From positions 1,922,001-1,986,000 of the forward strand of contig NC_057383.1 of NCBI RefSeq assembly GCF_016906535.1: DNA of 64,000 bases, read 5' to 3'. The notes under the pieces were generated by a model. That model was not told where the DNA came from. It did not search any database and worked only from the letters and a program-made list of their open reading frames with translations. A program made the position numbers and the translations under genes. Origin of the DNA: Rhizoctonia solani (Eukaryota; Basidiomycota; Agaricomycetes; Cantharellales; Ceratobasidiaceae). This document shows, one piece after another, positions 1-64,000 of the stretch (its first letter is position 1; every line of letters begins with the position of its first letter).

Positions 1-436
1 GCGGTGGGGGTGGAGCTGTGGATCGAGAGGAAGATTGATGAAGAAGCTGATCTTGCACAGCCTGGATGGAAGCAGCCGCTCCTTGAATTTGGTTTGAGTA
101 AAAAATATGTTGATTTTGCAATTGATTGCAATGTTCCTCAAGTTCTGCCCTTAATAGTGATATTTGGTCACTTTGGGCTTCATAAGCCCCTTGTAGTTGC
201 AAGAATTCTTTTTTTAAAATAATCATATTCTGTGCAACCATATCAAGGAGCTCGCAATCTGACATCTGATCAAAGGACATAGGGGAATATACATGTGGCG
301 GCACAGCCGCAGGGGCAGGAGTATGAGTACAAGAAGATGGGGCGGACCACCCCGATTGGATTTGGGAGGGAGTCAGGCTAGTCTCTCCCATTGCGCCCAA
401 ACCAGGCATTGTCATATGAGACTGCGAAAAACTCAT
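1..436 (-). CDS. Gag-like ORF of element C, downstream part, running off the left edge
   Basis: Open from ATG at 436 to the window edge with no stop, about 145 codons. The start ATGAG is also the target duplicated by insertion of element A (432-436 and 6874-6878). The N-terminal part is rich in Ser, Thr, Pro and Met. From about residue 65 it becomes a heptad-like, Leu/Gln/Glu-rich coiled coil with ELLDMVAQN and LLRAELEEH segments. Together with the coiled-coil frame at 6898-7178 it probably formed one Gag protein. The upstream frame ends in TGA at 6898-6900, while the frame containing this ATG is open upstream through 6879-6905, so a one-base shift or splice would join them. No zinc knuckle is visible in the part present. 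Product unknown beyond Gag-like. Confidence 0.5.
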   Translation of the reverse strand, partial: MSFSQSHMTMPGLGAMGETSLTPSQIQSGWSAPSSCTHTPAPAAVPPHVYSPMSFDQMSDCELLDMVAQNMIILKKEFLQLQGAYEAQSDQISLLRAELEEHCNQLQNQHIFYSNQIQGAAASIQAVQDQLLHQSSSRSTAPPPP

Positions 437-1017
437 TGTCGTAGACACAGTTGATACCAGGGAATTTATTCCCATTTTCTCGATTTTAAACAAAGACAAA
501 CGGACAACATTTTCAATCACGTGATCTCGGCGCTTATAACATACGCTAAGCGCCGAGCCACGTCCCCTTCCGCGCTTAGTCAGCACACGTAGCCACCTCC
601 ACCTGATGACATCACTATGACACGTCAGTGACACGTATGCATGAGTAAGGCCAACTACGGAACGGGGTTCTTATTTGATACGGTATTGCATATAAATGTA
701 TTTGTAATTAGTTAGCTCTGTAATATATAAGGAGGCCAACCGACCATGGTAACACCCAGGTCGATTACCTCTTGTTGCATCCTATCACTGTACAAGGACC
801 TTAGGTCCAGTAACTACTTAGCTCACTAGTTCCACGTCGCCTTAAGCAGCTTCCCCACTGTACTTAGATAGCTCGTCGTCGCCCTTATAGGTCTAGACAC
901 CGTAGTATAGTTGGTTGTTGTTGTAGGTAGCTTGCTCACCGCCTTACGCGGTTTTCACTTAGATACATCCGGCCGCAAGCGCCCTCCTCCTCGACGTCCT
1001 TACAGACGTCTAGGACA
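437..1017 (+). repeat. Left (5') LTR of element A
   Basis: 581 bp, beginning TGTCGTAGACAC and ending GTCTAGGACA. A TATA box (TATATAAGG, 724-731) lies mid-LTR. About 30 nt downstream, at 758-770, is AGGTCGATTACCT, nearly complementary to the site just after the LTR at 1020-1032. The transcription start is therefore likely around 750-758. Confidence 0.93.
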
Positions 1018-1517
1018 CTAGGTAATCAACCTTACGTTGGTTGCAAACCGTTTTGTACCCACCACTAAGCCCCAACCACCGAGAAGAGTACCAGTACTAG
1101 CACGACCGAAATCACGTGATCGGGGCCACCTTGCGGGAAAAAATAATCAAAATTCCCCCACCCCCACGTAGTAGGAAATTGCTATAAGGCTGAATACTCC
1201 TATTGCCCGCATACCACAGGTCGCTGCACCCTCTACCTGCGGCCTTAGACAGTTGATCCACCCGCTTGCAGAAACCCTGCTCCACATCACGCCCGTCTAC
1301 GGCTGTTGATTGGTTGAAAGGACTGTCCAACGCTAGGTTGGTTGAGACAAAGGCTTAGCGTTTGAGTAGTAAAGCACTCATAAGTCCTGATATAGGCACC
1401 CCTGGCTACACAGCCTCCACTCCCCACCACTCGCCCATCATTACCTCGCGCACTCCCACTCGCTCCTCGTCCCAGGCATCTTCCCACGCTGGCCGCTCCT
1501 ACCCGCCAACACATACC
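1018..1517 (+). other. Leader (5' UTR) of element A
   Basis: About 500 bp between the LTR and the gag ATG at 1518, aligning with 8174-8658 of element B. No conserved reading frame. A short hairpin-capable AACC/GGTT pair follows the primer site. I see no other signal. Confidence 0.7.
1020..1032 (+). other. Self-primer binding site of element A
   Basis: AGGTAATCAACCT begins two bases after the LTR. It is not complementary to a tRNA 3' end (no TGG start), but it complements LTR positions 758-770 at 12 of 13 bases. The one mismatch is a CpG-type change. Self-primed Ty3/gypsy elements such as fission yeast Tf1 use the 5' end of their own RNA this way, so the same mechanism is inferred. Confidence 0.65.
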
Positions 1518-2870
1518 ATGGCAACCCGTTCCCGGCCAGCCTCTTGAACCCGCTCCCCAATCAATCAAGGGGAGTTGGGATCCCACCTTCCAACAGCCCC
1601 CTATGTCGAACTCGGGGAAGTATCCCTCGAGCGAATCACAAGTCTCCTCCTTGGCCTCCTCAGCCAAGTTGAGAACCTTGAACGGAAGGTGGAAGAAGTC
1701 CGAGAAGCGGGAGTCGAAGCCCGCACCAACCTTGAGAACATCTCTCAAGCCGTCGATACTGTCAAGGATGGGCTTAGAAGCCTCCAGCTCCACGGGCCCA
1801 GGACCCCAGAAGACACCAAACCCCCGGCCGTGGAAGCAACGCCACGCCCCCTATCAAAAGTCAACCCTATTGGATCGACTAGTCGGGTCTCATTCTGGCC
1901 TGAACCGTCCAAGGGGCTCCCCGTCTTTGCCCAGCCCACTCCCATACGAGGAGTACCCCTGCGAGTCCCATCTCCCCCTCCATCTCCGCATCTCCGATCC
2001 CCAATCGGGACACCTGCCCCTCCACCACCGGCTCCAGTTGCCGCCTATCCTGCCCCGGTCAAAGTAGACCACCCAGATGCCTATACAGGCAAGATCGGGA
2101 GTGAGGCCAAACAATGGCTCACCAGGATGTTGGCCTGGACCCGATTGAACTCCCGCATGTTCCCCACGGACCAAGAGGTCTTATCATTCCTTCTCATGAA
2201 CATGAAGGATTCCGCGGGAGCATGGGCCCATCCGCACCTTGACCAGCTTGGGTCACACCGAGCCATCATCCAAACGGTCGAAGGCTTCAAACTGGAGTTC
2301 CTGGCAGCGTTTGGCGACCCTGATGCCACGAGGGCCGCCGAGCGGAAAATAACCTCCCTTACCCAATCCGGCACATGCGCGGATTATATTACAAAGTTCA
2401 GAACCCTAGCAATGGAACTGGACTGGAACGACGCGGCCCTTCAAGGCCAGTTTGCCCGTGGCCTCCACTGGGAGGTCAGTCGACAAATCGCAACCCGCGA
2501 GCACCGCCCCCGTACCCTCTTAGAGCTGCAAAACGCAGCACTTGTCATCAATAACGCCCTCCGAGAGGAGCGTGCTAGCCATCCGCCAAAGGATAGTAAG
2601 TCTAGCAGACCAACTAACCCCGCAAGGGGGACGAGTACCGGCCAGTCAAGCACCGGTTCTAAGAAGCTCTCTGACGATCCAAACTTTGTATCGGAAGAAG
2701 AACGAAATCGCCGCCGCGCCGCTGGCGCCTGCATCAAATGCGGCAAAATGGGTCACAAGTTTGCGGAATGCCGCACGGGATGGAAGGCTACCCCTATTGA
2801 GGACAAAGGGAAGGCCAAAGAAACCGCCAAGGTTGGCAAAGACTCCGAGTACCAGCCGGGAAAAGAGTAA
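1518..2870 (+). pseudogene. gag of element A, interrupted by an early TGA
   Basis: Starts at ATG 1518 (MATRSR), matching the intact gag of element B. After nine codons it meets TGA at 1545-1547, where B has CGA: a CpG to TpG change. The frame then stays open to TAA at 2868-2870, about 440 further codons. Domains: an N-terminal coiled coil (about residues 25-90), a Pro-rich linker (about 95-175), a Ty3/gypsy capsid-like domain beginning near VDHPDAYTG (about residue 180), and one CCHC zinc knuckle (CIKCGKMGHKFAEC, 2731-2772) followed by a basic tail. The product would package element RNA in cytoplasmic particles. As written, only readthrough or internal initiation could give near-full-length protein. 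Confidence 0.9.
2858..2864 (+). promoter_or_regulatory. -1 ribosomal frameshift heptamer between gag and pol of element A
   Basis: GGGAAAA reads G GGA AAA in the gag frame, two codons before the gag TAA, and fits the X XXY YYZ rule. The -1 frame is open from 2864 straight into the protease. A GC-rich stretch with CTGCCGCGCGC follows at 2877-2892. The identical heptamer sits at the same place in element B. Confidence 0.65.
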
Positions 2871-5800
2871 GGGTACCTGCTGCCGCGCGCAAGGACCCCA
2901 AGGACTCTGGGCTTGTTGAAATCTGTAACATATCAAATAGTAACAATAGAATCTCCCCCCTTTTTACGATTTCAATTAAACCCAAGAAGCAAGCGGAAAC
3001 ACTAGAAGTCCTGATAGACTCAGGCGCCACATCATCATTTCTTCACCCCCGCACCGCTGAGGCATTACGCCTACCCCTCATAGACCTCCCACTACCCCGC
3101 ACCGTCACTATGCTCGATGGGTCGAGCCCCCAGGCTGGCAAAATTTGGAAGAAGGCTAACCTAACCTTCTCCTTTGATGGCAAACGCATAACTGAGACAT
3201 TTCTCATTTGCAACACAGGATCTCACGCCGCCATCTTAGGATTGAAATGGTTGGATGCCCACAACCCAGAAATAGATTGGAATACGCGCACCCTCTCCTT
3301 CCCGCACACCCCACCAGAACATGTGGCCATTGCCAAGGAGGAGGAAGCTGACAAAAACCCTCTTGAAGGAGTACCCCCTGAGTATCATCAATATGCTAAG
3401 GTATTTGGGGAAGAAGAATTCAATAAGCTCCCTCCGCACCGGCACTATGATATTGGGATAGAACTCACGGAAGAAGGCCCCCTCAACTCTCCACTTTACA
3501 GTATGACAGACGCTGAGTCCGCCACACTCAAGGACTGGCTCAGGGATGAGTTGAAAGCTGGAAAGATCCGCCCCAGCAAATCTTCCATTAGTTCACCGGT
3601 CATGTTTGTACCTAAGAAGGATGGTTCCCGCCGATTGGTTGTTGACTACCGTTGCCTAAACAACCGCACCAAGAAAAACGTTTACCCGCTTCCCTGTCCA
3701 GATGACCTCATGGCCCAGCTCCGTGGTGCCAAGGTCTTCACCAAGCTAGACTTACGATGGGGTTACAACAATGTGCGGGTGAAAGAAGGTGACGAGTGGA
3801 AAACCGCATTCCAAACCAAGTACGGTCTCTACGAATCCCTGGTCATGACTTTTGGTTTGACAAATGCTCCAGCCGCCTTTCAACACTTTATGAACAAACT
3901 ATTCAAGGATTTGTTGGATGTATGCGTCATCATCTACCTTGATGATATCCTGATTTACTCAAAGGATGACGTATCCCACACAAAACACGTTCATGAGGTC
4001 CTGAAACGGTTAATGGATAATCAACTGTTCTGCAAGGCGTCCAAGTGTACATTCCACGTTACCTCTGTGGAATACCTGGGAATCATTGTCTCCAATAAAG
4101 GTTTTAGTCTGGATAAGCTCAAAATCCAGGCGGTACAGGAATGGCCGGCACCCACTAAAGTCAAAGAAGTCCAATTGTTCTTAGGGTTTGCCAATTTCCT
4201 CCGCCGATTTGTTGCCAACTTCAGCCACATGGCTAGGCCATTACACAACCTAGTCAAGAAAGATACACCTTGGAGATGGGATACAAAGGAACAGGAAGCA
4301 TTCCAGGGACTAAAAGATGCCATTACCAACGCCCCTGTACTTTGTCACGCCGACCCTACCAAGCCCTACTTCCTAGAGACGGACGCTTCTGGTGCAGCCT
4401 TAGGTTCCATTCTTAGCCAACAACAGGAAGACGGCCGCTTACACCCATTAGGTTTCCTGTCTGAGTCTTTCAAGGGTGCCAAACAGAATTATGACACCCA
4501 CGACAAGGAACTCCTGGCCATTATCCGGTCGTTTGAATATTGGCGCATCTTCTTGGAAGGGACCCTGCACCCCGTAACAGTCTTCACTGACCATCGGAAC
4601 TTGGAATACTGGAAGGAGTCTAGAACTTTCAATCGCCGCCATGCACGTTGGCACCTCCTCCTGGCTGGATACAACTTCCAAATTGTGTATCGCCCGGGCA
4701 AACAGTCCGGCAAACCAGATGCCTTATCCCGGCGATCAGACCATGCTGACGTCCCACCTGCTGCCCAGACCATGCTCCCAGATCCTATCTTTGCCAACAC
4801 CGCACTAGTTCTACCAGAAAAGGAGTTACAACAGCGTATAGAATCAAGCCTGGATCAAGACGAGTCCCTGGAAGAAATCCTACAGTTCCTGCAGAATGAA
4901 TCCAAAGCGCCCCCATCCATCAAACGAGCATTCAAGGACTACCAGATGGAAGCAGGATTACTCTTCTACCAAGGACGGATTGTGGTCCCTGACGTCGGAA
5001 CCCTACGTACGGATTTACTCCAAATCTTCCACGACAGCCCATCGGCAGGACATCCAGGCAGGCAACGGACCCTGGAGCTAATCTCGCGCAACTACTATTG
5101 GCCAGGCATACGCGCGGACACATACTGGCACGTAGACTCCTGCGAAACCTGCCAAAGGATTAGGAAACCCAAATACGCGTCGATCCCACCACAGCCGTTA
5201 GAACTCCCTGTACGCCCATGGCAACACATTTCCTATGATATGATTGTCAATCTGCCAAGGGACGGGGCCTATGACTCCATACTAGTTATTGTTGACAGCT
5301 TTACCAAATACGTCATATTGGTAGAATGTTCCAAGAAACTAAAAGCCCCTGAACTGGCGGAACTGTTCTTGCAACACGTCTGGAAAAAATACGGAATGCC
5401 GGAGAAAACAATCTCAGACCGTGGAAGAGTGTTCAACAACAAGTTTCTGAAGGCATTGTACCAACAACTAGGCATAGACCCGCACTTCTCCTCCGCTTAC
5501 CATCCCCAGAGCGACGGGCAGACAGAACGGGTGAACCCTCCGTAGAACACTTCCTAAGAGCATACTCCGGCACTAATCAAAGGGATTGGGTCAAATGGTT
5601 ACCAATGGCAGAATTTGCCTACAATAACGCAGTGCATAGTGCCACGGGGAAGTCACCTTTCAAAGCGCTCCACGGATGGGAACCAACCTTAACCCCTTCC
5701 AACATTCCTACGGACGTGCCAGAGGCCGATAAACTAGCGGAAGCCATGGAAGCACAATGGAGAGAAGTCGAGTCCGCCCTCCGGCATTCTAAACAACGGA

Positions 5801-6300
5801 TGGTAGCCGGAGAACACGGAAGCCCAACAGAGTTTGAGGTTGGAGAAGAAGTATGGCTTGATGCCAAAAACGTTAAACTCAAAACCTTAAGTCCCAAGCT
5901 AACGGAACAACGCTTAGGGCCATTCAAAGTCACGGAAAAAATCTCCGACCGCGCTTACAGGCTGGAACTCCCACCAACCATGCGCATCCATAACGTATTT
6001 TACGTGGGACTATTGTCTAAGGTCAAAAGGGACGACAAACGGGCCTTCAAGAACCGTCCACCACCAGTCACCGTGGATGGGGAAGAAGAGTACAAGGTTG
6101 AAGGAATAACGGATGCAGAGGAACGCAACGGAAAATGGTTCTTCCGGGTCAAATGGAAGGGCTATGGCCCCAAGGAGAACACATGGGAACCTCGAGAAAA
6201 TCTGAAAAATGCGGGGAAAATTTTAAAAAAGTACAAGGAAGACATGAGAAAGAAGGCCCTCGGCGCTGCCAAGGCCCTTAAGGGGGGGGCAGTGTCGTAG
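2864..6300 (+). pseudogene. pol polyprotein of element A (PR-RT-RNaseH-IN-chromodomain), one frameshift
   Basis: Entered by -1 frameshift. Domains in order: aspartic protease with LIDSGATSSF (Asp codon 3017-3019); reverse transcriptase with YLDDILIYS (about 3935-3961); RNase H starting at ETDASGAALG (about 4375); integrase zinc-binding HHCC region (about 5040-5160); catalytic Asp in SYDMIV (about 5233) and in SDRG (about 5415). The frame is lost near 5538-5545, just after TERVN. Element B reads on there through one extra base, so this is a 1-nt deletion. It reopens in the third frame, and an ORF from 5605 to 6300 carries the integrase C-terminus and a chromodomain with Trp-rich FFRVKWKGYG and NTWEPRENL motifs (about 6085-6240). 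The stop TAG is inside the 3' LTR. Chromodomains target integration to heterochromatin marks. Confidence 0.93.
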
Positions 6301-6873
6301 ACACAGTTGATACCAGGGAATTTATTCCCATTTTCTCGATTTTAAACAAAGACAAACGGACAACATTTTCAATCACGTGATCTCGGCGCTTATAACATAC
6401 GCTAAGCGCCGAGCCACGTCCCCTTCCGCGCTTAGTCAGCACACGTAGCCACCTCCACCTGATGACATCACTATGACACGTCAGTGACACGTATGCATGA
6501 GTAAGGCCAACTACGGAACGGGGTTCTTATTTGATACAGTATTGCATATAAATGTATTTGTAATTAGTTAGCTCTGTAATATATAAGGAGGCCAACCGAC
6601 CATGGTAACACCCAGGTCGATTACCTCTTGTCGCATCCTATCACTGTACGAGGACCTTAGGTCCAGTAACTACTTAGCTCACTAGTTCCACGTCGCCTTA
6701 AGCGGCTTCCCCACTGTACTTAGATAGCTTGTCGTTGCCCTTATAGGTCTAGACACCGTAGTATAGTTGGTCGTTGTCGTAGGTAGCTTGCTCACCGCCT
6801 TACGCGGTTTTCACTTAGATACATCCGGCCGCAAGCGCCCTCCTCCTCGACGTCCTTACAGACGTCTAGGACA
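6293..6873 (+). repeat. Right (3') LTR of element A
   Basis: 581 bp, same length as the left copy. It differs from the left copy at 8 positions found by eye, each CpG against TpG or CpA. The pol stop codon TAG (6298-6300) lies inside this LTR, so the last two codons of pol overlap it. The presumed self-primer segment is at 6614-6626. Confidence 0.93.
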
Positions 6874-6897
6874 CTCATATTCCTTGTAATAGTGGAT

Positions 6898-7178
6898 TCA
6901 ACCCTTTCCGTCTTGGGTGATATCCTGAATAGAGCAATGGAAGTTATCTAACTCAAGTTCTTTTTCAACTAGAAGGTGGTCCCTTTCCTTGATAAGGCGT
7001 TCCTGCTCTTCAATGGTAAGAGCAAGATTGCGGTTGTGGGCTTTGAGGTTGGTAATAAGGTTCCTTTGTTCTTGAAGATCTGCCTCGTAGATATTATTGA
7101 GGCGCTCTGCAAACAACTTATGATGTTTAATATGGGCTATGGTTTGGACTAGCCCTGGTTCTTCAATGCGAGCAATGT
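6898..7178 (-). pseudogene. Gag-like coiled-coil fragment of element C between insertions A and R
   Basis: Minus-strand frame continuing from 19809-19940 once element R is removed; the junction reads EEHIARIEE without a break. It continues as a strong coiled coil rich in Leu, Glu, Asn and Lys, with LLVEKELELD near the end, and stops at TGA 6898-6900. The remaining sequence to 6878 leads to the next frame of element C beyond element A. No catalytic motif is seen. Part of a C Gag protein by inference. Confidence 0.55.
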
Positions 7179-7602
7179 TGTCATGACCCACTCCATTCTT
7201 CCCATGAGTCCTGACCTTGTCAAGCCTCCAACACACTCATGTTGCACACCAACATGACCGCAAGCACGCATATACTCGCACATATGCAGTCAGAACCTCC
7301 AGGTTCCTACATATAAGAGACTTATGGTCGACATGGCTGGACTTAGTGATATTCTCTAAGTCCAGGTCACATGACCTCCCCCCTCCAGTCCTTTATCAAA
7401 TACTATACTAAACTACTACGGATTTGAGGTGGGGGGGGGGATGACATAATCTCTTCTATAATAATATATTATTCAGACCTTGCCCGCGGGCATTAACATT
7501 GGCCCGCAGCTAGGGGGGTGGGGGGAGTGCAACGTCCCCCAGCAACTTATATTATTAATATATCACTGTGCATCATATATACTATATATATCTTTGACAG
7601 TG
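7179..7602 (+). repeat. Left LTR of element R, 5' part
   Basis: Matches 19348-19771 of the right LTR. It contains a possible TATA (CATATAAGAGAC, about 7308), a perfect 8-bp hairpin GGACTTAG/CTAAGTCC, a G-run (7431-7440), and a GC stem-loop at 7486-7507. Element B is inserted at its end, duplicating CAGTG. Confidence 0.9.
7486..7507 (+). other. GC-stem AT-loop hairpin in the R LTR
   Basis: GCGGGC, then a 10-nt loop ATTAACATTG, then GCCCGC: a perfect 6-bp stem. On the minus strand the loop reads CAATGTTAAT. The right LTR copy (about 19653-19674) has one stem base changed by a CpG transition. Rolling-circle origins of CRESS-DNA replicons are AT-rich nonanucleotides on such hairpins, but this loop does not match a standard nonanucleotide exactly. 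Confidence 0.3.
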
Positions 7603-8173
7603 TGTCGTAGACACAGTCAATACCAGGGAATTTATTCCCATTTTCTCGAATTTAAACAAAGTAGAACGGATGACATTTTCAATCACGTGATCTCGGCGCT
7701 TATATCATACGCTAAGCACCAAGCCACATCCCCATCTGCGCTTATCTCAGCATACGTAGCCACCTCCACCTGATGACATCATTATGACACGTCAGTGACA
7801 CGTATGCATGAGTAAGGCCGACTGCGGATCGGGGTTCTTATTTGACACGGTATTGCATAAAGTTGTATTTGTAATTAGATAGCTCTGTAATATATAAGGA
7901 GGCCAACCGACCATGGTAACACCCAGGTTGATTACCTCTTGTTGCACTCCACACATTGTACAAGGCCTTACAGCCGGTAACCACTTAGATACACGCCTTA
8001 AGCGTTGCCCTCACTGTACTTAGGTAGCTTGTCGACGCCTTACAGCGTCTGTTTGCCTTAGTTAGTTAGCTCGTCGTCGTAGGTAGATCCCTCGCCGCCT
8101 TACGCGGTTTTACTTAGTTCTATACGGCCTCAAGCGCCCGCTACCTCGACGCCCCTTAAGGACGTCTAGGACA
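7603..8173 (+). repeat. Left (5') LTR of element B
   Basis: 571 bp, TGTCGTAGACAC...TCTAGGACA. TATA box TATATAAGG at about 7891-7899. The self-primer segment AGGTTGATTACCT is at 7925-7937. Confidence 0.93.
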
Positions 8174-8175
8174 CT

Positions 8176-8188
8176 AGGTAATCGACCT
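8176..8188 (+). other. Self-primer binding site of element B
   Basis: AGGTAATCGACCT begins two bases after the 5' LTR. It is the exact reverse complement of 13756-13768 in the 3' LTR, in the segment about 30 nt downstream of the LTR TATA box. This supports priming by the element's own RNA 5' end. Confidence 0.68.
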
Positions 8189-8658
8189 TACGTTGGTTAC
8201 AAACCGTTCTGCGACACCCTCTACTAAGCATCAACCACCGAGAAGGTTACCTGTACTAGCACGAGCAAAAACACGTGATCGGACTCCCCTTTCAGCTGGA
8301 ATAATCAAAGAGCTGTTGGTCCCACGTAGTAGCGAATTGCTATAAGGCAGGCTAACCCTATCGCCCGCATACCACACGGTCGCCGCACCCTTTGCTAGCG
8401 AACCCAGACAGCAGATACACCCGCTTGCAGAGACAAGGTACTACATCACGCCCGCCCACGGCAGTGATTAGTTATACTTACTGTTCAACGCTAGGTTGTT
8501 TGACGCAGGGTTTTAGCGTATTACGCAATAAAGCGCTCATAAGTCCTGACAAAGGCACACACTAGTTCTTCCCCCTGCCCACCATTACCTCTCGCACCCC
8601 CACTTGCTCTTCTTTGCGGGCCTCTCTCCATGCTGGCCGCTCCTACCCCCCTCATACT

Positions 8659-10011
8659 ATGGCAACCCGCTCCAGGACGTCCTCTCGAGCCCAATCCCCC
8701 TTTGATCAGGGATACTTGGAATCCCGACTTCCGCCAACCTCCACTCTCGAACTTGGCGAAGTATCCCTCAAGCGCGTCACGCGCCTCCTCCTTGGCCTCC
8801 TTGGCCACGTCGAATGTCTCGAAAGAGACATTTCCGAGATCAAGGAAGCAGGGATTGAAACAAGGACCAACGTCAAAAATATTTCCCAAACCGTTGATGT
8901 TGTCAAGGATGGGCTTCGAAGCCTCCAGCTCCAAGGCCCTCGTACCCCTGAAGGCCCCCAGCCAAAGGTCGTGGAAGAAACGCCACGTCCCGTACCCAAA
9001 ACCGAACCTACTGGAACGGTTAGTGGGTCCTCCTTTTGGCCAGAACAGCCACGAAGCCTCCCCACCTTCGCACAACCAACCCCAAAGAGAGCAGCACCCC
9101 CGCAAGTCCCATCTCCCCCTCCATCTCCGCGTCTCCGATCCCCCATCAGAGCACCTGCCCCTCCTTTCCCGGCTCCAGCTGCCGCCTATCCCGCCCCGGT
9201 CAAAGTAGACCACCCAGACGCCTATACAGGCAAGATTGGGAGCGAAGCCAAACAGTGGCTTACCAGGATGCTGGCCTGGACCCGGCTAAACTCACGCATG
9301 TTTCCCACGGACCAAGAAGTCCTATCCTTCCTTCTGATGAACATGAAGGATTCCGCGGGAGCATGGGCCCACCCTCACCTGGACCAGCTTGGGTCACACC
9401 GGGCAATCATCCAAACGGTTGAAGGGTTCAAATCAGAGTTTCTGGCAGCGTTTGGCAACCCTGATGCCACAAGGGCCGCCGAGCGGAAAATCACCACCCT
9501 CACCCAGTCCGGCACCTGTGCGGACTATATCACAAAGTTCAGGACCTTAGCAATGGAGCTGGACTGGAACGACGCGGCCCTTCAAGGCCAGTTTGCCCGA
9601 GGCCTCCACTGGGAGGTCAGCCGTCAAATCGCAACCCGCGAGCATCGCCCCCAAACCCTCCTCGAGCTGCAAAACGCAGCACTTGTCATCAATAACGCTC
9701 TCCGTGAAGAGCGTGCTAGCCATCCGCCAAAGGATAGTAAGCCTAGCAAACAGTCCAACCCCGCAAGGGGGACGAGTACCGGCCAGTTCAGCACCGGTTC
9801 AAAGAAACTCTCCGACAACCCTAACTTTGTGTCAGAGGAAGAACGAAATCGCCGCCGCGCCGCTGGCGCCTGCATCAAGTGTGGCAAAATGGGCCACAAG
9901 TTCGCGGAATGCCGCATGGGTTGGAAAGCCACCCCCATCGAGGATAAGGGGAAGGCTAAGGAAGCCGCCAAGATTGGCAAAGACTCTGAGTACCAATCGG
10001 GAAAAGAGTAA
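8659..10011 (+). CDS. gag of element B (capsid/nucleocapsid), intact
   Basis: ATG 8659 (MATRSR) to TAA 10009-10011, 450 codons uninterrupted. The start is chosen because the corresponding ATG is conserved in element A (1518); upstream in-frame sequence has no ATG. Features: an N-terminal coiled coil with LLLGLLGHVE and ISQTVDVVKDGL (about 20-90), a Pro-rich linker, a Ty3-type capsid domain from VDHPDAYTG (about 180-330), and a CCHC zinc knuckle CIKCGKMGHKFAEC (9871-9912). It would assemble particles and package RNA. It could in principle serve sister copies whose gag is broken, such as element A. Confidence 0.93.
   Translation: MATRSRTSSRAQSPFDQGYLESRLPPTSTLELGEVSLKRVTRLLLGLLGHVECLERDISEIKEAGIETRTNVKNISQTVDVVKDGLRSLQLQGPRTPEGPQPKVVEETPRPVPKTEPTGTVSGSSFWPEQPRSLPTFAQPTPKRAAPPQVPSPPPSPRLRSPIRAPAPPFPAPAAAYPAPVKVDHPDAYTGKIGSEAKQWLTRMLAWTRLNSRMFPTDQEVLSFLLMNMKDSAGAWAHPHLDQLGSHRAIIQTVEGFKSEFLAAFGNPDATRAAERKITTLTQSGTCADYITKFRTLAMELDWNDAALQGQFARGLHWEVSRQIATREHRPQTLLELQNAALVINNALREERASHPPKDSKPSKQSNPARGTSTGQFSTGSKKLSDNPNFVSEEERNRRRAAGACIKCGKMGHKFAECRMGWKATPIEDKGKAKEAAKIGKDSEYQSGKE
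9999..10005 (+). promoter_or_regulatory. -1 ribosomal frameshift heptamer of element B
   Basis: G GGA AAA in the gag frame, followed by GAG TAA. The -1 frame is open from 10005 into the protease with no need for an ATG. The same heptamer, spacing and GC-rich downstream stretch occur in element A. Confidence 0.65.
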
Positions 10012-13000
10012 GGGTACCTGCTGCCGCGCGCAAGGACCCCAAGGACTCTGGCTTAGTATTGGAATTTTGTAATATATTGCAATCACATAGAAATAAACCC
10101 CTTTTCACAATTCCAATCAAACCAGAGAAGCAAGCGGAAATACTAGAAGTCCTGATAGATTCAGGCGCTACCTCATCATTCCTCCACCCTTGCACAGCGG
10201 AACTACTCCGCCTCCCCTTGATAGATCTCCCACAACCCCGCATTGTTACTATGCTTGATGGGTTGAGCCCACAGGCTGGCAAAATTTGGAAAAAGGCCAA
10301 TCTAACCTTCCTATTTGATGGCAAGCGTATGACAGAAACTTTCTTAATCTGTAACACCGGATCACACGCTGCCATCCTAGGAATCAAATGGCTGGAAACC
10401 CATAACCCTGAAATCAACTGGAACCAACGTACCCTTTCCTTTCCCCATGCGCAACCAGCACACGTAGCCATCGCCAAAGAAGAGGAAGCAGACAAGAACC
10501 CCCTTGAAGGAGTACCCCCCAAGTACCATCAATATGCCAAAGTATTTGGGGAAGAAGAATTCAACAAGCTTCCCCCTCATTGGCACTACGATATTGGAAT
10601 CGAACTTACGGAAGAAGGCCCTTTGAACTCGCCCCTTTATAGCATGACCAACGCCAAATCCGCCACGCTCAAGGATTGGCTCAGGACAAGCTTAAGGCCG
10701 GAAAGATCCGCCCCAGTAAATCTTCCATCAGTTCCCCTGTCATGTTTGTACCAAAAAAGGATGGTTCCCGCCGATTGGTTGTCGACTACCGTCGCCTTAA
10801 TAACCGGACCAAGAAGAATGTTTACCCGTTACCCCGTCCTGATGACTTGATGGCCCAACTCCGCGGCGCCAAGGTCTTCACCAAACTGGACCTACAATGG
10901 GGTTACAATAACGTCCGGGTTAAAGAAGGTGACGAATGGAAAACGGCCTTTCGCACTAAATACGGCTTATACGAGTCCCTGGTTATGACCTTTGGTTTGA
11001 CAAATGCCCCCGCCGCTTTCCAGCACTTCATGAACGAGTTGTTCAAGGACTTACTGGATGTATGCGTCATCATATACTTAGATGACATCCTGATTTACTC
11101 CAAGGATGACGCATCCCACACTCAGCATGTTCATGAGGTCCTACAGCGCTTACTGGAAAACCAATTGTTTTGCAAGGCTTCAAAATGCACATTCCATGTG
11201 ACTTCCGTAGAATACCTGGGAATCATTGTCTCGGATAAAGGCTTTAGCCTGGACAAGCTCAAAATCCAGGCGGTACAAGAGTGGCCAGTTCCATCAAAAG
11301 TCAAAGAAGTCCAGTCATTCCTAGGTTTTGCCAATTTTCTTTGGAGGTTTGTTGCCAACTTCAGTCACATAGCCCGACCCCTGCACAACCTAGTAAAAAA
11401 GGATACACCCTGGAAATGGGACACCGAGGAACAGGAGGCCTTCCAGAATCTGAAGAATGCTATCACCAGTGCCCCAGTACTCTGCCATGCCGACCCCACC
11501 AAACCTTACTTCCTAGAAACGGATGCTTCCGGCGCAGCATTAGGCTCCATACTGAGCCAACGCCAGGAAGACGGTCGCTTACATCCCCTGGGATTCTTGT
11601 TGGAATTGTTCAAAGGTGCCAAACAGAACTACGACACCCACGATAAAGAACTCCTTGCAATCATCCGTTCCTTTGAATATTGGCGAATCTTCCTGGAAGG
11701 AACAACCCACCCTATCACAGTGTTCACCGACCACAGGAACCTTGAGTATTGGAAAGAATCCAGGACCTTCAACCGTCGTCATGCCAGGTGGCACCTCTTG
11801 TTAGCAGGATATAATTTCCAAATAGTCTATCGCCCTGGTAAACAGTCCGGCAAACCAGATGCATTATCCCGCCGCGCCGACCACGCTGATATCCCACCTG
11901 CTGACCAAACCATGCTTCCCGACCCTGTCTTCGCCAACGTTGCACTAGTCACACCGGAAAAGGAACTACAACGCCGCATTGAGTCAAGCCTAGACCAAGA
12001 TGAGTCCCTGGAAGAGATCCTACAGTTCCTACAGAACGAATCCAAGGCCCCGCCCTCCATTAAACGCGCGTTCAAAGACTATGAGATGGAGGCCGGCCTA
12101 CTATTTTACCAAGGACGGATTGTGGTACCTGACGTAGGGACCCTACAAACGGACCTGCTGCGAATCTTCCACGATAGCCCATTGGCTGGCCATCCAGGCA
12201 GGCAGCGGACCCTAGAATTGATATCCAGAAGTTACTACTGGCCCGGTATCCGTGCTGACACATACTGGCACGTGGATTCATGCAAAATCTGCCAACGGAT
12301 CCAAAAACCTAAGTACGCGTCCATCCCACCGCAACCCCTGGAACTACCATCACGCCCTTGGCAACACGTATCCTACGACATGATAGTGGATCTACCAAAG
12401 GACAGAAGCAACGATTCTATACTGGTCATTGTGGACAGCTTCACCAAATATGTTATCCTGGTGGAGTGTTCCAAGAAGCTCAAAGCCCCGGAATTGGCGG
12501 ACCTATTCTTGCACCATGTGTGGAAACGTTACGGCATGCCAGAAAAAACGGTATCAGATCAAGGACAAGTCTTTAATAACAAATTCCTAAAGGCTCTGTA
12601 CCAACGCCTAGGGATAGACCCCCATTTTTCCTTGGCCTACCACCCTCAAAGCGACGGTCAAACGGAACGCGTGAACCCTACGGTCGAACACTTCCTAAGG
12701 GCTTACTCAGGGGTGAATCAGAAAGATTGGGTCAGATGGCTACCAATGGCGGAATTTGCCTACAATAACGCGGTACATAGTTCAACAGGCAAATCCCCGT
12801 TCAAGGCACTATATGGCTGGGAACCTTCCTTAACCCCGAGTAACGTCCCAACAGACGTCCCGGAGGCAGATGACTTGGCGACGCAGATGGAATCTCAATG
12901 GCGGGAAATAGAGGCGGCACTCCGGCAATCAAAGACACGCATGATAGCCGGAGAAACAGGAGAACCACTCAAATTCGAAGTTGGGGAAGAGGCCTGGTTA

Positions 13001-13441
13001 GATGCTAAGAATGTGAAGCTAAAAACCCTGAGCCCCAAGCTAACGGAGCAACGCCTGGGCCCCTTCGAAGTAACTGAAAGGATCTCCGATCGCGCCTACC
13101 GCCTCAGACTCCCACCAACCATGAGGATCCACGACGTCTTTTACGTAGGACTACTGTCCAAAGTGAAGAGGGATGACAAACGTGCTTTTGAGAACCGTCC
13201 CCCACCAGTCACCATAGATGGGGAAGAAGAATACGAGGTTGAGGGAATTACAGACATGGAGGAAAGAAATGGGAAATGGTTTTTTAGGGTGAAATGGAAG
13301 GGCTACGGATCAGAGGAAAACACCTGGGAACCAAGGGAAAACCTCAAAAATGCCGAAAAAATCCTAAAAAATTTTGAGAAGGAAATGAAAAAGAAGGCCC
13401 TTGGCGCTGCCAAGGCCCTTAAAGGGGGGGCAGTGTCGTAG
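10005..13441 (+). pseudogene. pol polyprotein of element B with a single 1-nt deletion
   Basis: Protease DSG at 10158-10166. The frame breaks near 10684, between protease and RT, where element A has one more G; the next frame overlaps and is open to TAG 13439-13441. RT has YLDDILIYS (about 11075-11101) and RNase H starts at ETDASGAALG (about 11515). Integrase has a zinc HHCC region (about 12180-12300) and catalytic residues in SYDMIV (about 12373), SDQGQVFNN (about 12550) and TERVNPTVEH (about 12665). The C-terminal chromodomain (about 13230-13385) has FFRVKWKGYG and NTWEPRENL. All catalytic motifs are present, so one base separates this copy from a complete pol. Confidence 0.93.
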
Positions 13442-14004
13442 ACACAGTCGATACCAGGGAATTTATTCCCATTTTCTCGAATTTAAACAAAGTAGAACGG
13501 ATGACATTTTCAATCACATGATCTCGGCGCTTATATCATACGCTAAGCACCAAGCCACATCCCCATCTGCGCTTATCTCAGCATACGTAGCCACCTCCAC
13601 CTGATGACATCATTATGACACGTCAGTGACACATATGCATGAGTAAGGCCGACTGCGGATCGGGGTTCTTATTTGACACGGTATTGCATAAAGTTGTATT
13701 TGTAATTAGATAGCTCTGTAATATATAAGGAGGCCAACCGACCATGGTAACACCCAGGTCGATTACCTCTTGTCGCACTCCACACATTGTACGAGGCCTT
13801 ACAGCCGGTAACCACTTAGATACACGCCTTAAGCGTCGCCCTCACTGTACTTAGGTAGCTCGTCGACGCCTTACAGCGTCTGTTCGCCTTAGTTAGTTAG
13901 CTCGTTGTCGTAGGTAGATCCCTCGCCGCCTTACGCGGTTTTACTTAGTTCTATACGGCCTCAAGCGCCCGCTACCTTGACGCCCCTTAAGGACGTCTAG
14001 GACA
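13434..14004 (+). repeat. Right (3') LTR of element B
   Basis: 571 bp. Its segment 13756-13768 (AGGTCGATTACCT) is perfectly complementary to the primer site at 8176-8188; the left copy has one CpG-type mismatch. The pol stop TAG lies inside the LTR start (13439-13441). Confidence 0.93.
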
Positions 14005-14050
14005 CAGTGGATATATATGGTAATAACCCCTCCAGATATGGGTTATGACA
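14005..14050 (+). repeat. Left LTR of element R, 3' remainder
   Basis: Continues the R LTR after element B. The first five bases (CAGTG) are the duplicated target. The sequence to GGGTTATGACA matches 19767-19808 apart from a TA-repeat length difference. Confidence 0.88.
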
Positions 14051-15390
14051 TTGAAAACAAGCTGCTTACCTATACCCAGTATATATACATATATATGTGT
14101 ATATGTATTGCCTATAGGGGATGTAGGGATGACTAATGCCCCTACATCAATGATGCACAACATATTGTCCCAACAACACAACTTCTGATTACCATTTATG
14201 GTAACTCACCTTCCTAATTAGGAAAGAGACATAACTTGAAGAAGACTTTCAAGACAAATAGAGACTAAGCAACCTAGACTTACCAAAAATGGCAATCCCC
14301 TTTCCAAATTAGGAAAGAAGATGAAATGGATGGATGACTAAGCTTAGTCAGCTGAACTCTGATGAGTCAGCAATCAGATCACATGATTAACTCATTGATG
14401 ACAAATCAAGTATGACTAAGCACAATGACAAATGCTTAGTCAGCAACCAGGTCACATGATTGACTCATGAATGACAACTCAACTATGACCAAGCATAATG
14501 ACAAATGCTTAGTCATCAAGTACTACCTGCACTGCCACAATCACATGATGATGGCTGTGCTTGATCTCTGGGTTAAACCGGGCTGGATTGGGGAATAGAA
14601 TTACCATATAAGGAAATTGGATGAGTCATACTTATATTGTGGCTGTACATGCCAAGAGTATGAGTCATACTTAAGCGGTGTTCCACGTGATCATGTGCTA
14701 AAAATAGAACCAACTCTGCCAAGACCTCACCTCACCGGTGTATTTCTTGGCATGTGATTGGCTAATCAAACACTGCCACATGGTTCTTTGACTCATACTG
14801 CTTCTTGAGGCTGTGCTACGGCTCCAAGAGGCTGTGCTCCTATTTGAAATATGTATATAGACCCAAGTGATGCCCAGGTATATAGGGGCGGAACAAGCTG
14901 CTTAGAAAGCCAGCTTGTTTTCCCTTGTCTTACAACCTATAGGGACAAGCAGGTGTTGCTACACCTCAAAAAGAGCAACTGCGTGATTTATTTGAAATTC
15001 AACTATCAACAACTGTCAACAAAGGATCTCCACTGATCCTTCTATCTGATTAGTGATAAGAAGTACTGTCAGAGTCTTCTCATCACTAGGACCCTAGGTG
15101 TCCACTGCTTTACTTGCAAATAGCTAAAGACTTCCTCTGTGGGTTGCACTATTTTGCCTCTTGCTAACTAAGACTTCTTGTCTTCTACTTGCAAATAGCT
15201 AAAGACTTCCTTTGTGGGTTGCGCTATTTTGCTTCTTACTAACTGAGACTTCTTGTCTTCTTCTTGCAAATAGCTAAAGACTTCCTTTGTGGGTTGCGCT
15301 ATTTGGCTTCTTACTGACTAAGATAGGTATATCTTGGAACTTGCAAGTAATAGAGACTATTATAGTGCTCTATTTGGCCTTTTGCAACAA
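14051..15390 (+). other. Repeat-rich leader of element R
   Basis: No long ORF. Around 14335-14520 there are imperfect direct repeats built on TGACTAAGC/GCTTAGTCA and CACATGATT. A TATA-like GTATATAGG lies at about 14877-14885, followed by the hairpin AACAAGCTG/CAGCTTGTT (14892-14919). GAAAACAAGCTG right after the LTR (14053-14064) is complementary to 14911-14922. The 75-bp tandem repeat is listed separately. Confidence 0.6.
15112..15335 (+). repeat. Three tandem copies of a 75-bp unit
   Basis: Units begin at 15112, 15187 and 15262, each containing GCAAATAGCTAAAGACTTCC and GTGGGTTGC. They differ at a few bases. They sit just upstream of the Gag-like gene of element R. Function unknown. Confidence 0.85.
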
Positions 15391-17059
15391 TATGGGAATT
15401 CATAAGATGCAACCTAGGTGTGTATTTGGGACTTTGCCCCAATTGGATAACCCTGGACATGATCATGTCATGGAGCTGACATCTCCTATGCAAGGCATGG
15501 AACAGGGACATCAGGAAGGAGTAGGAATTACCCCTTCTAAACAGGCTGACCAACCGGATATGGAATCATTTCAACTTGCCACAGCTAGGATCCTAGACCC
15601 TAGGCATGAGAATCCAGGGAATAACACACCCTTGGAGGACCCTGCCACCAGGGAAAAGGAAACCCCTTTGGTAGATGAGGCAACCAGGAATAAGACAGTG
15701 AAGGATTTATTGAAGACTTCTTTGCCAAATTCCCTGAGGAAACTCAACCACCAAAAACTGAGACAAACAGGAAACGGATTACTAATGACCACCTTACAAG
15801 TACCCAAAAGGTCTATGGATTCTTAATGGAACTAGTAATGGGAGTCAAAAGGTTGGAGAAACATATTGACAACCATCTAAAGATGGAACAGGAAATGCTG
15901 GATTGAGGCATTTCTCAGGAAGTGATTGATGAATTGGATAAAATACTTCCCTTGTCTTCCCTCTGGGAGGCTGAGAACAACAGTGAATCCAATTCTGATA
16001 AATCAGGGTCTACTGAAATCCAATGTGAGGTGTGTGGGAGAACAAACCACTCTACTGAAGAACATAGGAAATCACGTGACCCTAGGGCAAAGGGCAATAA
16101 AGGGTCTGACAAGCGGAAAGATAAGGGTCCTGGCAACCCAGGGTATACAGGAAGGCATCCCATGGCTGGGGAGTCATCACAAACCACCACTGGCACCACT
16201 ACTTTCTTATCCATTCCCATCACTAAGACATCATGCCTGCCATCAGAACAGAGACCAGGATCTCCAAGGCAACTGGAGATACCATCTCTTACCCCCTTGA
16301 CAGATCCAGTGAGCACAGGACCAAGTTCCCTTGGTCCCAGGACAACCTGGATCAATGGGCACCCCCAGATCATCCATGGGCTGGGACATGGGGAATGATC
16401 AACCCCTTATCACCAACATCCATGGCTGGTATAAGGTCATCACAAGATGTGACTCCATCTAACAATCCAAGGCTTATGCCAAACTACTGATCCCTCAGCA
16501 ACCCTTGATTACATACCAATGGGTCAACGATGGAAATGCTACTGGATTGGAAGAACCCTATGCTGTCCAATCAGCCACCAAAACAACCCAAACTAATGCA
16601 AAGTACCAAGTTCTTTGTGTGTAGAGGTAATGTGGGTGCCTCTGTGGAGGATGTAGTGAGGGCCCCAGTGCTAAAGCACACAAGGAAGTTGGCAGAGTGG
16701 CATCTAGACATTGAGGAAATTGATCCTGAATGGTGGATACCAATCTCAACAGTAAGGGAATGGCTGGCTGCGGAAATTGAAACTGGAAAAACAAACTGCC
16801 ATCAGGCTTAGGTGGCTATGTGGACAACCTCACTCCTGAGGATGTCTATTACATGATCCTAGAACGCAAAATGAGCATAGAGGATCTACATGACTGGCTC
16901 AAACAATGGGCCATGCAAGCAGCTCAGAATGATCTGAGCAGAAGTATATCCAACTTAGCAATCCATGAATTAAGTGATGAAGGAGGACATGAGTCTGACC
17001 TTGAAAGTAACAAGGCCATGAACAAATGGAATCCCTTGGATTATGCTGATGGAATGTGA
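15391..17059 (+). pseudogene. Decayed Gag-like plus-strand gene of element R
   Basis: Starts at ATG 15391 (MGIHKMQPR). The frame must be changed near 15705, passes a TGA at about 15904-15906, and shifts again near 16400-16530 and 16795 before the final stop at 17057-17059. Pieces include an acidic, polar N-terminus and a coiled-coil stretch (about 15790-15905). A variant zinc-knuckle-like CEVCGRTNHSTEEH (about 16024-16065) is followed by a Lys/Gly-rich basic stretch. The acidic C-terminus includes DNLTPEDVYYMILE. Zinc knuckle plus basic tail suggest Gag or another nucleic-acid-binding particle protein. I do not recognise the family, and introns could account for some of the breaks. Confidence 0.5.
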
Positions 17060-17269
17060 TGAAATATGTAACATTCCATCCAATAACCTTACATCCTTCT
17101 CTTCTTCCTTTTCTTCCAATGTTTGCTCCTTCTTAGTAACCATCTGTCTTATCTGATCTCTCAAGAATCATTTTATCTCTAAGTGCCAAATGGAGGAAAA
17201 GAAAAGACGCTTTTATTGAGACAGGGACCAAAACATACAAAGCAAGAAAAAACAAAAACAGGAAGGGAA

Positions 17270-18952
17270 CTATCTAATACAACTTATCACCATATACACA
17301 AAGGTGCAATTGGTGTCTATCCAATTCTTGCCATCAACTGTGGCATAACTACAATCAGCAAATACAGAAGGCTTAGAATTGGAACAAATAACAGTAGAGC
17401 GCCCCCATTGGCAATGGCGCTCTGATCTGTAACTAGTGTGGAAATTGAAATCTTCCTGCACCCACATCTTCAAAGGGACCTTGGACCAATCCATATCATC
17501 CAGCACTGCATACTGAACCATAGGATGGTCACTAAACTCATCAGAGTTAAGATTCTGCCTGAACCTAATGTGGTGGCCCCAAGAACAAGCAAGGGCTGAC
17601 TTCCCTGTCTCTGAAGGACCCCACAAAACAAGGATCTTACCACAATCAGATTCAGGATCTCTTTCCAATATATTGGAAGTAACCCACTCCTGAACACCAG
17701 GTGGCAGGTTGACTGTAGCCCTGGTAACAACATGTCAATACTCCCTTCTACCATAGAAAAGAAGGAGACTCACTTCTTAAGGGCCTTGGGCTCACATACA
17801 CCCTGAGGAAGGGCGCCCTTATCCCTGTAAAAGTAACCAGTAAAGGCCTTGAGGTTGTTATACCCCATGGCCATGTCACAAGGTTGGCGCTCCTTTAAGT
17901 GACCAAAGAAACCCTCTGCATCCTCTGCCTCCATTGCATAGGCAAAGTCCTCATTGCGCTGAGAAAGGAAGATCTTTAGCAAGTAATTTCACTCCATATC
18001 TTGGAACTTACATTGGTCTTGGCCTTCAACCCTGCAGGGCATTGACCCAATAGGAACTCTTCTGTAAGGGTCCCATATTGTGCCTCCCAGGCATTTGCCT
18101 CCTTCTTGAGGTACTCATAGGCAGATAAGGGAGCAACTCCCATTACTGTCCTTGAGCAAAAGAAGACGCTCATGGGGGCGCACTCCTTTATACTTCCATA
18201 GGTTCAGGCCCTCTGAGGAGATAAGAGTCCTGGCCCAAACAATGACATGGCAATGCCAGTCAGGATGCCACTGTCCTTCTTTCAAGTCATGGGACTCTGT
18301 AACCCCCATGGCACTTTCCAAAAGGGGTCCCCCTCCACTCCTTAGAGTGAGCAGGTGGTCCACTAGACTAGAAAGGAGATATTAGTAAAAGAATACAATA
18401 TCCAATCAATTCACTTACTCCTTGACAACCTCATGACAAGAGGCTTGCACTGTATTCTCACCCTTGACATAACAGGCATATGTCAAGAGGTAACACTTCC
18501 CCTTGCAGCAAAAGCGCCTTCCTTCTTGAGGAAGAACCCCAATGTCCTCTTCCCCTTCAGGGGCTACAGGAACAATAGAGTCCCTTGACTCCAATGGAGC
18601 CATGGATGGGACAATGGAGCTTCCTCCATCTTCTGAGCCTTCCCTGTTGCTGGGCATGACTAACCAACGCCTGGACAAGGGGGGAAGCTTGCAAAATATC
18701 TGTGACTATACAGTTATCTTTTAGTAAAAGAACCTTTTACTATCAACCAAGACCACTTACTCCTTCTTCTTGGGAGTCCAGATCCAACCTTCTTTTTAGA
18801 GCTCTGGGAGCGAGCTGTGACAGAGGCAGCTCCTGACTCTGCCACACAGTAGATGCAATCTGGGAAACATAGGGGGTGGCATCCAACAGCCCTGAAGGCT
18901 GTGAATCCAAGACTGTGGAGGGAGTGGCGCTGGCAGTTGGGCATTGAGACAT
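17270..18952 (-). pseudogene. Geminivirus/genomovirus-type Rep gene (HUH endonuclease + SF3 helicase) inside element R
   Basis: Minus-strand, apparently six exons: 18952-18761, 18699-18419, 18367 to about 18165, about 18165-18012, 17958-17774 and 17720-17270. Introns are short with GTAAGT or GTGAGT donors. Rep motif I is YLLTYA (exon 2), motif II HUH is HCHVIVW (exon 3), and motif III with the catalytic Tyr is YEYLKK (exon 4). SF3 helicase: Walker A GPSETGKS, Walker B AVLDDMDW and motif C ICSN, all in the last exon. A Lys/Arg patch near residue 52 may be an NLS. The frame changes between exons 3 and 4 near 18150-18175 without a good intron, so this copy is probably broken there. Known Reps nick and rejoin ssDNA and unwind it for rolling-circle replication. 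It runs convergent to the Gag-like gene. Confidence 0.85.
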
Positions 18953-19347
18953 GTTGATGACTTATCCCCCCTCCCACTGCCCTCTTCTTTATACCATGGG
19001 GGCCAAGAGACTGAGTCAGAGGGAAATGACTTACTATACCAATCCTTTCTGATCAATAAAATGGCACCATACTGTAACCAAGCAACCATGAAATATGTTG
19101 CTAACCAGGAACTTCCAGAAGACTTGAGAAGCTACCTTACAAAGACAGTAGTGTGGGAACTTTCCCACAGGAAGAAAACAACATTCCAACAAGGATCACA
19201 TGACCAAGAACAAGTCAGGTGACCTCAGAATAACTCATTGCACAATTATACCTAGGAGAACTTGACACCTAATAAGATATCTACCCAGACATCTTTTACA
19301 ATGGCACAAGTTCATGTCCTCTAAACTATGTGCAAAAGGGGGGGCAA
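18953..19347 (-). other. Upstream region of Rep to the R polypurine tract
   Basis: About 395 bp between the Rep start and the right LTR. It would hold the Rep promoter. No clear TATA or origin-like nonanucleotide is seen; the G-rich tract at 19334-19344 primes plus-strand synthesis by analogy. Confidence 0.4.
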
Positions 19348-19808
19348 TGTCATGACCCACTCCATTCTTCCCATGAGTCCTGACCTTGTCAAGCCTCCAA
19401 CACACTCGTGTTGCACACCAACATGACCGCAAGCACGCATATACTCGCACATATGCAGTCAGAACCTCCAGGTTCCTACATATAAGAGACTTATGGTCGA
19501 CATGGCTGGACTTAGTGATATTCTCTAAGTCCAGGTCACATGACCTCCCCCCCTCCAGTCCTTTATCAAATACTATACTAAACTACTACGGATTTGAGGT
19601 GGGGGGGGGATGACATAATCTCTTCTATAATAATATTATTCAGACCTTGCCTGCGGGCATTAACATTGGCCTGCGGCTAGGGGGGTGGGGGGAGTGCAAC
19701 GTCCCCCAGCAACTTATATTATTAATATATCACTGTGCATCATATATACTATATATATCTTTGACAGTGGATATATGGTAATAACCCCTCCAGATATGGG
19801 TTATGACA
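19348..19808 (+). repeat. Right LTR of element R
   Basis: 461 bp, TG...CA ends, preceded by a G-rich polypurine tract and followed by TSD AATGT. Differences from the left copy seen by eye are CpG transitions plus small length changes in AT and G/C runs. Confidence 0.9.
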
Positions 19809-19940
19809 AATGTGTTCTTCAAGATTGTTGATGCAACCAACTAAAACGTGGTTGATGTTGCTGATAGTTTTCTCAAGAGAGGTAACGGGTGACAATGGAG
19901 TAGGGCCAAAAGATGGCAAAGAGGATAAGGTCTAAGAAAT
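19809..19940 (-). pseudogene. Gag-like fragment of element C, 5' side
   Basis: Open minus-strand frame downstream of an in-frame TAG near 19931-19933; that TAG is preceded by a pyrimidine-rich stretch (TTTGATTTCTTAG) and could be an intron acceptor. It reads into the fragment at 7178-6898 across the R insertion. No ATG is visible in this piece, so the start is unresolved. Confidence 0.4.
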
Positions 19941-20311
19941 CAAACACTAGAATGCGTTCCTGATATAAATCGGTACTCAATCAGATAGACAAAACGGGTT
20001 TATAGCACTAAATACTAACTGTTTGCTTTCCTACTAGCGTTAGACTATCCTTATATTGATATCAACAGCTGTGTACGAGCGTGATTAACAATCAGGTTTT
20101 TAGTAAGCAGAAGGTTGGCTGACTAACAGCGTATGGCTAAAGGTGCGGACACCCTGGTATGCAGACGATTGCTAGCAAGGGGCTATCCCGCGGCTTTACT
20201 GCCACTTGTATTCCTGTCTTTGATTATTACACAGGGGCTACAATGTGATGGCTTTTCAAGCTTTGGTGCTTATCCAAGCGTAGGTCTTGTTTGTTGACAG
20301 GAATACAAGTA
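19941..20311 (-). other. Leader of element C
   Basis: No ORF. It contains a perfect 15-bp inverted repeat, ACTTGTATTCCTGTC (20204-20218) and its complement (20296-20310). This puts a long hairpin directly downstream of the primer-binding site. Confidence 0.5.
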
Positions 20312-20323
20312 AAGACTTGACCT
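20312..20323 (-). other. Self-primer binding site of element C
   Basis: On the minus strand AGGTCAAGTCTT begins two bases after the LTR, exactly the spacing in A and B. It is perfectly complementary over 12 nt to minus-strand LTR sequence AAGACTTGACCT (20556-20545), which lies about 30 nt downstream of a TATA box. Confidence 0.62.
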
Positions 20324-20325
20324 AG

Positions 20326-20772
20326 TGTCACAACTCAGCTTGGACCTATGGTTCAAGGGGCTTAAAGTCCGTGGCACTATCACCAATGGACTATGAGAAA
20401 GGTAGAGGGGCGACTAGGGCCCAGGGGTTATGATATAGAGGTAGAGGGCAACGATGGCCTGGATAAGATGCTTAAGTAATGTGCACTATAGCCAACTAAG
20501 GGCTTGGGCAAAGGGATAGGTAAGAGTGAGGTGAATTGACAAAGAGGTCAAGTCTTGCTGTTTTAGCGGCGACTTGACCTGGCTTATATACATGAGGAAA
20601 GCCACATCAAAAACAACAGTACTAAATAGTGAGTCATTTCACAATTTCACATCATATATCAAATATGTCACGTGATCTTGATGAGTCATAATATATACCA
20701 AAAAAGGAAACTATCTCAGAAAAAAGGTAGAAAATAGTAGAAAATCATGTCATGCCAATGCAGGTCATGACA
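20326..20772 (-). repeat. 5' LTR of element C
   Basis: 447 bp, minus-strand ends TGTCATGACC...TTGTGACA. The TATA box GTATATAAGCC lies at about 20592-20582 on the minus strand. The LTR boundary is inferred from the TG/CA ends and the adjoining primer site; the second copy is outside the window, so the TSD cannot be confirmed. Confidence 0.65.
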
Positions 20773-22110
20773 CCTGGTGAGTGTGGTGTTGACTGGCAGC
20801 TACTCTATGCAATGGGTTGCCGCAGAGACTATGACTTGTATAACAGCACGCGGGTAAGTCACACATTGGTCAAATGTATGACTGACCCACTTGTTATAGG
20901 GAAAGATCTGGGCTGTGGCGAAGGCATTTGCATGTAGGATTGTGGAGCGCACACTTGTTATAGGGAAAGATCTGGGCTGTGGCGAAGGCATTTGCATGTA
21001 GGATTGTGGAGCGCAGGCAGCTAGAAACATAACTTGGGGTGACTTTGGTTCAAGCAATCGCAAGGAGTTCTATGATGGAGTAAATATATATTTATTTGCT
21101 TCATTCTTGACACTCTGACTATTATATTTTTTAGTGTTTCTGGGCTGTGGCGAAGGCATTTGCATGTAGGATTGTGGAGCGCAGGCAGCTAGAAACATAA
21201 CTTGGGGTGACTTTGGTTCAAGCAATCGCAAGGAGTTCTATGATGGAGTAAATTATATATTATTTGCTTTCATTCTTGACACTCTGACTTATATTTTTTA
21301 GTGTTATAAAGCTTGTCCATGGCTCTTCCATTTCCGGGGCGAGGCGAACGACGACTGCTGGGTGGCTCGATTGGTCATCCAGCAATATTTTCAGGCCAAG
21401 GGATACGACCCAAAGCAAAGTAAGTGGCCGTGCATCTTATTTAATCATTGCTGACGTACGCTATAGCAAAACCCAGGGAACAGGACGACAATCTTTGTCG
21501 GAATGCATCCAAACTTGCGCATAAGGACGTAATCCCCCCAAGGACGAGGACCCGTACTATATCAATGTGCCAGAAGGGGGCTACGGCAATGGGCCAAGCG
21601 GTTGGCGAAATTCAAGCGCTCTGATTCACCCTCTTGCGGGCGATCCTTGTCCACCAACTGCCTCCTCGACTTCGTCCTCGAATCGCCACGCTCGTCGGGC
21701 AGACAAGGTCGTTTCGGAGGAAGAAGCTCGCGCTACGGCGTCCAAGTCCAGCGCATCAACAACGAAGCCTGCAGCACAGCAGGGAAATAAGCAAAAGGCA
21801 AGTGTTGGAGTATACTTTTAATAAATTCTAACTTGACATCTAGGTCCTTCGCAGAGAAAGCGAGTTGTAGAGTCATCGGACAGTGAATCGGAGCAGGCAA
21901 GTTAATTGAATGTAAACGTATACGGTGTAACTAATAATTTACACTTCAAGGAGCCCGCTGCAAACGCAAATTCCCCGCCCCCGGCAAGCCCCCCGTCCCT
22001 CGACTCCCCAGAGACCGCCCATCCCCGTCTCCGCCCCAGGATAGCCCCCGTCCCCGTCTCCGCCCCCACCCCCGGCAAGGTCCCCAACAAAGACGCCTCG
22101 CTCAATCGTT
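20773..22110 (+). pseudogene. 3' part of a host gene interrupted by element C; product not recognised
   Basis: The reading begins at the C insertion point with DWQLLYAMGCRRDYDLYNS, a GT donor at about 20852, then an exon with GKIWAVAKAFACRIVER that is repeated in tandem. A later exon from about 21305 has CYKACPWLFHFRGEANDDCW and ends at a GTAAGT donor near 21419. After that come Ser/Thr/Pro/Lys-rich exons with RKRVVESSDSESEQ-type sequence and a tail to a stop near 22109. The Cys/Trp-rich segment looks like a conserved fold, but I cannot name it. The N-terminal exons would lie beyond element C, off the window. Exon duplication and insertion make it a pseudogene. Confidence 0.5.
20889..21305 (+). 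repeat. Tandem duplications of one exon and its introns
   Basis: A 64-bp unit is repeated at 20889 and 20953. A 168-bp unit (20971-21138) is then repeated at 21139-21305, nearly identical except for A/T run lengths. The units include the intron acceptor, the exon GKIWAVAKAFACRIVER and the following intron, so the exon occurs three times. Confidence 0.88.
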
Positions 22111-22900
22111 GAGGTGGTTCTTCGGTCGCCAGCCCCGGTCAAACCCATGGTATGTCTTAGTTGGTCGAAATTGAGCTGATCGTGCCACCATCCCAAGGAG
22201 CCCTGCCGAAAGGAGCCGTCAAAGCCTGCCGCCGACCCCAAAGAAACGCGGCGACTGAAGCGCAAGGCCGAAAACGATGTAAGTTCATCATGCTACCAAA
22301 ACAATCACTTACGTTTCCTTGTAGCGAGATGAACCTGCCACAAAGAGGCAGCAACCAAGCCGCGTCGTGGAGCCGGCCGTGGACAAGGAGGCCGGGGAGC
22401 AGGGGCCATCGAAGCGAAAGATTCGTCCAAGAATGGTAAGCATATAGTCTCAGTTATTCGAGTATTAACATTGTTTCAAGCGCCCGAAACGCGATCCCAC
22501 CCCCGAACCCGAACCCAAGTCCCAGCCCCCCACCCCCACCCCCGCCTCCGAATCCGCCCCAGCAGCCCCAGCCCCAGCCCCAGCCCCAGCCCCAGCCCGA
22601 GGGAGGTAAGGAACATCCCGATGGTGGAGACGGTGCCTCATCCACCAAGCCCTCGGCCCCCAAGCCACGTGAGTCGACGCCTGCTCCCGATTCACCGCCC
22701 ACTCCCAAGCAGACCAAGAGAGGGCGATCCAGGAATATACCCGATGTAGGCGCCTCTATTTATCTTGTAAATTAGCTAATTCGTCCACCAGGAGGAGAGC
22801 CGAGTCGTCAAAGTGACGAAAATGACGATACGCACTCGCCGTGATGGACTTCGCACCCGCGAATGAGTGGATTATCGCTAAGCCAACTTCGCGGTGCTGG
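22110..22900 (+). other. Low-complexity, Pro-coding tail region
   Basis: GC-rich segments with splice-like boundaries continue the style of the preceding gene. At about 22490-22620 is a C-rich minisatellite, with CCAGCC repeated five times at about 22566-22597. It is either disordered Pro/Lys-rich coding exons of the interrupted gene or its 3' flank; I cannot decide. Confidence 0.35.
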
Positions 22901-24568
22901 CGACAAGGCGATGAGCTCAACGGACTCATGATATTATATGCAATTGTACGACTTTTTTCGTGTGGCTGACCGTGAATGTATGACCATTGAACCAATTAAC
23001 GTGATTAATTTTAAGTACCCCGTCTAAGCTACTAGCTACGTGTACACGATCGTGTGACATTTAAGTGGTAAGGAGGTGTAATCCAATATGGAATTAAGAG
23101 GGGTGGAGTACTAAAAGGGTGACACTCCGATAAAGTACGCCCCATACGTAAACTTAAGTACTTAATCTAGTAAAATTTTAAAGCAGTTACCACCTTGTAT
23201 TTTAAGCCGGTTTCTTTTCACAGTGGTTTTCCAAGTGAGTACCGGCACAATGGTGTCGAACAAGCATAGCACGACCCTCTGAAAGGATACTGCGAGAGGG
23301 ATCGAAAATGCGTTTCCATCAACAATGGCAGGTTTGCGAATAGAGTCAGAAACCTTCAGGTGGCTACATATTTCGAAATTCGATTGTGTATATACCCTCG
23401 GAGACATCTTGAGATGTATCAATCACAACTCATGGATACCAATTATAATCAAGCAAGATCACGATAAAAGCCCTAAAGTGCAGAATTTTTCGACGCAAAA
23501 AGGTCGTACCTTGGAGGCAGAGCGTTGGGGAAATCCGACCATTGCTCATATCCCATAGATTCGCGTCCTCAGCTTACTTTTGTGTATTTCAGCTACGAAC
23601 TCTGGCTTTGTAGGCGCGAATGTTGGCGAAATCCTAACATGGCGTGGGTGTTTCGTACTTTTGAGAACCCGACTTGTATGCTATATTGACGACTTGTACC
23701 AAAACCTGGACCCTCGGAGTTCGGATTTTGGGTAAGGTAATCCGCACCTTGGGATTACACAGTTCCATGCGGTAGGCCCGAGACATGTGACCCGCGTGGT
23801 GGTGAATCACTGTATTCTGTGGCATTAGTAGTTACGAGCAAACCTCAACGGAGAAATTGAAACGGGTATACATGGTGACTGTGTCCCCCCCCCTCCTCCA
23901 CCGTATTGGTTTCTTGTCAAGTCCCACTTGCAATCATCCCGACCGCCATCGTTGGGACAAGTGGTAGTACCAAGCTCACATCTAGGTCGTCAAAAACAAT
24001 CTGGAATTTGTCGGCTTTGATCAATCATGAGCTGTTAGTCCCCGATGGCAAGTTTATTGCCAACATCTTATGTATATGTATCTGAGAGCCCGGATGAGTA
24101 CCTCATCCACTTGCGTGTGAACGGTTAGCGGTCAGAATTGATAAATCAATTTGTATGCATATAACCGATGACTAAAACGGTTGAAACAAACAGAGCAATC
24201 TTGATATTAGATATGAAAAGTTCTACGTTATAGTCCTTTCACATCAAATCGATTAGTGAAAAACCGGACATCTGCTTTCCGAGTATGGCGGCTCCTTTCA
24301 GGGCAGACCTGAACCACCCAGTCCTAATTAAGACGTTTCCGACGCGATAATACCCTTGTTATTAAAAGAAGAAATCAGTCACCAGTAGCATATAGTGATT
24401 CTTATCCCCAATCACTCACCGCCAAGCACCATCGACGCCCACTTCCACGCAAACCAATAATATAGTGCAGCTCCCACATGCACAGCAATCCATCCGAATC
24501 CTGAGCAAGACCTGATCAAGTTAAGCGTTAATCCTACGAGCCAATTTGGTTTCCAGCGCTGCCTCATG
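22901..24568. other. Intergenic stretch, nothing recognised
   Basis: Only short ORFs without codon bias or conserved motifs. A C-run occurs at about 23886. No tRNA, repeat pair or coding exon could be supported. Confidence 0.5.
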
Positions 24569-26640
24569 TCATCCAATCTTCTCTGTTTTCGGTTGCGTCT
24601 CGGGAGAGTCCTCGATATCTAATAGTGAAGTAGAATCATGCCATTGTGCTGCCGGTCGATAGCCGGGACCTGCGGTGATATTCTTGCATACGGAGTAGTG
24701 GAGGCGAACGTGATCATTTTTTCCCAGTTTATTCACGGCTCTCCCTATCCGCCGATTTGGGCTGTGTAATGGGGCAATCAATACTACGGATCAGTAGGAG
24801 TTTATATATATATATAAAAGCAGAGAAAAATACCAGAATACACTCTTGGACTCGGAACGATTAGTGGACACTTGAGAAAGCCTTGGGATAGGCAAAATCT
24901 CCAGTAACAGCCACCATGGCCGCATGTCTATGGCTTGGTATGGTTTGCTGGAGATGTCATGGTTATCCAGCTCTATTCTATTCCTTTGAATTTCCTCTGG
25001 CGTCGCTCCATGTGGGCGATCTTCAAGAATTTTTGCCCGTCGATAAGAGTGCATAGCATAGGGATCAAAGATACGTGCACTGGAAAGGGAGAGGCATTGG
25101 TTGACCATCCAGCGTAGAGAAATGTTACTCAAGTCGGGCAGTCGTCGCAGAGCACCTGGTAACTGTGGCGTCGCATATGAGTCCAGGGACTGTGCTCCTG
25201 TAGGCTCCTCCTGCGCCTGCAAGAGTCCTATACTCCGAAGAATGATAAAACCCCCTCTATAATTTTGCGAGCAACAAATTTCTGTCGTTCGGTATCTGGA
25301 TTCACGCGTTCACTCTCGGTCAAAGGCGCACTACCTCCTACGTCAGAGTGACCCCCTTTGAACCATACTTCCACTACACTTTGCCATGATCGAGTCTTCG
25401 CGTGATCCCAAAGAGTAGGTATAAAGTTTGCACGGACCTCATCGAGCGCTAGGGCTTGCCTTTTGGAAGTTAAGGCGCTGACCTTCCCAAAGGTTGTGTA
25501 GCCTCACCTAAAGTTCCTCACACTCGGGTTGTAGGTGATCCAAGGCAAAGTCTTCCTTCTCAAGGCACCTGAGCAGAGGTCAACTATTATATCCAGTGTC
25601 TATATGCGGCACTTTAATATCACATACCCATGCTACCCACTGTATCCCTGTCAAGATTGTTACCGCGTTATTCAAGGCAACTGAATGTATTTTATCAGCG
25701 CTGCTCGCTTACCATACGCCCAAAAATGCTATCTCGACTGGGGTACAGAACACCATCTTGAACCCTTCAGGATTAACATCCTCTGGGCGAGCATTCTGGA
25801 CAACTACACCCAGTCGTATTTGCGGAAGGAAATTAAAAATAGTAAGCCAGCATTAGGACAGCCATAAAACGGGTCCTTACAACCACGGAAAGATCTCTTG
25901 TCTCCCTCTTTAAGATTCACAGCACCTAAAAGATAGTCCTCATCTTTAGTGAGTTTAACGAACTTCTCCGAAGCCGCATATACATCGTAGGCAAACTTTA
26001 CTTGCTCTGGAACATTCCGCTCTGTCAGTTGCCTTTTCACCAGAAGTGTCCGAAGAGGACTGCTCACCCATATTATTCGTTGGTAGTAATCCGACCTTAT
26101 TTTCGACAACAATTACGGTTTCAGGTTAATGCGTTGTCAGCCACATTGAAATATGTTGACTAACCGAATGTAACATACCCGCAAGGGCACGTGCGGTATA
26201 TGCACCACGAGAGAAGCCAAATATGCTAATTTCATCGCCAGCTAAAGTAGAGGGCAATCAGAATGATGCTGGATTATCAATAGATATGCCATTGGCTGAC
26301 CTTGGTATGTCTGCATAAGATACCTATATCCATCCATTACCTGCGTTTCAGAACGTCAGTCTAGTCAGGGCTAACTGTAATGAAATCCACAAGTTACATG
26401 ATCGGGGAGAAAGCTACAACCGAGTTCCATCCAACTAAAATCAGCCATTATACAACAGTGATCATGCCATGCCATTTACCACGCAGTTGCTTCATCAAAC
26501 CACTTGGCTTGTATGAAGCTCAATCCAGCCCCGGATGTTGAGTGAGAATTGGTACCTATTCCGGGCTACGTGAAGGTTTTGAGTATTGTGCCGCATTGCG
26601 GGGGATCGTCAAAACACAATACAAGGGAGCGCTAGATCGA
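24569..26640 (-). pseudogene. DUF2235 (Tle1-like alpha/beta-hydrolase) gene, probably damaged at the N-terminus
   Basis: Multi-exon minus-strand gene. In order: an opening strand RSLVLCFD (about 26627) that normally leads to a DGT motif but here runs into a frame break; the nucleophile elbow GFSRGAYTARALAG (26218-26177); QVKFAYDVYAA (about 26000); LGVW joined across an intron to DTVGSMG (about 25720-25630); RQALALDEVRANF (about 25450); the characteristic VWFKGGHSDVGG (about 25370-25334); a C-terminal HYSV segment; stop at 24569-24571. The family holds uncharacterised hydrolases related to type VI phospholipase effectors; fungal members are common and of unknown role. The missing DGT context suggests decay or a base error. 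Confidence 0.75.
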
Positions 26641-26769
26641 TTGTAAGGATAAAAATAGCACAAATTGGTGGAAAGTGACATACCTTTGGATGCTTTGGTT
26701 TCACTCCTAGTCGGAGCCTGAATTGTTGCGAGGGTTCGTCATAATATTCCACAACATCCAAGAATTCAT

Positions 26770-27141
26770 CTAGGTTAATTCACTTTCAAGTTGCTCCGTT
26801 TTGAACCTGTAGCCTATTCTGAGAACGTTTGCACCGAGTGCGATGCTCATAACCTTCAGTTCTTCCGCGGATAAAAGTTTTAGGCTGTCAACGGCCTGGC
26901 ATCCGTTAATATCCCAGAATAATTTGCCCTCTTCGTCCACCCCAATGTAAGGGGATAGATTAAACGTAGAGTCTCCAGGAAGACTGAATATTGCGTTGAC
27001 ATCTTCGCCACCCTTGAGATACGAGGTTACACGAATAGGACCAAAGTTGGATTCTTGTTCGACACCAAGTTCATATTTGTGATAGCTGTTTGCAAAACCC
27101 GAGTGATATTTAGAGGGTTCGCGGGTGAACTTAATATCCAT
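26770..27141 (-). CDS. Small protein, tentatively CVNH lectin-like
   Basis: ATG at 27141, 123 codons to a stop at 26770. SGFANSYHKYEL near residue 14 and FNLSPYIGVDEEGKLFW near residue 60 resemble the repeated S-N-x-x-L and L-x-x-x-I-x-N-x-x-G-x-L-x-W pattern of cyanovirin-N homology domains, which bind sugars. The fit is partial, with the usual Cys and Asn residues missing. It lies head to tail upstream of the DUF2235 gene and could be an unrelated exon of it. Confidence 0.3.
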   Translation of the reverse strand: MDIKFTREPSKYHSGFANSYHKYELGVEQESNFGPIRVTSYLKGGEDVNAIFSLPGDSTFNLSPYIGVDEEGKLFWDINGCQAVDSLKLLSAEELKVMSIALGANVLRIGYRFKTEQLESELT

Positions 27142-28500
27142 GATTGGTATGCGACGAATACTAAAGTGCTTGTGAAGAGGGTGGTAGTACGACGACCACT
27201 TCTCAAGTCTTTTATAGAAGAAAAATTGTTCTGCGTTGAATGTATCCAGTAACCCTTGACCCGCGAATTATGGATGTGAAGGATGGTCCTCATTGACATC
27301 GAAGTGCCCCTTAAGGTGCCTGACCTGCTGGCCTTTTCAATTGAAGCTTTACAAGTATCGTACCTTGAGTTACTAAAAAGACGGTCGAGCCTCTACTTGC
27401 CAACCCCGGGGCCAGGAAAACCGGTCCCGGACAAGAGTGACCGTGTTCTGCTGAAAGTACCAAATTCACATAATCGAGAGTACGTCCAGTGATCGTGGCT
27501 AGACCGTGCGTATACAATGTATTAAAATCACGAATTATATCGAATAGGTCCCTTGTAGTGGGCTATGGCGTCCCTAGCGGGGGCCTAGTAACCGAGCTCG
27601 GTATTTATAAACCCTGGATAGAGACTGGCTCATGGCCAGGCCTATGACAGTTACAAGACATCACTAAAGTCCTTTGTAGTCTGTTGACGTTCGTGATTTC
27701 GATTCAACGTGTTAATCCTAAAGAGTACTACGGAACGTTAACTTCCGTTTCCTAGCCACGGATTTGAGTAAGTCTATACGCTCTCCAGCACTCAATGACC
27801 ATTGGGAACTTCGAGCCGTCAATGAGGGTACTAGCTGCATGGCAGAGTACTTATATATGTATTGTGATGTTCACATTAGTCATTATAGTTTGAGAGTGCA
27901 TCGAGTCGCAAAGGTCAACTAAGTATTTTCTCGTGTGTGTACCTGCATGGAACCCAACAGAGAGCTCAGGGCCTGTCATCCGAGTCAACTTGTCTGCTGT
28001 TGGTGACTGCTCGTTTGTGCCACCTGGAGTGGCAGATCCGATATGTGTTTAAAACAAAAAGAACGGTGAAGATGAGTGCTGAATCCTTGATTTGGACTAA
28101 TTGTTCTAGGCCCCCCTGCGTTGCGATAGCTAAGCCTATTTCACTTCAACCGACTAGAGGTTCAAGACAGCGTCGTCACTGCGCCATGAGCTGACTAGAA
28201 TACTAGAAATAGGTGAGGAAGGAATTGCGCGATGAAAAACGGAGAGATATGAGCTATTAAAAGAAGTGGGGAATATGTATGAACGAGACGACGGACAACC
28301 TGGACCTGTACATATCCAAGCAATTGGCCTTGATAAGCACAGATTTTTCGGAAGATAATCAGTATTTATTCTCGGAGGTCTTGTGCGTACTATACATCAC
28401 GCACGCTAATGTGCATACGTGTTTTCCGGTCGACCGAGTACCGTCTGGACCATTGTCTCGCAAACTGTCCTGGGATTTATCCCACCTCTCTACACCACTC
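27142..28500. other. Intergenic stretch, nothing recognised
   Basis: Short ORFs only. No conserved motif, tRNA or repeat found. It probably includes the 3' flank of the RPB9-like gene. Confidence 0.45.
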
Positions 28501-29196
28501 TATGCTGAATCCTACAACTAAATTCCTGGTTCTCACCACCCCGCGCCGCTTCCAGCTTGGATCAATAAAGGTATGGCTACAGTTGGTACATACGTAGAAA
28601 GCGTCATGGGTGTTTCGATGCGTTTTGACTGGTCCTGAAAGTATACCGCGCTGGGTTGAGGGATAGTCAGCGGGCGTCGTACAGGGGTAGCGATGTTAGT
28701 ATAAGAACACTCACTCGTTGTGTTGGCAATTTGGACAGTCCATCACTGCATGTGCCTATGCTACTGTTAGTAGAGAAAGAGAAGGAAGAAAGAGACAAGC
28801 ACGTACGAGGGTGGGGTCAGTCTGAAGGTCTTCCGTCACACCCGGCTGCTCTCTACACAATAAGCCTGGTTAGTGAATTTGTGCTGATTGACTGCGCGAA
28901 ACTCACTTGGTAACAGTCAGCAAATCATTCTTGAAGACACATTCGTTCTGGACTCTTCTTCGTGCCCACGCAGATCCGACAAGCGTAACTCAGGAGTTGC
29001 CGTTGTGAATCTGTCTATTCATGCTTTTTGTAAGATTTGCCCAGCGAATAAATGTTAAAATAGCGGACTTTGGGGTATAAGAGATTGTTACTAGGAATCA
29101 ATTAGTAAGTAGGCAACAAATAATGTGGCGTACTTACCATTCGGAACAGAATTGCAGTTTGGGTGGCTCGGGAGTCGGAATCGCTTTGGGAGGCAT
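28500..29196 (-). pseudogene. RPB9: RPB9-like RNA polymerase II subunit gene with frame breaks
   Basis: ATG at 29196 (MPPKAIPTPEPPKLQFCSE). After an intron comes NNLLYPK, completing the first zinc ribbon half, then YACRIC, then CVFKNDLLTVTK, GVTEDLQTDPTL, VMDCPNCQHN, AVYFQDQSKRIETPMTL and YVCTNCSHTF. This is the full RPB9 order of two zinc ribbons with the DLL and DPTL linkers; RPB9 acts in Pol II start selection and fidelity in the nucleus. Introns have proper GT-AG ends. However, the frame shifts at least twice after YACRIC (about 28970-28945) and by one base between PMTL and YVCTNC (near 28590). Either this copy is decaying or the assembly has indel errors; an essential gene should have an intact copy. 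Confidence 0.8.
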
Positions 29197-29433
29197 ACTA
29201 GGATGGAGACTTGTGCAATTCTAGTCTTGTAGGAGAGAGAGGATGGGGAGGTGGTCGCCGCGCGTAAACAATCCTAACGCTGACTAAGCTAATTTCTCTT
29301 GTTGGCGGGATAAGCGCGCTTCACGGATAACGTGTCCTTGACCACAACTTTAACGATTCGACACGACTTGACCTAACCTTGTATTTTTTTTTCGACTGTT
29401 TTGTATAAAAGGATATTGTATATCTTCTCCAAT

Positions 29434-30475
29434 ATGAGGCTCTTTTACGTCGTCTTGCGTGTTATAGGTGAGTGTATTGTTTACTTTTTCCCTGCTGGAT
29501 CACCATATAACTCGTAGCATCACGGGATCGGTTGTTTATCCAACCTATGCATCTTACAAAACACTATCCAGCGTCCAACCCAAGAGGCTGATTTAGAGCG
29601 ATGGCTGATGTACTGGTCTGTCATGGGTGTTGTTCTGGGAGTCGAGATGGTTGCAGAATGGCTAATTCGATGGTGAGTTTCCTTGTGGTTTCATACTGGT
29701 GCTAAACTTATTCGGCGAGCAACAGGATTCCCCTATATACTACCTCAAAACCATCTTTCTCATGTACCTCGCCTTACCACAGACTCAAGGCGCAACGCCT
29801 CTATACAATCACCGCCTCCTTCCCCTCCTCGAACACTACGAGCCCCAGATAGATGCATCAATGGCCCGTCTTAGATCAGAGCATACGACTTTGTTCGCGC
29901 CAAGCTTCAAGAACTGTGGGCGCGCATCATCAACGCGCCCTCCTCCCAGTCCAAATGCACCCGCTCCAACAATGCAAGATAATCCCGTCGCATTTGCTAC
30001 CGGCTTCTTGAAAACATGGAGTCCGTTCTTGGTAGCTGCTAGCGGGGCAATGATGCAACCCCAGCAACAGACTCAACCTACGATCGAAGGCGGAGGATTA
30101 GGCGGGAGGAGCAGGAGTTCATCAGCTAGTTCGACAAGCTCATTTGCCCCGACAGACATCAATCTTACTTCCAAAGCGAAACCTGCGATCCAACGGAGCG
30201 GAGCTATTAATGTCAGGAACAGAACTGGAAGAAACGCCCCAAGAACCAGTGACGTGAGGGTTCCTATAGCTAGGGAGGATGGGGAAGGGAGTAGGGCCCC
30301 GAGAAGGTCGGAAGGAGCTTCGAGGGAGGAACGAAGAGAGGCCAAGCCGAAGCCAAAGGTTCAACTAGACGAGCTGGACAGTGAAATCGAGGAAGACGAA
30401 GATTTGGTTTCGCCTGATGGGGATGTCGCGCCTAGTAAAGCTTCGAGTGCGTATGAGAAACTCAAGGCGGATTAG
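29434..30475 (+). CDS. TB2/DP1-HVA22 (REEP/Yop1) family protein, frame irregular
   Basis: ATG 29434 (MRLFYVVLRVI), an intron, then YPTYASYKTLSSVQPK, then ADLERWLMYWSVMGVVLGVE, an intron ending before 29729, and YYLKTIFLMYLALPQTQGA with LYNHRLLPLLEHYEPQID. These match the hairpin-membrane domain of proteins that curve tubular ER. The long disordered tail is Ser/Pro-rich, then basic, then acidic (DELDSEIEEDED), to the stop at 30473-30475. The frame slips by one base near 29583 (PK to EAD) and again near 29878-29990, where the family-like AYDFVRAKLQELWARI is in another frame. These may be assembly errors or real decay. Confidence 0.75.
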
Positions 30476-31440
30476 GTCCGATGTCTATGCGAGGATTTTT
30501 AGTATGGTGGTTGGCAGAGCTGCTATCAGCTCATGCACTAGAGACCGTGTAGTTCTATGGGGTTTATTTATTTCGTTCCCGAGCTGAGAGAACAAATGCC
30601 CAGAGTAAGGGCCTCGTGAGGACTAGGATATTTCTGAGATGTGTAGGATGCTATGCACGCGCAAGATCCATGGACGTTATCCACTCAGCTAATTCTACTA
30701 CCAATTATATTTAGTCCAAGTCTAAAGCACTGCATTTAGCCACCCTAAATGATGTTCAATCTAAAGAAATCAAAAACAGCGCCAAATTACTGGGACACCA
30801 ACCTGGCGCTGAGGATTAACGCCAGCCAATATGGCCGACCCAGTCCATCCATCGCATACACCCATCGAATGCCGAAGGCACGTTCACAGTTGCTGATCAT
30901 ACCTGGAAGAAAAACAGATCGACATTTTCGGACGCAAATGAATAAGCAGGATGTTTAAGAAAGGATTTACAATTATTTACAGATAGCTGCTACCAATGTA
31001 AAGTACGTATACTCCAATCTCTTGGTACCAGTAGTGATGCGTACGTGAATTTACATGGATCTTCCTTCTGCAAATTGGAACCACCGACTTTATCAATGAA
31101 TCTTCACAAAAGCAGAGGCCGAATGAGCGCCTAAAGTTCCAAACCCGGGGTTCAACGTAATTTAAGAGTTTTGGGCGGTAATGTACTGTATCAAGTCATT
31201 TGTCCTGGCGTTCCTATTGGATGACTGAAATTGAAATACCACATTTGGAAGAGTATTACGGCGTAGCTGCATCCCTGCAGTGTTTCGCCACGACTTCCAC
31301 TTGGGGCTACGCGTCTCTTTTTGATTATTCACTGCACTTCATCCCGCTCATCTTGGCTTCCTCTTCGATTCTACATCACACATTCGCGCCGCTTTCTGCA
31401 TAATTACATACCCCGCGCGCATCGCCTCGACCCTTACGCG
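30476..31440. other. Intergenic stretch, nothing recognised
   Basis: Only short unsupported ORFs. It contains the 3' flank of the TB2/DP1-like gene and the promoter side of the next gene. No clear TATA or repeat. Confidence 0.45.
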
Positions 31441-33188
31441 ATGTCTGACTATATTCAGTTGGTGCCATCCATTCTCGTGGAAAGCAGACATGGCGGGCGC
31501 CGTATGCCGGTCGTGGTAAGCGGTCGGCTACGTGGCTTGCTACTGGAACACGATTTATCTCAAAAGTACGCTTGAATTCTAACATCTGGGCTTGGAAAAT
31601 CTCCATAGACCACACGAAGTATCTAATATTGCTACAGACCCACGCTCGCTTAACAAGTCTTTTGCTGGTTTCCGGGACGTACTCGACCCCGTTCGAGGTG
31701 TTGCGCTTCTGGTAAGTGGCTTGGAATTACGTGCTCTATCCCGATTTGACTTATCCCGATATATCTGTGTAGATAACGAATAAATATGAGGGGAGGAATT
31801 GGCCCGATGATTTTAAGCACTCGATGAGCCTTAAAGGCGCCGTCAAAGACTCCATACACATTCGACAATTTCTTGAGAAATTCGGACCCACTATGGGTGT
31901 CAACGCCCAGGCGATCGACGATGCATCGCGCAAGAACATCGTCAGTGTTTTCCACTGATTGTCGTTCGGAGTGGTTCTTGATATGATTGGCACTGATAGG
32001 AGGACCACATCGGGAAAGCTATCGAGAGTTACCCACCGCTGCTGATAACGTATTGTAGGTGCTATCATACGCTATCCTATTTTAGTCTTTAACTTTTTGT
32101 AGTCCAAGGACATGGTCTATATCACCCCGGTATGGTTATATGTGTGTATATTTCAATTACCCCGGAGTGTACACTATACTGAAGCCGCCCTTAGACGTTA
32201 CCAGCGATGGTAGAGAGACTGAAACCTTGGAAGGCCTAACTGCCAAGGTACATTCCACATTTTTGGATAGTAGCTCTCCCTTGACGCTATCTGCAGGAAA
32301 TGGTCAAAATGTTTTCAAAATCGACCCCTGGGACCAAATTGTTGGTGAGTGAATACTTCTCTCGAACATTATAGTCCGCTTACACTCTCTTCGCAGACTA
32401 TTACCGACTTTTGCTATTCCGGCAATGTGTATGGTGGGTATTGCCTATGGTACTTGCTGAAACAGACTTATCAGGCCTTTCAGGTTTAAAGTTCGTATTG
32501 AACTTGGGACAAGATGGAAGTGCGTCTTGGCATAAAACCGACGAGTGCCAGCGGGGCGAGGAAATTGCATCCCCTATGGCATGTTTTCGATCGACTTAGT
32601 TTTCTCCCTGCTAACCCCTGCATTTTATTTTATTTTAGCTCCACATTGCTGGTTCTCTTCGAGAAGAACAAGTCTACGAAACCCGTAACGCAGGTGGTTA
32701 TCTCACCGAAGTCGGTATCTCTTCACCTCTTCCCAATCCGTTGATATAATAGTAACTGATGGTCGAAGCATTAGAGCCTGGCTAATTTAAAAGCAGAACC
32801 CATGTCGCTTCCCCAGATTTTACTCCACCTCCGGTATGTGATGCTAGGAAGACTCTTTCAATTTGATCAAACGTTGATCTACATTGGGTCTAGGGAACGC
32901 GTAGATCATCACCTTTCAATTGCAAAGGAACATCCAAAGTACTCGGGCAAACTCAAGGGGGCCAAGCAGGTACCTCAAGTAAGTGCCATGATATCTACAG
33001 CCTACTACACCGGTCACTCACATTTTCTCCCCGGTTCCAGATCTATAGTAATTATATATGGGTCAGTTGTTAATTCAATGGCTCATCCAGATAACGATTA
33101 ACATAGGTTATTTCTCTCCTAGCCTCTCGATGATCCTGAAATTCTTTCGAAAATTGGCCTTGGGAAGAATGTTCCAATTTCATACTAA
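31441..33188 (+). CDS. Tandem paralogue 1: unrecognised multi-exon gene
   Basis: ATG 31441 (MSDYIQLVPSIL), ending PISY-TAA at 33186-33188. Exons recognised by comparison with the copy at 34727-36332: ITNKYEGRNWP...DSIHIRQFLEKFGP (31772-31944), VQGHG (about 32104), LDVTSDGRETETLEGLTAK (about 32192), LNLGQDGSASWHKT (about 32500), LHIAGSLREEQVYETRNAGG (about 32639), and PLDDPEILSKIGLG at the end (about 33122). The length suggests about 350-400 residues. No signal peptide, membrane span or known catalytic motif is seen. Related to the neighbour by tandem duplication. Confidence 0.55.
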
Positions 33189-34726
33189 TTTGCATTGTGG
33201 ATCACTTTCGGTAGGCACTTTTAAATATTATTGATCGAAGGCTCACGCGTATTTCTAGTGTTTTGTATTCATATGTCATGGTTATATCTCCCCTACCCCA
33301 AGGTATTCGACTTTGTTCAGTTCTTTTTCCTCTTTGGTTTGTCAAGTATAATGTATCAAATGGGTACCTTGGTGTGGTGGGAGGTCGTACATGTAATTTC
33401 TACGAAATACCTTGCCAGCCTTCTAAATATTTCAACAGAGCTTCTAGGAGCAGTGTTATCAGAGGCTCAAACTTGGCGACTGAATAGTCGGGTATTGTGC
33501 GCTTGCGGCCAAACCCACGGCCAAGCCAGACATGTGCCCAGTCTAATCTAGGTACTTAGATACGTCAATCTATATATGATTGTACAAGTTAAGGAAAACT
33601 TCAAGATTGGATGGTTTATTGGCAAGAGGGTTGGGGACCGTCTGACAGACCTTTGATTGTGCACGAGAAACTGGGGGTGGTCTGGATGCGATCTATCCAA
33701 CTGCAAAGGAAATCTCATAGCCCGAAGCCTAGATGCTTTGAGCTTAAATGGTTGGCAAGTGTTTGTGCAGCTCTATGGAGTTAGTTCATATGATCCCCGA
33801 AAAGGATATCGAGACGGTTCGGAAGCCATCGCTGCGAGTAACATCGGTCAAGTTCCGCCATAAGTTCTAGTTAATAACAAAAAAGCAAAGGACAGCTTTA
33901 GCTCCTACGTTCTTGTGATGACCCTCAGGTTCGGTTGGAAGGGTGGAATGCTTCGGAGATGAATTCCAGAATCCCGTAGGCTGTGATATCCAAGTGGTGG
34001 GGGTCGGCTACCTATAGAATATTAACATTTGAATTAATCCGATAAAGAGACTGGGTCTCACAGACTCTTGTTTATTTCGTTAAGCAATGTGAGAAAATAG
34101 GCCGGTCAAGGTCAGGAAACGATCCTGGTGTATATGATATGAAGAGGAAGAAGTTGGCTCTTTTGACATTTTAAAGAGGTGCTGACTGGCAACTATTCTC
34201 TAGCCTGTTAAAAAAACCGGCTGTAGAATATAGGGCAACACCGAGGCCTGTATCACATACCGCGACCGCGGGTTCCAGTGTCAAACGGCAAAAATCTAAA
34301 TAACTAATGCAGTGTTTTTGGTAGTCTGCATCGCAATGACGGCTCTCGATCGCGCGCAAGAGAATTTGAAATTACAGGCGATACTTAAATTACGTTATTC
34401 AATCGACGCGTAGCTTACCCCCACCAGAGGTTTGGACTCGCCCATCGCCCCGTCACAATAGGCTACTTTCTCTCGATCCGCTTCCCGATTGTGCACCGCT
34501 CCTTTGCCATTCATCTGAACCCAGGCAGATCCTTTTGACTTTGATCATGACCGATTGCACTGAGTTCGTACCCACTCATTCAAGTGGATAGCAGAAGTGT
34601 GGATTCCGTATTCCTCCCGTGGTAAGTGGGAGGCGTGCGGCGTTTGCATCTGATCACGGCTTTTACCGACATCGAGCTCGGAATCTAACCTTCGCCTCCG
34701 AAATCATTCACTTAACCACAGTCAAT
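33189..34726. other. Spacer between the tandem paralogues
   Basis: The first 400 bp resemble the 3' flank of the second copy (for example TTATATCTCCCCTACC near 33281 and TTATATTTCCCCTGTC near 36479), so the duplicated unit includes 3' flanking DNA. The rest holds no supported gene. Confidence 0.5.
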
Positions 34727-36332
34727 ATGAATGTCCCGTTGCCACCAGTACCAGCACTAGTCTACACCCACTTAAAAAGTCTCTTGCCGGATTCCCAGGA
34801 GTTCTCGAACCTGCTACTACAGGAGTTTCTCTTTCGGTACGTGATCCAGTGTGTATTGCACATACGATCCCGATATTGATTCTTTGCCCGATGTATTGCT
34901 TGTAGGTGACCAATACTTACCAAGGTATGATTTGGCCGAAGCTGCTGGGAGCCAAAGATGCTCCCATGACCTTGCGGGGCGGACCAGAAGATATTCGCCA
35001 CATACAGGCTTTTCTCAAGCTCATCGCACCAGGGCTTAGGGCTGAGTCAATCGAGAACGCCCAACGCGAGGATATTGTTCGCCCTTTTTGTCGTTATTAG
35101 CTTGTCGTTATTTGCTGACCTAAGTTTCTCCCTTTTAGCGAAATCACATCAAGAGGCTTGTTGACACCCGTCTTTCTCTGCTGGTGACTTATTGTTAGTA
35201 CTCTAGAAACAACTTGTTTCCGCCACTGATCTTGCATAGTTCAAGGACACGGCGAAAATATTTCAAACGGCAAGGACGAAGACTACTCGGTTCGATGTAT
35301 GTATACTTTCACATGGATTGAGGCATCGCTCATACTGGTTTCAGATATTACCGGTGATGCCAAAAAGGATGACGGTTCACTAGAGTACCTAACCGCAGAC
35401 GTATGCTTTCCTGTTTTAGATTCTCTCTACGTCCCTCTCATTGAACTTCCCAATAGGAGTTTATCGAAATGTTCTCGGCGTTCAGCGCTCCTACTATGCT
35501 CGTCGTTAGTTCAATTTCTTTCTGGGCCCCACATACTCTTGCTGAATCTCTCAACTTAGGCTATCACCGACATCTGTCATTCAGGAAATCTATATCGTAC
35601 GTGACCTTCTGACCGTTCTTCCTACTATACAATAATTGAGATCATTTCAGGATTGCAGTTTCGGCTGCTCGTATTGAAGGATGGGACCGCTTTCTGGTGC
35701 GAAACTAAAGAGTGGAATGACGACAACAAGCTTGGTTGGAAGCACAAGATCAATGCACCTATGGTAAAGCTCTAATTCAGTGCTAATTTGCTATATCTCA
35801 ACGTTGTCACATTTCTAAGATTCATATTGCTGGCTCCTACAGATGGCAGCAGGTCTACGAAACCAAAAGTACTGGAGGCTACCTCACCCATGTTTGTACA
35901 TTTGCTGCCGGAATCCACGGACCAGGGACTAATCCACTGCAAATAGAGCTTAGGTAGCTTTAAGGACGTATCAATGACACTCCCTCAACTTTTACTCAAC
36001 CTTCGGTGTGTTTATAGCTGCTTTTAGATTATTGTCACATTGATTTTTTTTTGAATTTAGAGAGTCTGTCAATCGTCATCTAGACAAGGCAAAGGATCAC
36101 CCGAGGAGACCCTTGGATCCATGGATAGCACAAGTCCCTCAGGTACGTGTTTATGATGGGGCTCTAGCGATCATCTGTAGAGCGCTTAAACCCTCTCACT
36201 CTCTTCCAGATGTTTAGCAACCACATGTGGGTTAGTCCTTTTCTTTGGTATACCGGGAATCATATTGATGTATTTGATTAGCCTCTCGACGAGCCAGGAA
36301 TTCTTTCGAAAATCTGCCTTGGCACGGCCTAA
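34727..36332 (+). CDS. Tandem paralogue 2: unrecognised multi-exon gene
   Basis: ATG 34727 (MNVPLPPVPALVYTHLKSLL). Later exons: VTNTYQGMIWPKLLGAK and DIRHIQAFLKLIAPG (34905-35084), VQGHGENISNG (about 35241), DITGDAKKDDGSLEYLTAD (35345-35400), LQFRLLVLKDGTAFWCET (about 35654), IHIAGSYRWQQVYETKSTGG (about 35822), PLDEPGILSKICLGTA, and a stop at 36330-36332. GT-AG introns of about 50-60 nt separate them. Exon order and spacing match the copy at 31441. Product unknown; the conserved GHG and AGS elements could be tested against profile databases. Confidence 0.55.
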
Positions 36333-36971
36333 TCAAATTTCTTCGATTCTGTCGGACTCGGTCTATTGCAGGACCATACTTTTACGCACATGATCTCTCT
36401 GGGCGCATTTCTCTTTTTCTAATACCCATACTATGTTTTGCCATTATGAACACACTGTTATTTCTATGGACCCTTCGCTTATATTTCCCCTGTCTCAAGG
36501 TATTCGTCCGGCCCTGATCTCTTTGAATTGCTTGTTATCTATCTGATGTATACCTTGATGCAGTGGGATCATTTTATGGATGTTGTATATGACTATGCAT
36601 GCTGCATAACGAAGTTACCTTGCACCCGAGCTTCTCCAAAAGTGAATTTGAAGTGACTAAGAGTATTTATCATGTGCACTAGGAAATCCTCTTTAGGGAG
36701 AGTAAATAATCTAGCAAACACATGGACCTGAATTCGACTCCCACCAGAAGACAAATCTGAACATGCTCAGAGGTGTATCTCCAGACATGGAGACCTTTGA
36801 TTGGATTGCTCCATACTGACCCAAACCGGGCTTTTATCGCGAGCTTTTGAGTCACCTAACTGCAAATCTTTTAATCACCGTCTACCTGTCTTGCGTCCTG
36901 CCACTATTAATCAGAGGCTTTCTGTTTTCTCTACACACGATTCCTCAAGCAACGCTTTCTCAGTTGGAAAT
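36333..36971. other. Flank between paralogue 2 and the copia element
   Basis: Duplicated 3' flank of the paralogue up to about 36660, then sequence without recognised features. The copia target duplication GAAAT is 36967-36971. Confidence 0.5.
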
Positions 36972-37242
36972 TGTTGAAATCTTATGTATATAGATGTATA
37001 TAAATGTATTACTAAACTAAACTAAATCGTATACAAAAGTAAAGACAGTAAAAGAGAAGTAGAGATAGAGGGGTTAGGATAGAGGGCTCGTGTGCAGGCC
37101 TTTATATATCCCAAGAAACCTACCGAGTCATATGGTAAATTGCTGCGCATATGACTGCGCACTGAATGACTCGTACTTACTGACTCGATTACTGCGCATA
37201 GAACATACTAGAAGAATCTAGTATTTACAAGATATTTCAACA
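36972..37242 (-). repeat. 3' LTR of the copia element
   Basis: 271 bp, flanked on its inner side by the polypurine tract AAGGGGGAG (minus strand, 37251-37243). Confidence 0.93.
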
Positions 37243-37365
37243 CTCCCCCTTAATCGAGTAAGTGTCGATACATTCAATTAATTCAATCTTATTCATTTAC
37301 AATCGTTACAGATCCCAGTTTCATTATTTCAGTTATTCGTGTAATTAAAATCTTCAGCTAATTAA

Positions 37366-40300
37366 TTATCCTTCGCTCATCGGCTTGCCCATGATTCCTT
37401 GCATTAGATAACTAAACTGTGGTGCGGGTAACGCTTTAGTAAAAGCGTCGGCTAAGTTTTCTTTAGTTGGTACGTACAGTGTAGCTACCTTGCGTTTCTC
37501 TATGAGATCTCGCATGAAGTGGTGTCGGATGTCGATGTGTTTCGATCGTCCATGGAATTGCAATTCTTCGGACAGAGCGAGCGCAGCGAGGTTGTCTGAA
37601 ACAATTAATGTTGGTGTGTCAGCAACGTATTGTAATTCCTCAAAAAATTGACGGAGCCACATAGCTTGAGTACATGCGTGAGATAACGCCATATACTCCG
37701 CTTCCATTGTCAATAAGGCAACAGTTGCTTGCTTCTTAGCTGACCAAGATATAGCAGCTCCTCCAAGCATAAACACATGACCGGAAACAGACTTACAATC
37801 TAGTAAGTTGCTTCCCCAATTGGCGTCGGAATAGCCTAATTTGCCAAAGTCTTTGTTTGATCAGCAATATGTTATCCCAAGAGCCGGTGTGCCCTTTAGG
37901 TAGCGTACTAGGCGCTTAACTGCTGTCACGTGCGCCGGACCAAAGCACAAAGTAAATTGTGCAAGGTGTGCAACAGCGTAAGCTATGTCTGGTTGTGTGC
38001 ATAGGGCGGCATACAGTAGCTTACCAATGTATGTACCATAATTGAACTTTGGTTTGACTCCTTTGTATTGAGTGAGTTGTACGGTTGGGCTAAAAGGAGT
38101 GTTGGCAGGGTAAGCTTCTGCAAGGCCTGCATAATCAACTAGTGAGTTAATATATGCTGCTTGGTTGAGTGTGATGATGCCATTCTTACGATTGCGTTGG
38201 AATGCTATTCCAAGGAAGTGATGTATTGGTCCAAGGTCGCGCATGTCCTGGACACGGTCACATGACCAGTACAAGTGGTTGCATGCTGGCCCAAGCCCAA
38301 ATTTGGGGGGTAGCAGGTGTAATCATGGGTTGTCAGCAGAGGAATAATAGGGCTCTATGGCTTAGTGGTCAAGCTGGTTCAATTCTGGCTAGTTCTATTT
38401 TCCTCTGTTTATGACAGCGCATGTCAAATGCGCGCAAGAGTTTGGATATTGTAATATCAGAGTGGTTCAGCAATGATATGACAATTGAATTGTCAACATG
38501 TGTAGCTATGATTGACACACACAGCTCACCGTTAATGTTGTTGATTTGGTGGTATACACATGCGTTGGTAAAGCATGGTGTGTATCCAATTGCTTTCAGC
38601 TTTGTGTTGTATAGTTTATTCCACATCCGTCCTGCTTGTTTCAGTCCGTAAATTGATTGCTTTAATTTTAACACTTTGTTTGTACCGTCGCTAAAATAAG
38701 GGATTTGCTGCATGTATAAATCTTTGTTGACTTCGGCGTGTAGGTAAGCCGAGTTTACATCAAGCTGTCGTATATCCCAATCGTACTGGTTAGCGATTGA
38801 TACAAGCGTACGGATTGAATCAAGACGTACAACGGGTGCAAATGTCTTGTCAAAATCAATGCCAGGTTGCTGACTAAATCCTTGGGCTACGAGTCTTGCC
38901 TTGTGTCGGATGGGTGTGCCGTTCTTGTTGTGCTTGAGTACAAGGACCCATTTGTTCCCCATTGCCTTGCGTTCGGGTGGTAAGTCTGTTAGTTTGTACG
39001 TTCCCATTTGTTCAAGGGTGCTGACCTCCTTGGCCATCGCCTTCCACCATTCCTCTGCGTTTGGCCCGGATAGCGCCTCCGCAACGGTAGGACTGTTGGT
39101 CGTCGGCGTTGGCGGTTCATTGTTGATGAACGTCCACGTTGGTTCCATATCTCCGGACAACGCCAAGGTGGGGTTCGGCTGTTTGGGGATCAATGGTTCA
39201 TTGAGGTATAGCTGTTTGAATTGTTTGCAAAGTTTGTCGATGGTTGGTTCGGGTGTTGTTGGGGTGACCATTGAGTAGGTAAGGTCCGGGGTGCCGGTAT
39301 TGGTGGGTAGTACAGTGGAGGGACTGTCAAAGAAGTTGTATGCGCTAGGTACAGTGTTGTCAGAGCTATTGGGGTTGCTGGGCGTGATAGGGACATTGGA
39401 GAACTCTATTAAAAGGTTAGTAGTTTTGTTCTTTGGCTGAGAACCTGACTGACCGGACATGGGAGGGTGCTGGATCTTGAGGGTAATCCCTCCTCGCACG
39501 TTGTTGAGTTTGATGGGAGCAACGTTAGGATTCCGACTGCGGGTTTGGACTCCTGCGTTGTCGGTTCCGGACGTAAGTGTGTTGAGTTGTTGTAGTGCAT
39601 TCGTAGTTGCGCTAGGGTTAATGCGCATAGCAGAGTGAGAACGAGTAGTATAAGGTTTAAGTACGTTATTGTGAGTGAGTTTTGTTGGTTTGTTGGATGC
39701 TTTTTGTTCAATCTTAGGCTCACTTTTTATATCTACAGGTTTGTTTGAGTCACTCTTTTCTTCCTTGCTGACTGTATGCACTCCCCCTGTTCCAGCAGGT
39801 TCTTTTGGTTGTTCCGCAGCGCTGTTGGCATGAGTCATCTCCCCCTCAGCGGGCGGAGCAACTGTATCTCCCCAATCCTGGTTGATTCCGGGTTCTTCAC
39901 TAACCGTGTTTACTCTTGGAAAGGTAATGTTCCTTGAGTGTAATATCCTGTTCAGTCCTGATTTGTAGTATCTCCAGCTTTTGCCTTGTACTTCCAATAT
40001 TCCAATGAATATTGCTTGGAATGCTTTCGCGTCTAACTTAGATCGATCTCCGGTTTGATCTAGTACGTAGCATTTACTTCCCCACGGTCTTAATGTACTA
40101 ACATTTGGTTTCTTGCCCCAAAATGACTCAAATGGAGTCATCCAAAACGTTCTGTGCACTTGTGTTGGAACTTGATTCTTAAGGTAACAGGCGTATGCAA
40201 TTGCCTTGTTCCATAGGAATTTTGGCGCGTTTGACTCGAGCATCATTGCTTGCGCCTTATCGGTGAGTGTCCGGTTTAATCTCTCAGCTATACTGTTTTG

Positions 40301-42283
40301 CTGAGATGAATGCGGGGCCGTTGTTTCTAATATTGTCCCTTTCTGTGCTGCATACTCAATCCATTCTTTGTTCACAAACTCGCCTCTGTTATCAAAACGG
40401 ACTTTCTTTATTTTCTTTTCTTTTTGTGTATTTAACATTGCTTCGAATGCCTTATATTCATTCAGCGTTTTGTCTTTGTGCCTAAGGAATCCCAGGCGAG
40501 TAAATCTTGTAGCTACGTCTGTGAATGATACATAGTATCTGTATTGGCTGATTGAGAGTGTATGCGCGGGTCCCCATACATTGGTAACTATTAACTCACC
40601 AATATCGGATATTTTTGTTGCCAATTCATTCGGATATGGTCGTGTATGTGCCTTTGCTTGTATGCATACTTTGCATTTGAAGTTGAGTCCTTCTTTGTCT
40701 TCATTTATTTCCATTCCTTTGATTGCTTTGGTGCTTTTCAGGCGTTGGAGAGCTTGCGGACTAATATGTCCTAGCGTTTTGTGCCATTTGAACCAAGTTC
40801 AACCGGTTTGTTTCATCAGCGCCAACTCATTGGTTGTTTTCTTCATTCTTGCTGTTTCCTTACTAACTGCTGTTCCACTGATTTTCCATAAATTTCCGTG
40901 TTTGCGATCACTCAGTTTTGATCCGTAAGTGATCAGATCATTGTTTGCACCGTATATGACTAATTGGTCCCAATCCATTGATATCCAATAGCCTTTATCG
41001 GTTACTAGCAATAAGCTGATAAGGTTTGCCGGGGAGCTCGGCACATATGCTACATTAGTAAGTTTGATACTTCTATATTCATCTTTGTCTGGGTTGGCTA
41101 AGCATAATAGCTCCACTGTACCTTGGCCCAATATGGGCTCCTTACCAGTCACGCCTGTAACATATCCTGTTGATTGATTATACTCACTGAATAGGCTTCT
41201 ATTGTTTGCTATGTGAGTTGTTGTTCCACTATTGGCGATCCAGGTGTTTGTTGGCTTACTTCCATATATATTCAAATTCTCAAGGGTCGAGAACGCGTAG
41301 TTGGCACTGCTGTTATTGTCCTCAACGGCTATATGCGTCCTTGCATTGCCGTTTTGGGCTTTGTTTGGTGCGTTGAACTTTCTATTTGTTCCTTTGCCAT
41401 TGTTCTGACCGGGTTTGTATGCACCTCCACCTGGGCCCCTACATTTGGCTGCCCAGTGTCCTATCTTACCGCAGTTGTTGCATTTAGACTTGGACTTATC
41501 TGGTCCCTTACTGCCGGTACGTATAGGTTTATTGAAGCTTGCTTTGTTTGTACTAAAGAATGCTTTCCCTTCTGGGTTTTGGGCATTCTTTCTATGTGCT
41601 TCGGCTGTTATGCGCAATCTAATGTCATTTACTTGGTTTGATAACGCGCTGTTATCTTGTAAATCGAATTGGAAACTTACTGATTGGGAGAATGAATCCC
41701 ATGAGTCAGGTAAGCTTGCAATCAATGTTGTGATCCAGTTGGCTTCAGTGCATGAGCCGGGACTAATATTGTTTATTCGCTGGAACCATCCGCGCATGCG
41801 TTGGATGTGTTCCTCAATGTCTTTGCCATCAGTCATTTGGTGACTGAAAAACTTTCTTTGTAGGTCAATGAGTCCGACCGTTCCCTTGACTTGGTAAGTT
41901 GTTGCGAGGGCATTCCAAGCGTTGGCGGACGTTGTGCATCCTTGTATTAGGTTTAGTACACTTCCGTCAACTCTTAATCTTATATTAGATAATGCTTTTT
42001 GGTCGGCTTTAACCCATTTTGTGTATTCGTCGTTAGTTGCTGTATATTCATAGTCGGGCAATGGTTTGCCCTCGTCATCTTTCCGGTTTCTTTTGGTTTT
42101 CAGTACAGTCTTGCTAGGTGCAATAATCGTCTTGTTTACGTAGCCATATAGATCAAGATCTGATAATATGTCTTCCATCTGTATGCGCCACATATTATAA
42201 TTCTCAGTTCCCCAAAGGGGTGCAATCCGGTGCGTTCCGCTAGCTGCACCGGGGGCTGAAGTGCTTGCTACAGCTTTGGCCAT
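37366..42283 (-). pseudogene. gag-pol of the copia element with catalytic losses
   Basis: ATG at 42283 (MAKAVASTS). Gag domain, zinc knuckle CNNCGKIGHWAAKC (about 41480-41437), protease with TWIANSGTTTH where the catalytic Asp is Asn (41233-41231), then TGA at 40801-40799 where GRTWFKWHKTLGH would be expected. Integrase: HHCC region, TNVWGP with Asn for the first catalytic Asp (40582-40580), VRFDN, and ERLNRTL. RT: RQLDVNSAYLHAEV and IATHVDNSIV with Asn for the second Asp of the VDD box (38491-38489). A 169-bp insertion (38416-38248) splits RT. RNase H: MEAEYMALSHA and KHIDIRHHF, stop at 37366. Each Asp to Asn is GAT to AAT after a C, a CpG transition on the other strand. Confidence 0.92.
38248..38416. 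mobile_element. 169-bp insertion in copia RT with a 9-bp target duplication
   Basis: The reading FDMR-DLGPIHHFLG of the copia RT is interrupted. GCGCATGTC occurs on both sides (38239-38247 and 38417-38425). Near its right end TGGCTTAGTGG (38358-38368) resembles a Pol III box A and GGTTCAATTCT (38374-38384) a box B, but they are only 16 nt apart start to start, too close for a working tRNA promoter. No terminal inverted repeats are obvious. It may be a short SINE-like or other non-autonomous insertion. Confidence 0.6.
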
Positions 42284-42349
42284 GTTTAATGTACTCAAGT
42301 AAGTGTGTTATATATCTATCTATCTACAGTTGGTTATTGAGCGTACAAT

Positions 42350-42363
42350 CGGGGCTCATAACC
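42350..42363 (-). other. Primer-binding site complementary to the initiator tRNA anticodon loop
   Basis: Directly after the 5' LTR the minus strand reads GGTTATGAGCCCCG. Its complement GGGGCTCATAACC is the anticodon stem-loop of initiator tRNA-Met (CAU anticodon). This is the half-tRNA priming mode known for Drosophila copia. Confidence 0.75.
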
Positions 42364-42634
42364 TGTTGAAATCTTATGTATATAGATGTATATAAATGTA
42401 TTACTAAACTAAACTAAATCATATACAAAAGTAAAGACAGTAAAAGAGAAGTAGAGATAGAGGGGTTAGGATAGAGGGCTCGTGTGCGGGCCTTTATATA
42501 TCCCAAGAAACCTACCGAGTCATATGGTAAATTGCTGCGCATATGACTGCGCACTGAATGACTCGTACTTACTGACTCGATTACTGCGCATAGAACATAC
42601 TAGAAGAATCTAGTATTTACAAGATATTTCAACA
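42364..42634 (-). repeat. 5' LTR of the copia element
   Basis: 271 bp, identical to the other LTR except at two CpG-type sites (CATATAC against CGTATAC; TGCGGG against TGCAGG). Confidence 0.93.
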
Positions 42635-42983
42635 GAAATTACATTCTGGGAGCACTTATAATTAGCATACACACATCGGGCCTATCCCTGCGAACGATCT
42701 GGTTTCTTTTCTTCACAGAACCACATTGTGTAGTTTAATCGCATTCTCCCTTCTACAGCCTACACCACACCCCAAGTCGAATCTCGAACCTCAGTTCGGG
42801 CGGCCCACCTGTGAATCTTACTCTGGGTTGGGTAACTCTTGATCCGCTTTCGTTGATCTATGACCGTGAGATATGTTACATTTCTCTTCTCAGGTGAATA
42901 GCACGCACAAATCAAGTATTTCCTTAGTAAGTCAAATGGGTTGGTTGGTTATGAATACTTGAAGTAGTCAGGTTTGCACTATT

Positions 42984-44305
42984 TTACACTTCGATAACAA
43001 CCTTTGCGGTATTTGCCCCTGATTGCACGGCGATAACTCCTTCTCCAACACTGTCAAGCCCTTTGAGTGTCTGCTCTGACCGCTTGATTTGCCCGGATTG
43101 GACGAGTGGAAATAATTTACCAAGGAGTTTGATTGTATTATTAAGTTGGCCTTCATATTCCTTCTCTCCGGTCAAAACGAAAACCCCTTTGACTGTAAGT
43201 TGTTTGAGAAGTATATGCGTTGCGTTCTAAAATAATTTCTGGTTATGCACCACTAAATCCGGGTAAGTATAGGACATACCTTAATCACATAAGGCTCCGA
43301 TGTGTTATATTGTGAAATAGCTCCGCATACAACCACCCGGGCACCGACATTACATGTATCCAATGCAGCCCGTTAGATTTTATTTTAAGTATATCGCCTT
43401 GGTCTATTGAGCTTCTTCCGTTCTTCACCTCTAAGGTCGAGCCGCCAACGTTATCCCAGTAAATATCAATCGGCCCTTCCTTTGCAACAACATCCGCAAT
43501 GCTTTGTGTCTTGTAACCAAAAGGTACATCGACGCCGATGTCCTCCAAGAATTTAATTTTTTCGTCAGAGCCAACGGATGCTATGACCTTGAGACCTTTC
43601 GCTTTGGTGAGCTGAGCTACAAGCCTGTGGCATCGTTAATAAAGAACAATAGCTGATACACAGTCTCTACGTACGACTCAACCGCACTGGCACCTGATGA
43701 GACGAATATGGTCTCCCCTTTAACCGGCTTGCCTATAGTCTCGAGCCCGTAAAATGCCGTCATACCTAACCAGCGCAGAATGGCATTTCAATCAAAACTT
43801 GTCCGTGATACAAGTGTGTGACCTCTCCTACATACCAGGCATTCCAAGGACGCCAATATATGCAGAGAGCGGGACGTCTGGTTTCTCTTTGATAACTCTA
43901 GCCGGATGTTCAGGTCGCAATACATTGTACTCCTGAAATGCTGGTTTTGATGGTATCTTAGAACAGATCCAATCCATGTGTGTACTTACAAAGCTCTTGA
44001 ACATAGAGTAAATCATCTAGAAAAACTTCGTCTTTCTTGGATTGAATCACCTTCCCGATTCCAAAATCTGTGATCGGCTTACCGATTTTGAAACTATCGA
44101 CATAGGACTGCGAAGATACTTTCCGCATTCTTCCCCGTAAATGTGGGTCGATAGACAGATATACTGACTTCACAAGTATTCCACCGTTAAGTGTAGCACT
44201 ATCAAGATCAATTATACTGGTGCCCTTGATAATAGTTTCGTTGAGAACGGGGTACTCTTTAGGGACAGAGTTAAAAATGGCGGCAGAGTTCTGAATTGTA
44301 GGCAT
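42984..44305 (-). CDS. MDR-family NAD(P)H-dependent reductase (PTGR/double-bond reductase type)
   Basis: ATG 44305 (MPTIQNSAAIF) to TAA 42986-42984. Exons give LVKSVYLSIDPHLRGRMR (substrate-side N-terminal domain), IGVLGMPG, MTAFYGLETIGKPVKGETIFVSSGASAVES (start of the Rossmann fold), AKGLKVIASVGSDEK, DIYWDNVGGSTLE, AALDTCNVGARVVVCGAISQYN, and LTVKGVFVLTGEKEYEG to AKVVIEV. These match soluble zinc-independent medium-chain reductases that reduce activated C=C bonds with NADPH. The intron between GGSTLE and AALDTC (about 43434-43377) has a GT donor but ends CTAACGG instead of AG, so splicing of this copy is uncertain. About 345 residues, usual for the family. Confidence 0.82.
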
Positions 44306-45976
44306 GAGGGCAACGTGTGGTCGGATCGAACAATCATAGCGTATGCAGGTCCTGCAATTTATACACCCCACCCTTGTTTGTTTTACTTGTAGTTTCCCAC
44401 GTAGAGGTATATGTCATTACTCAGCCGATGAAGGTGAACATCATCGTGGACGCGGAGATGATCGTCATACACACTGCCACAGTAAGCCAACACAATGGCC
44501 GAAGTAATGAACTAATCCGATGGCTGGTTCGCCTGTGGGTGGTCACGGGCCCCCCTCTTGTACCACGTTCAGAACCCACACGGTATTTACGGCGACCGAA
44601 GCATAGATTGATTGTAACGCCTAGCTTTTCAATATTATCAACCATTATCAGACAACAGCGGACGGGAAATTCCCCTACTACTCAGGGATGAAGGGCAAAT
44701 ATAGTAAAATATTAACATAAATAGTTATCACTAGTTAATGTTGAAGCATATGTATAGGCAACCAGATGAACAAGCTTAAGACTAAAGAAATACAATTTCC
44801 ATTTTGCGCTGATCTGGATTTGAAGTTCTGCGATTCGGGGAGTTTTTTCGGAGCCTGCGTGATGTATGCGTATAGCTGATCATTGTCACATTTAAGCTTC
44901 AAACAGAAGCTAAAATCTGATGCTCTTGAATGTCCATATGTTACCAAGTTGAATACAGATATAAGTTGGCTCCAGCTACGACGTAGCGAATTGATGCTCG
45001 CAGGGAGACGTCCAGTGAGATACAAGTGGTAACAAACACATCACGTAGATACGCATACATGTAATTCAAGTCACGAGGCTAGTATTTCAACAGATGCCAA
45101 TGGGAACGACACCTAGTTGACACCAAAGACTGAATCCCAAGCCCAAGTGACCGCCCAAATCGACACCTCCCCTTAGGGTATTCATAAAGCTTGAGACTGA
45201 TCATATTCAAAATTAGCAAATAGATCTGGGATTAGTATTAGCTTTTCTCTGCGTTAAGATTTAAGTTGATGCACATGCACTTTGTGAGAGGGCAAAGATA
45301 CCTAAAATGGATGATTGTCCTTAACAAGAAGACTTATTTTATTTCTATTCTGCACCACACTATCACGTTCCGAAGACCAGGCCGGGGTGGGGCAAGGTCA
45401 GTCAGCACAACCACTTGTCAGACCGTTCTACATCCATAGCGCCAGCTTCGCCTATTCGTGTGAAACGAGCATGCGCCGAACTCGAGTTGCAGGTTGCCCG
45501 AAGATTACCCAGGGTTATTTACTAGCATTTACCCCTGTTAATGGACAGGAGATAAAAAATGAGTGGCGATAGCAAAGATCGATCACAATTGGGAATGGTA
45601 CTGAGTACACGTAGGAAACCTCCATAGCAGCCAAAAGGTGGCGGCAGTGTTTACGGGACCAGCCAGTGTTTGGACTGGGTTAAAATCCTATAGAACAGAA
45701 ATACGATAGCATTTCTTATTACAGGTAGTTATCTAAGTTACCCCTTTTCATAAAGCTAGGCGGATGCATACAGTGGAGATAAGTTGGCAATGGATCGAGG
45801 TGCCAGATTTATTAGGAAAGCATTAATATATTTATCATGACTACCCAAGATAATACATGCATGTGGCAATATAGCAGGGAGGGAGAAACAAAGCAAGCGC
45901 CATCAGATTAGGAAGACTGAACAAGCCCAATGTGCCGAGCCATTGCCGTAGGCGCACATCAGTCATACATATGGGC
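44306..45976. other. Intergenic stretch, nothing recognised
   Basis: Promoter side of the reductase gene and 3' flank of the P450. Short ORFs here lack motifs or splice-consistent structure. Confidence 0.45.
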
Positions 45977-48371
45977 CTAGAGTTGCCTCTCGCGCTTTGT
46001 GTATTTGACATAGAATGTTTGATCTTTCGGTCGCGCCTGAAAGTCAATGCTATACGTCAGTTTTGTTATTCAACAGTTAATATGATTCTTACTTGGTAGA
46101 TGTTGTTCCTGTCTGGAACAGTAACAGATGGATCTGGCTTTTTGTCAACAGAATCCACAATCTCGTAGTCATACTGAATAATGGGGTGAGTTTAGTATAT
46201 GGACTATACATATACGTATAAATTTACCAAGGTCAAAAAAGAGCGCATATAGCCTTAATTTCATATTGAGCAAAACGCTTTCCTAGACATGGGTGACGCC
46301 CAACTCCTGATGATATAATATTAGTGATTTAATTTAGTGGCATTTCCCGCACAATTATCAGATTGGCTTACCCCATCCGAGGAAGGCATGGGCCTGAGAT
46401 TTATCTTGTCCAGACGAATACCGGCTCGGGTCAAATCTAGTGAGTAAATGTTTAATTTGCTCATAGAGAAACGGTAGCTCTGGAACTCACTTGGTAGGGT
46501 TAGGATAGATCTCGGGGTTATTATGAGTCTCCCCCGCAGAGTAAACGAGGAAGGAGCTTGGTTTGGAAGAAAATATGATTTACTAGTAATAACTGAAAGT
46601 TGAGTTCTGCTTACCCATTTGGAATCTTCCTTCCTCCAAGTTCCAGATCGCCATTGACAACCCGGCGCAATAGTGCCCCAGAAGCAATCAAGCTGTTATC
46701 ACACACGTATGAGTAAATGAACTCGATTCCGAAAGCATGCTGAGTGGGAAGAATTACCGGATAGTCTCACGTAGGCACGCCTGGAGTCACGCGATGTCAG
46801 CAGTCGAACTTGCCTTTGGTCAAGAGTATGCTCACTTCCAAAATGGGCATTTCATTTTCCCATCCCTGAGGAGGAATCTTCGATAGACGCTCTCCGACTG
46901 TTCCATAGCTCTCCGATACCGGAGCGTACTTGTTGAGCAAACCTTGAAGTTCTTCGACTACCTTTTGTTTCCACTGCGGCTCTTGATCCAGGAAGATAAA
47001 GATCCAAGCACTCATCAGTCCGCTATTGACTATGCCGGCGAAAAGGACAGACATAATGAACTGAAACCTTATGAGTACCTGCATCATACTATTCTGTAGC
47101 ATATAAACACCCACAGTGATAACCTCCGTAGTCGAGTCACCAAGGTCCATAAGAACCTGCAGTGCATCTTCTTCTCGGCGATCTTCGCTTCGGCGCGCTT
47201 TGATAATACCATCAAATAAGTTATAGCTGGAATATTTGTGTTTAGCGACAAATTGTTGAGTTCACCGTAATACTCACATTTCTCCTGTAGCTGAAACCTT
47301 CCGCTTTCGAGCGTCAGATGGTAGCCACGGGAGAAGAACAGATGTAGGCGTCGTGCCCGTCTCAACACGCCAATATAATTGCTCCAGCTCTTTGCATTTT
47401 TCAACCGAGTCTGCTATCTCCCGGGCGGCAGCAGCTCGAATAGTAAGCTGAAAAACTACTGAATAGATTACTTCGAATGGATCGAATTTGCCGGTCTCGC
47501 CCCAGTTGACCGTATTTCGTTCAATATCAGACATGAAAGATGGGGTGACTTCATGTGAGAATCAGTACTGTAGGTATCGAGGGACTATAGAAACGACTAC
47601 TTACGGTCTGCCAGACGATCCATCCTGAGAAGAGGTGATAGCCGACGAAGGAAAAACGACAGACTTTCTTGATCGTTCCTCTCAACTTCGTCTGCGACGA
47701 TGTCCTTCACGTTCGGTCCCTTGAAGAAGCAACAGCCTTAGCCATGAATATTACCACGATCAGCGCAGCTGTATACTTACCCCACCGAATAAGAGGCGAT
47801 AGCTATCAAGTAGTTTCAGTACGGATTGGGTATAGAACTTTGGGTTATATTTCACTCTTACCCTTCACTGAAGCTAAGGTCCTTCTTATCAAAAAATACT
47901 TTGCGGGCCTGTTCTCCTCTGAGTGCTACAACTTGGTGCTGATCATTCCCCTCGTCAGCCTCAACACATGGTGCACTAAGTAAGATAAGCTTACCCTCAA
48001 TATGTTGAAACCAAAGGCAGTCTCATTTGGTAAGCTATCAAATCCTTCTTTCAGGAAATCTACGGGAAGTCAGGAATAGTATTTAGAGGAAAGCTAATCA
48101 AAATGCTCCGGAACGATCCCTACCATGACGTCTGTGCATATGGTTAGAATTGCTTTGGGACCTCCGTTCGAAATGCTTACTTGGTGAAGAAGGCCCATTG
48201 TCCGATGATGGGCCAACCTGATACCCGCTTGAGGGTGCTACTATCAGTCTTGAGAAGATACCAAAGCAATCCAACAGCTGCAGTTGCTGCAGTGCCGGCA
48301 ACGAGTTGGTTGTTTCCCGACAGTTGGGTATTCAGGTGAAGGTCGAATGGAAAAGACGAGGAGGAATTCAT
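45977..48371 (-). CDS. Cytochrome P450
   Basis: ATG 48371 (MNSSSSFPFDLHLN), with a membrane anchor LVAGTAATAAVGLLWYLL near residues 24-41, so ER-bound. Landmarks: VSGWPIIGQW (Pro-rich hinge), an 8-nt microexon (48131-48124) leading to DFLKEGFDSLPNETAFGF, I-helix LFAGIVNSGLMSAW (about 47060-47020), ExxR in CLRETIR (about 46776-46758), and the heme loop FLGWG joined over an intron to GVGRHPCLGKRFA (Cys ligand about 46283). The C-terminus is FYVKYTKRERQL with TAG at 45979-45977. The I-helix Asn-Ser instead of the usual acidic-Thr pair resembles CYP7/CYP8- and CYP51-like clades. Redox partner would be P450 reductase; substrate unknown. At least ten short introns. Confidence 0.88.
48124..48131 (-). 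other. 8-nt microexon of the P450 gene
   Basis: Minus strand reads cacag-ACGTCATG-gtaggg. With the flanking donors it restores one frame: AA + A CGT CAT G + AT TTC CTG, giving the KRHDFL that leads into the next exon. No other splice of this stretch keeps the frame. Confidence 0.6.
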
Positions 48372-49980
48372 CCTAAAGAATATGTGAGTCGATGTCGTAT
48401 GTGTGGGTAGATATTGATTATTCTCTTTTCCCAAGCAACGCCGTTTTATACAGAAGGAGCGGAGGATAGGGCCAAAGATTATCCAATCATAAGCTAGGGA
48501 TATTGGTTCGAACCTTTCAATACCGCCTGGTTCTATCCTTGGGGGCAACGAAAAAGAACCAAGTCGGGGCCCGGAGGCGAACCGCCAGGCGCGCGCAGCC
48601 CGGTAAGCTAGCGCTTCTTTCTCAAATCACGACTATTTACAAATGCATATCAAACGTAAATTGGCAGTGGGTGAAACTATCGTATTGTCAAGCTTGAGCA
48701 AATATACAGTAGACTCTCGTTCCATGCTCGTTGATGGGCTCCAATTCAAATTATTGTTTCTAGGGCTCGCCGGGATGATTTTAGCTTTATAAGCACCTTT
48801 GTAATCAGCGGCTTTTGAGCTTTCTGTTGGCTTTGGATGGCACACACGCGCAAGACGTGCCAATGCTACATTAAAATAGACACATATTATATGTAGAGAG
48901 CTTAAAGAGTAAAAGATGAATGAAATACACATAAATGAAATAAGTGGAGAGGCCTTAGAGCCTAGCATGCTCAAGCATTCTTTGGATCTCGTCTTCAGGT
49001 TTCTCCCCAGGAATAATGGTGACAGACCCGCAGCCCGTGGAGGATTCACTCGTACCGCTTCAAGAAGTGACGTTATGCACGATCACCTGTGCATAGATGG
49101 AATTGCATACATATACGCATTCACTCATCTGGTAGTATGCACGGTACCACACCGAAGTATAGGCTATGTACCGTACCGGGAACCATCGCGTTCAATACAA
49201 ACCTAGGCAGAATCTGGCATTTTATTATTTCTATATTATTTTGTTATATTTTACAGTCAAAAACGAACTTTTGCGCGAAGCTAGACTGCTGGAAGAACAT
49301 TGCACAAGGATTCATGCAAACTAGCGTGAAGACAGTGGCTGTGCATAAAAGCCAGGCGGAATCAGACAAAATGAAATAGTCTGGCAAACTGCCATCGAGA
49401 AGCGAAACGCGAGCATGGAACGAGCGAGCATGGAACAAGAGTCTACTGTATCTGCAGGTCTGTAGTTCCAGGTGCTCAGCTTACGAAGCCATCCGATTAA
49501 CTCTGTAGCCATGTATTCGCCTCGTTAATCGTACCACTGACTCTGATTGCTTCAATTTCTTTACAAACGCGCGAGTGCGCGTAGGTATCTGACGGCTGAT
49601 TGGTTGAAATACTATTGCGCTGACATCGCTCTTTAGGTTTCGGACCTGACGCTAGTATGGGCTTATGCAGTTGATGGTTTAGGATGAAGCATGATCTCTA
49701 ACGGCCAGGATTTAACTAATACCTTGAAATATTATACATTAATGTGCTGGGGAGAAATACAAAGTTATCGCACTCACACAATTCTAACCCAAATACATAT
49801 ACAACTATCCACCTGCAAAATTACGAGTAGAACTACAGCTAGGGTTGTCCCGGAAGGAGATTAAAGTAGTCACTAATAGAGATTACTACAAAAAGGGATA
49901 TGTTTAGATTGTACACATATTTGAAATGAATTGCAACCACAGACTAGTCCATGGCCGTTGCGTGGTATCGACCGCGCGTC
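48372..49980. other. Intergenic stretch between the P450 and PMS1
   Basis: Mostly unassigned. A minus-strand segment ending at a TAA near 48955 could be a terminal exon (SVTIIPGEKPEDEIQRMLEH), but nothing upstream confirms it. Confidence 0.4.
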
Positions 49981-52900
49981 TTATAGCTTCGACGCGTCAA
50001 AAGATTTCCAGTCAAATTCTGAGCTCGATCCTCTTTGATATGTCCGCAAGTTACATAAATGCCGCATAGTTGGCCGCCCATGAGGGCAGTTCCAGGGCTG
50101 GTCCATGCCAGCTAGGTTCCGGACCATCTGCAACACCGTGTCAGAGACGGCGCAATGAATACTTTGGCTTTTACTTACGTTAGTCATATGTCGATGTTTT
50201 AGCGCCGTTCCTATCATTATGGAGCTGCGACAGGCGCGCATAGCAAACATCGCACGAGCTTTGGAACATCGTACGGTTTCGCTCGGATTCCCCTCTTTCA
50301 TTTTATGCAAGATTTCTTCGAGGTCTAAGTAAATAAAATAATTAATATAGCTGTATGAACGGTTGTTGAAACTGACCTTTCATATCGAACATCGTACCCT
50401 TGCTCATTGGTTGAGCGACAAGTCGGACTTTAGGCCGCTCACCCTCCACTGCTTCCTTGTCTACTTGAATCACAAACCCGTTCTTGTTAAGTACATCCAT
50501 ATTGTCAATCGCAATTAGCTCGTCTACAATGCTCAGTTCCAGTATCTTAGGTCTGATGAAATAGTTCAGCAAGCATATCTCTAATGTCACGAAGCCCTCA
50601 CTAGCCTTATAAGTCTCTGAGATTGAATCTTGGTTGTGCGTTGCAAGCGCTCAAAGTTGAACTTCTCGTCTGCTGCATGCTGATCAACGATAAAAAGGTC
50701 GTCTAAGAGACTGCCATCAGGTGTCTTTTTTCTTAATCGAACAATAATGAAACCAAGGTTGAATTGCCCCAAGATATCCATAGATAAAAAGTCTTGTTTC
50801 TGAATAATTCGGGAAAGTTGTTGTTCAGTCTGCGCACTGTTATCGTTCTCCCAGTCCGTTTTGAGCGTTGAGGATGAATCCGGTGCGGAGCTACTAGAAG
50901 ACGTTTGCTGAATTCTGTTCTTATATAGTTTTCTAAGCCTTTCAATGTCTACGCTACATCGAGCAGATCGACTCTGCCCTGTCTTCACAAATTCGGTGCC
51001 TCTAGCGTCCGGCTCAGGCGTGGGGTGACGCTGACGAGGCTTCTTGGGCGTGCGAGCTGCTGCGACTGGAGTCTTGGGAGTGGTGTTAATTTCAATGATT
51101 TCTGGGTCTTTTTCAAGGAAGGAATCCAAAGCATCTTCGTGACGCGCAGAAGCCACACCATCATTAGAGACAGCGGGCGCTTCGTTCTCAACGATTTCAT
51201 CCTCTTCCTCTGATACAATTATTTCTTGGGCGACAGGCTGACTTCCTGGCAAGGCCATTCCAGCCAACCGCTCCCGAAGTGCGCTCCTTGCAGCTGCCCC
51301 CGTCTTTTTCAACACCTTTCCAGCTGGTTGATTCTTTGTTGAGACAGGGGCAGGATCACTTGAAGGGGGAGAATCGGGGGGCGCTGATTGTCCAGAGCGA
51401 GGAGGCGTAGAGGGTGGAAGGTCGGAAGAATGAAATTGAGACGATGAAGAAGCACCTGTTCGATGCCTCCATGATGCTGTTGATGTCGAAAGAATAGCTT
51501 GTACCGATTTCGCAGGCGACGAATATGCGCTTGTAGGCATGGTTTCAACTGGAACAGAAGGGGCTAATGGAGGACGAGCGGGAGAGGGAGACCATATCTC
51601 CGTAGGTGATTCGGGTCGAAAAAGTTGATTGGGCGTCTTCAGCGGGGCTGGGGTGGAGCCTTTCGGTACTGAAATTCCATCCTTGGGGTCAGTTTCTGGT
51701 GATGCGAGACGAATTTTCTTGTTTGGTCGGGGAGGATTGGGGGCGAGGATTTGAGGTGTCAGTCTGGTTTGTGTAGTATCGTCCTCCTTAATCTCATTTG
51801 AATTGTTTTTAGATAATTTTCCGTCGTTAACCTCGTAGGTTGAGCGAGCGTCTGAAAAGGCTGCCTCTATAGCAGTCTGAATTGGGATGTTCAATCGACT
51901 GACATGGCGGCAGACGGGTGGAAAAGTACCTTTAGAGAAGCAATCAAGCCGGCTTCGTTGTGCAACATAATCATGCGTTTATCAGGGCTAACATTAATAT
52001 CAAATGTCTCTGTTATGGAATCATTCAAGGTGCCCGGCGCTGTACAATTGGCTACGTACCACTGGGTAACTGGAAGTCAACAACAATCATTGGCATTTGC
52101 GTCGGATTGAAGGATTTGTAGATCTCATTAAACGCCTTTTGGATCTATGATTCATCGTCAGAGATTTGAAATGATGGCCAAAACTAGTCAAAAGATTGCC
52201 GTACCTGTTTAGGTTCGAAAGGTCTTCCATTTAAATAAAAGAATTGTCTTTCGCTGGTTAGCCGCCCCGACATGTGAGCAAACTTGGAAATAAGCCCCCG
52301 AACCCGAACGTGCAGCTCATCACTTTGATCGCGTTTCAATAATCTTTATTGCTTTATGGACAACTGAAACACACCTCATTCCTTCGCCTTTCTTCCCAAT
52401 CTTTTTTACGATAGATTTCTCGGGTGGAACAGTAAATTCGAGTTCTAAAGGAACAAAGTGATCCAGCGTCTTCGGTCCCCATACCTGAGATACACTGGCC
52501 CGTAGGCGTTGAACCGGGTCAACATTCGCATCAGGCTGTACCAGCGGGGCTGATTGAACCTGATTCTGGCGGGGTCTAGTTACGTGAGATTGGCCCCATC
52601 CAAATAGTGACCAATTACCTACCCCTTGCCTGATTGGTTGCTGACTGTTAGCCTTACACCCCTCGGTGCTCGTGTCGAGCCCATCCACGCGCCACCAACG
52701 GAAGGAACAAGTGCGTAAGCTTGTAGTAATTGAAGAGCACGACCAAAGTCTCGTTTGATCATTCGTTCGAGCTCACGCCTACGGACGGGAAGAGGGGCAA
52801 ATAGCTTTTCAACGAGGACTGTTGTGCCACGCTAAGATACATGTCAATCGAGGGAAGAACAGATTGTGAAAGATACATACCTGACGAGCAACCTTCTTGG

Positions 52901-53382
52901 ACGAATTTTCCAGTTCGCCACTTTTCGCAAACTGAAGGACGGTACCCATGGGAGCTTCCTCTGCTGTTGCAGTAGTAATTGTTACTTGCTGACATAACGC
53001 ACACAGGCTGGCCAGTGCCTCGCCGCGGAACCCGAATGTTTGAACGGACAAGAGATCGTCTAATTGTGAGATTTTGGAGGTGTGATGTTTTCGCGCCACG
53101 GCAGCATAATTGGCTTTGTCGATGCCACTCCCATCATCGATTACTTCGAAGCTTGTAAGACCTTGGTCCTTGAATCTGACCTCTGTATTTCAAGCTATAA
53201 GTTCGGTGGCCATAAGGATTAACACAGGTCCTGAACTTGCCTATATTCGACGCGCCTGCATCCAGGCTATTCTCAACCAACTCTTTCACAGCAGTCGCTA
53301 GGTCGACAACAACTTGGCCAGAGGTAATTCGGTGAACGGATTCTTTATCTATGGAATTGATTGTCTGTGTGGTATCTGGCAT
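49981..53382 (-). CDS. PMS1: MutL homologue PMS1/PMS2, DNA mismatch repair ATPase-endonuclease
   Basis: ATG 53382 ([15 protein letters not shown]). N-terminal GHKL ATPase: [11 protein letters not shown] (motif I), VIDDGSGI (motif II), [11 protein letters not shown] (motif III) and a [10 protein letters not shown] motif. Then a transducer domain with AYALVP and SNQSG, and a long disordered Ser/Pro/acidic linker (about 51880-50950). The C-terminal dimer/endonuclease domain has [12 protein letters not shown] (metal-binding motif, about 50685), [12 protein letters not shown] (about 50240-50205) and [11 protein letters not shown] (about 50084-50052), with the stop at 49981. With MLH1 it forms MutL-alpha, which nicks the new strand after MutS recognition in the nucleus. 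The first intron is GC-AG. The frame is consistent where checked. Confidence 0.92.
53183..53240 (-). other. GC-AG intron of PMS1
   Basis: The exon ends ...AATATAG, the intron starts GCAAGTTC and ends AATACAG, and the next exon begins AGGTCAGATTC. The join gives the family-typical GASNIEVRFKD. No GT donor in this stretch preserves the frame. Confidence 0.7.
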
Positions 53383-54404
53383 TCCCAGGGATATATATAA
53401 AAGCCAAAACCTGAACTCGGTCCAATGTGGAAGTTGAAAGGAGCCTCGATCGACGACACAGCCACTGACCTTTGATATTTGATTAAACTACATCATTGAC
53501 CGGGTTTGCAAGTGTTCAGCACTTGCAAACAAATTATCCGTAGCACATTTCAAGTCTTGATGTAGCTCGTGTGCAAATTTATATCTGCAAATGTAACCAA
53601 GCTTATGTATAAAGCACTTAGCCAAGCGATAATTTGTAAGTTATAATGTTGACAACAGCCACGCTAACAAGTGCCGCGTTAATAACCAGTAAGCCCCCGG
53701 GACTTTTTAACTGTACCTTAAATCACGCACAAACCAAACATTAAAGATCCATATGCAGAATGTAGGATGCGCGAAATGCTTCGGGGCAATAACCCGATAC
53801 AGTACTTCCGTCTCAAATGTATCCACATTCCAAAGAGTGTTTGTACCCCTTTCAAATTCACAAGTTATACCTATCATACTATCTAACTTTATTATGTAGG
53901 AACCACAAGAGGGTGTATACGGCATCGTAATTTACCATCAATTGAATAGGAATCCTGTGTATTGAGACTTATCTGGACCATGTGTTCAATGTCCAATACT
54001 ACTCTGTTCGATTCTATCAATGAATTCATAATATGTTATAATTTATAGCGTTCGCAAGAGAATAATAGTATCCCAATAGAGCATATACAGCTTTCATCTC
54101 ATCAAGCTACTCTAGTAGTGACACTCAGGCTCATGGAGCGATGTTGCACTAAAAGAGAACATAGATTTGTGTGTTGAATTCTGAGATCAACGGAGCTTGG
54201 ATAATAACACCGTGGGATTCAGGCGACGCTAATGAATAATGCCTTTAAGTATCTTTAGGGCTACGAAACTCGTATGAGCCGAAAAGGACGATGATTGGCC
54301 AGCATGATACGTTGTGCATAGTAATTAAAGCTATTAGGATAAGGATATTTCAACCCTTCGGTAGCTCTCGAATCCAATTTGCTGCGTAATACATCTAAGG
54401 GGCA
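53383..54404. other. Intergenic stretch, nothing recognised
   Basis: AT-rich, upstream of PMS1 and downstream of the GST gene. Only short ORFs without motifs. Confidence 0.45.
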
Positions 54405-55674
54405 TCACTTCTGAGTCTGAAGGATCCATTTGCGCCTCTCCTCGACCGCCTTCTCCTCCTCCTCTTTCGTCATAGGAGGACCCTGAGGATCTGGGATGTC
54501 TAACCCGCTCTTGACCTGAGGCCTCTCTGAAACGCGTTTGACCCAAGCCTTAATCTGTAATCAGCCCATCGACAACTCAACGCTTTCAACTAAATTATGC
54601 TTACATCTAGGTTCGGAAATTCTTCTAGGCTTTCTATGCCTACCCAGGAGCTGAAACGAACCCAAGGGTATGTGTTGATATCAGCGATACCATATTTACC
54701 CTTGCCTAGTCCAACAAGGTATTCCCGGTCGACTAGACGGTCGTTAAGCACTAGTTTCAGGTAGGATTTTACAATTATTATGCCTTGAAGCAATCAACGT
54801 GTTGGAGCTATATGCTTACCTGAGTACAGGCGCTTTGTTTCATTGATGTATCCTAGAGATTTCGCATCACAGTCAGATTTTTTACTTACCCCGCTTCACT
54901 CGGCCATGATTGAAATTAACATACTGTTGATTGCATACGGTCTGAAGAAGAAGGTTAGTGATTGGAAAATAACAAGCAAGGTATATCTAGGGCTTACATT
55001 TTCTCGACTGCATACCGATAAAAGTGGCCAGCCTGACCTTGCATCGGACCAATGCCCCCATGCTACGATTACCAGTCACGTCATGAGCGATGCAGACTTT
55101 TTCACAAGAACTTACAGTAAAGAACAGCCATTGCAACTGCTCCGAGTACAGATCCGGGTCTATTACTGGGTCGTAACTGAACTTGCGCTCAACATCGTAA
55201 TGCTGCGAAGCAATCAAGAGTCGGTAAAACAGTTGAGACAGAGGGCGCTGGCACATACCTGTGCAATATAGAGCAAAATGGCTGCCGATTCGAATACAGC
55301 AAAGTTGTCACGCGAGCGATCGACCAAGGCTGGGATCCGTCCATTGGGATTAATCTGTAGTGTGTCAGAATAGGAGACCGAGGATAAGACTCCTAAGCAA
55401 GATACCTTTAGAAACCACGGCTCTTTTTGCTCGGTTTTCTAGATAGGTGTAGCTGAAATTAGCATACAGGAAGAGAATGCTGGCTGATAGCATACATGAA
55501 AATCGATTTTGTAGACCTCATATTGGAAATTATATGCTTCCTTGAGCTCTTCAAGAGCAATCGATACCTTGTGCCCTGAACGAACCAAGTCGTTGGGATA
55601 TATTCAGCGAACAGAAACTATGACGAACCGTTTGGAGTACCGGCAGTATATAGCAACGGTGAGCTGGGAGACAT
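54405..55674 (-). CDS. Glutathione S-transferase, Ure2p-like
   Basis: ATG 55674 ([16 protein letters not shown]), then [32 protein letters not shown], and [14 protein letters not shown] carrying the conserved Glu-Ser glutathione-binding pair. These form the thioredoxin-fold domain. The helical C-terminal domain includes [16 protein letters not shown] with the N-capping box Asp, and ends [17 protein letters not shown] plus a charged tail, TGA at 54407-54405. About 250 residues in eight or so short exons. It would conjugate glutathione to electrophiles or act as a thiol oxidoreductase in the cytosol. The first donor reads G-GTTCGT, weaker than the others. Confidence 0.87.
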
Positions 55675-57325
55675 AGTCGGGTGAAGTTTCGGTAGTTCGT
55701 GTATGACACAGGTCTCAATTGGGTGGTTAGTGCTCAGCAGGAGATGATCTCAAATTTATTTATACTAATAATTCGGGGATGCTTACCGAGCTCTATGTAT
55801 GATTGCTCAGCTCCATCACGGGCTCACTCAGCAACCCAAGCCTAAGCGCCATGAAAAAGCGCCAGGACGACCCAACAAGTGAGCGAGTTTCGCAATTTAT
55901 GGTATTCCTATGTGAAAATCCAACCAATAACCTATATTTAGAGGCGCAGCTGAGGTTTGAGGGCGGGTTCGCAATCACAAAGTGAAATCATAAGATCGTG
56001 GTTTCCCCTAGAGCTCAGGAGTAATTACCAAGCTCATACAATAGGTTACGCCTGCCGGTCATGTATACGGGCACATACACCCGCAATCCATGCATACGGA
56101 CAAAAGGTGACTATCCGGTAACTAACCCGAGTTGGCTTGGTCGCCTCAAAGGATTTGGATGTGACGCCAGCAAGTCCACCCTCGTGATATCAGTACCAGC
56201 AAGGTATTTTAGATTTCGTTTTAAGTGGTCGAATCAAGTACAAGGGGCCATGGAAAAGGTCGACTTGCTATAGGGGAACTGTTTCAGGAAATTGACCAGA
56301 GTTCAATCAACTTGGGCTACTTCTAGTACGCATCCGTTGAGCCGTCATGACAAAGTTGTAAGCCAGGAGTGAGTACGTGAAATTGGTGTGAAGTTTCAAA
56401 GTTAGCATTTATCAATCGCTCGATCACTTGTCGAGTGTTAAACATATGCTACTTGACAATGATCAAGGATCTCCGATGAGAGGTACCATTCAACAGGGTA
56501 TGGCGAGGAAGGTCCGGTGGAGACAAGTATCATTTTGAACCCTTTCTGAAGAGACCAATGGTTCTGTATTGGGTCTGCGAACGATCACGAGCGATCGGCG
56601 TGAGCACAGCCACTCATTACCCCGGTTACCTCATTGATCGAAGTCAGCAGTCAAGGAGTGACTCAAGAGTCAGGACAAGAGTCAGATACTTGGGTTTGAG
56701 CCCAGAAAGAAGATACACCATGCAATTAGGTGTTGCTTAGTATCAGCAGGCCTGTTTACAATAGTGCATTGTTATGGAAGAGTGTAAAACAACGGATTAG
56801 TAATATCAGGCTGATGCCATAATCTGGAGGGGGTCCTTAAGTCTAGACTTCGTCTTTGTTTGTCAGGTACGACATAGGCAATGTTTTGGAATTTTCCATG
56901 GCACAGGAGAACCAAAGCAACAGTCGCAGGATGAAAGGAGTATGCATAAACAGCGAGTATCTGCCACAAGGTATCTTGCGAGTTATGTCTTCATACCTCA
57001 TGTTCGTAGCTGGCATGAAATGTCTTTGAAATGAATTCGGAATAACGCGCCCTGACAAGCCCTGTGAGCAAACACAGCCATCGGGCCCCTGGCATAAGGA
57101 CCTCCACCACACTTGACTTGTTTTGATAAAAAGCCATTTTTTCTCCGGGGTCACTTGTATTTTCAGCCCTAAAGGTTGGCCATGGACCAAGCAAACCAAT
57201 GGCCCCAATGGGTGTGTCCTTTGGATCCAGAAAGTGGAGTATATCCTGTATGGAATGTAAGTCGTGTGAGGACAACCGACACAATTGCAAGATGCTGACC
57301 TCGTATCTACCAATCTTCCGGCTCC
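55675..57325. other. Intergenic region between divergent GST and ABC transporter genes
   Basis: Should contain both promoters. Short ORFs on both strands have no motifs. No TATA could be assigned with confidence. Confidence 0.45.
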
Positions 57326-60300
57326 ATGACCGCACAGGATCTAACGAACGAATGCATACGAGATACATATACGCTTGCAACTCCAGTATTCCTTGCGATT
57401 TGTATATTATTATATCACTCGGTCTCCACCCTGAGGACAAACTCTTTTTCTCGGATCCAACTTCAATCTTCACGTACCACACTTTGTTCCATATTCAAAC
57501 CTTTCTTAACACTCGAAGAGGCTGAGGCTATAGAGTATGAAACTAAAGGAGATAGTGACGTAGGAGTGGTACCCACCAAGCGCTCTGGATCCCCCATATG
57601 GAAGACAATTACACTTGTTCTTGTCGCACTGCTCGAGACTGTCGCTTGGACTATCCACGGATGCTACCTCTTATTCTTGACCTCCAACACTCGGGGCAAT
57701 ATTTGGTCCTCCTTGTTGGCCCTTGCCACCGCCGCCTCATGGGTCTACGCAGCCATCCGGCCTGTCACCCGAAAACGCGTGGCGACGCCAATATATGATC
57801 TACTTATCTTTTACGTCGTACGATTTGCCGTAGCTATCGTTTCTGCAGGCTCTCTTCTATTCTCCTCTTATGTTTACCGGGACTACATTCCACGGCCACA
57901 GATCGTTGGCCTTGCTGCCGATTTTACCGCCATTTTGGTTGGCCTCAGTGTTCTCCTTAGCTTCCCGATGGGTATCCCCAGTGTTCATGTCGACGCGGGA
58001 GAAATAGGATCGGTGAGTTCGCTTGCGATCCAATTCCGAGTATGACCGACTGACGCTGGGCAATCAAGTCTATCAGCCCAGAAGATTTTACCACCGTCTG
58101 GGGATGGTTCACGTTTACTTGGGTCGGCCCATTACTCAAACGCGTGAGCATATAACCGCAAGCTCATCAGAAGTAACGATTTGTAACGAATTTTGATAGG
58201 GGTCGGCAAAGACATTAGACGAATCTGACGTCTGGAAGCTATCTTCGACGCTCCGCTCTAAACCTCTCTTCACCGCGTTTTCGTCCATCAAATCATCCAA
58301 GCTCCCTCCTTCGTCCTGGGGCTCAACATGGACATTGGCCAAACACCTCTTGCGTGCCAACTCGCGCGACCTCGCACTGGAAGCCATCCTCACATTTTTC
58401 AGCGTATTCTTCGACTACCTTGGCCCCTTCTTCCTCAAGCGCATTCTCGATGCCGTGGAGTCACATGAGCCTGAAATGCGGGCTAGGGCATATGTGCTGG
58501 CGGGGTTGGCTTTTGTCAGCCGCCTTTTGAAGGTGTGTTATTTCGTGATTGGGCAAACTGTGCCGTGAGGCATTTATTCAACCAATACGATCAGGCCCAG
58601 GCGGATGCGCAGCACATGTGGCATGGACGCCGAGCCTCTACTCGAACTCGCTCGGAGATTATGGCAGCGGTATATGACAAGGCACTCAAGCGCAAGGACG
58701 CAGCTGATATGTCCGGTAATAAAAATAAACAAATATCCAAGGGCAGGAAGAAAAAAAGGACCCGATGAAGCAAGAAAAGGCGGGTATTGGCAAGGTGCGT
58801 ATCTTTATTACCTTCAGTATGAGCCATTTGTGAAATGGCTTGGCTCGTAGATAGTTCAGGTTATGTCCGCCGACGCAAGTCGAGTCGGAAAAACAGTGAG
58901 CGGCGCGTATTATATCTATGCCGCACCATTCGAGCTTATATTTGCGTGTATTCTCTTGTACCAGTAAGTGGCATACATTTCAAGTCGAGAAACTTGCTTC
59001 AACGATCGTTTCAGAGTTCTCGGCTGGTCCGCGTTTGCGGGGTGTTTTGTACTTGTACTTGCCATGCCTCTGAATCATTATTTATCAAAGCGCAGTGTTG
59101 CAGTAAGTATTTGAATTGGTTTGTTTATATTCGAACTAATATACATTGCGACGCAGCTCACACGCGGGTTAAGCCATGCAAGGGATAAACGAATGAACGC
59201 TTTGAATGAATTGATTCTGGGTGAGATATCTATGTTTGTCTTGGTTATGGTTGTGTCACTAACGCTTTCTTAGGCGTTAAGTTTATCAAAGTAAGCGCTT
59301 TAAGAATGGTCAACTGTGAATGTATATTGACTGTTTGAAGTTCTTTGCTTGGGAATCGCAATGGATTAAGAGAATTACGAAAAGACGACAGAAGGAGCTA
59401 ACCTGGCTCAAACATGGTAAGTCACATGTTTGCTTGAATAATGGTTGGCACAACTGACGTGCTTGTCATGACATAGAGCGAATCAATCAAATGATGTTTA
59501 ATTTCGTGTGGCAATTAGCGCCTACTATGGTAGCGGTGGTGTCGTTCACGTCATACATCGCCCTTGGGAACGAACTCACCGTATCAGTGGCGTTTACTGT
59601 ATGTACAACGGTGAACCAGGCCATCTTATTACTCATACCAGAATACTCCCAGTCTATCGCGTTGTTCAACATGCTCAAGAACCCGCTGAATATTATCCCT
59701 CAATGGATTGTGACAACCATGCAAGCTGGCGTTTCCCTTGCGCGTATCGCTGCCTTCTTGAGCGAAGATGAAGTGCCGGACATAGTGTCATCTCTCAAAG
59801 GGTCACCGCGGTTGTCCGCGTCCCAAGGTGACCAGATGCGTATCGTTGATGGATCATTCATGTGGAATTCTTCGATAATTCAATCGGCTGAGGGGCAAGA
59901 GCAATCGAGACGGACGCTTTCGTTTGAAGGTGACATCAGTGACGATGAATCAGAAATGTTTTTCGAGCTTCTTGATATTGACTTGGCTATTCCTGAAAAC
60001 AAACTCACCCTCATCACTGGTCCAACAGCGTCTGGTAAAACGGCCTTGCTTATGGCCTTGCTAGGAGAAATGACTCAAACCAGCGGAGAGTTGTATTTAC
60101 CTAAAAGCGAAGGTATCAGTTTTGCGGCTCAAACAAGCTGGTTGGAGCACAAGAGCATCAAGGTAACATCTCTATTATTGTTCATGATCGCCGATGGCTG
60201 ATATAAAGTTGCCGTAAAGGATAACATCCTATTTGGAACTCCGTACGATGAAGAGCGGTACAACCTCGTCCTCGAGTGCTGTGCTCTAAAACCCGATTTG

Positions 60301-63300
60301 GAGATTTTCGAAGATGGAGATTTGACCGAAATTGGCGCTCGGGGTGTTAGTCTATCTGGTGGTCAGAAGGCTCGAGTTGGTACGCGCGTGCATCATCTCG
60401 GAACTAACCATCGAAGCTCATGTTGATGTTTAGCATTGGCACGAGCCGTCTATGCACATACCAAACGTGTCCTGTTAGATGATCCTTTGGCTGCTGGTAC
60501 GCTCCTTCCGTTTACATTTGTTCACAGCATTATTGAAATTGGGTCGGGCAATAAGTTGATAGCCATACAACACGTTTCTTGATTGACAAGTTGTTCAAGG
60601 GACCATTGTTAGAGAACCGTACCGTGGTATGTGTGTTGATGGCAGATTCTTGTCTGGAGCTGATGCTGGATCCGTCCAGATTTTGGTAACACATCATGTT
60701 GAGCTAATGCTGCCATGTGCGCACTATGTTGTTCGCATGTACGATGGCCGAATCGACATGCAGGGTGTCGTCTCTGAGCTACAAGAACAAGGCCACTTGG
60801 ATTATGTTGCGCTCGATGCTGATGCCTCAACCAGCTCAGAACCTGACATAATTGACTCGGGAAAGAATATGATTGATTCGGCTGCTGAAGCCCTGAATTC
60901 ACCAACCTATAGGCGAACCTCTTCTCCTATCCAGGAAATACCGAAGGCCACAGAAACCATAACATCAGCACGGGAATCCCGTTTTGCGGCAAAGGCCGCG
61001 CGACAACGCACGGTGTTTACCGCGCGGGTAGAACCGCCCCCTAGTAAAGGACCAAGGAAATTAGTCCAAGACGAATCGCGGGCAGAGGGCAACGTCAAAT
61101 GGCGAATCTATAAGACCTACCTAAAGGCATCGTGCGTACCAATCATTCGCTAACTGGATTTGGTCACTGATGAATTTGATTGTAGAGGTTATTTTTCTTG
61201 GGTCGTCCTACTATTTTTGATTGTAGGATACCAAACATTCGGTGTGGTGGAGAGGCTATGGTTAAAAACATGGGGTGAAGCATATGGGGTCCATAATTCG
61301 ACCCGGAATCACCACAAACATACACTTAGTGCCGCGCACTATCTCAGCCACCCCAATGAATTCGAGGAGATACAACACGTCTTTGGTTCCCAAATCCATC
61401 CATCCATTTATTATGGTAATTTGTCCCGTGCAGACATCAGTAGCCTGCATGCGGAGTCTATGTCGGAGTGGCATTTGCCTTCCGCCAACTCGGATCCGTA
61501 TTTTTATGTTGGTATATATGCTGGGATCGTGTTTGCTGCTGCGGTTATGGCAACGGTTAACTCTACTGTTCAAGTGAGTGAATGAGTTCCGATTTGGGAA
61601 GCCCCATCGCTCAATCATTTATGGCGTTACGGTAGTTTACAGCATCGCTCCGCGCTTCGAGGCACTTGTTTAATGAACTATTAAGAACGTAAGTTTGCAT
61701 GGCCCTATCTGGTCACAGCCCACTGACTTGTTTGTCCAGTATTGTATACGCCCCAATTCGTTATTTCGATGTTACTCCAGCTGGGCGGTAGGTGGCACCC
61801 GTGCAAACATTGATTCGGGTAAATTTTGACGACCTCTGTATAGAATTCTCAATAGGTTCGGTAGAGATGTTCAAACTGTCGATTCATCCCTCTCCAGCTC
61901 GCTCCGTAACTGCTCGCACTGGCTTGCAACGTTCTTCGCCGGTTTGTTCACCGTATCCGTAATTCTTCCTCCTTTCCTTCTACCCGCAGCGATCATTGCA
62001 TGGTTGTATTATCTCATCGCGTTGAGTTATGTCCGCACCGCTCGAGACTTGAAACGTATGGAGTCGAATAGTCGGAGCCCGATTTTTTCAAGTTTTGCCG
62101 AGGTAGGTGGGGTGTAAGTGAACTTTACCTTGTGCTAATGTGTGCGTTAGGTTTTGGAAGGTATCGTCACCGTGCGAGCCTTCTCAGCTGAACAGAGGTT
62201 CTTTGATAAGCTACATAAGCAAGTAGACGATACGAATACGATGTGGTATCATTTCTGGTTAGTCTCGATCTCATGTTGACGATTACATCACAAAACTCAC
62301 TTGTGTTTATAGGATGCTGAACAGATGGTTAGTGTTTCCCTTGCGACGAACTAACCTGCCTAACTTGACCATGTCAGGCTCCTCCTTCATTTCGACGCCC
62401 TCGCCTCCTTGAGTGTGTTCATTACCACTATCTTCGCAATTTCGGGGCTTTTAGGAAATGGGTTGGCTGCAGTGACGATTACCACCGCCATGTCGTTTAC
62501 GCAGAGCGTGTACTGGTGTTGCCGAACTGCCACCAGTGTGAGTGCCCAGAGTTTGGGAGGTCTTTGTGATACTGATTCAGTTGGTCCAGCTTGAGATGGA
62601 CCTGAATTCCGTCGAACGAGTAGTCGAGTGCGTTCTCTGTGTTGTAGTCGTCTTTTGGATATTGAATTTTTGGACAGGTATCTTGATCTCCCTCAGGAAC
62701 CTAACGGAAAGGACTGCCCGAAGCCTCCAGCTCATTGGCCATCTAACACGTCGAGCGATGCGCTCATCGCAGTTGAAAACCTAGTGATGAGATATTCTCC
62801 AGAATTGGACCCGGTGTTGCATGGTGTATCGTTCAAGCTCCGTCCGCGGGAAAAAGTGGGATTGCTTGGGCGCACGGGTAGTGGCAAGTCGGTGAGTACA
62901 TTTTAAGCGACCGATGGTCAGGGTGACTGAAATATTTATTGTCAATGATAGACGCTGGCGATGAGTGTGAGTATTTTGGAAAATTGAAGATAGGCGACAA
63001 ATTGAATCCGTTATCGTTACGTAGTTCTTGCGGTTCGTTGAGCCAAGTGAGGGAAGCATCCGGATCGACGGCTTGGACATTACGAAAATATCACTACAAG
63101 ACCTGAGATCCAAAATCGTATGTAATGCTCACAAACTGATTGAAAATACTGACTCGCCATCACAAGACCATTATTCCACAAGATCCTGTGCTCTTTTCTG
63201 GAACAGTGCGGTAAGGAAATCAGACTCAGTGCATCGCCACCTGGACCCGGTTGTTTACGCACGTGCGCTTCTTTTTCCAGAGAGAACCTCGACCCATTCA

Positions 63301-63961
63301 GGCAACACACCGACGCAGAGTGCCTGGATGTGCTTCATCGTGTTCAACTCACAGCACCTGTTATCTCGGCACGAACAACACCCGGATCGACACGTCCGCC
63401 ATCCCCGACTTCGTACCCCTATGATGATGAAGGGTTGCTCGACTCGAGATTAACCGTGTCGCTTCACACTCGTGTTAGCGCCGGTGGGGCGAACTTTAGC
63501 CAGGGCCAACGTCAGTTGTTCTCCCTTGCCCGAGCGCTACTTCGGAGAAATTCGGTGAGTGGCAGAGGAATGAAACAAATTCGTTTGCTGATTGTGTTTA
63601 AAGATTGTAATCATGGATGAGTCGACATCAAGTTTGGACTATGCGACCGACCAGAAGATCCAAGATACGATTCGAGAAGAGTTCCAGGATGCATTGACAA
63701 TTACGGTGGCACACAGAATACGTGAGTGCAGTGGGCCACGTCTCAAATGACTCGATTTGGCTGACCCGAGCAAACAAAGGAACCATCATTGATAACGACC
63801 GACTGATGGTGCTGGACAAGGGACACATTATCGAGTTTGATACACCGTGGAATCTAATTGAGCGTGAGGGCGGGTTGTTTAGGGAAATGTGTCTCCAGAG
63901 CGGAACATTTGCGGAGCTCAGGGCTGCTGCTGCGGTCAAGGCGGGGGTTACCTTAGAATAG
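57326..63961 (+). CDS. ABCC/MRP-type full ABC transporter
   Basis: ATG 57326 ([13 protein letters not shown]). The first exon encodes the extra N-terminal membrane domain (TMD0) with at least four spans such as [22 protein letters not shown]1 starts around 58330 ([20 protein letters not shown]). NBD1: Walker A GPTASGKT (about 60021), signature LSGGQKAR (about 60352), Walker [11 protein letters not shown] (about 60468). TMD2 lies at about 61180-62560. NBD2: Walker A GRTGSGKS (about 62869), signature FSQGQRQL (about 63495), Walker [11 protein letters not shown] (about 63610), H-loop TVAHRI (about 63706), stop 63959-63961. NBD1 has Asp where NBD2 has the catalytic Glu, as usual in ABCC. Expected to export glutathione conjugates or drugs at vacuole or plasma membrane. 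About 25 short introns. Confidence 0.92.
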
Positions 63962-64000
63962 GGCTAATGTGTACGTTGAATGCGGTGATGTGTGACGTTA
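63962..64000 (+). other. 3' flank of the ABC transporter
   Basis: Only 39 bp remain after the stop codon; nothing can be assigned. Confidence 0.5.

What the first reader, a model, noticed from the sequence alone, without database searches (positions are those of the whole stretch)
17270..18952. Intron-containing geminivirus/genomovirus-type Rep gene carried inside an LTR-bounded element
Seen: all Rep hallmarks in the right order on the minus strand (YLLTYA, HCHVIVW, YEYLKK, GPSETGKS, AVLDDMDW, ICSN), split by short GT-AG introns, inside a unit with LTRs, polypurine tract and TSD AATGT. Known: CRESS-DNA Rep copies occur in fungal genomes. I know of no described LTR element that carries one as its main gene. 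Introns imply long residence or domestication. Inference: R may be a chimera that uses retrotransposon machinery in trans and a rolling-circle protein, or a captured viral gene spread as cargo.
Basis: partly seen in the sequence, partly recalled or inferred. Interest (0 to 1): 0.92.

Follow-up and report, generated by a model that had tools for sequence, protein, structure and literature searches.

The report
Retrotransposon family carrying viral-type Rep
In the genome of the fungus Rhizoctonia solani, a family of jumping elements that copy themselves through RNA carries, as a conserved built-in gene, a replication protein of the kind used by small circular DNA viruses, and natural selection has kept that protein largely intact.

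Summary
The Rep-like gene (17273-18952, minus strand, five exons) is an integral part of a multicopy LTR element, R. In all 14 full-length Rep copies found in this genome an LTR (partial in 3) starts 394-396 bp from the Rep start. Eleven elements have both LTRs: TSDs exact in 8, one mismatch in 2, none in 1; ten measured LTR pairs differ by 0.4-1.7%. R shows no pol. An intact Ty3/gypsy chromovirus (L031) shares its LTR, 1.1-kb leader, PBS and PPT, so R is probably mobilised in trans. A 4.15-kb cargo stands in place of gag-pol: plus-strand ORF1 (zinc-knuckle-like) and ORF2, and antisense Rep. Rep is under purifying selection (dN/dS 0.13; wrong frames 1.1-2.2). All exons are open in 8 of 14 copies; the window copy is broken. 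70 of 71 introns are GT-AG; Rep alleles recombine. Antisense orientation explains how introns survive retrotransposition. Rep assignment rests on motif order, Pfam Gemini_AL1_M in one relative, a deposited name and weak structural matches; no tree with viral Reps was possible. What Rep acts on is unknown. A Rep-bearing TIR transposon is known in truffle; no LTR version appeared in nine literature listings.

The parts
7174..7178 (.). 5-bp target-site duplication AATGT, left copy
7179..7602 (+). left LTR of element R, first part (ends at the nested insertion)
   Evidence: 98.1% identical to 19348-19769
7603..14004 (+). nested Ty3/gypsy-like LTR element inserted in R's left LTR (not part of R), TSD CAGTG
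   Evidence: LTR pair 7602-8174 / 13433-14005, 98.1%; gag-pol-like ORFs; TSD read
14005..14050 (+). left LTR of R, remainder (14005-14009 is the nested element's second TSD copy)
   Evidence: matches 19764-19808
14051..15157 (+). 5' leader with PBS, shared at 95% with the chromovirus L031
15111..15335 (+). three 75-bp tandem repeats at the leader/cargo junction
15158..19310 (.). cargo that stands where gag-pol stands in the partner
   Evidence: no match to L031 between 15158 and 19310 apart from repeat units
15407..16398 (+). ORF1, zinc-knuckle-like CX2CX4HX4H; broken in the window copy, long and constrained (dN/dS 0.25-0.32) in the copies compared
16230..17059 (+). ORF2 (287-aa frame in most other copies; dN/dS 0.09-0.15 in its later part); broken in the window copy
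17048..17080 (.). hairpin, 10-bp stem and 13-nt loop, between convergent ORF2 and Rep; function unknown
17273..17720 (-). Rep exon 5: SF3 helicase motifs GPSETGKS, AVLDDMDW, ICSN; frame disrupted in the window copy
17774..17958 (-). Rep exon 4 (start of the Gemini_AL1_M-like central region)
18012..18367 (-). Rep exon 3: HCHVIVW and YLKK motifs; frame disrupted in the window copy
18419..18699 (-). Rep exon 2: motif I (YLLTYA)
18761..18952 (-). Rep exon 1 with start codon
19334..19344 (+). polypurine tract, identical in the partner
19348..19808 (+). right LTR of R (TGTCATGACC ... GGTTATGACA)
19809..19813 (.). 5-bp target-site duplication AATGT, right copy

Best explanation
R is a non-autonomous Ty3/gypsy (chromovirus) derivative of Rhizoctonia solani. 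It keeps the LTRs, leader/PBS and PPT of an intact partner and is copied by the partner's Gag-Pol in trans (inferred from shared cis sequences, TSDs and young LTRs). Its gag-pol is replaced by a 4.15-kb cargo: a plus-strand zinc-knuckle-like ORF1 and ORF2, and an antisense five-exon gene for a CRESS-DNA-virus-type Rep (HUH endonuclease plus SF3 helicase motifs). Because Rep is antisense to the genomic RNA, its introns are not spliced from that RNA and survive each round of reverse transcription (inference from orientation; introns are present in every copy examined). Rep is maintained by selection, so its protein has helped the element or its host (shown: dN/dS; not shown: how). The likeliest target, in my view, is the element's own extrachromosomal DNA (LTR circles or cDNA), where nicking and unwinding could multiply templates; this last step is a guess at about 0.3.
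For: Copies: 31 matches, 14 full length; an LTR starts 394-396 bp from the Rep start in 14 of 14, complete in 11 and partial or split in 3; plus-strand cargo follows at constant spacing. TSDs exact in 8 of 11 two-LTR elements, one mismatch in 2, none in 1; the ten pairs measured outside the window have 2-8 substitutions per ~466 bp, gaps not counted. Partner L031: LTRs 100% identical, gag 675 aa, pol 1134 aa, Pfam RVT_1, RNase H, integrase zinc domain, Chromo; leader 95%, PPT the same, PBS stretch with one difference. Gene model: 70 of 71 introns GT-AG; deposited R. solani AG-8 protein P0011 joins exons 2/3, 3/4 and 4/5 at the same places (my reading). Selection: dN/dS 0.131 (bootstrap 0.087-0.191, 485 codons), wrong frames 1.20 and 2.17; two more pairs 0.132 and 0.135, wrong frames 1.11-1.59. 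Within subfamily A: exon 3 0.33, exon 4 0.11, exon 5 0.13. Introns 2 and 3 differ 45% and 34% between subfamilies. Rep type: P0007 reaches PF08283 (25.8 against 24 bits); P0009 is deposited as 'Geminivirus Rep catalytic domain [Rhizoctonia solani]'; of 14 Foldseek hits at E <= 0.001 in BFVD seven bear names, all Reps, six from genomoviruses.
Against: Only 1 of 17 relatives scanned reaches the PF08283 cut-off and none matches PF00799. No viral relative in four viral-contig scans, none in phages or plasmids, no significant PDB match by sequence or fold. The structure model is poor (pLDDT 49.5; TM about 0.2). Exon 2 shows little constraint within subfamilies (0.82 and 1.50). A Rep fragment without LTR or cargo exists at two places (C8, C16). 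No conserved viral-type origin was found. Trans-mobilisation and expression were not observed; no RNA data. The window copy itself is broken.
Confidence: 0.82

Rival explanations
1. Rep is useful to the host: an endogenised gene that interferes with infecting ssDNA mycoviruses or has a cellular role, and the LTR element merely amplifies it. Selection then acts on host benefit.
For: Purifying selection; several open copies; host-protective roles of endogenous viral sequences are proposed in PMC3198968 (passages).
Against: No complete stand-alone Rep locus was seen: the 79 exon matches of P0011 lie at places already found. Of 30 loci, 8 show no LTR in the 1.5-kb flanks: three belong to split elements, three are pieces of R with adjoining R sequence, and two (C8, C16, one duplicated segment) hold exons 4-5 only, beside a gypsy pol fragment and another high-copy repeat.
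Confidence: 0.2
2. The whole cargo is a captured ambisense ssDNA virus or plasmid: ORF1/ORF2 converge on Rep with a hairpin between, and the LTR unit is a vehicle for a virus-like replicon that may still excise or replicate.
For: Convergent layout; hairpin between the genes whose 9-bp core is exact in 16 of 20 distinct places, with one mismatch in 3 and lost in 1; ORF2 and Rep mostly travel together; a metagenomic ORF2 relative with its own start (P0025).
Against: ORF2 matches no capsid family (Pfam, PDB, NCBIfam); ORF1 has a gag-like knuckle; the hairpin loop does not hold the viral nonanucleotide (consensus recalled); no viral contig matches P0025. ORF2 without Rep occurs at C15:892 kb.
Confidence: 0.12
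3. Passive transduction: a host-resident Rep gene was swept into an LTR element once and is now decaying; apparent constraint is left over from before capture.
For: 6 of 14 full-length copies, including the window's, are broken; exon 2 is nearly unconstrained within subfamilies.
Against: Constraint also within subfamily A in exons 3-5 (0.33, 0.11, 0.13); a recombinant between alleles keeps open exons; LTRs are young.
Confidence: 0.08
4. Independent insertion: Rep inserted into one existing R copy and is unrelated to R's spread.
For: None found.
Against: Same spacing to the LTR in 14 of 14 full-length copies and separate TSDs.
Confidence: 0.01

Closest known systems
Geminivirus-like TIR transposon of Tuber melanosporum (Liu et al. 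2011, PMC3198968; abstract and passages seen)
   Same: Multicopy fungal mobile element holding a geminivirus-like Rep gene.
   Different: That one has 37-bp terminal inverted repeats, transposase ORFs, no obvious TSD and an interrupted Rep ORF in the authors' consensus; R has LTRs, 5-bp TSDs, no transposase hit, introns, and Rep open in 8 of 14 full-length copies and under purifying selection.
Antisense additional ORFs of plant LTR elements (Retand, Grande, RIRE2; PMC11963269, abstract and passages seen)
   Same: LTR element with a conserved extra gene antisense to the element RNA, on the 3' LTR side.
   Different: Those passages name TRP28 and other domains, not a Rep; there the extra gene lies between pol and the 3' LTR rather than in place of gag-pol.
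LTR elements with captured ORFs in bdelloid rotifers (PMC5408684, listing and passages seen)
   Same: LTR families with an added ORF3.
   Different: ORF3 types named in the passage are env, DEDDy, GDSL, CC and TM; the term 'Rep protein' does not occur in that text.
Chromovirus partner L031 of the same genome
   Same: LTR, leader, PBS and PPT.
   Different: Carries gag-pol; no match to R's cargo apart from repeat units.
Teratorn (PMC10175614, search listing only)
   Same: Fusion of a transposon with another kind of mobile or viral element.
   Different: A piggyBac-like DNA transposon fused with a large DNA virus (herpesvirus, from recall); not RNA-mediated.

Membership tests
Non-autonomous LTR retrotransposon (Ty3/gypsy derivative) | LTR pair with TG...CA ends and TSDs | tested here: met
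   11 two-LTR elements; TSD exact in 8, one mismatch in 2, none in 1
Non-autonomous LTR retrotransposon (Ty3/gypsy derivative) | PBS/leader and PPT shared with an autonomous element | tested here: met
   L031; L032 shares leader and 3' end too
Non-autonomous LTR retrotransposon (Ty3/gypsy derivative) | No own reverse transcriptase or integrase | tested here: met
   no such Pfam hit in the cargo pieces scanned
Non-autonomous LTR retrotransposon (Ty3/gypsy derivative) | Mobilised in trans | not testable with these tools
   inferred only
CRESS-DNA Rep (gemini/genomovirus type) | Motifs I, HxH, YxxK, Walker A, Walker B, motif C in order (motif definitions recalled) | tested here: met
CRESS-DNA Rep (gemini/genomovirus type) | Profile match to Gemini_AL1_M (PF08283) | tested here: inconclusive
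   P0007 25.8 bits against cut-off 24; P0010 23.8 and P0008 22.7 just under; 1 of 17 relatives over the cut-off; window exon 5 alone 14.2
CRESS-DNA Rep (gemini/genomovirus type) | Profile match to Gemini_AL1 (PF00799) | tested here: not met
   none among six Rep pieces of the window and 17 relatives; own-genome search gave 0, with a control that rang nowhere
CRESS-DNA Rep (gemini/genomovirus type) | Placement in a tree of viral Reps | not tested
   no viral Rep sequence was obtained
CRESS-DNA virus replicon (endogenous virus) | Conserved stem-loop with nonanucleotide origin | tested here: not met
   TAATATTAY in 1 of 30 loci, the window copy; a different hairpin at 17048-17080
CRESS-DNA virus replicon (endogenous virus) | Capsid gene | tested here: inconclusive
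   ORF2 or its relatives match no family or solved structure
Tuber-type geminivirus-like TIR transposon | Terminal inverted repeats and transposase | tested here: not met
   LTRs found instead; no transposase Pfam hit in the pieces scanned
Helitron or other rolling-circle transposon | Insertion without LTRs and TSD | tested here: not met
   LTRs and 5-bp TSDs

The most novel reading that the evidence does not exclude
R is a two-mode mobile element: it integrates by reverse transcription with borrowed Gag-Pol, and its own Rep replicates its circular DNA by a rolling-circle or nick-and-unwind mechanism, so that a retrotransposon and a ssDNA-virus replicon are fused in one selected unit.
Probability: 0.2. 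Interest if true: 0.96.

Novelty: new variant of a known kind. Interest (0 to 1): 0.8.

Why it matters
Transposons that hold a Rep gene and LTR elements that hold antisense extra genes are each known, but nine literature listings seen here showed no LTR element with a Rep. The combination with purifying selection, allele recombination inside the gene and recent copies suggests that a ssDNA-virus-type replication protein does useful work inside an RNA-copied element. It offers a natural case for asking whether reverse-transcribing and rolling-circle elements can merge, and a simple explanation of how an intron-bearing gene can ride a retrotransposon: by lying antisense.

Tried and rejected
1. 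Origin in the LTR: TAATATTAT at 19630-19639 looked like a viral nonanucleotide (recalled), but 29 of the 30 loci then held lack it; rejected. A looser pattern found mainly TATTATTAT in an AT-rich LTR stretch (13 of 14 copies have that word, the other a similar one); not pursued.

2. Pfam, PDB, phage and plasmid searches of single exons or relatives gave nothing decisive. PF00799 in the own genome gave 0 with an uninformative control.

3. Viral relatives in viral contigs by exon-5 alignment, exon-3 alignment, P0011 and P0025: none; a scan with the diverse alignment was not possible.

4. Structure: P0011 model pLDDT 49.5; exon-5 model 32.2 (not used further). BFVD matches favour genomovirus Reps; PDB gave 0 of 707 at E <= 0.001.

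5. A 28-bp stretch missing from the window's plus-strand cargo after 16572 relative to L012 was considered as a spliced intron; its length does not join the ORF1 and ORF2 frames, so a deletion is likelier (reasoned, not tested).

6. ORF1 against partner gag and other retroelement proteins: best BLASTP E 0.25; no kinship shown.

7. Stand-alone Rep: L022 and L023 (98.3% identical over 3.65 kb) hold a 646-bp Rep fragment without LTR or cargo; the sequence on one side matches many gypsy pol-like places at 76-79%, on the other a repeat mostly at 90-98%; taken as debris, not a source gene.

8. Rows dropped: L018, L008 and L004 from the plus-strand selection test (13 of 16 used); the intron-4 fragment of L024 from the intron count; exons with frame breaks or odd length, and for the subfamily averages also L001, L008 and L014, from dN/dS. 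Subfamily B includes mosaics (L007, L009), so its B-B values mix alleles. LTR first look: 40 of 281 candidates scored; leader: 40 of 53; counts are lower bounds. In one search the file named L031 held both L031 and L032; one search repeats the comparison separately.

Full report
Setting. The window is G000:C14:1922001-1986000 of a 40.7-Mb, 16-contig genome. Two database proteins from the element's cargo lie on contigs of 3,532,025 and 3,358,403 bp named Rhizoctonia solani, exactly the lengths of C3 and C1 here, so the host is R. solani.

The element. R runs from 7179 to 19808. Its left LTR is split by a nested Ty3/gypsy-like element (7603-14004, TSD CAGTG) and resumes up to 14050; the right LTR is 19348-19808; the TSD is AATGT on both sides; the PPT is at 19334-19344. 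Between the leader (to 15157) and 19310 lies a cargo with no match to the partner except repeat units.

Copies. In the own genome the Rep region has 31 matches, 14 over the whole query at 87-100% identity. Beside all 14 an LTR begins 394-396 bp from the Rep start; it is complete in 11 and partial or split in 3. Plus-strand cargo and leader lie at matching places. Ten further elements with both LTRs, some interrupted by later insertions, plus the window's, show exact 5-bp TSDs in 8 of 11, one mismatch in 2, none in 1; LTR pairs differ by 2-8 substitutions of about 466 bases in the ten pairs, and the window's by 1.9% over 425 aligned bases. These are separate, fairly recent insertions of LTR-cargo-LTR. 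Of the 30 loci, 8 show no LTR in the flanks held: L019, L024 and L026 are parts of split elements; L028, L029 and L030 are fragments with adjoining R sequence; L022 and L023 are one duplicated segment holding Rep exons 4-5 without LTR or cargo, beside other repeats. Counts are lower bounds: the LTR search scored 40 of 281 candidates.

The partner. The leader search listed places whose match stops at the cargo junction. Two were fetched. L031 (C9) is a Ty3/gypsy element with identical LTRs, TSD CTTCT, gag 675 aa and pol 1134 aa with RT, RNase H, integrase and chromodomain matches. L032 (C13) is a similar element with shorter frames and a partial left LTR. L031 matches R's leader at 95%, its LTR at 88-93%, has the same PPT, and one difference in the PBS stretch. 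No RT or integrase was found in the R pieces scanned. Mobilisation in trans is an inference from these shared cis sequences.

The Rep gene. Five exons and four introns of 49-61 nt fit 17 single-locus copies and one split copy; 70 of 71 scorable introns are GT-AG. Eight of 14 full-length copies have all exons open; six, including the window's, do not. A deposited R. solani AG-8 protein joins exons 2/3, 3/4 and 4/5 at the same points (P0011, compared by eye). Rep identity rests on: ordered motifs, with HxH and YxxK conserved to Ceratobasidium; PF08283 above cut-off in P0007, just under in P0010 and P0008; the deposited name of P0009; and Foldseek matches of a poor model, seven named hits among the 14 at E <= 0.001, all Reps, six from genomoviruses. 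Against it: PF00799 not matched, no significant PDB match, no viral contig found. No tree with viral Reps was possible.

Selection. Between the two Rep subfamilies dN/dS over 485 codons is 0.131 (bootstrap 0.087-0.191), with 1.20 and 2.17 in the wrong frames; two other pairs give 0.132 and 0.135, with 1.11-1.59 in the wrong frames. In the first pair exon 3 has dS 0.78 and dN 0.08. Introns 2 and 3 differ by 45% and 34%, introns 1 and 4 by 9% and 19%, with splice sites kept. Exon 2 is looser: 0.41 between subfamilies, 0.82 and 1.50 within them, the latter on few changes. Within subfamily A exons 3, 4 and 5 give 0.33, 0.11 and 0.13.

Alleles. The plus-strand backbone differs by 0-3.3% between the A and B copies compared over 15.8-16.9 kb, while Rep differs by up to 35% per 120-bp window. 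One copy is B in exons 1-3 (95 B to 5 A sites, 1 neither) and A in the rest (50 A to 0 B); L009 and L014 are also mosaic. Rep alleles thus recombine, as template switching between co-packaged RNAs would produce (inference).

The rest of the cargo. ORF1 carries a CX2CX4HX4H knuckle and has dN/dS 0.25-0.32 over the first 600 nt examined; ORF2 (287 aa) has 0.09-0.15 over positions 751-1200 of the stretch, all at low dS (0.04-0.10) (13 of 16 copies used). How ORF2 is expressed is not known. Relatives exist in other R. solani records and in metagenomic records. No family or fold was recognised.

Mechanism. Shown: unit structure, copy number, TSDs, constraint, recombination. Inferred: copying by the partner; retention of introns because Rep is antisense to the genomic RNA; a benefit of Rep protein to element or host. 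Guess: Rep acts on R's own extrachromosomal DNA. No conserved viral-type origin was found. A hairpin between the convergent genes is a candidate only: its 9-bp core is exact in 16 of 20 distinct places, has one mismatch in 3 and is lost in 1.

Literature. Liu et al. 2011 (PMC3198968; outline and passages) describe a geminivirus-like TIR transposon in Tuber melanosporum, a precedent of another class. Retand elements carry antisense ORFs (PMC11963269, passages). The R. solani AG8 genome paper does not contain the terms 'gemini' or 'Rep protein' (PMC4014442, passages). Nine searches of the open library, seen as listings of at most 15 papers each, showed no LTR element with a Rep; subscription papers are mostly not held, so this is not proof of absence.

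Changes on checking.

Noticed in passing
L031 (C9:2102500-2111500): Chromovirus with 100% identical LTRs and long gag and pol frames: probably active recently.
   Followed up: partly
C12:237880-251066 (L005, L006): Two R copies in opposite orientation about 8.5 kb apart with equal similarity to the window copy, like an inverted duplication.
   Followed up: no
L007, Rep exon 3 end: Recombinant of the two Rep alleles with open exons; L009 and L014 are mosaic too.
   Followed up: yes
L022 and L023 (C8:105 kb, C16:3532 kb): Duplicated segment with a Rep fragment (exons 4-5) lying antisense directly beside a gypsy pol fragment, without R LTR or cargo.
   Followed up: partly
window 434-6589 and 7603-14004: Two related Ty3/gypsy-like elements; the second is nested in R's left LTR.
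   Followed up: partly
window 36972-42634: Copia-like element on the minus strand with 271-bp repeats 99% identical.
   Followed up: no
window 20888-21305: Tandem duplications of 64 and 168 bp.
   Followed up: no
proteins P0020 and P0021: Parts of R's plus-strand cargo are deposited as 'Vegetative incompatibility protein HET-E-1', probably a transferred misnomer.
   Followed up: no
window 17048-17080: 10-bp stem with 13-nt loop overlapping the stop codon of ORF2, largely conserved among copies.
   Followed up: partly
window 15111-15335: Three 75-bp tandem repeats at the junction of partner leader and cargo; part of the unit is shared with the partner.
   Followed up: no
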